Positions 1 through 35,948 of a stretch of DNA of 35,948 bases are shown here, in pieces (the stretch's first letter is position 1; each line of letters starts with the position of its first letter). The stretch is from NCBI GenBank assembly GCA_012961165.1, contig DTZW01000098.1, positions 1 to 35,948 of the forward strand, in the 5' to 3' direction. The notes beneath the pieces are model-generated. The model saw nothing but the letters and a program-made list of their open reading frames with translations, searched no databases and had not been told where the DNA came from. A program made the position numbers and the translations under genes. The DNA comes from Gammaproteobacteria bacterium (GTDB lineage: Bacteria; Pseudomonadota; Gammaproteobacteria; Pseudomonadales; Azotimanducaceae).

Positions 1-336
1 AAGCACCTTGGCTAATCGCCCATCACCAGGTCAGCCAATAACCACAAACAACAAAAAACTTGGTAGCGTTTAACCACAACTAGTCATACAGCTCCACTCT
101 TTCATAAAACAAGCAGGCAACCGATCTAATTCGATACTCAGACTTTCGCTCGAAAAGCCCCGTTATAATTCCTATCCTCACTTTTTCTGGGTTGAGGCAG
201 TTAAGTGTCAGTACCTTTTATTACTCTTGTTCAAATTGTCGTTGAGAAAGGACACACTACTTTTAAACGCATGCTTAGCCTGGACCCAACCCCACACTCC
301 TCGATAGCCGTGTCAAGCATCATATAGTAGTTTTTA
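1..336. other. Left-edge stretch without a recognisable gene
   Basis: This 336-base stretch follows the stop of the Rieske ferredoxin gene (minus strand). I see no ORF with a recognisable product, no convincing hairpin with a T-run, and no sigma-54 element. A short minus-strand ORF of about 30 codons follows the ferredoxin stop, but nothing supports it as a gene. Confidence 0.5.
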
Positions 337-663
337 TTAACTGGGTTGTTGCGCATGCGATATACAAACTTTCTCGTCAACTATCGTCACTGGATAACTT
401 TTGATCGGAATTACGCAAGGGAAGGATGTCGCCTCGCCGGTTCTAATCGAGAATGTGCCTCCGTGGAAAGGGCACTCTATTTCGTCTTCTTCTTGGTAAC
501 CCTCAGATAACTTTGCGTTGCCGTGGGTGCAAGTATTGTCTGTCACAAAAAATTCGCCTTCAAACTCACACACCAACAGTTCGGGTAACCCGCTCAGGCT
601 GACTGCGAGAGGAGTGCCTTCTTCAACTTCGCTCGTAATGCATAGATTGATTAATTCAGTCAT
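337..663 (-). CDS. Rieske [2Fe-2S] ferredoxin of a ring-hydroxylating dioxygenase
   Basis: This is a small (108 aa) soluble electron carrier that would pass electrons from a reductase to the terminal dioxygenase encoded upstream. The Rieske ligands are plain: CTH at about residue 45 and CPFH 16 residues after its His, the NahAb/BphA3 spacing. The ATG at 663 has an AAGG Shine-Dalgarno about 7 nt upstream. It lies 391 bp downstream of the beta subunit, a wide gap for such an operon, and the gap contains a PdxA-like gene remnant. No dedicated ferredoxin reductase (NahAa/BphA4 type) is visible, so the partner reductase must be encoded elsewhere or borrowed from the tmo or dmp systems. The family is clear; the exact partner is inferred from position. 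Confidence 0.93.
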   Translation of the reverse strand: MTELINLCITSEVEEGTPLAVSLSGLPELLVCEFEGEFFVTDNTCTHGNAKLSEGYQEEDEIECPFHGGTFSIRTGEATSFPCVIPIKSYPVTIVDEKVCISHAQQPS

Positions 664-700
664 TGAACCTTCTATCAGAAAATGATTACAGAATCGCGTT

Positions 701-991
701 TTACAAAAATCCCCGACCGGCCTTGAGACTACCAGCCAGTTTCATCGCCATCAGCATCATCTCGTGACTGGCGATGCCCTGACCAACGATGTCGAAAGCT
801 GTGCCGCGGGCGACGGATAGATGCAGGTAAGGCTTACCGATCATCAATAAAATGAAATCCTTCCTGGAGTAAAACTGGCGCAAGCAGTGGGTATTCAGGT
901 TGTTGGGCCTATCGCGTCTGACACGATATTTCGTCAGTGTGTTGACGGAAAACATGATGCTGTTTTGACGATGTTTCATGCTCAGGGTCAT
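701..991 (-). pseudogene. Remnant of a PdxA-like dehydrogenase (C-terminal fragment)
   Basis: A 96-codon ORF lies between the dioxygenase beta subunit and the ferredoxin. Its last 45 or so residues, including RGTAFDIVGQGIAS, resemble the C-terminal end of the PdxA family (usual form roughly RTSVDHGTAFDIAGxGxA). Full PdxA-family proteins are about 330 aa and the rest is absent; the first half of the ORF does not look like PdxA. The family includes 4-hydroxythreonine-4-phosphate dehydrogenase and the cis-dihydrodiol dehydrogenase TphB of terephthalate catabolism, so a former dihydrodiol dehydrogenase is conceivable. This is recognised by eye from a short motif; it could be a chance ORF. Confidence 0.5.
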
Positions 992-1053
992 ATCGCGATC
1001 AAAACGTGGGGGTGCCTCTCAAATCGACAACGGTAGAACCGCCGTGTATCTCG

Positions 1054-1602
1054 TTAGAGATAAACATTCAGATTTTTACTAATGAGCATGTTCTGTTTAA
1101 GAATGATCCGTCGTTTTTTCAGTTTCAACGAGCCATTCATGCGTCGCCAGATATCTTTTCGAGTTCCAATTAGATTATCTTCATCTCGTTCATTACGGTT
1201 TCTATAGGCTAAAAAATTTGAATAGACCAAATACTCATCCGGATCAGTTGTGAGTTCAACTTCGACATTCGTTATTAAATGGCAATAACGCGTCGCTGGA
1301 TCCTCCGACCATGCAGTTCCAGTCTCCAATCTGGCAAGACGTTGTAGCAACTCCTCTTTGTTATCATTGTAGAAAGCCATTAGGCTTAAATCGTTTTGAT
1401 GATCGGTTTTGTCTCGTCGGTAACGCGTTTGCAAACCTGGCATAAAATAATGCACATCCTCAGTCATCATATTTATCCAGTCTTTATACCTTTCTTCATC
1501 CAGCATTCGAGCTTCCCTATAAAGGGTTTGTTCAAGTTCGCTTATAATTTCCAGGGGAGCGATGCTGGATCCTTGTTCGAGAATGTACGCTGTTTCAGTC
1601 AT
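1054..1602 (-). CDS. Aromatic ring-hydroxylating dioxygenase, beta subunit
   Basis: This is the small structural subunit of the alpha3beta3 Rieske oxygenase terminal component. The SnoaL-like beta fold is suggested by the N-terminal stretch YREARMLDEERYKDWINMM, the central YCHLITNVEVE and the C-terminal RRIILKQNMLISKNLNVYL, which are typical of NahAd/BphA2-type subunits. The ORF track begins at 1662 inside the alpha gene; the ATG at 1602 (MTETAYI) gives 182 aa, normal for the family, and leaves a 16-bp gap after the alpha stop. It is co-transcribed with alpha and has no metal site of its own. Confidence 0.93.
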   Translation of the reverse strand: MTETAYILEQGSSIAPLEIISELEQTLYREARMLDEERYKDWINMMTEDVHYFMPGLQTRYRRDKTDHQNDLSLMAFYNDNKEELLQRLARLETGTAWSEDPATRYCHLITNVEVELTTDPDEYLVYSNFLAYRNRNERDEDNLIGTRKDIWRRMNGSLKLKKRRIILKQNMLISKNLNVYL

Positions 1603-1618
1603 GATCTTTGATCTTCCG

Positions 1619-2986
1619 CTACGCCACTTTAATGTTATGAATGTCTCTTGTTTCCCGACCATCGAGCTTCTGGGCGTATCGATCAGGGATATCAGACCAC
1701 GATTGCGAATTCATCATGTCGCGCCATCGTTCATAGAACAATCGCTGGTTTGCGTCATTATATTGGCCAAGGTACATTGTCCCGGGCATATCAGGGTTAT
1801 CGATTTTCCGATTGATACCGCATCGATAGTGCAGTTTCTGATGCCTGGCAATGACACCTGCATTGACTTTGGTGCAATTTTCCCAGTTTTCACCATCATC
1901 CATTTCAAATGAACCACCGGGTCCAAAGGTACACATCACACCTTTGGTGATGTCATCTTTGATCTCAGCCGGCATGTTCTTATTAACAATGACCCAGGTA
2001 CGCAGTTCTAGTTGCGTCGGTCCCTTTGGAAGCCAGGTACGAATGGTGTGAATGCCAGGTAAAAAAGACATATTGGGGAAAACCGAAGACGAGGCTACGG
2101 AGCCAAATATTTTCGATCTAACCTCGCCCAAACGTTCAGCCATTTTCGGCCTGATGTCGTTATAGTATTCCATCACTCTGGGACGTCCCAACAATCCGAT
2201 GTCGCCCACGCCTTCCATGCCAAATTCCCATCCATGACCGTTGATGCTCGCATGATACGAATTATTCATATCGACTGGGGGAAAGGGCTCACCATTGTTC
2301 ATGGCGCGAGCACCGGAATCATGTGTCCAGCCCGCGTGATAGGCGTCACCAACAAAATTCTCAACGCCAAATTTCCAGTTGGCATCGATCACCGAGTTAA
2401 TACACCCGCCTATTAATTCAGTTCCGCCTTCTTCATTATCCAGCAACATATCGAGATACCAGCGGAAGTCGCCCAGATACTGATCGAGCGATGGGGCTTC
2501 CTCATCGAAGGTGGCAAATATAAGTCCCTTATAACTATCGATTTGAGCAACCTGTTTTAGACCACAGCTCTGTTTGTCAAGATCACCTTCATCGTAACAA
2601 TATTCCTCATGCACACCTTGCAACGCCCCTGCAGTATTGAATGACCAGCCATGATAATTACAAACAAAGCGACGAGCATTACCGGTATCTGCAAAACACA
2701 CGCGATTACCGCGGTGAGGGCATGAATTCAGGAATCCGTTAATTGAACCATCTTTCTGCCGCACAATAATGACATTGTCTTCACCCATATAGGTGGTAAG
2801 AAAATCACCTGAGTTAGGAATCTGTGACTCATGTGCGACGAACAACCAGCATCGAGCAAATATCTGATAAAGTTCCTGTTCGTAAATATCCTTTTCCCAG
2901 AATATCCGGCGATCAATCCAGCCCTCATTGAGATCCATATATTTAGAACAGTCGGCTCTTGGGCCTTTTACATATTGCAACGACAT
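1619..2986 (-). CDS. Aromatic ring-hydroxylating dioxygenase, alpha subunit
   Basis: This catalytic subunit inserts both atoms of O2 into an arene to give a cis-dihydrodiol. At 455 aa it is complete. The N-terminal Rieske domain has CPHRG and, 17 residues after the His, CNYHGW (about residues 90-113). The catalytic mononuclear iron site shows NFVGDAYHAGWTH (about 210-222), with bridging Asp and two His. The C-terminal region carries the GPGG and EMDDGENWE segments seen in the naphthalene/biphenyl dioxygenase class. The start at 2986 has GGAGA upstream. It sits 29 bp after the SDR gene and 16 bp before beta. The substrate cannot be assigned from sequence alone; monocyclic, biphenyl-like or polycyclic arenes are all possible. 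Confidence 0.95.
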   Translation of the reverse strand: MSLQYVKGPRADCSKYMDLNEGWIDRRIFWEKDIYEQELYQIFARCWLFVAHESQIPNSGDFLTTYMGEDNVIIVRQKDGSINGFLNSCPHRGNRVCFADTGNARRFVCNYHGWSFNTAGALQGVHEEYCYDEGDLDKQSCGLKQVAQIDSYKGLIFATFDEEAPSLDQYLGDFRWYLDMLLDNEEGGTELIGGCINSVIDANWKFGVENFVGDAYHAGWTHDSGARAMNNGEPFPPVDMNNSYHASINGHGWEFGMEGVGDIGLLGRPRVMEYYNDIRPKMAERLGEVRSKIFGSVASSSVFPNMSFLPGIHTIRTWLPKGPTQLELRTWVIVNKNMPAEIKDDITKGVMCTFGPGGSFEMDDGENWENCTKVNAGVIARHQKLHYRCGINRKIDNPDMPGTMYLGQYNDANQRLFYERWRDMMNSQSWSDIPDRYAQKLDGRETRDIHNIKVA

Positions 2987-3015
2987 CTTTAGCGTCTCCA
3001 GTTTTTTTCAGCGAC

Positions 3016-3816
3016 TTAGTCCAGATTAAAACCGATAATACCGAGACCGCCGTCAGTGTTGATAATAACGCCGGTCATGGATGCAGCATTTTCCGTGGAA
3101 GCCAACAATACGTACGGTCCGCAGCATCCTTCCGGTGTGGTAGCTATTTTTAGCGGTGTCAAATTCTCTATCATGCTGTCGAAATCAGGAATTTCATTTA
3201 ATTTTTGAGCTTTGGTTCCGGTGGCCTGAAGGCCGCCCAATTCTGTTTTCATCCCACCCGGCGCAACGCCGTTGACCCGAATTTCCGGCGCCAGTTCATT
3301 ACCAAGTTGTTTCACAAGGCCAACCAACGCATGTTTTGACGCCGTATAAATGGGTCCCCCACCAGACGGGTAAAAGGCGGCATTTGACAGGGTGAAAATG
3401 ATCGAGCCAGAAGTTTTGGTCAACTCTTCAATGCTTGCTTTTGCACCCAACAGACAACCCTTAACATTAACCGCAAACAATTCATCAAATGCGGCACTAA
3501 TGCTTTCCGGCGCTAATTCCTTGATCGATAGAAAATAGTCAAAAACACCAGCATTACCAATGAAAGTATCGATGCGACCGAAAGCAGCTACCGTTGCAGC
3601 GACAGCTTTCTGATTGTCCTCCATACTTCTCACGTCGCCTTGGGTCACCACGACTTTATCGCCAAAATCTTCTGTCAGTTTTTGCGCTTTTTCGGCATCA
3701 AATTCCAGGACGCCGATACCTTTAGCGCCTTCATCCAGAAATCGCACCAATATTGCACGACCCAGGCCTGAACCCGCGCCCGTTATCAACGCCACCTGCC
3801 CATTTAACCAGCCCAT
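3016..3816 (-). CDS. SDR-family cis-dihydrodiol dehydrogenase (BphB/NahB-like)
   Basis: This is a short-chain NAD-dependent dehydrogenase of 266 aa, first gene of the dioxygenase operon. The Rossmann motif GAGSGLG is near residue 14, NAG near 89, and the catalytic YTASK near 157 with a preceding Ser in TLSNAAF. The C-terminal end (NTDGGLGI) resembles BphB-type enzymes. The expected reaction is rearomatisation of the cis-dihydrodiol made by the adjacent dioxygenase to a catechol. AAAGGT precedes the ATG at 3816. A sigma-54 promoter lies about 170 bp upstream. Family certain; the dihydrodiol role rests on neighbourhood and resemblance. Confidence 0.9.
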   Translation of the reverse strand: MGWLNGQVALITGAGSGLGRAILVRFLDEGAKGIGVLEFDAEKAQKLTEDFGDKVVVTQGDVRSMEDNQKAVAATVAAFGRIDTFIGNAGVFDYFLSIKELAPESISAAFDELFAVNVKGCLLGAKASIEELTKTSGSIIFTLSNAAFYPSGGGPIYTASKHALVGLVKQLGNELAPEIRVNGVAPGGMKTELGGLQATGTKAQKLNEIPDFDSMIENLTPLKIATTPEGCCGPYVLLASTENAASMTGVIINTDGGLGIIGFNLD

Positions 3817-3986
3817 TTTCTACCTTTAGTTGCAGAGTGAAATTTGTTGGGTCCCCCGGAATACAGAAACTGTCTGGCGTTTAGCGCATCGCCCAGTGAT
3901 TAAGCTATTGTTGCGCGATTCACGAAGTCAGACGCATTGACTCGTATCCGTTTCCAGGACAATCCATTGAATACCCACCAAACGCC

Positions 3987-4001
3987 GCAATTTCCATGCC
4001 A
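3987..4001 (-). promoter_or_regulatory. Sigma-54 -24/-12 promoter for SDR-dioxygenase operon
   Basis: The minus strand reads TGGCATGGAAATTGC, one mismatch from the consensus TGGCACG-N4-TTGC with exact spacing. The predicted transcription start is about 12 bp downstream, giving a leader of about 160 nt before the SDR ATG at 3816. It is nearly the same as the element before the phenol hydroxylase operon (TGGCATGAAGATTGC). Confidence 0.8.
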
Positions 4002-4086
4002 AACTAGAATGCGCGCAACTGCCAGCCTTTGGGACGATTTTTCTGTTGTTCCAGTTAGCCATATCGCAAATATCTCGATAACTCTT

Positions 4087-4096
4087 GTCAATTGAC
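4087..4096. promoter_or_regulatory. Candidate upstream activator site (DmpR/XylR-like palindrome)
   Basis: The 10-bp perfect palindrome GTCAATTGAC lies about 90 bp upstream of the -24 element at 3987-4001. Its core TCAATTGA matches the centre of the DmpR/XylR site as I recall it (TTGATCAATTGATCAA), and the spacing is normal for a sigma-54 enhancer site. A short palindrome alone is weak; the location gives it weight. Confidence 0.5.
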
Positions 4097-4278
4097 TGAT
4101 GGAAATCCCAGGTACTCTGGACATAAAGTAATGGGCTGCGGCGATTGTATTCAGAAGCGCTGATGCCTGAACAAAATAAATAGGTTCTCTCATTGTCGAA
4201 GCCATATCTACAGGTAAACTACATGCAGCAGGCCCAGCACCATACTAACCGACACGTGCCATACAAAAGGGTAACGAA

Positions 4279-4773
4279 ATGAGCCAATTACTCGATGATT
4301 TTCTTGTCAAGCTAAAGCAGGCCAAGGATTTCCCGCCGGTCATGGATAAACCGTTAGTTTCCAAAGCGAACAACCTCGAATGGCTCGGTCCTGAGATAAC
4401 CGGTAACCCATCCAAGCTGGCTTTGTTTCTGGAATCTCCCGCTAAGACTTTCGAGCTGTTTCTGCAGGAAATGCCAGCTGGAACCTCTTCCGATATGCAA
4501 AGGCATCACCATGAAAGTATCCATTTCGTAATAGAGGGCGATGGCTATTCGATCATCGAAGGTGAACGAGTAGAGTGGACCAGCAATGACTGTGTCTATA
4601 CACCACCCTGGACATGGCATCGACATTACAATGATTCTGCCAAGACAGTACGAATGCTGGGAATCGAAAACAGCCGTTTACTGGATGCTGTTGGCCCCGT
4701 AAATCGTCGTGAAAGTGTGGGGATGAAAAGCTGGCAAGAACTTCAAGACATGATCAATAACGGCGAGCTATGA
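4279..4773 (+). CDS. Small cupin-domain protein
   Basis: This is a single-cupin protein of 164 aa, alone on the plus strand. Cupin motif 1 is seen as HHHESIHFVIEGDG (about residues 76-89), with metal-ligand-like His and Glu; motif 2 is PPWTWHRHYN (about 114-123). It is about half the length of bicupin gentisate 1,2-dioxygenases but the HHHE and TPPWTWH signatures recall that group, so a ring-cleaving or metal-binding role is possible. It starts with AAGGG about 8 nt before the ATG and converges with the oxidoreductase gene, 50 bp away. Substrate and function are unknown. Confidence 0.85.
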   Translation: MSQLLDDFLVKLKQAKDFPPVMDKPLVSKANNLEWLGPEITGNPSKLALFLESPAKTFELFLQEMPAGTSSDMQRHHHESIHFVIEGDGYSIIEGERVEWTSNDCVYTPPWTWHRHYNDSAKTVRMLGIENSRLLDAVGPVNRRESVGMKSWQELQDMINNGEL

Positions 4774-4823
4774 ATACACAGCGCGAGACAATCGTTAGGA
4801 CATTTTAAGCAGCGTCCCTGACG

Positions 4824-7800
4824 TTACTTGAACAAACGCTCTGCAAGTTCACTTTCCCTTTTTTTAGCACGATCAATATTAAGCATTTTGACGTGTCCAA
4901 AACCTTTGATTGTCCTGGGAAGCTCAGCGAGTTCAATCGCGAGCTCAAGGTTGTCCCCAGAAAGCATGTCGCATACCTGAATCATCAGTTCTTCATATTC
5001 TTCAATGAGCGCTCGTTCTCTCTGACGCTCTTGCGTATAACCCATTATGTCGAACCTGGTACCACGTAATATTTTTAATTTTGCCAGTAGCGGATACAGC
5101 ATAAATACCCAGCCACCAAATTCTTTCTTCACCAGGTTGCCAGTATTCTTATCTGACGTTGATATTATTGGGGGTGCCAAATGTGCTTTTAGTTTGTAAT
5201 CACCAGAGAACTGCGCTTCCAGTTTTTTCTTAAACTCGGGGCTACTGTACAGTCGAGCCACCTCATATTCATCTTTATAAGCCATGAGTTTTGCAAAGGA
5301 ATCTGCCACAGACCGGGTCAACTCAAGGTCCGTATTGGCAATACGCTGCTCTGCCATCCGGACCTGGTTTACCAGCGCCAGATATCGATCAGCATAGCCC
5401 ACGCTTTGATAATCAGTAAGTAAAGTTGTCCGGTGTTCGATTAACTCTTCAAGAGTATAGTCGCTCGCCTTTTTATCATTAAGTACAGCGCCTTTGGTCC
5501 ATTCAATGATTTTCGCCCGGTCCTCTGCCCATAGCCTTCCCAAGTTAAATGCTTTGATGTTGAAATCTACTGCAACACCGTTAAGTTTGATGGCCTCAAG
5601 AATCGAAGATTCTTCCAGAGGCAGCAGCCCCTTTTGCGCAGCAAAACCCACCACAAAGAGGTTAGTGGCAATAGTATCGCCACATAGGGCCAGTGCCAAT
5701 TCAGTCGCGTTAACAAAATGCGAGGAATCACTGCCAAGCAGTGAAGTGATCCGGGCAATGTACGGCTCAGACGAAAAATCAATGTCGGCATCGGTCTGGA
5801 AACCCGCTGTAGGTTTGATATGCGTGTTACCCACGAATGTGGTGCGATCCTTTGCCAATGTTTGCGTCGCTTCCTTAGCCATCGAGCCAACCAAATCAAA
5901 CCCCATCACCAGGTCAGCTGCTCCAACATCAATACGTTGTGTATTAATGCGTTTACCAGCATCCGCAATACGTAAATGGCTGTATACCGCCCCACCTTTC
6001 TGAGCGAGGCCAGTCATATCATAAATAGAGCAGGTTTTACCCTCGAGATGAGCCGCCATACCTAACAATGCGCCGACTGTAATCACACCGGTGCCACCGA
6101 CACCGGCAATCATAATGTTGTAGCTCTCAGTTTTAATTGTTGCAGGTTTGACTGCTTGCAGTTGCTCTATATATGATTCATCAGTGGCATTGCCCGTTTC
6201 CTTTTTCAGGCTTCCGCCCTGTACGCTTACGAAAGACGGGCAGAAGCCTTTGACGCAACTGAAATCCATATTGCAACTCGACTGGTCTATTACCCGTTTG
6301 ATTCCCAGCGGGGTTTCTTTAGGTTCAATACTGATACAGTTGGATTGTACGGAACAATCACCGCACCCTTCACAAACTGCATCATTAATAAACATTCTCT
6401 TAGCAGGGTCTGCAAGTAGCCCGCGGTTGCGGCGACGGCGTTTTTCTGTCGCACAGGTCTGCTCGTAAATCAAAACACTGCAACCTTCTGTTTCCCTCAG
6501 TTCCCTCTGGACAACATCCAATTGATCCCGATGATAGATACGGACATCAGAATGTACATTGTCGGCGCCACTGATATAGGCCTCGGGCGTATCCGTCACG
6601 ATGACACAACGACTAACCCCCTCGTACAATACTTGTTGAGTGATGGTGCCGACAGAGATGGGGCCATCTATTGGTTGCCCCCCTGTCATGGCAACTGCGT
6701 CGTTATATAGAAGCTTGTAGGTGATATTTACACCGGCAGCGACTGAAGCTCGAATGGCTAACAACCCGGAATGAAAATAAGTGCCATCACCCAGATTCTG
6801 AAACACATGGTTCGTACCGACAAACGGGGAAATCCCTGCCCAGGTAACACCCTCGGCACCCATATGGGTGAAGCTCAACATATCGGAACGATTAAAAAAA
6901 GCTATTCCATGACAGCCGATGCCACCACCCGCAACGCTACCTTCGGGAAGATTCGTCGAAGTATTGTGGGGACATCCTGAACAGAAAAATGGTGTTCTGT
7001 TCAGGGGGGAATCCGAACCGGATTTTACCAGTAAAAGGTTATTGGTTAACTTGTCTACTCTCTGCTTGAGCCTTTCATCCATGACCCCCAATCGGTCTAG
7101 CTGCCCAGCGATGGCCAGTGCAACCTGCGTCGGGTCGAGCAGTGTCTCCGAAGGTAAAAGTACACCACCAGCCTCATCGCGCTTGCCAATAATTTTGGGA
7201 CGAGAACTTAAATCATACAACACGCTTGCAGCCTGGAGTTCCAGGAATGGTTTTTTTTCTTCGATAAAAAAGAGTAGTTCAAGATCACCAGCGAATGCCC
7301 GAATCCCTTCAGGCTCGAGCGGCCAGATACAGCCAACTTTGTAAACAGCAATACCGAGCTCTTTGGCACGGACTTCATCGACAGCCAATAACTGCAACGC
7401 TTCCATCGTGTCCTGGTAGGATTTACCGGCGGTAACCAACCCCATGATGCATTCATCAACGGCGTACACTGCCCTATCGATATTGTTCGCTCTAACAAAT
7501 TGATGCACCAGTGGCAGTCTGACCCGGTTCACAATCATTTCGTCTGCCTGGGGATTGTAATGACCCGGTTTATAATGGATATCCGCAGCACTGTCGGTTT
7601 CGGGTATCTGGATACTGAAAGTTTCGACGTCAATGTCTATGGTCGCAGTCTGTTCAAGGGTTTCATTTACCGTTTTAAATCCGATCCACAGACCCGAAAA
7701 ACGTGAAAGGCTCCAGCCAAGCAGACCAAAAGTTATGAATTCCTCCACATTGGCTGGATAAAGTACGGGAATAGAATTGGCAGCCAGAGCCTGTTCACTC

Positions 7801-8276
7801 TGGTGTGCGATAGTAGACGACTTTCCTGGGTGATCGTCTCCAAATACAACGAGCACACCACCATTAGGATGTGTTCCAGAATAATTGCCATGTTTAAGCG
7901 CATCTCCCGAGCGATCGACGCCAGGTCCTTTTCCATACCAGAGACCAAATACGCCATCGACATTGGTATCAGTAAATTGTGCCAGCTGTTGCGTACCCCA
8001 GACACTCGTGGCGGCAAGGTCCTCATTTACGCCTGGATTGAAATGTATGTTGTGAGCTGCAAGAGCTGTTTTTTCACGCCATAGCGTCGAATCATAATTG
8101 CCGAGCGGTGAGCCACGATAACCGGAAATAAATCCAGCCGTATTTAGCCCTCCTTTCCTGTCAAGCTCCTGCTGGAGCATCGGAAGTCGAACCAGGGCCT
8201 GTGTGCCATTGATGAATATTCGACCCCGGGTGACCGTATATTTGTCATCGAGACCGATTCTATTCTGCATTGTCAT
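4824..8276 (-). CDS. Indolepyruvate ferredoxin oxidoreductase, fused single-chain form
   Basis: This 1150-aa enzyme of the 2-oxoacid:ferredoxin oxidoreductase class uses thiamine diphosphate and iron-sulfur clusters to convert an aryl-2-oxoacid and CoA to an aryl-acyl-CoA and reduced ferredoxin. In order are an IorA-like N-terminal half; the thiamine-binding region with FCSGCPHNTST and GGGIGCHGIAFF (about 430-460); a cysteine-rich cluster region (CEGCGDC and later Cys); the gamma-type domain with GVGGTGVITVGALLG (about 715-730); and a C-terminal extension typical of the fused form. The ATG at 8276 has GGAG upstream. It ends the long minus-strand gene run. In aromatic amino-acid catabolism it handles indole- and phenylpyruvate; its job in an arene operon is unclear. 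Confidence 0.92.
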   Translation of the reverse strand: MTMQNRIGLDDKYTVTRGRIFINGTQALVRLPMLQQELDRKGGLNTAGFISGYRGSPLGNYDSTLWREKTALAAHNIHFNPGVNEDLAATSVWGTQQLAQFTDTNVDGVFGLWYGKGPGVDRSGDALKHGNYSGTHPNGGVLVVFGDDHPGKSSTIAHQSEQALAANSIPVLYPANVEEFITFGLLGWSLSRFSGLWIGFKTVNETLEQTATIDIDVETFSIQIPETDSAADIHYKPGHYNPQADEMIVNRVRLPLVHQFVRANNIDRAVYAVDECIMGLVTAGKSYQDTMEALQLLAVDEVRAKELGIAVYKVGCIWPLEPEGIRAFAGDLELLFFIEEKKPFLELQAASVLYDLSSRPKIIGKRDEAGGVLLPSETLLDPTQVALAIAGQLDRLGVMDERLKQRVDKLTNNLLLVKSGSDSPLNRTPFFCSGCPHNTSTNLPEGSVAGGGIGCHGIAFFNRSDMLSFTHMGAEGVTWAGISPFVGTNHVFQNLGDGTYFHSGLLAIRASVAAGVNITYKLLYNDAVAMTGGQPIDGPISVGTITQQVLYEGVSRCVIVTDTPEAYISGADNVHSDVRIYHRDQLDVVQRELRETEGCSVLIYEQTCATEKRRRRNRGLLADPAKRMFINDAVCEGCGDCSVQSNCISIEPKETPLGIKRVIDQSSCNMDFSCVKGFCPSFVSVQGGSLKKETGNATDESYIEQLQAVKPATIKTESYNIMIAGVGGTGVITVGALLGMAAHLEGKTCSIYDMTGLAQKGGAVYSHLRIADAGKRINTQRIDVGAADLVMGFDLVGSMAKEATQTLAKDRTTFVGNTHIKPTAGFQTDADIDFSSEPYIARITSLLGSDSSHFVNATELALALCGDTIATNLFVVGFAAQKGLLPLEESSILEAIKLNGVAVDFNIKAFNLGRLWAEDRAKIIEWTKGAVLNDKKASDYTLEELIEHRTTLLTDYQSVGYADRYLALVNQVRMAEQRIANTDLELTRSVADSFAKLMAYKDEYEVARLYSSPEFKKKLEAQFSGDYKLKAHLAPPIISTSDKNTGNLVKKEFGGWVFMLYPLLAKLKILRGTRFDIMGYTQERQRERALIEEYEELMIQVCDMLSGDNLELAIELAELPRTIKGFGHVKMLNIDRAKKRESELAERLFK

Positions 8277-8388
8277 CTTTTATCTCCGCCCTTTCGCCTC
8301 ACTCATCGAATAGGCATTTCATTATTGTTGCGAAACATTAAGTTGGGTTTCGGCATGCAATAACGATATCCCAGCAGATTTAACGTAT

Positions 8389-9579
8389 TTATCGCCTGCC
8401 AGGTTCGATGCCCAGCATCGTCATCCCCTCCACCTCTGAACAGCCATCGAGATCAACTGCGGCATGATGCGTAGCCATGATTACGTCTCGATAATACTGC
8501 TGCATTGGCGAGCCATCATAAGTTGCGTGCGCGCCTGCAGCCGCATACAAACGTTCTACTGCCCGCCGACAAAGCTCGGCAGCGTAACTTGCCTGCCAGC
8601 GCATCTGGCTATGAGCTTGCGCATCGACGGGTTCTTTTGCGATAGCAATCGCATCAAACAAATCACAATTCCTGCCAATCAGTAGTTCAGCTGAGGTGAT
8701 TTCTGCTGACGATTCCGCAAGGCGTCGTTGCATTGTGCCCCTGCGTGCTTTTGCACCACTGCCCTGGCCGGAATAAATATCGGAACGTACGCGCGTTTTA
8801 TCGACAAACATGTTCCGCATTTCCCTTGCCATTCCGAGCACGCACCCGGCAAGCTGTGTGCCAAGACTACACAGGACTGGCACCATGTAGTTGCCACTTT
8901 CATCATGATCGAGGGCATGGGGGCTAAGGCCATCGAATAGTTTGCCGGTAGGTTCGGCCCGGTGCGCAGGCACAAACACCTCGTCGAGCACAACGTCCTT
9001 GGAACCAGAACCGCGCATGCCAAGCGTATACCAGGTGTCATCGACCTCAACTTCGTCCCGGAGAACCATCGCATGCAGGCTTGCCGGTCCACCATCGCTC
9101 TCCTCAGCGCGAGAAGCACCGATCAACAACCATGGCGAGTGATCTACACCCGAGCAAAATTGCCAGCGACCACTTAATAACCATCCTCCCTCGGTTTTTT
9201 TAAACTGACCCTGTGGCGCCAGTGTCCCCGCTACCAGCACCTCTGGATCAGAACCAAATATTTCCGTCCGGCATTTATCTGAAAAACTCCCCAGAATCCA
9301 ATTATGAGCACCACCAACCATTAACACCCAACCGGATGCAGGGCAGACTCGGGCCGCCTCCGAGCAGGCATATATCTGAGCCCGCAAGGAAGCTCCATAA
9401 CCGCCGTGGCGAACCGGCGTGATCAGCCGGGTCAAGCCTGCCTCTCTCAGGGCGGCAATAGATTCGGGCGCAACCGATCGAGCCGTTTCCGTTTGTTCTC
9501 TACGTTCAGCCAGAACAGGTAAAACCTTCAGGATTGCTTCCTTATGTGAAATGGTTTCCTGTGTCTCCAAAGCATTCAT
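8389..9579 (-). CDS. Flavin-dependent monooxygenase, HsaA/HpaH-type (acyl-CoA dehydrogenase fold)
   Basis: This 396-aa protein has the acyl-CoA dehydrogenase fold but resembles two-component aromatic hydroxylases (HsaA, C2-type p-hydroxyphenylacetate hydroxylase). The segment GRWQFCSGVDHSPW (about 136-149) is the hallmark stretch, and the C-terminal QQYYRDVIMATHHAAVDLD matches the same family. Such enzymes ortho-hydroxylate phenols using reduced FMN/FAD from a separate reductase. No flavin reductase gene is visible in the window. GAGGAG precedes the ATG at 9579. It lies 112 bp upstream of the oxidoreductase gene on the same strand. A true acyl-CoA dehydrogenase is less likely given the motif; the substrate is unknown. 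Confidence 0.85.
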   Translation of the reverse strand: MNALETQETISHKEAILKVLPVLAERREQTETARSVAPESIAALREAGLTRLITPVRHGGYGASLRAQIYACSEAARVCPASGWVLMVGGAHNWILGSFSDKCRTEIFGSDPEVLVAGTLAPQGQFKKTEGGWLLSGRWQFCSGVDHSPWLLIGASRAEESDGGPASLHAMVLRDEVEVDDTWYTLGMRGSGSKDVVLDEVFVPAHRAEPTGKLFDGLSPHALDHDESGNYMVPVLCSLGTQLAGCVLGMAREMRNMFVDKTRVRSDIYSGQGSGAKARRGTMQRRLAESSAEITSAELLIGRNCDLFDAIAIAKEPVDAQAHSQMRWQASYAAELCRRAVERLYAAAGAHATYDGSPMQQYYRDVIMATHHAAVDLDGCSEVEGMTMLGIEPGRR

Positions 9580-9720
9580 CGTGCAAACTCCTCGTTTTTA
9601 GGCTTCCTTAAAGGTAGCTTCTATAATGTAGGCGCAACGTTGTTGCACCGGAACGTGATATTCCCGAGCAACATAACTATTTCCAGGCGACGATAGGTAG
9701 TTGTGTCGCTATGAACTGCT

Positions 9721-10551
9721 TTATGGACCGGAAGAGAAAAAACTGCTGATGAGCGTATTGAATCGTTCTTTGTGTTCAATCTGAGTCCAGTGGCCACAGT
9801 TCCGAAAAAGGTGCAATTCAGAATTTTCTATCAGCCTGAAAAATTGCTCGGAAGTCGAGACAGGTATTACCTGATCTTCAGCACCATGGATAATCAGGGT
9901 TTTTTGTTTGATATTCTGAATATCCTCTTCTGCGCTCTGCATGCTCTTAATCCAGCGTTGTCTTGGTGCAGGAAACATTCTGCTGAATGCTTCCTGAAAA
10001 CCCGGTTGAACACTGGCTTTATAGCGTAATTCGGCCAACTCATCGGATACCAATTCGCGATTGAACGCAAAGGTATCAAGCAACCCACGCATATTTTCAA
10101 TCGATGGCTCGTATCCCCACACCTTGTCCAGACCAGGTGTGAGTTCGAAGTGAACACCAACGCTCCCCATCAAAACCAGTTTCTCAACACGTTCCGGGTA
10201 GCGAATAGTCAGCGCAAGGGCTAGCGCGCCCCCAAACGAATTACCGACTAGATGCGTTTTCTGAATATCAAGCGCATCCAGCAAATCGATAGCATGTTGC
10301 ACCCACCTATCCATATTGTATTCAATCCCATCGGGCCGTTCGGTATAACCAAAACCTGACATATCTGGCGCAATGACCCGGAAGCGATCAGACAGCGCCG
10401 GAATGGTGAGCCGCCAATTAGCCCATGCCGTAACACCCGGACCTGAACCGTGTATAAGAAATACATTTTCACCGGCACCCACATCATGATAGTTGGTCTT
10501 GAAATTTCCTGTTTGGACCGATCGAGCTAATTCCGGGTTTTCACTACTCAT
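9721..10551 (-). CDS. dmpD: Meta-cleavage product hydrolase (alpha/beta hydrolase, DmpD/XylF-like)
   Basis: This 276-aa C-C bond hydrolase would act on ring-cleavage products such as 2-hydroxymuconic semialdehyde or its 6-alkyl ketone forms, giving 2-hydroxypentadienoate plus an acid. The oxyanion motif HGSGPG is near residue 35, the nucleophile elbow GNSFGG near 104, the acid in HGAEDQVIP and the base in NCGHWTQIE near the C-terminus. The ORF track starts at a GTG (10560); the in-frame ATG at 10551, with AGGTGG 5-6 nt upstream, is better. It follows tmoF after a 135-bp gap containing nothing recognisable. The product it makes would need a hydratase, and the only one here is broken. Confidence 0.9.
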   Translation of the reverse strand: MSSENPELARSVQTGNFKTNYHDVGAGENVFLIHGSGPGVTAWANWRLTIPALSDRFRVIAPDMSGFGYTERPDGIEYNMDRWVQHAIDLLDALDIQKTHLVGNSFGGALALALTIRYPERVEKLVLMGSVGVHFELTPGLDKVWGYEPSIENMRGLLDTFAFNRELVSDELAELRYKASVQPGFQEAFSRMFPAPRQRWIKSMQSAEEDIQNIKQKTLIIHGAEDQVIPVSTSEQFFRLIENSELHLFRNCGHWTQIEHKERFNTLISSFFSSGP

Positions 10552-10685
10552 ATTCACCACCTGCTGTTATGTTTCAATCAGAAAAAACGTTCGCACGCAT
10601 GGTTCAACATAGTTACAAGAAAACACGATTCGATACGATGTATTGTTCGATGGCGATTGTTGATTGATGCTGCCCTTATCCTGAC

Positions 10686-11696
10686 CTAAAAAAATCGATC
10701 GAAATGCAACTGATCAAACGGTAGCTGATGGTCAATCATTAGCATCCGTTGTACTGCATCGGTCATAGACGGCGGCCCACAAAAGTAGTATTCATACACG
10801 GGAATTTGATTTCCCAGCACTTTTTCTGCCAGTTCGTGAACGAAACAGCATTCACCTTGCCAATTCTCCCCTAGCGTTGCATCAGAGATGGCATTTTCAA
10901 GCAGGAACTTTGTAGATGTCCGACCGAGTTCTTTCACCAAAGCGGGTGTGCAAATGTCAGCTGGTCCTCGACCGCCATAGAATATCCGTACGACCCGATC
11001 GTTAAACCGATCATCATTCGCGATGGATCTGGCAATAGACATAATCGGAGACAATCCAGAACCTCCTGCCAGCAGCACAATTTCGCGAGAGCTTTCAGGT
11101 CGCAGGTATGCCAGGCCAAAAGGACCGTCCATCGAGATCTTGTCGCCGATCACCAGTGAATCGAACAGATAGGTGGAGCCAGCCCCCCCGGGCATTTTTT
11201 TCACGATGAATTGCCATAATCCATCATCACCAGGCACGTTAGACATCGAATATGCGCGCTCACCTGTGACCCCCGGAAGCGACATCAACACATTTTGCCC
11301 CGGCAGGAAGCTCCCGGCACTGTCTGACTCGAAGACAAATTCAGCCATATCACTGGTGAGATCGTGCCTACCGACAAACGTCGCTTCAAATTTCTGGGGT
11401 TTTTCAGTTTCAGTGGGTTCGTCGGTGAGATGGAGCTTGATTTTGCAATCACCCCTGGGACGGCATTGGCATCCTAGATATTTTCCTTTCCGTATATCTC
11501 TTGGAGAACGGCCGGGCGCACCCTGCCAGATTACGTCTAGCTCACCCGTGATCAGTTCAAACTTACAGGAACCGCACCCACCTGAATTGCATTCGTAAGG
11601 GAAATTTAGCCCCGCTCTCAGAGCTGAGCGCAGTAAAGTATCGGATTCGCTGCACCTGTAGCTAATTTCATCATTGTGATTAGTTATCTTGTACAT
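10686..11696 (-). CDS. tmoF: Toluene monooxygenase NADH:ferredoxin oxidoreductase, TmoF-like
   Basis: This reductase feeds electrons from NADH through FAD and a plant-type [2Fe-2S] cluster to the TmoC Rieske ferredoxin. The N-terminal ferredoxin domain has YECNSGGCGSCKF with the fourth ligand in YLGCQC; the FAD site is RAYSMSN; the nucleotide site is GGSGLSPIMS and YYFCGPPSM; the C-terminus is FDRFF. The track starts at a TTG (11735, 349 aa). The ATG at 11696 puts the first cluster Cys at residue 36, as I recall for TmoF, so I prefer it (336 aa), though no strong Shine-Dalgarno marks it. It is the last gene of the tmo set and might also serve the orphan Rieske dioxygenase. Confidence 0.92.
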   Translation of the reverse strand: MYKITNHNDEISYRCSESDTLLRSALRAGLNFPYECNSGGCGSCKFELITGELDVIWQGAPGRSPRDIRKGKYLGCQCRPRGDCKIKLHLTDEPTETEKPQKFEATFVGRHDLTSDMAEFVFESDSAGSFLPGQNVLMSLPGVTGERAYSMSNVPGDDGLWQFIVKKMPGGAGSTYLFDSLVIGDKISMDGPFGLAYLRPESSREIVLLAGGSGLSPIMSIARSIANDDRFNDRVVRIFYGGRGPADICTPALVKELGRTSTKFLLENAISDATLGENWQGECCFVHELAEKVLGNQIPVYEYYFCGPPSMTDAVQRMLMIDHQLPFDQLHFDRFF

Positions 11697-11742
11697 ATCA
11701 TTATCTTGTTGTGACGCCAACGTTTCATTAAACAAAAGAGCT

Positions 11743-12738
11743 TCAAGCTAATCCCAGGCTCACCTGAAATTGCTTGACTGCAGCCTTTGCTTTTCCCGCG
11801 GCTTCCTGTCCGGAAGGTAACGCTTCACAATAGGCGTCAATACCTCGCTCAGCTAACGGCATCCATTTGTCGATCCAGGTTTGAATCACTTGATTGTTAC
11901 CTTCGGTCTGTAATGCCAAAGCTACCAACGCAGTACTCCAACGACGATGTCGTTCTGCGTCACGAAGCTGCGCCTGCGTCAATAGCCCCAGCAAGGTATC
12001 GCCGTGAGCTCGCGCAGCATCGCCTAATTGGTTGAGTGTTGATTCTTCGATCGCGGGCTTCGCCACGAGGTTGATAACGGTGAACGCTTCTGCCCAGTCC
12101 CAGGTTACAAGCGCTTTTTCCATGAGTTCACGGAAACCTTGCCACATTGGATCCTTCTCCCAAATCTCCCTTTCGGATACGCCAAATCCCACATCAGTGT
12201 GAGTTTGCGAAAGCTCCGTGGTTCGGTACGCGGTATGGCTTAACCAGCGCAGGGAATCTGCAGTCTGGTAGGTCGCGCAGTTGGTAATAGTGCTAGCGGG
12301 TGCCATTTGATGAATATAGGCAGAGCCGAGTTGAAGCGTATGGTGCAAATATCGAGCAGGCGTATAGGCTTTACTTAAAAACACGACCCACTCGGTATCC
12401 AACAGTTCGTCGTGACCCCGATCGCTAAACTGATCAAACAAACCCGATACATATGTTTCCTGGCCATCCTGCAATAAATTGTAGGTACGATAAATTATCT
12501 GATCTGGATCGCGAAACTGATCCCAATCATTACATTTCAGTGGGCTTTGATTACGGTATTTCTTATACCACCTGGACATGTGAATATCGGCATCAAGCTC
12601 CCAGGGCTGATCCGGGTTGTTCATATGATAATGAAGATTGGTCGAAACGATTTCATACTCACTCGGGCGCCTACGATTTCCTGCTAAATGAGACCAGGTC
12701 TTCAGTGGTTTGAGTGTTTCCGGCTGCTGCTCCGACAT
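11743..12738 (-). CDS. tmoE: Toluene monooxygenase hydroxylase beta subunit, TmoE-like
   Basis: This non-catalytic subunit (331 aa) of the (alpha-beta-gamma)2 soluble diiron hydroxylase resembles TmoE throughout, for example RPSEYEIVS, DPDQIIYRTYNLLQDGQETYV, QMAPASTITNC and RDAERHRRWS. It has the ferritin-like fold of the large subunit but lacks the paired ExxH iron motifs, as expected for beta. AAGGAG stands 8 nt before the ATG. It lies 23 bp after tmoD and ends 46 bp before the preferred tmoF start. Confidence 0.95.
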   Translation of the reverse strand: MSEQQPETLKPLKTWSHLAGNRRRPSEYEIVSTNLHYHMNNPDQPWELDADIHMSRWYKKYRNQSPLKCNDWDQFRDPDQIIYRTYNLLQDGQETYVSGLFDQFSDRGHDELLDTEWVVFLSKAYTPARYLHHTLQLGSAYIHQMAPASTITNCATYQTADSLRWLSHTAYRTTELSQTHTDVGFGVSEREIWEKDPMWQGFRELMEKALVTWDWAEAFTVINLVAKPAIEESTLNQLGDAARAHGDTLLGLLTQAQLRDAERHRRWSTALVALALQTEGNNQVIQTWIDKWMPLAERGIDAYCEALPSGQEAAGKAKAAVKQFQVSLGLA

Positions 12739-12761
12739 TACGTTTACTCCTTATTTCGCTC

Positions 12762-13076
12762 TCAAAGTGATTTGTTATAGTAAAAACGCATGTGATCCGA
12801 ATCTGCCTCAATCTGACCGGCGAAAGAACTCAGATTGATTTCAATTTCCTGCATCTGGAATGACCGGCCCAGACATTCCTCAAGAGATTCTCGGGTAAGT
12901 ATTAATTCCTGTTCCGCCGATATCCGAAGATAAGCGACTTTATCCTCGACGACTATTTCCTTATCAGGGTTATCCATTTCAGCGGCTTCAACCACAGCCA
13001 TGGCTACTTCACCAGCTCGCATGATAGGTCCTACCCGATTGTTTAATGTCCCGTCTTTCTGGTTCGTAGCAGCCAT
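12762..13076 (-). CDS. tmoD: Toluene monooxygenase effector protein, TmoD-like
   Basis: This cofactor-free coupling protein (104 aa) binds the hydroxylase near the diiron site and tunes rate and regiospecificity. Conserved stretches of the MmoB/DmpM/TmoD family are seen: [21 protein letters not shown] and [20 protein letters not shown] precedes the ATG at 13076. It sits between tmoC and tmoE in the standard order and length is normal for TmoD. Confidence 0.94.
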
Positions 13077-13118
13077 TTTTTACCTCACTATTTACCTGTA
13101 TTCGTTTGTCGTCACTGT

Positions 13119-13457
13119 CTAGCTGTGGGACCTGAATGGTTCTACGCCTGAAATGTCGACTAACACGTCATCGTCTTCTATCTTCACCGGATATTCTGAA
13201 ATCTTGCAGTCATCCGGATTTATTCCTTTACCTGTCCTGCAGTCAAACTGCCATAGATGGGCTTTACAGGTGAGCACTTTGCCGTCAAATTCACCTTCAA
13301 CCAGTTCCATTTCCTGATGGGGGCACATCGCCTGAAAAGCCTTAATGTCACCGCCGTCTATGCCAACAACCAGAACATCGGTGCCACTTGCCGTCTCGAA
13401 CGAATCCATGTCACCTTCCCAAACATCGTCCATCGTGCATACTTTTTCATAAGTCAT
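13119..13457 (-). CDS. tmoC: Toluene monooxygenase Rieske ferredoxin, TmoC-like
   Basis: This 112-aa Rieske protein carries electrons from TmoF to the hydroxylase. The cluster ligands are CPHQ (about residue 45) and CKAHLWQFD about 17 residues later; the family signature GINPDDC follows, as in TmoC. It is unlike the dioxygenase ferredoxin at 337-663, which has CTHG and CPFHGG, so the two are not recent duplicates. It lies 14 bp after tmoB. Confidence 0.95.
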   Translation of the reverse strand: MTYEKVCTMDDVWEGDMDSFETASGTDVLVVGIDGGDIKAFQAMCPHQEMELVEGEFDGKVLTCKAHLWQFDCRTGKGINPDDCKISEYPVKIEDDDVLVDISGVEPFRSHS

Positions 13458-13471
13458 TTCGATATCAGCCC

Positions 13472-13732
13472 TCAGTTATCCATAAACAGAATGTCGAGCG
13501 TCTCGGTTGGACGCAGCCCTGCATCTGCAACTTTCATGTCACGCGGAAAGAGTTCACCATTTTCATGATGGCGCACTCTTAATACCTTACCTTCCGGCAT
13601 TCGAACCCGGCGATCGATCGAATGGTATGCGCACTTTTTGGCCACCTCATCCATCGTGTCCTCCGTATCGACAGGTACGAGTTGAAGAACAAAATCACGT
13701 TCAAAATTTGAATGAATTGGAAATTGAGCCAT
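13472..13732 (-). CDS. tmoB: Toluene monooxygenase hydroxylase gamma subunit, TmoB-like
   Basis: This is the small gamma subunit (86 aa) of the hydroxylase, with a ubiquitin-like fold. The match to TmoB is clear at FPIHSNFERDFVLQLV, MDEVAKKCAYH and ELFPRDM. The track uses a GTG at 13744; the ATG at 13732 has AGGTGA 8 nt upstream and gives the normal TmoB N-terminus, so I prefer it. It lies 53 bp after tmoA. Confidence 0.94.
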   Translation of the reverse strand: MAQFPIHSNFERDFVLQLVPVDTEDTMDEVAKKCAYHSIDRRVRMPEGKVLRVRHHENGELFPRDMKVADAGLRPTETLDILFMDN

Positions 13733-13785
13733 TTGTCTAATCACCTATTGATTGGATTGCCAACATTGGTTTATGCAACATTGGG

Positions 13786-15285
13786 CTATGCAACATCGTC
13801 AATTTTCTGACTGTAGGCTTCCACCCAGGCATAACCATGAGCATCGTCACCCATTTCGCCAGGACGGAGCCCCATATATGAAAGACCACCAGCTAAATCA
13901 GGGGGCTGAATCTCCCCTGATAAGAATCTGTCAATAAAGTTCATATGCCCTTTGTAACGGTCTGGGTCGATCTGGAAACACCAGCGATCCGGTTCGGAAC
14001 CAAAGTGATAAAGCCTGCCCTCGTATTCCAGAGGATAGTCTTTCACATTCCATCCATTACCCGGCGTGCCGACGATTGGAATGTTCGACATATTACAAAT
14101 GGTCGGAAGGGTTTCTGGCCCTGTCAGTTCCGGTTTCCCATCCTGAAGATTTTCAACAATAACGTCCCAACACTGACCCCATGTCTCGTTCCATCCAGGA
14201 TATTTTTCTTCCAGCCACTCACGTTCAGCCGGTGTGACGCCCGCTGCAGGATTCCACCAGACCGTAGGCCGCCAATACCAGACACCCAGGTGCATGCCAT
14301 GGTGTGTTTCATCGAGCGCACGAATGAACTCATCCCAGTACCAGGGTTTATCCAGGCCCAGATCAAGTAATTGGCGTTCAAACTGTGCGACGATCCACTC
14401 CTCCATGAATTCCTTAAACGACTGCTTACGCGCTTCAAGCGGTGTGTAGTAGTCCAGGATCGGGCCAGTGAGTACTGAAAATAATTTCCAGGCTCGCCAG
14501 ATTGCTGCATCAACCATGGTCTGGGCTTCTTCTTTTTTCCCGTTAGCGATGAGAATTTTTAGTGAAGGGCCCCCTTGCTGGGCATGTCGCGATTCATCAG
14601 TTTGAACGCTGGAAATGAGGCTCGCAAAAGTGTGGTCACCAGCCTCGGCTGCATCTGCAGCCAGACCCAGGAACTGCATATTTGTGAACCCGGTTTCGAA
14701 TCCAAAAGTTAACATTATCGACACAGATACGGCATCCCGTGTCATCATAATGTCATCGAAAAATGATCGTGCGGCAATAGATGCCCACGAATTGGTGTGG
14801 TAGGCCCGATGGGCCCAATCCCATTGACGATTGCGTTTGATGTTCGCATGCGGGAAGAACAGTTGAATCTGCGCATGCCGATTTTCATCCATCATGCCAA
14901 AAACAGCCATGTTGCGATTACCGGGTGCCTTGGCGAATCGCGCCATCCTCCCTTCTGCGGTGCTCGCTGCGTACTCAGCGAGAGCGATTGCACCATAATG
15001 TGCAATCATTGTACTCACCCAACCCGGATCTGCCCGGTCAACAAAGGCATCTCGCTCCAGCGCAGCCTTGACGGAGTAAGCACCCGAATCCTTCTCTCTT
15101 TGAATAGATACATATTCAGGATAGCTGACTTTATATGGCTCATCATAGGTTTCCCACACTTCTGCAGGAATACCTCTGGACCCGCTCATCTCTTCGGGGA
15201 ACATTTCGTCTTCCTGAACATATTTAACTGACCAGTTTGTGGTCCGCGTTAAGTCGTACCATTCTTCTCTTTTTAACAACGCCAT
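13786..15285 (-). CDS. tmoA: Toluene-4-monooxygenase-type hydroxylase alpha subunit, TmoA-like
   Basis: This catalytic diiron subunit (499 aa) hydroxylates arenes such as benzene or toluene to phenols. All diiron ligands fall at the TmoA numbering: E104, E134 and H137 (DENRH), E197 and E231 with H234 (DESRH). The gate and pocket residues I100, Q141, F176 and T201 are also present. Position 103, Gly in TmoA, is Ala here (AIALAEYAAST). AGGACAGGAA precedes the ATG. It is the first gene of the tmoABCDEF set and follows a broken hydratase gene by about 120 bp; I find no sigma-54 element directly upstream, so it may be read from the phenol hydroxylase promoter. Confidence 0.97.
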   Translation of the reverse strand: MALLKREEWYDLTRTTNWSVKYVQEDEMFPEEMSGSRGIPAEVWETYDEPYKVSYPEYVSIQREKDSGAYSVKAALERDAFVDRADPGWVSTMIAHYGAIALAEYAASTAEGRMARFAKAPGNRNMAVFGMMDENRHAQIQLFFPHANIKRNRQWDWAHRAYHTNSWASIAARSFFDDIMMTRDAVSVSIMLTFGFETGFTNMQFLGLAADAAEAGDHTFASLISSVQTDESRHAQQGGPSLKILIANGKKEEAQTMVDAAIWRAWKLFSVLTGPILDYYTPLEARKQSFKEFMEEWIVAQFERQLLDLGLDKPWYWDEFIRALDETHHGMHLGVWYWRPTVWWNPAAGVTPAEREWLEEKYPGWNETWGQCWDVIVENLQDGKPELTGPETLPTICNMSNIPIVGTPGNGWNVKDYPLEYEGRLYHFGSEPDRWCFQIDPDRYKGHMNFIDRFLSGEIQPPDLAGGLSYMGLRPGEMGDDAHGYAWVEAYSQKIDDVA

Positions 15286-15301
15286 TTCCTGTCCTCCGAA
15301 T

Positions 15302-15605
15302 AACGACTATCGCCCAAGATTCTCGCAGTATTCCAATCTTATGACCAACTTCTTCCGGCAACATGTGGCCTGCGGAATCAACATGTCTTGGACCACAACA
15401 CTGGTTACCCCAATTTTTTGCCTATGAGTTTTTCACCGTCAGCCTTACGCATCTGCAGCAACGCTGTCGATATCGCGTAGGCATTTTCGATGGAAATATC
15501 AGGTTCACGCTCCGTCAAAGGATCAACGACCTGGCATTCACGTATCGCTGCGTATAGCTCTGCTGCCAAAAGCACTATTTTTTGTTGATTCATTACGGTT
15601 TCCAT
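15302..15605 (-). pseudogene. Truncated, frameshifted 2-oxopent-4-enoate hydratase/4-oxalocrotonate decarboxylase remnant
   Basis: The 66-codon ORF (15405-15605) matches the N-terminus of the hydratase/decarboxylase family (DmpE/DmpH), ending KLIGKKLG then a stop. In the next frame the expected continuation VTSVVVQDML follows at once, so a single base is missing around the GGGG at 15407-15410. After QDML the similarity ends and an unrelated tail runs to a stop about 25 codons on. Intact members are about 260 aa. The remainder is not found between tmoF and the hydrolase. The gene follows the semialdehyde dehydrogenase, as in dmp/xyl operons. It is very unlikely to make an active enzyme. Confidence 0.85.
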
Positions 15606-15609
15606 CTAC

Positions 15610-17061
15610 CTATAGTTTTAAACATACATTTTTGAGTTCGTAATAAAACTCAAGCGAATAGTGACCGCCTTCCCGCCCAGTACCCGATTGTTTCATCCCG
15701 CCAAACGGGGTTCTCAAATCCCGTAAAAACCAACTATTCACCCAGCAGATACCGGTATCCATTTTTGCCGCGACCCGGTGTGCCCTCGACACATTTTCAG
15801 TCCATATGGCGGACGCCAGGCCGTAGTCGGTATCATTAGCCAAACGAATAACTTCTTCCTCGGTATCAAACGGTGTGATGTGACAACAAGGCCCGAATAT
15901 TTCTTCTTTAACGATAGGAGAACCTTCATCCAGCCCAGTCCAGATGGTGGGCTCCACCCAATAGCCACCTGATAGTTCAGCATCCAGATCTGGTACGCTG
16001 CCACCCGTGATTAACGTTGCTCCCAGTTCAATTGCCTGCTTGTAATAAGACAAGACTTTGTCACGGTGCACAGCGCTGATTAATGGCCCCAGAGTCGTTG
16101 CCGGATCATCTGGCTTGCCCATCACCAGGTTTTCTGCCCCCGCCTTTAACCTGGCGATAAACTCGTCAAAAATCTCTCTCTGAACATATAGCCGCTCGGT
16201 GCCGAGGCATACTTGCCCGCAATTCGCGAATACCGAACGCATCGTACCTTCAATCGCTTTGTCCATATCGCAATCGGCAAAAACAATACCCGGGTTCTTA
16301 CCACCGAGTTCCAGTGAAGCATCTCTAACGCCGTGCGAAGCAGCCTCCGATATTTTTTGACCGGTTGCTGTAGAGCCAGTAAAGGTGATTGCATCAACAC
16401 CCGGGTGAGTGACTAATGCGGCTCCTACTGAATTTCCCTGCCCAAGTACAACATTGAACACGCCTGCCGGTATTCCGGCGGCATTCATGACCTCACCCAG
16501 AAGACTTGTCGTCCTTGGTGTTTCTTCTGAGGGTTTGACTACAACCGTATTACCACAGGCCAGTGCGGGTCCCACCTTCCAGGTCATAAGCAACAGCGGC
16601 AAGTTCCAGGGACCAACTACAGCAATGACGCCTTTGGGTTTTCTGATGGTGTAATTAATCGCACCAGTACCATCTGGGGTCGCCATGTGGAAGGCTTCAT
16701 CTGCAGCACTTTTAATCGTATCCGCGAAAACCTTGAAGTTTGCAGCACCGCGAGGAATGTCAATTTTCTCGGCGAGTGAGTATGGTTTTCCTGTATCCAG
16801 GCATTCCGCCAGCAGAAACTCATCAAATCGTGCATTAATGCCATCGGCGACGGCGTACAGTAGTTCTACCCGGCAATCTATTGACATCCGGCCCCATTCA
16901 TCATCAAGAGCTCTTCTAGCCGCAGTGACCGCCTGATCAACATCATCAACGCTGGCAATCCCATAACGTGCAGATACCCGCCCGGTGGTCGGATCAAAGT
17001 TGTCTTCCCAGGAGGCTGGCTCAAGATATTGACCGTCTACAAAACTGCGAATTTCCTGCAT
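15610..17061 (-). CDS. dmpC: 2-hydroxymuconic semialdehyde dehydrogenase (DmpC/XylG-like)
   Basis: This NAD-dependent aldehyde dehydrogenase (483 aa) oxidises the aldehydic ring-cleavage product of catechol to 2-hydroxymuconate. The catalytic Glu lies in LELGGKNPG (about 255), the catalytic Cys in NCGQVCLGTERLYV (about 287) and the NAD-site motif in GSTATG. The stretch GKNPGIVFADCD is typical of the HMS dehydrogenase group. Its ATG is 1 bp beyond the stop of the DUF336 gene. It is placed between catechol dioxygenase genes and a hydratase remnant, as in meta-cleavage operons. Confidence 0.93.
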   Translation of the reverse strand: MQEIRSFVDGQYLEPASWEDNFDPTTGRVSARYGIASVDDVDQAVTAARRALDDEWGRMSIDCRVELLYAVADGINARFDEFLLAECLDTGKPYSLAEKIDIPRGAANFKVFADTIKSAADEAFHMATPDGTGAINYTIRKPKGVIAVVGPWNLPLLLMTWKVGPALACGNTVVVKPSEETPRTTSLLGEVMNAAGIPAGVFNVVLGQGNSVGAALVTHPGVDAITFTGSTATGQKISEAASHGVRDASLELGGKNPGIVFADCDMDKAIEGTMRSVFANCGQVCLGTERLYVQREIFDEFIARLKAGAENLVMGKPDDPATTLGPLISAVHRDKVLSYYKQAIELGATLITGGSVPDLDAELSGGYWVEPTIWTGLDEGSPIVKEEIFGPCCHITPFDTEEEVIRLANDTDYGLASAIWTENVSRAHRVAAKMDTGICWVNSWFLRDLRTPFGGMKQSGTGREGGHYSLEFYYELKNVCLKL

Positions 17062-17062
17062 A

Positions 17063-17503
17063 CTATTTCTCGATATTCTCGCTCGCGGTCAACATATCCA
17101 ATCCGGCTTTCGCACAATCTTCGTCTTCGTCTTCACTGCCACCGGAGACACCAACTCCTCCAATTAATTCACCATTGAATTTCAGGGGTAGCCCACCACC
17201 AAAAGTAACCAGGCGCGGTCTGTGCAGGATTCCTTCACGTAACATACTACCGGTCGTTAGTGCGCCAGCCCATTCGCTCGTTGCGAACCCAAAGCCAGCA
17301 GCGGTATAAGCTTTGTCAATCGCAATTTCGATGGAATGAAGAAAAGCACCATTTGATCGTAAAAAAGCCATCAAGTTACCGCCGGTATCAACGACCGCTG
17401 CATTCACCTTCAGCCCTGATTCCTCTGCCCTGGCGATAGATGCCTGCACGATTTTCATCGCCAGTTCCGTCGAGACGCTGGATTGTTTGTATAGAACATG
17501 CAT
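17063..17503 (-). CDS. DUF336/HbpS-GlcG-like protein
   Basis: This 146-aa protein belongs to the PF03928 (GlcG/HbpS/PduO C-terminal) family: AAVVDTGGNLMAFLR, FGGGLPLKFNGELIGGVGVSGG and SEDEDEDCAKAG near the C-terminus are the family's marks. Its start overlaps the stop of the catechol 2,3-dioxygenase gene (TGATG), so the two are translationally coupled. Members of this family recur in meta-cleavage operons; some bind haem or corrinoid, but the role here is unknown. A chaperone or repair role for the ring-cleaving enzyme is only a guess. Confidence 0.9.
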   Translation of the reverse strand: MHVLYKQSSVSTELAMKIVQASIARAEESGLKVNAAVVDTGGNLMAFLRSNGAFLHSIEIAIDKAYTAAGFGFATSEWAGALTTGSMLREGILHRPRLVTFGGGLPLKFNGELIGGVGVSGGSEDEDEDCAKAGLDMLTASENIEK

Positions 17504-18447
17504 CAGGTGTAAACAGCTGTGAATGCTTCGTTCAATTCTCCGGAGTGATAAAAAATACCGGTGCCCAGCTCATCTTCAGTCCAGTTAATAACGGGCATGT
17601 CCGGTTGTGCGAGATATCCCAGACCAGCAAACGTTTCATTACGATTGCCGGATGGGTCAAAGAAGTAAATCGTCTCACCACGCGTAATGCCGTGTCGATT
17701 TGGCGTCACATCCACCTTTACTTTCTTCATTCGCATAATGTCAGCGGCTTTCAAAATATCAGCCCAGCTGTCTACAAAGAACGCGGCATGGTGAAATCCC
17801 GCTTCTGGTCCTGGTACAAAAGCAATATCGTGAGGTGTACTACCAACGGTTAAAAATGCTATCGCCTGAATGCTGGCATCTGGCCCAACTTTCACTTGTT
17901 CCGTTACTCTGAAACCCATCGTGCCAGTGAGAAACTCTACATTCTCCGCAATCTTGTTCAGCGACTCTTCAGGATTAAATGGCGCCACCAATAAAATATG
18001 ATCCAACCAGTGCACACCCACGCCTTTTCTGTCTATGGGCCACGGAGCCGGATTGACATCACCAACAGCCTTGCCCACGCACTCTTTCTCTGCAAATAGC
18101 ACCATTACATGACCACTTGGTAACAAAAAGCGAATGCCACGGCCGCAGGCAAACATTTCACCCGGCACCAACTGTTCAACTTCAACGCCTTTTGCTTTGA
18201 TCGCCTCGGCATACTCATCAAGATCCGAATCCGACTCACACTTATAGGCGACATAGTTCATACCTGCACGATCGGAGGGTGAAAGAATCAGACAGTATTT
18301 ATCCCATTCGTCCCAGCCTTTCAGATAAACGTTACCATCGTCATCTTCCCCGGTACGGCTCAGGCCCAAAATGTCTTCATAGTGTTCGAGCGCCGCTGCC
18401 ATATCCAGAACACGCAAATTCACATGACCAATTCTCATAACACTCAT
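17503..18447 (-). CDS. dmpB: Catechol 2,3-dioxygenase (type I extradiol, DmpB/XylE-like)
   Basis: This Fe(II) enzyme (314 aa) of the vicinal oxygen chelate superfamily cleaves catechol to 2-hydroxymuconic semialdehyde. There are two VOC domains; the C-terminal one is active, with iron ligands in HWLDHILL (about 147-152), the FHHAAFF motif (about 213-219), and the Glu in [13 protein letters not shown] (about 263-275), a typical extradiol signature. AGGAGA precedes the ATG at 18447. It lies 18 bp after the DmpQ-type ferredoxin gene, which usually reactivates this enzyme. Confidence 0.95.
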
Positions 18448-18465
18448 TGCTTTCTCCTGTTCAAT

Positions 18466-18801
18466 TTAGTTCCTGTTCGCCTGATGAAACGGCAACACCC
18501 TTGTTTTCAGTTTCTCGAGCACCTCGAGTTCAATATCTGTTTCCGGGAATATGCGACAAGCTAAACCCAACCCATTGTTCTCGTCATCCTCAGAAATATG
18601 GGCTCGACTCATCGGCAGGTAGCTGCATTGCCCGGATACAATCCGCACCCTGCAAACTCCACACCCGCCACCGTGACAACCGGACGGAATACTTTTTCGC
18701 CCAAGTGCGGCCATTGCATTGAGAACTGCTTGATCGTTACCGCACAAAAATCTTTCCTGACTTTGTACAAGGGTAATCTCATAATGCTTACTCGCACTCA
18801 T
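18466..18801 (-). CDS. dmpQ: Chloroplast-type [2Fe-2S] ferredoxin, DmpQ/XylT-like
   Basis: This 111-aa plant-type ferredoxin has CHGGGCGVC (about residues 42-50) and the fourth ligand in LACRIF. In the known dmp and xyl systems this protein re-reduces the active-site iron of catechol 2,3-dioxygenase after oxidative inactivation by substituted catechols. The order dmpP, this gene, dmpB is the classical one. AAGGAAG precedes the ATG, and it starts 12 bp after dmpP. Confidence 0.92.
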   Translation of the reverse strand: MSASKHYEITLVQSQERFLCGNDQAVLNAMAALGRKSIPSGCHGGGCGVCRVRIVSGQCSYLPMSRAHISEDDENNGLGLACRIFPETDIELEVLEKLKTRVLPFHQANRN

Positions 18802-18813
18802 TCACCGACTTCC

Positions 18814-19878
18814 TTATATCGATTTAAACAACGGGCTTTTAGGTTTCTCGCTTTTACTGGCATTGGTGTAAAAGTTTTCCAGGTAAATGTCTCGTTCAAA
18901 CAACCTTCCCTTCATCAGGGTAGAGATACAGGCGTCAATCATCGGAGGTGACCCGCATAGATATGCTTTATACCCCTCGAATCGACCATCAAAGACCTCG
19001 TCTGCCGCATCATGCACGTATCCCCGGATTCCAGACCAATCGCTGCCTTCGGGTTCTGCAGAAACAACCGGTACATAACGGAAGTTTTCATAATCTTGCT
19101 GGAGTCTCTCGAATAGCCCTCGGTAGTACAGTTCCTGAGTGTTCCTGGCGCCGTAGATTAAGGTGATGGATTGACTGGCACCGCTCTCGAGCAGATTGAG
19201 GATCATGGATTTGGGGCTGGACAAACCAGAGCCGCCGGACAGAAAGATAATAGGTTCTGGCTGTGACTTTCTGACAAAGAATCGGCCATAAGGGCCAGTA
19301 AAACTTATCTCGTCGCCAACCTTGAGATCGTTGTGGATGTAGGATGTACCCTGTCCGTTCTCTATCAGGCTAACATTCAACTCGATGAGTTCTGACTCGG
19401 AAGGCGGGCTTGAAATGGAAAACGCTCTCGGCTGGCTTTCCAGACCCGGGATAATCACATTGACGTATTGGCCAGCTTGAAAATCGAGCTTGTCTTGCTC
19501 AAGTGCAATGAATATACCTTTTATACGTGGTGTCATTGTTTCAATTTTGCTGACAATGCCCTTAAAATCCCGAACCAGATGGATTTGTGCATCTACTTCC
19601 TCTTCGACATCCACTTCTATGACCAGATCACTTTGCGGAACTGCACAACAGGCAAGGCACTTGCCTTCATCTCGTTCAAAGTCCATCAACGCGAATGGTG
19701 ATGCTTCTCCCTGCTCAACATCGCCTTCCAAAATATCAACCTTGCAGGTGGAACATAACCCGTGCCCGCAGGCATGAGGCAGGTACACTCCCGCTCTCAA
19801 GGCAGCATCGAGTATCGTTTGCCCTTCTTCAACTTCTACAATTGCGCCGAGCGGTTCAATTTCAACCTGGTATGGCAT
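18814..19878 (-). CDS. dmpP: Phenol hydroxylase reductase component P5, DmpP-like
   Basis: This NADH-dependent reductase (354 aa) supplies electrons to the phenol hydroxylase. The N-terminal plant-type ferredoxin domain has CGHGLCSTC (about 37-45) and a fourth Cys in GKCLACCA; the FAD site is RAFSISS; nucleotide-binding motifs are GGSGLSSPKSM and YLCGSPPM. Length is normal for DmpP. It ends the phenol hydroxylase set, 19 bp after dmpO. Confidence 0.95.
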   Translation of the reverse strand: MPYQVEIEPLGAIVEVEEGQTILDAALRAGVYLPHACGHGLCSTCKVDILEGDVEQGEASPFALMDFERDEGKCLACCAVPQSDLVIEVDVEEEVDAQIHLVRDFKGIVSKIETMTPRIKGIFIALEQDKLDFQAGQYVNVIIPGLESQPRAFSISSPPSESELIELNVSLIENGQGTSYIHNDLKVGDEISFTGPYGRFFVRKSQPEPIIFLSGGSGLSSPKSMILNLLESGASQSITLIYGARNTQELYYRGLFERLQQDYENFRYVPVVSAEPEGSDWSGIRGYVHDAADEVFDGRFEGYKAYLCGSPPMIDACISTLMKGRLFERDIYLENFYTNASKSEKPKSPLFKSI

Positions 19879-19897
19879 CTGTTTTACTCAACCCTGG

Positions 19898-20257
19898 TTA
19901 GTTGCCTGACCCATCAACACCATCGAGACCTGGTGTAATAAATCGTAGCAATGATTTGTGACCAATTCCGTTCTCTGCAAGGCTTGCATCCGGATTTGGC
20001 ACGAACGGTTGATCATCCAATATCCATTCAACTGAATCCCACTGGAGATTTTTATAATCTGGATGGCCACTCCAGATACCTGGAATGACTTCCTGCTGGA
20101 GTGCCCCAAAGGGCATCTCTGGCGGCAACGGGAAAGCAGCCGCGGCAGAAAACATGCGGTGACGATCCCAATCTACATAAACGAGTTGATTGCCATGAAA
20201 GTTTTCGACCGCATCCGCCACAATGTCGACATATGTTCCCAGAGTATTAATTGCCAT
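19898..20257 (-). CDS. dmpO: Phenol hydroxylase subunit P4, DmpO-like
   Basis: This small hydroxylase subunit (119 aa) forms the oxygenase with DmpN and DmpL. It shows the family's N-terminal pattern DAVENFHGNQLVYVDWDRHRMF and the PLPPEMPFG motif. AAGGAGA lies about 7 nt before the ATG. It starts 11 bp after the dmpN stop, in the standard order. Confidence 0.94.
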   Translation of the reverse strand: MAINTLGTYVDIVADAVENFHGNQLVYVDWDRHRMFSAAAAFPLPPEMPFGALQQEVIPGIWSGHPDYKNLQWDSVEWILDDQPFVPNPDASLAENGIGHKSLLRFITPGLDGVDGSGN

Positions 20258-20268
20258 GAATAGTCTCC

Positions 20269-21795
20269 TTAGCCGACCGCGGTAGTTTCATCTTCGATAT
20301 CCTGCCCTTTCCATGCCTGCCACCTTTTATGATCGGCTGAGCCCACGTATTCTCCAGAGTCCTCTTCGTTGAAATGATACCACTTCAGGACGTCAGAAAT
20401 TTCCGCTCCGCCGCAGTTTCCCTGGAATATTTGATGAACAGGGAGCCACGCCTGTGTGTATTTTTCGGGTTCGTTCTCAAAAATATCTCTACAACCATCA
20501 GAGCAGGTGTGGTATTTGTCCCCTTTAAACAGTGAGACACGACGGCTTATCATCATGGAGTCCGTCATCACTTCGGTGAAGCACATGGGCACCTGACATA
20601 TCTGACAAAGCTGAGGGAGCCCCATGAAGTAATGCCTGTTACCAGCTTTTTCCATCTCCCGAAACATCTCAAATCGCGGTCGATAGCATTTGTCGAATGT
20701 ATCGGGATATTTTTCCGATAACCAATCCATTTTCCGATCGTCAGGTATCCATGTATGCAAGGCTGCTGCATGGGTAAAGTTGTACAAGGTGCCCCAGATC
20801 TGGTGGCTGAGATGCTCTGATTCAGCTGTAGCCACTTCATGATATTTTGGCATTCTCAGACCATACCGGCTTAAATCGTTGAACAATGCGCCAATGTTTT
20901 CTACAAAATAGATTTGCCACGCTTCTTTCCAGGACATCGGGCTGTTCGGTAACATGTAATCCTGCATGGCGGATACCAGGCTCAATACCCGGTATGCCCG
21001 CCAGAAGTGCTTGTCGATCCACCCCTGCACGATGGGAATATTGTCTTCATGCTGTTCAAGCATGAACTTGATGATTTCCAGACCCAAGGTCATGTGACGG
21101 GATTCATCCGATTGTGCTGAGAAGCCGAAAGTCACGGTTGCCATGTCACCGTTATGCGCGGCACCCGACATGAACGGTACAAATAAAAGATTGGTAAGAA
21201 TGTATTCGAATGCAAAGGAGACCGACGTAATGAACTCGAACGGTCCTCCTGTCATTGCATCTTCGAAGTAAGATTTAGGCACTGAGAGATACCAGACCCG
21301 ATCAAACATATGAATTGAATCGTGCAACCCGTTGAAATGTTTGTTGTAGTGGCTCAGTGTGTGCATCTGCGTCTGACAATGACGCAACTCATCAATAGCC
21401 TGCATCTGGCAAGCAACACGGGTTCCCTCTCCACGGAACTGCCGCCCCAGGTGCGCAAAATGTCGATGAGCACCATATTCCAGGGGAGAAACCCCCTGGA
21501 TAAACAGTTTTAGCGCATTGACATATCTGGCATCAGTCAAATTCAACTGTGCATTATTCTGTGCAAAACTATCGATGATGGCATACAGCTTCTTTTCTTT
21601 TTCTGCCTGAAATTTCCAGTAGGCATCAACCGTCAATCGAAACGGATCTTCCCACTTATCCCAATCTTTTATTTTTATTCCTTCAAAACTGTCATACGGA
21701 AACACCTTATCCATCGGTTGATATGTGGTCTCCCAGCCCATGCCCCGGGTGAGTAGCCCGTACCTCTTTCGCATATTTAGTCGTGCTGCTGCCAT
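20269..21795 (-). CDS. dmpN: Phenol hydroxylase large (diiron) subunit P3, DmpN-like
   Basis: This catalytic subunit (508 aa) hydroxylates phenol and methylphenols to catechols. Diiron ligands are seen as E106 (PLEYGAH), DELRH, FEYILTN and DESRH; a C-terminal four-cysteine zinc-like motif is present (CQIC and CSDGC). The helix after E106 reads GAHRHFAHLGRQF, with three His where, from memory, DmpN has an AFQ-type sequence. The track begins with GTG at 21798; the ATG at 21795 overlaps the dmpM stop (TGATG) with AGGAGA upstream, so it is preferred. Confidence 0.96.
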   Translation of the reverse strand: MAAARLNMRKRYGLLTRGMGWETTYQPMDKVFPYDSFEGIKIKDWDKWEDPFRLTVDAYWKFQAEKEKKLYAIIDSFAQNNAQLNLTDARYVNALKLFIQGVSPLEYGAHRHFAHLGRQFRGEGTRVACQMQAIDELRHCQTQMHTLSHYNKHFNGLHDSIHMFDRVWYLSVPKSYFEDAMTGGPFEFITSVSFAFEYILTNLLFVPFMSGAAHNGDMATVTFGFSAQSDESRHMTLGLEIIKFMLEQHEDNIPIVQGWIDKHFWRAYRVLSLVSAMQDYMLPNSPMSWKEAWQIYFVENIGALFNDLSRYGLRMPKYHEVATAESEHLSHQIWGTLYNFTHAAALHTWIPDDRKMDWLSEKYPDTFDKCYRPRFEMFREMEKAGNRHYFMGLPQLCQICQVPMCFTEVMTDSMMISRRVSLFKGDKYHTCSDGCRDIFENEPEKYTQAWLPVHQIFQGNCGGAEISDVLKWYHFNEEDSGEYVGSADHKRWQAWKGQDIEDETTAVG

Positions 21796-22088
21796 CACTC
21801 GTCTCCTGAGTTAGTCGTTCCCGACCATGCCAATGTAAAGTAATCATCATCTTCATCAATGTTGCCACTCAGCGAAACCAGGTTGAGTTGAAGTTCCTGA
21901 ATGTCCCAGTCTCTACCGGACTTCTCGCTGACGGTGAGACGGTTCACCGTTAATCTACCGGGCGATTCGATTCGAACCATGCCGGGAAGATGTTCGATAT
22001 GGGCCTGTTGATTATCCTGCTCAATTGCTTCGACGATGGGACGTGCTTCTTCGTTGTCCTGAAGAATGAGAAACACCTTATCTGCCAT
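21795..22088 (-). CDS. dmpM: Phenol hydroxylase effector subunit P2, DmpM-like
   Basis: This coupling protein (97 aa) is needed for hydroxylase turnover and carries no cofactor. It has the DmpM/MmoB-like stretches VRIESPGRLTVNR and WDIQELQLNLVSLSGNI. The track starts at 22094 with MIMADK; the second ATG (22088) has AAGGGGA six nt upstream, while the first ATG directly abuts it, so I choose 22088. It overlaps the end of dmpL by 11 bp, consistent with coupled translation. Confidence 0.93.
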   Translation of the reverse strand: MADKVFLILQDNEEARPIVEAIEQDNQQAHIEHLPGMVRIESPGRLTVNRLTVSEKSGRDWDIQELQLNLVSLSGNIDEDDDYFTLAWSGTTNSGDE

Positions 22089-23094
22089 GATCATTCCCCT
22101 TTAGCACCAACCCCTGGTCACACATTCGCTCGAACAACTCCTGTCTAATCTGGGTTAAATATTGCAGGCCTGTCTCGGGGAATGCCGCAAGACAGATTGG
22201 CTCCAGCGATTCCGATAAACGAGCGAGCCATTGAGAAGTCCAGTTAGAGAGTAGTTCTGTATTCTCCACGGATTCAGCCGCGGTCGTCTTTATCAGCGCA
22301 TTGGTCCAGCGAACTGTTTCGGCGTACCAGTCATTCATGAATTCTGTCAACATCGCTACGCCAATGTTATCTTGCGAAAGATCATCGACCAGTCGCTGAT
22401 AAATCAATGGATAAACTAAACCATCCATCACAATATTTTGCGCAATCATGGTTTCAAACCAGTCTTCAAGCACAAATATATCTTCCATTGCGTGTCGAAG
22501 TTTTTGCCACATCTCCAATCCGAGCCAGTCAGATTTCGCCTGGTCCAGAACCGCTGTATCATTCCCGTTAGCCATCAAGCCAATACGTGTCAGGTACTGG
22601 GCAATTCCAAGCCGATCGATTGAATTGAACATGGTTACCTGGGTTACGGCAACGCCGTAACCAAAGTCGGTAATAGCGCAATTGTTCATGTTTGCGCCCC
22701 ATTCCACATGCCTCAAGGGGACAATGAACGAATTTATTTTGTTTCTGATCTCATCTGACTGATCAGCGAAGAGGTTTCGCTTGTCGACGAATTCAAAATT
22801 CTTCTCAACAATTTCCTGCTGCTTGGCTCGCGCCATGGTGTAGGTGCCATAATAAAACTGTCTGGGATCTTTGAACGAATACCAGTCCTCCATCACTATC
22901 GCTGTCCGGCTAACATCATAGACTTCATATTTCGGATCCCAGAGGGGCCGATAATGAAAGTTAGCCGTTGACTGAAGGTCATAAGTGGCTTCCTGATAGC
23001 GAGAGCCTGTCTTGCCTTCACCAATTCGCCGAGCAACATGGTCATAGGTAAGTCGTATCGGCTCAATGGTCGTTGATGGTATTTCAATACTCAT
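22078..23094 (-). CDS. dmpL: Phenol hydroxylase subunit P1, DmpL-like
   Basis: This is the beta-like structural subunit (338 aa) of the phenol hydroxylase oxygenase. Typical stretches are DPKYEVYDVSRTAIVMEDWYSFKDPRQFYYGTYTMARA, in which only the general ferritin-like fold remains and the iron ligands are absent, and FVPLR-like VPLRHVEWGANMNNC. GGAGAAC precedes the ATG. It lies 36 bp after dmpK. Confidence 0.94.
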   Translation of the reverse strand: MSIEIPSTTIEPIRLTYDHVARRIGEGKTGSRYQEATYDLQSTANFHYRPLWDPKYEVYDVSRTAIVMEDWYSFKDPRQFYYGTYTMARAKQQEIVEKNFEFVDKRNLFADQSDEIRNKINSFIVPLRHVEWGANMNNCAITDFGYGVAVTQVTMFNSIDRLGIAQYLTRIGLMANGNDTAVLDQAKSDWLGLEMWQKLRHAMEDIFVLEDWFETMIAQNIVMDGLVYPLIYQRLVDDLSQDNIGVAMLTEFMNDWYAETVRWTNALIKTTAAESVENTELLSNWTSQWLARLSESLEPICLAAFPETGLQYLTQIRQELFERMCDQGLVLKGNDHGR

Positions 23095-23130
23095 GAAAAA
23101 CTGTTCTCCATTACTATCGATGTAGTAAAT

Positions 23131-23382
23131 CTAGTCATATCCAAATCCGGGATCACCATGTCGCCATTTAAGTTTGTCGAACTCAACCGCTGCTGATTGT
23201 TCACTGGTCAGGTGCTCTACTCGATTGTTTCGGCAGAATTCGGAAAATTGACCAAATGGCAACACCAGCGCGACATGCAGCGTCGGGTCTCCGATTGAAA
23301 AATCAAATTCGACGAACTTATCGTGAAGAACACCTGTAACATGAACATACCTTTGCAAACTGGTTAGTGCGTCATCCATCAT
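23131..23382 (-). CDS. dmpK: Phenol hydroxylase assembly protein P0, DmpK-like
   Basis: DmpK-type proteins are not part of the active enzyme but are needed for productive assembly of the phenol hydroxylase, probably iron insertion. The family core YVHVTGVLHDKFVEFDFSIGD is present. The ORF track begins at a TTG (23400, 89 aa), 6 bp after the dehydrogenase stop. No clear Shine-Dalgarno marks either that codon or the paired ATGs at 23382 and 23379; I give the first ATG (83 aa), and the start stays uncertain by six residues. Confidence 0.88.
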   Translation of the reverse strand: MMDDALTSLQRYVHVTGVLHDKFVEFDFSIGDPTLHVALVLPFGQFSEFCRNNRVEHLTSEQSAAVEFDKLKWRHGDPGFGYD

Positions 23383-23405
23383 ATTTAAACTGGTCTTCAA
23401 AACTA

Positions 23406-24467
23406 CTAAGGCCTGATAATCATCTTTTTGGCGTTATCCAGTTTTCCTGAAAATGTAAGGAACGCCTGGTCTATATCTGATAACGAATATTCATGGGAAA
23501 AATAAGAATCGGGATCAATTATGGCTGCCTCCAACAATTTCTGACCGGCTTCCATATAGGGTTGGACATTTGCAAAACCGTTCATATGCAGAGAAATGTC
23601 CCGTAAGAAAACATCAGCCAACACAAGATTGAATTCCTGCTCTGTGAACACACCCATCGCAGCAATAGTCCCACCAGGACGAATAATGTCCAGGCTCATT
23701 CGCAGTGAGGTACCAGACCCGACGACTTCGATGACCTTGTCGAATCCCCGGCCACTGCACGAAACCATGGCTTGTTCGCATGCATCAGCGTCAGCCGAAT
23801 TGATCGCCTGCACACCCTTTTGGATTACCAATTCGCGCCGATGCGCGACGGGCTCAAGAACACACACAGCGCCAGGAGATTTTTGCAATGCCAGATCGAG
23901 GCACATCAACCCGGTGGGACCTGCACCAACAATCGCTACACTTTCGCCCGGTTGAATGCTTGCCAACTCATTCGCGATGATCGCAGTGGGCAAATTACAC
24001 GAAAGTAACAATGCCGCATTGTCAGGAATACCGTCTGTTATTTTTATCGCATGGGCATCTGCATGTGGTAGCACCATCGCTTCTGCGTGTGTACCGTTTA
24101 GGTTTCCGAAGGGAACGCCGAACCCATAAACCGCTTTCTGTGTTGTCTCACAATGTGCTGTCTGGCCGACTTCACACATATAACAACTACCACAGGAACA
24201 TGAATAGGCCATTGAAACCCTGTCTCCTATTGAAAACTTCGATATGGCAGCACCCACTTCGCGAACTATGCCAACCAATTCATGGCCTATCTGCGATTTA
24301 CCTCGCTCCATGAAAGCATCCATTGCGCCTCGATAGAGATGAAGATCTGACCCACAAATAGAGGTAGCCGAAACTTCAACCAGCATCTCGTGATCCTGCT
24401 CGAGTCTGGCGTCGGCAATGTCATCCAATCGGATATCTTCTGGACCATGGTAAATAGCTGCTTTCAT
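23406..24467 (-). CDS. Zinc-dependent alcohol dehydrogenase (MDR family)
   Basis: This medium-chain dehydrogenase (353 aa) is the first gene behind the sigma-54 promoter of the phenol operon. Catalytic zinc ligands are in SICGSDLHLYRG and GHELVG; a structural zinc site has four Cys in CSCGSCYMCEVGQTAHC; the NAD-binding motif is GAGPTG. The track starts at 24506 (MRSKTYP), which lies inside the promoter; the ATG at 24467 (MKAAIYHGPED) fits the family and leaves a leader of about 25 nt. It may oxidise aryl or alkyl alcohols made from side chains, but the substrate cannot be read from the sequence. It is not a usual dmp gene. Confidence 0.9.
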   Translation of the reverse strand: MKAAIYHGPEDIRLDDIADARLEQDHEMLVEVSATSICGSDLHLYRGAMDAFMERGKSQIGHELVGIVREVGAAISKFSIGDRVSMAYSCSCGSCYMCEVGQTAHCETTQKAVYGFGVPFGNLNGTHAEAMVLPHADAHAIKITDGIPDNAALLLSCNLPTAIIANELASIQPGESVAIVGAGPTGLMCLDLALQKSPGAVCVLEPVAHRRELVIQKGVQAINSADADACEQAMVSCSGRGFDKVIEVVGSGTSLRMSLDIIRPGGTIAAMGVFTEQEFNLVLADVFLRDISLHMNGFANVQPYMEAGQKLLEAAIIDPDSYFSHEYSLSDIDQAFLTFSGKLDNAKKMIIRP

Positions 24468-24502
24468 TTCGTATCCAACCGATTCGGGATACGTTTTAGA
24501 TC

Positions 24503-24517
24503 GCAATCTTCATGCCA
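24503..24517 (-). promoter_or_regulatory. Sigma-54 -24/-12 promoter for the phenol hydroxylase operon
   Basis: The minus strand reads TGGCATGAAGATTGC, one mismatch from TGGCACG-N4-TTGC at exact spacing. The predicted start of transcription is about 36 nt upstream of the ATG at 24467. It lies between the regulator gene and the dehydrogenase, both on the minus strand, as expected for a DmpR-controlled Po-type promoter. Confidence 0.87.
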
Positions 24518-24674
24518 GTTTCTACAGGGTCCTAAACACCTGTTCTATAAGGAGATCTTAAGTCGGTACAGGTTTGGAGTTCGCTATATGGCAAGTTATT
24601 TAGCCACTTAACCAAATAGCTAACGGGATTTCCGGAAACAGCCTCAAACAGCCGAGCACCAAAGAATGTTCGAG

Positions 24675-24691
24675 TTAAGACCAACAATCAA
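24675..24691 (-). promoter_or_regulatory. Possible DmpR/XylR upstream activator site, degenerate
   Basis: The minus strand reads TTGATTGTTGGTCTTAA, which partly follows TTGATCAATTGATCAA as I recall it (outer arms and a TGxTC core). It lies about 160-185 bp upstream of the -12 element, a normal enhancer distance, and just past the end of the regulator gene. The match is partial. Confidence 0.3.
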
Positions 24692-24698
24692 AATGGCG

Positions 24699-26387
24699 TC
24701 AATCTTCGGGAACACGGCTGCCGCCAGCCGCAACAATTTCGAACTTTTTCAACCGATATCTGAGTTGCGCATCCCCCATGCCCAATAAACGCGCGGTGGC
24801 TGACACATTTCCATCGGTACTATCAAGCGCCATTTCAATAATTCGCTGTTCAAGTGATTCAAAGGAATTACCTTCTGCAAACCACTCTTTTATATTCAGA
24901 TCTACAGTTTGGTTGGAACTCAATCGGCCACTACGATCAACTGTTGGCAAGAGATTCCCGACCTGTTGCTGGCCCGGAAATAGAACTGTACTGTCAACTT
25001 TACCGCCGTCCTCGGTCAGAATCACACCACGCTCAATCACATTTTCTAGTTCCCGGACGTTACCCGGCCAGGAATATTGTTGAAATGCCGCCCTAACTTT
25101 GTCCGTTATTCCCAAAACGCGTTTGTTGTGGCGAACATTACTTTTCTGAATGAACAGGTCCACCAGTGCAGGTATGTCCTCAACACGTTCTCGAAGAGCA
25201 GGGATGTGTAATGGGAACACATTAATGCGATAGAGCAGATCTGCTCTGAATTCTCCGGCTCGAACTTTTTCTTCAAGATCAGCGTTAGTAGCTGCTATCA
25301 GGCGCACATCAACTTTTCTTGTGTGGATGTCCCCGACCCTGTCAAATTCGCCAGACTGCACTACTCGGAGTAGTTTAGCCTGTGCAGCAGCCGTCAATTC
25401 TCCTACTTCATCAAGAAAAAGAGTGCCACCATGCGCTCGTTCGAACCGGCCCGCTCTAGACTGATCTGCACCGGTGAAAGCGCCTTTTTCGACCCCAAAT
25501 AGTTCAGCCTCAATCAGGTCTGCCGGGAGCGCTGCGCAATTCACTGCAACGAACGGTTTGTCTTTTCTTTTGCTTAGTCGGTGCAGAGCGACTGAAAATA
25601 TGTCTTTGCCAACACCCGTTTCCCCCAACAACAAGACCGGCACATCACAATCAGCGGCAGGCTTCAACAGTTTCAGCGCCGCTTTTATGCTCTGCGATTC
25701 GCCAATAATGTCGTCAGGATTAACGTCTTCGGTCATCGTGGAGCGCAACTGCGTTACTTCGTTACTCAACGAGTACAGAGTTTCCGCAATTGAATCGGCA
25801 GAATAGTATGAGCTGAGCTTTTCACCGTCTTCCCACTCCGCTATGGGTTTCCCCACGATGCGACAGTGTTTGTCCCCCATGCCCATGCACTCAATTTCCT
25901 TGAACAGAATTGGCACTCCGACCAGCTCACTGGTGTATCCACCGGCGTAACCTATCTGGTTCCAGCAGACAGGCTCACCGGAAATACCCATCGTTCGCAG
26001 GTGTTCCTCTGCCTCAAAGGAATTTTCCCAATAAAATTCGCCATAATACCTACCGCTGCCTATATCCAGTTCAAGCTTTATGGGTACTACACGAACGATA
26101 CCCTCAAGTGCGTGTAATTGAGGACCTACCAGAAACATATCTTCTTCGCTCGAATCCGGGCGGATGGTCCTCGCAAGCCTCGCATCATTTTGACCGGACA
26201 AACTTCCCATTCGCATGAGCAATCCTTTAGCCCGGGAAAGGCCAAGACTGTTTACTAGCTCATTTCTCAGCGCCCCAAAGGACGAAGCATGCAGCATCAG
26301 CATCCGCTGCTCACCAAGCCAGATCTTGCCACTCTCATCGTCAAAGGAGATGATGGATCGCAAATCCTGAATTGAAGGTACAATCAT
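24699..26387 (-). CDS. dmpR: Sigma-54-dependent aromatic-responsive activator, DmpR/XylR class
   Basis: This 562-aa enhancer-binding protein activates sigma-54 promoters when it binds an aromatic effector directly. The N-terminal XylR_N/V4R sensor region spans about 1-205, with [16 protein letters not shown] at the V4R end; the AAA+ domain follows with Walker A GETGVGKD, the sigma-54 contact loop GAFTGA and Walker [10 protein letters not shown]; the Fis-type HTH is at the C-terminus ([22 protein letters not shown]). Length equals that of DmpR. It is the only regulator in the window. A short A/T-rich 110-bp region separates it from the divergent trpB-like gene. Effector range cannot be read from the sequence. 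Confidence 0.95.
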
Positions 26388-26497
26388 ATTGATGAAGATA
26401 TATATTGATTCATCGTTTTATTATGGCCTTTTGGTTCGCTAGAACAAGTAAAAGACAAATTCCAACATAATTGGCACTCACTGACTGAGGTTAAACC
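26388..26497. promoter_or_regulatory. Divergent promoter region between regulator and trpB-like gene
   Basis: This A/T-rich 110-bp gap must carry start signals for both genes. On the minus strand TTGTTC and CATAAT at 16-bp spacing form a weak sigma-70-like pair for the regulator. On the plus strand TTGGCAC (from 26470) resembles the -24 half of a sigma-54 site but no -12 half follows, so I do not call it. GAGGT precedes the trpB-like ATG. Confidence 0.4.
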
Positions 26498-27856
26498 ATG
26501 CAAACAAAAATAACGTTACCTGAATCCTCGATACCAGATCATTGGTACAACGTCGTTGCTGATATGCCTAACCAACCACTCCCTTATATTGGACCTGAGG
26601 GCCAACCGATCACTCCCGATGCCATGCAAGCAATTTTTCCGCCATCAATCATTGAACAGGAGATGTCTGGTGAACGCTGGATCGAAATACCTGAACCCGT
26701 CCGAGAGGCTCTCAAGTTGTGGCGCCCTTCGCCGCTGTACCGTGCGCATCGACTTGAACAGGCCATCGGGACACCTGCCCGGATCTATTACAAAAATGAA
26801 TCGGTCAGCCCGGCGGGCTCCCACAAACCCAATACAGCTGTAGCCCAAGCCTACTATAATCGCGAGGCCGGTATTAGTCACCTTGCTACTGAAACCGGGG
26901 CGGGTCAATGGGGTTGTGCACTCTCCCTTGCCGGACAAATGTTTGGACTCCAGGTTCATATTTACATGGTGAAAATAAGTTACGACCAGAAACCTGCAAG
27001 GCGCTCGATGATGCAAGCCTGGGGCGGGGAGGTGCACTCCAGCCCGTCCAATCTGACCGAATGTGGCCGAAAGATTCTTGATAAAGACCCCAACTGCAGT
27101 GGTTCACTCGGTATCGCCATATCAGAGGCGGTAGAAGAAGCCGCGGGTAAGGAAGACACAAACTACGCACTTGGTTCGGTGCTCAATCATGTCCTGCTAC
27201 ATCAAACCGTCATCGGCCAGGAGGCCAAAGCCCAACTGGCACTGGTTGACGAATACCCGGATGTAATTTTCGCTCCATGCGGTGGAGGGTCTAATTTTGG
27301 GGGAATTGCCTTTCCGTTCTTCGCTGACAAAGCTGCCGGAAAGGAAGTGCAGCTTGTTGCGGTTGAACCAACATCATGCCCCACACTCACCAAGGGAACC
27401 TATGCCTGGGATTGGGGAGATTCTGCCGGTCTGACACCAATAATGAAAATGTACACGCTTGGCCATGACTTTGTGCCACCAGGTATCCACGCGGGTGGAC
27501 TCCGATACCACGGCGCCTCTGCCCTGGTCAGCCAGCTTTATCACGAGGGGCTTATAGACGCAGTTTCAATACCACAGACAGAGACGTTCGAGGCGGGTCT
27601 TTTATTTGCAAGAACCGAAGGCATTATTCCGGCACCAGAATCAACCCATGCGCTGGCCGCCATGATACGCGAGGCTAAATCCTGCAAAGAAAGCGGCGAA
27701 CAGAAAACGCTATTGTTTAACCTGTCCGGGCATGGTCATTTCGATTTGAGTGCCTATGATCGTTTTATCAGTGGGGAATTACGGGATGAGGAATATTCAA
27801 GCGAAGCCATTGCGGCGTCTCTACAAAACCTACCCAATGTTGCTTTTGAAGAATAA
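26498..27856 (+). CDS. Tryptophan synthase beta-like protein, TrpB2 type
   Basis: This 452-aa PLP enzyme has the long TrpB2 form. PLP lysine: GSHKPNTA (about residue 108); substrate loop TETGAGQWG; phosphate-binding CGGGSNFGG; C-terminal NLSGHGHFD. Core residues look intact, so activity is plausible. TrpB2 proteins condense indole with serine (or phosphoserine in some archaea) and often lack a TrpA partner; no trpA or other trp gene is near. It is divergent from the aromatic regulator and converges with the DUF1329 gene, separated by a perfect inverted repeat. A normal indole salvage role and a special role with aromatic compounds both remain open. Confidence 0.9.
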   Translation: MQTKITLPESSIPDHWYNVVADMPNQPLPYIGPEGQPITPDAMQAIFPPSIIEQEMSGERWIEIPEPVREALKLWRPSPLYRAHRLEQAIGTPARIYYKNESVSPAGSHKPNTAVAQAYYNREAGISHLATETGAGQWGCALSLAGQMFGLQVHIYMVKISYDQKPARRSMMQAWGGEVHSSPSNLTECGRKILDKDPNCSGSLGIAISEAVEEAAGKEDTNYALGSVLNHVLLHQTVIGQEAKAQLALVDEYPDVIFAPCGGGSNFGGIAFPFFADKAAGKEVQLVAVEPTSCPTLTKGTYAWDWGDSAGLTPIMKMYTLGHDFVPPGIHAGGLRYHGASALVSQLYHEGLIDAVSIPQTETFEAGLLFARTEGIIPAPESTHALAAMIREAKSCKESGEQKTLLFNLSGHGHFDLSAYDRFISGELRDEEYSSEAIAASLQNLPNVAFEE

Positions 27857-27876
27857 ACAAAAAGAGTAACGCAATA

Positions 27877-27903
27877 GGCAGGGTTGCAAATTGCAACCCT
27901 GCC
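27877..27903. terminator. Bidirectional terminator-like hairpin
   Basis: A perfect 13-bp inverted repeat (GGCAGGGTTGCAA and its complement, one central base) lies between the convergent trpB-like and DUF1329 genes. Read on the minus strand it is followed after about 13 nt by CTCTTTTTG, so termination of the envelope operon looks best supported; the plus-strand side lacks a T-run. Confidence 0.75.
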
Positions 27904-27911
27904 GTCTCGCA

Positions 27912-29327
27912 TTAGCGATAGTCTCGAAGTTGGTCAACATCAAACATTTCTTCCGTGACAATCAAATCTCGCCTTTCCCAATTCGGTGTCATGTACAAGG
28001 TGGTCATCCGCTTGGTGACGTAGTTATTAACCATCACGTAGCGCCATTGTGCGTCACCTTCACTCGGTCGCCATGCACGGCTATCTTCCCAGTTTCTGTA
28101 GGGATTTCCTCTTGGGTCCCAAGTCATATGGTACTGCATGTAATAAAATTCCTTGTCAACCCAGGTGCGGCGCTTTGAGTACATGTACTTGCCGGTTTTA
28201 TCAATGATGTCCAATATCCAAACAGGACGAAGTTCCAGCTCCATTGATTCGTAGTTACACGCATCCTCAGTCAACACAGCAGAGTCATATACATATCCGA
28301 CCTCCGGAGAAGCAAGCACATAACCTTCGCCAACCAGTTTGTATTCAAAGGACTCCACATCAGTTTTCCCCCAGTAGGCACGCCAGTCATCCCAGGTGAG
28401 TTCCTGTCCTGAGGCTATCGGGTCTTGTGCATCTGAACCGGTCAAGACTCGCGTGCGGCGAAGGCTTGGAATAAAGACCTTAAAGTCATCATCCTTCTTG
28501 GCATCCGCATACCGTTGGCGTACACCAGCCAATCCACGAATATCATAAGGTTCGAGAAAGAAAATGGATCCACCTTCGATGTAATCCTCTTTCCCTGCAA
28601 TATCGCCGAACGGCTCTACATTCTGGCGATTATGATAGTGCCACCACCAGAGATCGGCCTTGTATTCACTATCAACTTTTCCAGCCGGTGTGCAGGCACG
28701 CATATGAATGGGTTCAAAATCAAGCGTGTCGGTGTTCACCGAATGGGCGACGTATGACCAGTTCAATTCCAACCCGTTTTTCGGATTCATGAATGGCACC
28801 GAGGTCGCCCCAGGACCTGACATCAAAGCATAGGAGCCATCGGGGTATAACAATTCACCGGCCTCATTGATTTGCAGCTCTATGTTTTTCTCCTTGAGTT
28901 CCTTGGTCCCCTGTAAATACCCCTTGTGCATATAATAGGTATTAGTGGGAACGATGGTGATCTCTTTGATATGGCTCCAATCAGAGGTGAGATGACCAAG
29001 AAGCTCTTCCGGAAGAAAATCCTTCAGCCACGGAAACTGGTCCATATTCTCACTGTTGATCTTCAGACCCGGTTTAAGCTCTTCGGGTAGTTCCGCATTC
29101 GCCAACAAGTCGTAGGAGTCGTAACCTCGAACTTCTCTCCATTCTTTTGCCAATGCGACGGCTGCAGGCTTGGATATTTCTTCCACCCATGCCGCATGAT
29201 TTGGATTTCCTGTTTGTTTGGCAAACTCTTTCCACGCTTCCAGCGCTTTATTGGTATCTGCAAATCCTGAGGAACTGCAGAAGAGTGCAAACAGCCATAT
29301 CGAATTGAATTTTTTTAATGATTTCAT
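27912..29327 (-). CDS. DUF1329-family exported protein
   Basis: This 471-aa protein carries an N-terminal signal peptide (MKSLKKFNSIWLFALFCSS, probable cleavage near FADT). The DUF1329 family has a predicted outer-membrane-associated, beta-rich fold; the C-terminal part with RRTWVDKEFYYMQYHMTWDP and repeated aromatic residues fits it. The ATG at 29327, with AGGAGA upstream, is preferred over the track's 29360 because it begins the signal peptide. It is the last gene of the Ycf48/RND/DUF1302/DUF1329 operon. The function is not established; co-occurrence with DUF1302 and RND genes near catabolic genes suggests handling of hydrophobic compounds at the outer membrane. Confidence 0.88.
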   Translation of the reverse strand: MKSLKKFNSIWLFALFCSSSGFADTNKALEAWKEFAKQTGNPNHAAWVEEISKPAAVALAKEWREVRGYDSYDLLANAELPEELKPGLKINSENMDQFPWLKDFLPEELLGHLTSDWSHIKEITIVPTNTYYMHKGYLQGTKELKEKNIELQINEAGELLYPDGSYALMSGPGATSVPFMNPKNGLELNWSYVAHSVNTDTLDFEPIHMRACTPAGKVDSEYKADLWWWHYHNRQNVEPFGDIAGKEDYIEGGSIFFLEPYDIRGLAGVRQRYADAKKDDDFKVFIPSLRRTRVLTGSDAQDPIASGQELTWDDWRAYWGKTDVESFEYKLVGEGYVLASPEVGYVYDSAVLTEDACNYESMELELRPVWILDIIDKTGKYMYSKRRTWVDKEFYYMQYHMTWDPRGNPYRNWEDSRAWRPSEGDAQWRYVMVNNYVTKRMTTLYMTPNWERRDLIVTEEMFDVDQLRDYR

Positions 29328-29376
29328 TAACTTTTTCTCCTGGTTTAAATTGCATTCCACCGCGCCATAGCAATGT

Positions 29377-31299
29377 TTAAAATTGATAGGTTATCGATAG
29401 TTCTATAAAGTCTTTGTCGTCGAATATTCCTATCGGCGCCACCTCAGCACGACCACTAAAGTGCTGTATCTCCAGCCGAGGACGCCAGTGTCCGCCAAAG
29501 TAATTAAAATCTATTCGTTGTCTATAACTCGTGCCATGACCATCAATATTTCTGATAAAAAGCCCTTCCAGGACTAGGCGTTGGTTATCCAGAGGCGCGC
29601 TCCACAAAAACGTGACGTAGTTTTGGTTAGTCTCAACTTCAGTAGTTCCATAAGGTGCCTGTGCCATCAAATTGTCGGCATCCTCAGTGTGCAAATTGAA
29701 CCACTGGAAACTGGTGAATATTGATTTTTGTTGCCCGGCCCAGCCAGGTACCCACAAGGGGTAGTCAAAGCCCATCATCAGAGAAGTCACATCTCTTTCC
29801 ACAATCGAAGCTGAAGGACTGACGAAATTTGCAACTGCCCCCTTCTCCGACTGTGCCGCGAAGAATGGATTTTGAACAACGCTTTGATTAAAGGGTTTGT
29901 CGAATTCATGGGACAATTCAATACGCATCGATGGCGACGTGCCTTTGGGGCCAAAAGAGACAAAGTCTCCCATATCCCTCGTAAAGCTAGCCCCAACAAG
30001 TTTCTGCCGATAGGTAAAATCCAGATCAATATGTACCGAAACAGAGCACTCCAGACCCGTCCCGCCGGGATCGTTCACGGGATCATTACACCCTCCACCC
30101 GTCAGCAGGGTAAGCGGGCTTGTTGTCAAAGGACTTTTACCTGCCGCACCGCGAAGATACGGCAGATAACCGGATGGGTTTCCCGCGGTTGGCGATGTCG
30201 CAGTCGGATTGGCAAAATCAGGTAACCAGAGGGCCGCCAGCAGCGTCGCATGGTCAACCTCAACATTAGCGACCGAACCGGCGGGATCATTCACACCCGA
30301 CCCGACATGCACCGTCGCTCCGCGCATTTTTACGATAGGTAGATCCTGCCTGCCGTAAAACGCATTCAAGGTCATTGTGCCACCGAGTGACTCAAACTTT
30401 AATCTCACGCCGACTTCAGGTTCGTCAAAATCATCCATTTCGATGACATCGAGTTTCGCACCGAAAGCCACCGCACCCAGGCCTGACTGATGAGGCAACC
30501 CAATGTCGGAAAAATCTGGCCAGGGTAGCCCGAATGTGCCGCCGTCAGTTGCATCACTGGTTGTTGGATTGTTTACCAATACCTCACTATGGCGAACCTC
30601 AGGAATGATATTCACTTCCAGCACTGGGCGTTTCATACCGATTGCTTCAAAAGGCGCGGCAATACCCATTTTACTAAAATTAAAGTCCGCAGAAATCATC
30701 CACGCAGGAATCCGAATTTCATCGGTATCCTTAAACACAAATCGCTCACGCAAGTCCTGAGCATGAAGAATATCTAACAGCCGCAAGCCATCAGATTGAC
30801 CCCACCCACGTTGAAACTTGCCGACCTTGAATGTGTATCGACGTTTCGAGTCTTTGTACTTTAAAGAGAGCTCGCGAATCACCTCGTCATCAAAATCATC
30901 GAAGATATCGAGTTCATCGTTGGGTGCACAAAATTCCCTTGCCTGAAGATTGCAATTGCTGGCGCCGTGCTGAAAACTGCCGCTGGGAAAGGGTGGACCA
31001 GCGAACAGGTTTTTCAACCCGCCGGTGCGCTCGACGAAATCGGGATCATTCGCCTGCCCTCTAACCCACAAATTGCCGATAAGCGTCAGATTGCGATTCG
31101 GGCGATAAGTTGCCTTAATCTCTGATAGATAATTCTGCGGGCCATCATCCGACCCCTGTTCCAGGTCATATAGAACGGAGTAACCGGCTTTTAACCTGCC
31201 GTCCACGGTCAAACCTTTCACATCAATATCAAGAGCAGATACTGGCGCAGAAACGATCAGGCCAAGTAATACTAATAGTTTTAGTTGAAATTCCCTCAT
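29377..31299 (-). CDS. DUF1302-family outer-membrane protein
   Basis: This 640-aa exported protein starts with a signal peptide (LKLLVLLGLIVSAPVSA, cleavage before LDID) and ends with a terminal aromatic (ITYQF) and many alternating beta strands, as in outer-membrane barrels. The DUF1302 family assignment is by its N-terminal LDIDVKGLTVDGRLKAGYS and long strand-rich body. GGAGAAA precedes the ATG. It lies between the RND transporter (22 bp) and the DUF1329 gene (49 bp). A role as a channel or receptor for a hydrophobic substrate is a reasonable but unproven inference. Confidence 0.85.
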   Translation of the reverse strand: MREFQLKLLVLLGLIVSAPVSALDIDVKGLTVDGRLKAGYSVLYDLEQGSDDGPQNYLSEIKATYRPNRNLTLIGNLWVRGQANDPDFVERTGGLKNLFAGPPFPSGSFQHGASNCNLQAREFCAPNDELDIFDDFDDEVIRELSLKYKDSKRRYTFKVGKFQRGWGQSDGLRLLDILHAQDLRERFVFKDTDEIRIPAWMISADFNFSKMGIAAPFEAIGMKRPVLEVNIIPEVRHSEVLVNNPTTSDATDGGTFGLPWPDFSDIGLPHQSGLGAVAFGAKLDVIEMDDFDEPEVGVRLKFESLGGTMTLNAFYGRQDLPIVKMRGATVHVGSGVNDPAGSVANVEVDHATLLAALWLPDFANPTATSPTAGNPSGYLPYLRGAAGKSPLTTSPLTLLTGGGCNDPVNDPGGTGLECSVSVHIDLDFTYRQKLVGASFTRDMGDFVSFGPKGTSPSMRIELSHEFDKPFNQSVVQNPFFAAQSEKGAVANFVSPSASIVERDVTSLMMGFDYPLWVPGWAGQQKSIFTSFQWFNLHTEDADNLMAQAPYGTTEVETNQNYVTFLWSAPLDNQRLVLEGLFIRNIDGHGTSYRQRIDFNYFGGHWRPRLEIQHFSGRAEVAPIGIFDDKDFIELSITYQF

Positions 31300-31321
31300 A
31301 GAATTTTCTCCAGTGATGGGC

Positions 31322-33706
31322 TTACGATGCCGCAGGTAGTTCTTGTGAATTAATAGCGGCTGTTGCCGCCGTTTCTGGTTCGAAGGTACTGTTTCTTTCC
31401 GGAAACAGAGATTTAGGCTTGAATGCGGCCAACGCAGCGGGCAGGAACAACAACGAGCCCAACATGTTCATGAACAGCACCAATCCCAACAACATGCCCA
31501 TTTCAGATTGAAAGCGAAGTGGAGACATAAATGCCCAGGGTAGCAGTGGACCGATCATCGTTATCGCAGTAACGAAGATTGCATTACCCGAGGTCAGGAA
31601 TGCTCGATGTATTGCATCAGCAATAGTATCCGTGGCTTTCGCATACTCTTCTTTAATGCGATCAACCATATAAATACCGTAGTCGACGCCTAACCCCACG
31701 CCGAGCGCGGCTAAAGGCAAAGTGCTCACGTTTAATCCCACCTCTTTCCACGCCATAAACGCGTACGTCAGTGAATTTGCCGTGGCCAGGCTGAATAGCA
31801 AAATAAACGCTACTGTCGGGGAGCGATAATAGATGAGAATGCAGGTTCCAATCACAATGGCAATCGCGATCATTATTTTGATATTTGACTCAGTGATTTC
31901 GCGATTCAGGGCCTCTACAATGCCAATCTGCCCGCCTGAATATAAAAAATCGGCTTCTGAAACAATTTCATCTTCAAGGGTAAAAAAGCCTTCAAGCGTT
32001 TTGGTCATATTTTCTATCGTCGGCACACTGTGATCTTCGAGAAAAAACGATACATTGCCGATTTCCCAATCTACATTTGTAAAAGCCGCAAAATCTCCCG
32101 GCTCTCCTCGAGAACGGTACATATAGATATCAAACCCGATCTCTTCTTTCGTGTCCGGAAGAATTTCATAAGATGGATCTCCCTCATACAAAACCGAATT
32201 GACAAGTTTTATAATCGGCACAAGGCTTTGCGCTGGACGGACTTCCCGCATGTGTTCATACATATAGCGATCCATCGCTTCGATCTGGTGGTAAACGGTC
32301 GGGTCCAGCATCGTGTTTTTGTCACCTTCGATGTAAACCTGCATCAGATCAGTACCCAGAAACGAATACCTGGTATTGATTGACTCAGAATCGAGGTTGT
32401 ATCGCGCATCTGGCCACAGGATTGCGCTTCCCTTGGTATCTCCAACCGTCAGATTTGAGGCATAGGTCATACCCAGTGCAAACAACCCGAGCGTCACCCC
32501 AATGACAATGAATTTGTGATCTTCAATATCAATGACTGTAGTCCAGATTTTGTTGAGTAACTTCGAACCGGTATTATGGGAAACCGGTGGTTTCATCAAA
32601 CACAGCAGTGATGCCGCGAGAATCAATGCCGGGATGATAGACAACAGCCATAACCCGCAAATAATTGCCAACCCCTTGATGCTGGGTATCGCCACCAAAC
32701 CCAGTACACCAAAACCCGCAGCATCGGTAAAAATAGCTGCAGTACTGGGCACCATGACCCTGGCCAGCCCTTCCTTGGTACAAAGCCGCAAATTGTCAGG
32801 ACGTGTCGAGGCGTTATCAACATTGTCCAGAATCCGCGTCGTTAATTGCACACCGTGTGACAGGACAATGGCGAAAATAAAGGCTGGTAGCAGAACGAGG
32901 AGTGGATCAAGGTTGTATCCGAAAGCCCCCATTGTACCGAGGCCCCATATGGTCGCTACCACAGCGGTTGTCATGGGTACAAACACACCAATCCATGTAC
33001 GGAAATACAGGTACAACACCATCGCGACTATGGCCAGAGAAATAGCAAGGATCAATACAACAGAATCAAGGGCCTGATAAATGTAGCCGAGCAGGATCGG
33101 TCTGCCCACAAAATTTAGCGATAAATCATCGTCCTCCATTTCTATCCTGAGATTCAGGAAAAAACCCAGGATACTTTCAAAATCTGAATCATCTTTGAAG
33201 TCTGCAATGATCATCATTGAGGATTCATCATCCGAAACCAGAAACCCGCGATATTGGCTATTCACGGCCCGACGAAATTGTTCCATAGACGCTGAATCTC
33301 GCGGCAAGTCTGGCCACAGGATCGCGTCAACTTCAACCGTTCCACCGCCACCGGTAATGGCCTTGGTCTTACGTAGAATCATGGACTGGCTGAGATGGCG
33401 GTAAGTGGACGGGTGGTAGTAAATTTCTTCCGCAATTTTCTTGTATTTCTCTAGAAACTGAGTCGAGTAAACATTCCCGCTTTCACTTTTTACTTCGATT
33501 AGCGTCGTGTTAGCACCACCAAACTGATCCCCAAACCGTAAAAACAGCTCCACATTGTTTGCCCCTTCCGGCAGCATCTCTTCAAGAACAACGTTGAGGG
33601 ATAAACCTTTATAGATGAAGTAAGCAGGGACTATAGTGGTAGCTAAAAGCACTATGAGAACCCAGCCTGCATACTTTGCAACAAATGCTGAAATAACGTT
33701 GGACAT
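31322..33706 (-). CDS. RND-superfamily transporter (MMPL-like)
   Basis: This 794-aa inner-membrane protein has two repeats, each with one leading membrane helix (VLIVLLATTIVPAYFIY near the start), a periplasmic loop, and a five-helix bundle (about 210-370 and 600-770). The second bundle has GLGVDYGIYMVDRIKEEY, a hallmark of predicted RND/MMPL exporters. It is shorter than the 1000-residue drug-efflux RND proteins and has no periplasmic adaptor gene nearby. Its ATG overlaps the stop of the Ycf48-like gene (TGATG). In this operon type it may move lipids or hydrophobic substrates between membranes; direction is not known. Confidence 0.9.
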   Translation of the reverse strand: MSNVISAFVAKYAGWVLIVLLATTIVPAYFIYKGLSLNVVLEEMLPEGANNVELFLRFGDQFGGANTTLIEVKSESGNVYSTQFLEKYKKIAEEIYYHPSTYRHLSQSMILRKTKAITGGGGTVEVDAILWPDLPRDSASMEQFRRAVNSQYRGFLVSDDESSMMIIADFKDDSDFESILGFFLNLRIEMEDDDLSLNFVGRPILLGYIYQALDSVVLILAISLAIVAMVLYLYFRTWIGVFVPMTTAVVATIWGLGTMGAFGYNLDPLLVLLPAFIFAIVLSHGVQLTTRILDNVDNASTRPDNLRLCTKEGLARVMVPSTAAIFTDAAGFGVLGLVAIPSIKGLAIICGLWLLSIIPALILAASLLCLMKPPVSHNTGSKLLNKIWTTVIDIEDHKFIVIGVTLGLFALGMTYASNLTVGDTKGSAILWPDARYNLDSESINTRYSFLGTDLMQVYIEGDKNTMLDPTVYHQIEAMDRYMYEHMREVRPAQSLVPIIKLVNSVLYEGDPSYEILPDTKEEIGFDIYMYRSRGEPGDFAAFTNVDWEIGNVSFFLEDHSVPTIENMTKTLEGFFTLEDEIVSEADFLYSGGQIGIVEALNREITESNIKIMIAIAIVIGTCILIYYRSPTVAFILLFSLATANSLTYAFMAWKEVGLNVSTLPLAALGVGLGVDYGIYMVDRIKEEYAKATDTIADAIHRAFLTSGNAIFVTAITMIGPLLPWAFMSPLRFQSEMGMLLGLVLFMNMLGSLLFLPAALAAFKPKSLFPERNSTFEPETAATAAINSQELPAAS

Positions 33707-34890
33707 CAGTTCTCTCCCCAGCGGCTGGAGATGAGTCTAATCTTCCCGGATGCGGCAAGATTGAATGCCTCGTCGTAGCTCTGTTTTTCGAAATCGCCCG
33801 AAACAACCAATCCTCGAATACCAGATGCCCAAAATTCACCACCTGGCAAGACGTCGATGCCCCCCAACCAGATAAAACCCAAAGGAAAGCCAGCGCCAGC
33901 TGTCAACATCTCCGTGTTCAATCCTCTCGCTTTGATAAGTGTTGAACGACCTACAATCAACGCCTCACCGTTGCCTCCCATATCAACATCAAGCAGGTGC
34001 TCGCCAGTTTGGGATACGATGGGTGTTACCGAATATTCAATCTCACTGGCGGGAATTCCACCATAAGTGCTGCCAGTGTATTCACGACCCAGGCGTATTG
34101 CTTTTGCGCGCTCTCGGGCTTCCTTAAGGGCACGCTTTTTTGACACGCGCGCAACTATTTCAAGACGTTCATCGTCTGTCGCCAATGTGAGACGTACTGC
34201 ATTGCCGTCGAGCCCGACGACATAGGCGACTTCATCATTTCCATCAATCGCCAGCCAGGTCACCGAAATATCAATCGGGCTAATCAACCAGTGATCCCCG
34301 CCATTTTCAGTGTGGCCAATCACACCAAATTCACCTACGAGTAACGCACTGTTGTTGTCCTTTGCAAACACACCGTGCAAACGAGGGAGATCCCGACCTT
34401 CAAAACCCAGCAATTTCTGTTTTTGCCATGATTTGCCGCCGTCTTTGGTATTCCATATATTCGCCTCGTGGCCTACGACCCAACCATTGTTTCGGTCTAC
34501 GAAGGAGACATCACGAAGGTAGATACCGGCGATTTCTTTTTGGACAATCCATGAATCCCCACCATCTTCGGTAAAAAAAATAGAACCGCGGTGTCCTACT
34601 GCCCAACCGGTGTTCTCGTCGACAAACGAGATTCGCCTAATCAGTTCATTTCTACCGATGTAGCTCGCTTCCCAGGTCTCCCCGGCATCTTTGGTGCGTA
34701 ATACGGAGCCGCCATATCCAGCAACGAAACCCAGGGTTTCACTCGGAAATGCTACGGCAAATAGATTGTCCGGCCAGAATCGATGGAAGCTGGAATCTTC
34801 AGCATGAACCTGGCTGACAGCTCCCCATATTGCACCGGTCAGGCCAATTGCCAGCACAAAATATTTACCCTTTTTAGCTAGATCTAACAA
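33706..34890 (-). CDS. Ycf48/HCF136-like periplasmic beta-propeller protein
   Basis: This 394-aa exported protein has a signal peptide (cleavage near SQVHA/EDSS) and repeated BNR/Ycf48 motifs such as GGSVLRTKDAGETW, RGSIFFTEDGGDSW and EANIWNTKDGGKSW, forming a beta-propeller. Ycf48 is a photosystem II assembly factor in phototrophs; this relative in a non-photosynthetic locus must do something else, perhaps assembly of the neighbouring transporter. The first codon is TTG, with GGGGA 6 nt upstream; no in-frame ATG is closer. It is the first gene behind the exact sigma-54 promoter, with about 95 nt of leader. Confidence 0.88.
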   Translation of the reverse strand: MLDLAKKGKYFVLAIGLTGAIWGAVSQVHAEDSSFHRFWPDNLFAVAFPSETLGFVAGYGGSVLRTKDAGETWEASYIGRNELIRRISFVDENTGWAVGHRGSIFFTEDGGDSWIVQKEIAGIYLRDVSFVDRNNGWVVGHEANIWNTKDGGKSWQKQKLLGFEGRDLPRLHGVFAKDNNSALLVGEFGVIGHTENGGDHWLISPIDISVTWLAIDGNDEVAYVVGLDGNAVRLTLATDDERLEIVARVSKKRALKEARERAKAIRLGREYTGSTYGGIPASEIEYSVTPIVSQTGEHLLDVDMGGNGEALIVGRSTLIKARGLNTEMLTAGAGFPLGFIWLGGIDVLPGGEFWASGIRGLVVSGDFEKQSYDEAFNLAASGKIRLISSRWGEN

Positions 34891-34995
34891 TTACATTCCC
34901 CGCTCGCAGCGCCCGTTCACCTTCTTAATCTGTAAAGGCTGATATTATTTTTATTGGAACCGCACACATCAGCTTTTCTGGATGTTGTTAACAAA

Positions 34996-35010
34996 GCAAG
35001 TAGCGTGCCA
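34996..35010 (-). promoter_or_regulatory. Exact-consensus sigma-54 promoter for the envelope operon
   Basis: The minus strand reads TGGCACGCTACTTGC followed by T, an exact match to TGGCACG-N4-TTGCW. The transcription start should be about 95 bp upstream of the Ycf48-like TTG. A transposase gene begins about 140 bp upstream on the other strand, where enhancer sites would usually lie. I find no strong activator palindrome there; TTGACTATTTGA near 35064-35075 is only a loose match. Confidence 0.88.
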
Positions 35011-35076
35011 AGAAAATGAGGGCGGAATTAGGTAACTGCAGAGGTATCGATTCCCTGTTTTGTTGACTATTTGAGG

Positions 35077-35868
35077 ACTGGGACGCGACGATTTCGTTAT
35101 ATGGTGAACTGATCTACCAATTTTTGGATACTGACAATTTAATTCCCGAATATGGATAATCTGGGGGTGAGTATTTACAAACGTCATCGATTTCCAGGTG
35201 AAATTATCAGTTATGCAGTCTGGTTCTACTATCGATTCAATCTCAGCCAGGGAGATATCGAAGATCTTCTCGCTGAACGCGGTGTTATTGTGAGCTACGA
35301 AACCATCCGCCTCTGGTGTATCAAGTTTGGTGCTAAGTTTGCCCGGCGATTGAAACGAAATCACCAAGGCTATGGTGATACCTGCTACATCGACGAAGTC
35401 TTTGTGAAGATCAATGGTAAGCAGCATTATCTGTGGAGAGCCGTTGATCAGGACGGAGCGGTGGTAGACGTCTTTCTTCAGAGTCGCCGGGATGGTGCAG
35501 CAGCAAAACGTTTTTTCAAGCGTCTATTGAAACGCCATGGCGGTGAACCCAGGAAGATCGTCACGGACAAGCTTCGAAGTTATGGGGTCGCGAAACGAGA
35601 GCTGATGCCGGACGTTATCCACGACACGAACCAATATGCTAATAATCGGGCTGAACTGTCGCATCAGCCTACGAGAGTGAGAGAGCGTGTTATGCGGCGA
35701 TTTAAATCAATCAGTCAGGCGCAACGATTTCTTGGTGTGCGCATGCAACTGTTTACAATCTGTTCAACCTTGGTCGCCATCTGCTCAAAAGCAGACCACT
35801 ACCAATAACTGGGGTCGGAGTAATTACCCGGGGTAAAGTACCGGAGTAAACGCACCAACTTCCCAGTC
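35077..35868. mobile_element. Possible IS6-type element ends (weak)
   Basis: GACTGGGA at 35077-35084 recurs inverted as TCCCAGTC at 35861-35868, framing the transposase gene with a length (about 790 bp) usual for IS6 elements. The repeat is only 8 bp and I see no flanking 8-bp target duplication, so these boundaries are tentative. Confidence 0.25.
35152..35808 (+). pseudogene. IS6-family transposase with compensating frameshifts and early stop
   Basis: The first 195 or so codons match an intact IS6-type DDE transposase: HTH-like N-terminus, catalytic D in CYIDEVFV, D in IVTDKLRSY and E in NRAELSHQ. After QRFLGVRMQLF the reading frame loses the family's NLFNLGRHLLK, which appears in the next frame (AAT CTG TTC at about 35757), and returns to frame at KADHY. 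One base is missing near TTT (35752-35754) and one is extra at AAAA (35787-35790). A TAA then cuts off the usual C-terminal 15 to 20 residues. The catalytic core is whole, but the element looks damaged; sequencing error at homopolymers is the alternative. Confidence 0.83.
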
Positions 35869-35948
35869 TGACATTGAACATTCTCTGGCGGAAAACTGCC
35901 TTCCCCAACATTTATTCTAAGCATGCCTTAGGAAGATACTTTTGTATT

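Follow-up and report, generated by a model that had tools for sequence, protein, structure and literature searches.

A divergent, σ54-linked relative of the AmeABCD envelope system adjoins aromatic-degradation genes in a gammaproteobacterium

The window analyzed here, a whole stretch of 35,948 nucleotides, carries on its minus strand four tightly spaced genes in the order C-D-A-B (27912–34890), as confirmed by a check of the ORF list. C (33706–34890) encodes an AmeC-like YCF48-type β-propeller (PF14870, 2.2e-21), which matches solved Ycf48 structures (5.9e-18), has a putative N-terminal signal peptide and starts with TTG as called. It is followed by D (31322–33706), an AmeD-like RND/MMPL permease of the HAE3 type (PF03176, 2.4e-24), by A (29377–31299), an AmeA-like DUF1302 protein and probable outer-membrane barrel (PF06980, 6.8e-11), and by B (27912–29360), an AmeB-like DUF1329 protein (PF07044, 2.8e-23) with a LolA-type domain (LolA_like PF17131) and an N-terminal helical region. 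The four genes, their families and their position are all as the original prediction had them, according to the ORF list and family scans. TGATG is indeed present at 33704–33708, where the propeller stop overlaps the RND start, and fits translational coupling, but the matched production that had been read into it goes beyond what such an overlap shows. The gap between D and A is 22 nt, and that between A and B is 16 nt with the B start as called; B probably starts at ATG 29327 rather than GTG 29360, because AGGAG lies upstream of the former and a signal peptide follows it. The permease had been described as adaptor-less, in agreement with the absence of any HlyD-type adaptor or TolC-type channel family match among the window proteins scanned, which also argues against an HAE1 tripartite pump of the AcrAB-TolC type. 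An assembly artefact or a chance neighborhood of unrelated genes, to which the contig end, the IS6 transposase adjoining the operon and the 8% estimated contamination of this draft genome might point, is highly improbable: the four frames are open without stops, two of them share a stop-start overlap, and conserved synteny refutes it, since numerous genomes from several phyla keep these genes together and arranged alike. Chance grouping is excluded because the set of four turns up in dozens of genomes.

The model of B (pLDDT 84.5) has a LolA-type fold, with its best matches to LolA3 (9tp6) and to a DUF1329 crystal structure (4z48) and a weaker match to LolA, so that a carrier of hydrophobic cargo would be the natural reading of the modeled protein. 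The model of A is all-β with weak porin-like matches, and its confidence (pLDDT 62) is too low for us to claim a strand count for the barrel.

The best NCBIfam model for D is HAE3 (TIGR00921, 1e-39), although the score of 136 bits lies below the curated cut-off of 352; by this match D appears to affiliate with HAE3, as does the AmeABCD permease. Hydropathy predicts 12 transmembrane (TM) segments with large periplasmic loops after TM1 and TM7, again as in the AmeABCD permease. TM4 of D contains S283-H284 and TM10 the Asp-Tyr dyad D675-Y676. The TM4 Ser-His pair is invariant (84/84 sequences) in a count not biased by the search pattern; the corresponding count for the TM10 Asp-Tyr is biased, since that motif was part of the pattern. 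MmpL3 uses two Asp-Tyr dyads (PMC11481577) and has Asp-Tyr where TM4 of D has Ser-His. Proton coupling of D is not certain because its TM4 is without the usual acidic residue. That the TM4 Ser-His is unique to the AmeD-like family is weakened as an idea by a His at this place in another RND protein of the same genome.

Strongly hydrophobic cargo is also handled by the MMPL-type RND permeases of HpnN, BstABC and MmpL3 transport, but these systems are without DUF1302, DUF1329 and YCF48 partners. Assignment of D to any of them was rejected: D scores 40 bits as the hopanoid transporter HpnN (curated cut-off 752), 21.8 bits as BstA of BstABC sterol transport (cut-off 1400) and far below the model cut-off as MmpL3. 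BstABC reaches from the inner to the outer membrane across the periplasm (PMC10942540), and its BstB-type family PF12974 has no match among the window proteins scanned.

The set had been thought undescribed, which does not hold: the 2018 description of AmeABCD already included a deletion and assays (PMC6394551), and there are further reports from 2014 (PMC3958437) and 2024 (PMC10866462). In Castellaniella defragrans, Puentes-Cala and Harder assigned AmeA to DUF1302, AmeB to DUF1329, AmeC to COG4447 (YCF48-type) and AmeD to HAE3 RND permeases, and they already noted the conservation of AmeABCD-like cassettes (PMC6394551). The window holds DUF1302, DUF1329, YCF48/COG4447 and RND proteins in one cassette and so belongs with AmeABCD. 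Both this cassette and that of C. defragrans 65Phen, compared here at the level of protein families, encode an HAE3-type permease and lie in a hydrocarbon-catabolism island, but the latter has the order A-B-C-D and is linked to monoterpenes, whereas the window has C-D-A-B in a phenol-hydroxylase/meta-cleavage context. Deletion of AmeABCD reduced growth on and tolerance to unfunctionalized monoterpenes and raised Nile Red accumulation in de-energized cells, and the deletion strain still used limonene with acetate present (PMC6394551).

Related sets have been reported in other settings. P. putida depends on PP_0765, PP_0766, PP_2018 and PP_2019 (DUF1302, DUF1329, a periplasmic protein and an RND permease, as in the window) to grow on Tween 20, and fitness data show that they act jointly (PMC10866462); the set is split over two loci, unlike the single cassette of the window. 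AlphaFold co-folding of these equivalents in 2024 predicted contacts, with C strongly to D (PMC10866462). The accessible parts of the reports on Delftia acidovorans Cs1-4 place DUF1302, DUF1329 and YCF48 genes (DelCs14_1756–1758) side by side in an aromatic-degradation island, as in the window, and interpret the phenotype as vesicle or nanopod formation, with an RND partner unmentioned in those parts (PMC3110197, PMC3958437). There, disruption of phnL (YCF48) in 2014 impaired vesicle formation and growth on phenanthrene, and phnL orthologues are described as commonly associated with hydrocarbon oxygenases (PMC3958437). The Delftia phenotype is credited by a later paper to deletion of the DUF1329 gene DelCs14_1722 (PMC13101534), as against disruption of phnL, DelCs14_1758, in the original (PMC3958437). 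In the benzene degrader ORM2a, a highly expressed "Nanopod" cluster encodes a porin-like protein, DUF1329, YCF48 and an MMPL permease together, as in the window, and was proposed in 2026 for benzene movement with the direction left open; ORM2a is an anaerobe, and its cluster has extra universal-stress and hypothetical genes (PMC13101534).

The P. putida requirement on Tween 20 and the Delftia phenanthrene defect can be read as signs of uptake, of retention or of vesicle formation. For uptake, the barrel would admit an arene or hydrophobic ester, the LolA-like protein would carry it inward and the RND permease or the propeller would receive it, so that the substrate reaches the oxygenases. Both phenotypes, together with the proposal for ORM2a and the catabolic-gene linkage of C-D-A-B loci described below, speak for such a route (PMC10866462, PMC3958437, PMC13101534); the Nile Red gain and the limonene use of the AmeABCD deletion strain speak against it (PMC6394551). 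On balance we regard uptake as rather doubtful. RND permeases generally export, and small arenes cross membranes unaided, which is a further argument against uptake.

We scanned one genome per species, listed the best 80 loci and determined their gene orders with four-protein profiles. Among the loci listed, 27 have the order C-D-A-B and 39 have A-B-C-D, with D-B-C-A rarer, and the D tree separates the two main orders with 100% SH-aLRT, one locus (L093) excepted. At E up to 1e-60, we find AmeD-like permeases in 142 of 392 genomes from the order and in 50 of 399 from the phylum. To score linkage to catabolism, we searched the flanks within 10 kb with enzymes encoded in the window itself, counting a XylR-type regulator, a monooxygenase, a ferredoxin reductase or an extradiol dioxygenase as a marker. 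Aromatic-catabolism markers flank 16/27 of the C-D-A-B loci listed versus 0/39 of the A-B-C-D loci (Fisher 1.5e-8, uncorrected for kinship), and the loci with markers come from about a dozen genera. In line with this, Phenol_Hydrox, XylR_N and DmpG feature in Pfam counts near the C-D-A-B loci listed; near A-B-C-D the counts show dihydroorotate dehydrogenase and ZapC, and this form sits amid core genes, pyrD and zapC among them. The proposed tie of a trans-envelope set for hydrophobic substrates to arene catabolism is thus borne out for C-D-A-B among the loci listed, and the promoter described below fits it, but A-B-C-D has no such neighbors at the 39 loci listed, so that the set is not always catabolic.

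The core-gene surroundings of the A-B-C-D form, 0/39 with aromatic markers among the loci listed, speak for another explanation, that the system remodels lipids or the outer membrane, vesicles included, by moving a cell lipid outward, with solvent tolerance or hydrocarbon growth as secondary effects. The LolA-type fold modeled for B and the fewer vesicles made by the Delftia phnL mutant (PMC3958437) agree with this. For the window we nevertheless judge it unlikely, as the C-D-A-B form is accessory, σ54-linked and adjoins aromatic genes. Lipids are the cargo of the related HpnN and BstA permeases, which counts in favor of remodeling.

A perfect σ54 −24/−12 box, TGGCACGCTACTTGCT, lies on the minus strand at 34995–35010, ~105 bases upstream of the operon and just outside the 27912–34890 stretch covered by the original prediction. 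The genome has eight perfect boxes (four for the reversed control pattern), and 3/8 adjoin Ame-like clusters: in the window and on contigs C157 and C454. The box aligns in the orthologous loci of genomes G009 and G183, with one mismatch each, amid otherwise diverged DNA. Among the loci listed, a box with ≤1 mismatch precedes C at 7/25 C-D-A-B loci versus 0/36 A-B-C-D loci; such a box occurs in 1.5% of random stretches. The shared box is at most consistent with co-expression of the set. An IS6-family transposase (35152–35808, plus strand; NF033587, 1.5e-61) sits at the end of the contig, immediately upstream of the operon, its place in G009 and G183 being taken by a ferredoxin-reductase gene. 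An IS6 promoter driving the operon is not needed, given the conserved σ54 box between the two.

Nearby are two phenol-hydroxylase-type monooxygenase clusters, one of them at 18466–23094 on the minus strand (Phenol_Hydrox, Phenol_monoox, ferredoxin and reductase), and genes for catechol 2,3-dioxygenase, 2-hydroxymuconic semialdehyde dehydrogenase and a Rieske dioxygenase. A σ54 activator of the XylR/DmpR/MobR type is encoded at 24699–26387, minus strand (XylR_N 2.5e-35, V4R, Sigma54_activat; 612 bits with the MobR model, below its cut-off). The σ54 box is compatible with regulation by a phenol-hydroxylase-type activator, and the protein encoded at 24699–26387 is the probable regulator. A tentative activator site, TTCACCATATAACGAA (35093–35108, minus strand), is partly shared with 24580–24595 upstream of the phenol-hydroxylase operon; five matches to this palindrome were found against about one expected by chance, and we treat it as tentative only, as it is not clearly conserved in the orthologue upstream regions. 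A σ54-like box, TGGCATGAAGATTGCG (24502–24517, minus strand), lies just upstream of an alcohol-dehydrogenase ORF that probably starts with ATG near 24467 on the same strand, and could be the promoter of the phenol-hydroxylase operon.

The window copy represents a deep lineage, with ≤33% identity outside its own small clade. Its D forms a long branch, so that its exact place in the tree is unsure; the nearest D among the loci listed is L036 (32%), and the D of the terpene degrader Thauera linaloolentis shares with the window D one large half of the tree that is rich in C-D-A-B. Close relatives occur in G009 (74% and 71%, two fragments), G183 (73%, a fragment) and G149 (64%), and G451 has two related copies (46%). 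XylR-type activators adjoin the loci in G009, G183 and G451 (both copies), and phenol-hydroxylase-type genes accompany them in G183 and at one of the G451 copies; the flanks of the G149 locus contain neither. Since only 1/16 other genomes of the genus carries an orthologue, the window copy is accessory, perhaps horizontally acquired. The same genome has further clusters on contigs C157, C253, C473 and, in part, C454. That on C157 (6944–19679) has the order D-A-B-B, with a distant C-like ORF and a HEAT-repeat protein, and is adjoined by a perfect σ54 box and a GAF-type σ54 activator.

The cassette is a divergent, σ54-linked relative of AmeABCD, ordinary and well resolved. We consider it reasonably probable that it is a four-part envelope system of the AmeABCD type, accessory to the aromatic-degradation cluster, that exports arenes and is induced together with the phenol hydroxylases. 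We favor export of apolar arenes because of the Castellaniella phenotype and RND precedent. D would drive export with protons and load arenes onto the LolA-fold carrier B, which would hand them over so that the barrel A can release them, while C may sit on the periplasmic domain of D as an assembly or handover clamp. The XylR/DmpR-type activator would, via σ54, turn on the operon and the phenol hydroxylases together, so that protection would rise with solvent exposure. About 40% of the C-D-A-B loci listed, and the G149 locus as well, are without an aromatic marker in the flanks examined, which counts against this explanation. More tentatively, an ancient core lipid-trafficking cassette (A-B-C-D) might have been reordered to C-D-A-B under σ54/XylR-type control, giving a dedicated arene-handling bridge; this would work with a proton relay on one side only (Ser-His of TM4 opposite Asp-Tyr of TM10) and with a LolA-type carrier that diffuses, in place of a sealed tunnel.

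Together, these observations join scattered reports (AmeABCD, PP_0765 to PP_2019, phnL and the "Nanopod" cluster) into one widespread cassette and tell its catabolic, σ54-linked form apart from the core form. They add its commonness, its two main orders, the σ54 box, the deep lineage of the window copy and the TM4 Ser-His. Such a solvent-handling system bears on bioremediation, and the predictions on regulation and direction are testable.

Other genes in the surroundings include one for a TrpB-like PLP enzyme (26498–27856, plus strand; TIGR01415, 1.4e-188), which lies convergently, with the transport operon on one side and the activator gene on the other; in G149, putative tryptophan-biosynthesis genes precede the cassette. 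Within an aromatic-degradation cluster, 4824–8276 on the minus strand encodes a 1150-aa member of the indolepyruvate ferredoxin oxidoreductase family.

Follow-up and report, generated by a model that had tools for sequence, protein, structure and literature searches.

What controls a four-gene envelope operon that shares a stretch of DNA with operons for a phenol hydroxylase and a dioxygenase? The stretch, here called the window, is 35,948 nucleotides of a contig from a gammaproteobacterial MAG and was analysed at its full length. A first-pass annotation had proposed that a sigma-54 promoter drives the envelope operon and that an aromatic signal induces it. From the sequence, aromatic-responsive sigma-54 control of this operon is well supported, and we consider it very probable that the best explanation, taken as a whole, is sigma-54 and XylR/DmpR-type control of an AmeABCD-like operon at element 35010–34995.

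The envelope operon and its sigma-54 element

The operon lies on the minus strand, and by Pfam its families are PSII_BNR/Ycf48, MMPL/RND, DUF1302 and DUF1329. Its first gene, which has a TTG start, encodes a Ycf48-like protein with a BNR propeller (33706–34890; PF14870, E 2e-21). It is followed by the gene for an HAE3-like RND/MMPL inner-membrane transporter (31322–33706; PF03176, E 2e-24), assigned by Pfam MMPL, whose product matches the MmpL3/MmpL4 structures in sequence. Next come a DUF1302 protein, predicted to be an outer-membrane beta protein (29377–31299; PF06980, E 7e-11), and, from the last gene, DUF1329, a LolA-like periplasmic protein (27912–29360; PF07044, E 3e-23). The junctions between the genes are a 1-base overlap and then gaps of 22 and 16 bases. 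The predicted structure of DUF1302 is beta-rich and of low confidence (pLDDT 50), too poor for use; for the DUF1329 model, Foldseek gave matches to LolA-type carriers (LolA3, 9tp6) and to the DUF1329 structure 4z48. With DUF1302, DUF1329, YCF48-like and RND proteins encoded in one cassette, the operon has the gene content of the AmeABCD type.

The promoter had been claimed as 15 bases on the minus strand at 34996–35010, correctly placed before this operon, and both points hold. When position 34995 is added, TGGCACGCTACTTGCT (34995–35010, minus strand) is an exact match to the 16-base consensus that we applied, TGGCACG-N4-TTGCW with GG and GC at fixed spacing. The element is intergenic and lies 105 bp ahead of the Ycf48 start codon on the same strand, so placed that transcription is predicted to begin at about 34985. 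It is the best sense-strand sigma-54 site within 250 bp before Ycf48 (shuffle p 0.002). Similarity to the sigma-54 consensus alone means little, since sites with up to two mismatches are no commoner in the window (42) than in shuffles (37). The exact 16-mer occurs four times on the two strands of the 5.34-Mb MAG, against about 1.3 expected by our own arithmetic from base counts, and all four copies are found shortly upstream of an ORF on the same strand: before this operon, before a dmpK operon on contig C454, before a histidine-kinase-like gene on C73 and before an exported-protein gene on C174, the gene names on these three contigs being our own reading of the translations. RpoN itself is encoded in the MAG on contig C160 (E 5e-68). 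A minus-strand sigma-70-like site was looked for in the region upstream of the Ycf48 operon and none was found.

The two similar elements said to precede the dioxygenase and phenol operons are present, both on the minus strand: TGGCATGGAAATTGCG (3986–4001) stands before the SDR-dioxygenase operon and TGGCATGAAGATTGCG (24502–24517) before the ADH-phenol hydroxylase operon. Two other candidates in the window were rejected as promoters. One, TGGCACACAGCTTGCC (8849–8863), matches TGGCAC-N5-TTGC exactly, lies inside an acyl-CoA dehydrogenase gene and was taken as a chance occurrence; the other, TGACATGAAAGTTGCA (13541), sits in coding sequence. Between its dioxygenase and monooxygenase genes the window also encodes a fused 2-oxoacid:ferredoxin oxidoreductase-like protein of 1150 aa (4824–8276; POR, DUF6537).

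Paired sites and their candidate activators

XylR/DmpR-type proteins, as described in PMC6449761, use paired palindromes of 16–20 nt with centres 29–42 nt apart, usually 100–200 nt upstream; PMC7264223 likewise places the activator sites of this class about 100–200 bp upstream. We scored sites out of 12 against the 16-bp dyad TTnnYCAWWTGRnnAA, a consensus written after several sites had been seen, for which only held-out tests count fully. Paired predicted sites of this kind, missed by the earlier annotation, lie upstream of all three intergenic sigma-54 elements. At the Ycf48 promoter the proximal site TTGACTATTTGAGGAC (35063–35078, 10/12) and the distal site TTCACCATATAACGAA (35093–35108, read on the minus strand, 11/12) have their centres 60.5 and 90.5 bp from the TGG on its upstream side, which puts them about 85 and 115 bp ahead of the predicted transcription start. 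The two dyads, which together span 35063–35108, are 30 bp apart, a spacing within the range given in PMC6449761. As at the SDR promoter, where TTAGCCATATCGCAAA (4055–4070) and CTTGTCAATTGACTGA (4084–4099) are centred 61.5 and 90.5 bp ahead of the TGG, the centres lie nearer to the promoter than is usual according to that paper, which counts against the proposed control. The ADH promoter has TTCGCTATATGGCAAG (24580–24595) and TTAACCAAATAGCTAA (24608–24623), with centres 28 bp apart, at 70.5 and 98.5 bp ahead of its TGG. Pairs with this 60/90 geometry occur nowhere in the window except at the three intergenic sigma-54 promoters, the ADH pair being displaced by 9 bp. Over the window the dyad itself is not enriched (26 sites against 25 in shuffles), so that only the placement of sites is informative. 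A stricter pattern, TTGANCAANTGNTCAA, allowed 3 mismatches, found nothing at the Ycf48 promoter, where the looser 16-bp dyad is required.

Among some 35,900 window positions, a held-out motif made from two sites of the homologous locus L033 alone ranked the ADH sites first and third and the SDR site TTAGCCATATCGCAAA second. The same motif put the Ycf48 distal site at rank 24, and the window's own activator may therefore bind that site weakly. A second held-out motif, for which nothing but the dmpK promoter of C454 was used, gave rank 3 of the roughly 35,900 positions to the distal site of the Ycf48 promoter and rank 17 to the proximal one; with a motif from the L033, ADH and SDR promoters together, the distal site ranked 6. 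In the third held-out test, sites were enriched at element-bearing promoters outside the consensus set (Fisher P 5e-8), and enrichment was absent in homologues without the element (Fisher P 0.71) and at the promoters on C73, C174 and C157.

Other gene sets of this kind are found in the same MAG. On C454 a second Ycf48 gene is divergent from a dmpK-catechol dioxygenase-aldehyde dehydrogenase operon (L090, G000:C454 2-1700). Its promoter has the sigma-54 element TGGCATGCTAGTTGCT, with a score of 0.98, and a 12/12 site, and the dmpK operon has its own exact sigma-54 element with one 12/12 and one 11/12 site. On C157 (L094, G000:C157 3-6998) an activator gene is followed by TGGCACATTGATTGCA (894) just before an RND gene, and then by DUF1302 and DUF1329 genes; this activator does not belong to the XylR_N type that the MAG encodes on other contigs. 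Two further sets, on C253 and C473, had no element scoring 0.9.

That the window encodes a DmpR-class activator, as had been claimed, is confirmed by the gene at 24699–26387 (minus strand). Its product has XylR_N and V4R domains, a sigma-54 AAA+ domain with GAFTGA and a Fis HTH with the helix GDAQLRYR, and it matches DmpR/CapR (6iy8) with E 2e-162. GAFTGA and the effector-pocket His and Trp align with those of DmpR (6iy8) and, judged by eye in that alignment, the phenol-positioning His/Trp and the zinc-binding Cys/Glu, whose roles in DmpR are described in PMC7264223, appear to be kept. The MAG has two XylR_N proteins, this one and another on contig C10 with the canonical recognition helix TRPAFSYR. 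Among the proteins examined, GDAQLRYR is found only in the window activator and in that of L033 (4726–6390); the others have TRPQLAYR, TRPAFSYR and similar helices, or TAPQYRYR in L097. Judged from two proteins only, the type of site seems to go with the recognition helix: the proposed altered site is TTnGCCATATGGCnAA as against the usual TTGATCAWWTGATCAA, and the altered helix is GDAQLRYR as against TRPQLAYR/TRPAFSYR. The sites of the Ycf48 promoter mix both types. Perhaps the two activators with this helix, that of the window and that of L033, make up a separate specificity class of the XylR/DmpR family in which helix and site have both been altered, with the Ycf48 promoter joining the signals of both activators of the MAG, an idea we offer tentatively and are inclined to doubt.

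Conservation of the promoter and alternative explanations

To follow the element into relatives, we scanned the Ycf48 protein against GTDB genomes, which gave 21 loci with 12 closer homologues (L022–L033, 44–73% identity), and compared, upstream of each start, the highest sense-strand sigma-54 score within 250 bp with those of dinucleotide shuffles. The gene order is the same in L022–L033 wherever the contig is long enough. The homologous operons usually adjoin genes for toluene monooxygenase, phenol hydroxylase or a ring-hydroxylating dioxygenase, and in L023, L025 and L033 a XylR/DmpR-type activator gene adjoins the operon. The expectation that the same promoter would precede homologous operons came true in part. 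Strong elements stand before the operons of L023, L025, L027 and L032 (each p 0.002, the floor of the test) and L028 (p 0.007), with a weak one in L033 (shuffle p 0.04), whereas no element was found within 250 bp in L024, L026, L029, L030, L031, L065 or L022. With the window excluded, the sense strand was enriched over 13 homologues (Fisher P 5e-7) and the antisense strand was not (P 0.99). The homologues of the PAH-dioxygenase type, five in number (L024, L026, L029, L030 and L031), all lack the element. These five and L065 have neither an element nor significant activator sites, so sigma-54 control does not extend to every copy of the operon. Among the distant Ycf48 loci from family, class and order searches, no element scored 0.9 or more. 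The presence of an XylR_N gene was tried as a separator of homologues with and without the element and fails, as 14 of the 15 searched genomes have one (in this count two genomes occur twice under different handles). In L022 there is a weak sigma-54 match 334 bp before the Ycf48 start, and between the two lies a dmpK-like remnant with an internal stop (9667–10001); the layout would fit an operon that came to lie downstream of an older phenol hydroxylase promoter. The element kept in five homologues, the paired sites and the same design on C454, before both a Ycf48 paralogue and dmpK, together support the regulatory reading.

Could the element be a chance match, with another promoter driving the operon? 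Such a match would agree with the abundance of two-mismatch sites in shuffles, with the further exact 15-mer inside a coding gene and with the several homologues that have no element. However, an exact 16-mer on the right strand and in the right place, kept in relatives and accompanied by paired activator sites, speaks against chance, as does the upstream region without a minus-strand sigma-70-like site, and we regard this explanation as very improbable. Has the native control instead been changed or disabled by an insertion, so that the state of the promoter differs from that in the ancestor? An IS6/IS240-type insertion sequence (35126–35808, plus strand; PF13610, E 4e-36) begins with its left terminal repeat GGATACTGACAATTTAATT at 35126, a boundary judged by the terminal repeats common to copies on C75 and C453. 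Just 116 bp of non-IS sequence is thus left upstream of the element, and the published sites of the class, according to PMC6449761, are usually 100–200 bp upstream. Yet both predicted activator sites are spared within these 116 bp, and their spacing is that of the SDR promoter, which has no such insertion; a disturbed promoter is in our view unlikely. Beyond the insertion sequence, a repeat at least 138 bp long (35811–35948) runs to the contig end; it is dispersed, whole or partial, over many contigs of the MAG and apparently truncates the IS6 transposase gene at its 3' end. The MAG consists of 480 contigs with 8% estimated contamination. In four genomes of its genus no match to Ycf48 was found, and in its family only weak ones, which suggests that the contig was horizontally acquired or possibly mis-binned.

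More questions concern the activator. Is it possible that the sigma-54 promoter is real and responds to the C10 protein, or to both proteins, and not to the activator of the window? We take this possibility seriously without favouring it. The motif from C454 dmpK ranks the Ycf48 sites above those of the ADH and SDR promoters, the order is reversed with the motif from L033, whose activator has the GDAQLRYR helix of the window's, and the half site TTCACCAT is present again in the C454 Ycf48 promoter; all of this would fit the C10 protein. On the other hand, the gene for the window activator is a near neighbour on this contig, the sites of the Ycf48 promoter are spaced like those of the SDR promoter, and ATAACGAA, the right half, is similar to ATAGCGAA in the ADH promoter.

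Proposed role and known systems

Returning to sigma-54 and XylR/DmpR-type control, we hypothesize that sigma-54 RNA polymerase transcribes the operon from element 35010–34995, and that a XylR/DmpR-type activator, once it has bound an effector resembling phenol or toluene, would occupy the dyads 60.5 and 90.5 bp upstream to bring about promoter opening. The common design before the phenol hydroxylase, dioxygenase and Ycf48 operons suggests that the three may be induced together. The product of the operon is most likely AmeABCD-like, with an inner-membrane RND pump, a periplasmic carrier similar to LolA, a DUF1302 protein in the outer membrane and the Ycf48 propeller in the periplasm; hydrophobic arenes, or intermediates derived from them, might cross the envelope by this route. 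As to direction, export for tolerance is slightly favoured over uptake.

The first-pass annotation suggested that this would tie a largely undescribed transport system to arene degradation; as a claim to novelty this is too strong, given the precedents in PMC4630880 and PMC6449761. In the latter, AphR, a XylR/DmpR-type regulator, is predicted to control DUF1302, PF07044, COG1033 and COG4447 genes in Burkholderia sp. 383, and a role against toxic aromatics is suggested for these four families. As described there, the AphR regulon is like the window in its four families, in the XylR/DmpR-type activator beside phenol genes and in its paired palindromic sites; it differs in belonging to Betaproteobacteria, where other species place these families under AphS or AphT as well, and no counterpart of the ADH/SDR variant sites appears in that description. 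In Aromatoleum aromaticum EbN1, EtpR was found to control the 'efflux' cluster ebA326–ebA335 by means of a deletion mutant, transcripts and proteins (PMC4630880). Compared by regulation, this system resembles the window, as a sigma-54 activator acts on catabolic and neighbouring efflux clusters with sigma-54 motifs before both, but it serves an anaerobic p-ethylphenol pathway. Plasmid 2 of EbN1 carries a YCF48-MMPL-DUF1302-DUF1329 set in the gene order of the window. The same four families make up the relative that has been characterised, AmeABCD of Castellaniella defragrans, which is of the HAE3 RND lineage and is needed for full growth on monoterpenes (PMC6394551); it differs from the window operon in these substrates and in its order, AmeA being DUF1302, AmeB DUF1329, AmeC COG4447 and AmeD the RND protein. 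The dmp/xyl/mph operons share with the window the -24/-12 promoter, upstream palindromic sites, a V4R sensor and a GAFTGA ATPase, although their promoters drive catabolic enzymes, whereas that of the window drives an envelope operon (PMC3063778, PMC7264223).

The link between this gene set and the sensing of aromatics is thus already published for other bacteria and is here extended from Betaproteobacteria to gammaproteobacterial MAGs. What we add is the geometry of the sites, a possible change of DNA specificity and the element-less relatives as a natural contrast; the newest part, the variant sites and the helix, rests on little data. If the proposed control is true, it becomes more credible that the DUF1302/DUF1329/RND/Ycf48 genes take an active part in aromatic catabolism instead of simply accompanying it, and inducer, activator and promoter would offer a testable handle on this transport system.

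Related proteins have been met in several other settings. P. putida requires DUF1302 and DUF1329 proteins on Tween 20, and the prediction is that they assemble into complexes that include a periplasmic protein and a transporter of the RND type (PMC10866462). In Delftia, members of both DUF families occur in nanopods and in the phenanthrene cluster (PMC3110197), and a similar gene set was highly expressed in a benzene-degrading culture (PMC13101534). Among the loci studied here, second DUF1329 genes are found in tandem in L026 (15792–18726) and divergent from Ycf48 in L028 (2500–3906). The loci of the window activator and of L033 both carry CATATG-centred sites. Lastly, a gene for a PLP-dependent enzyme (PALP) recurs near the XylR/DmpR-type activator in the window (26498–27856), in L025 (3251–4546) and in L033 (3292–4497).
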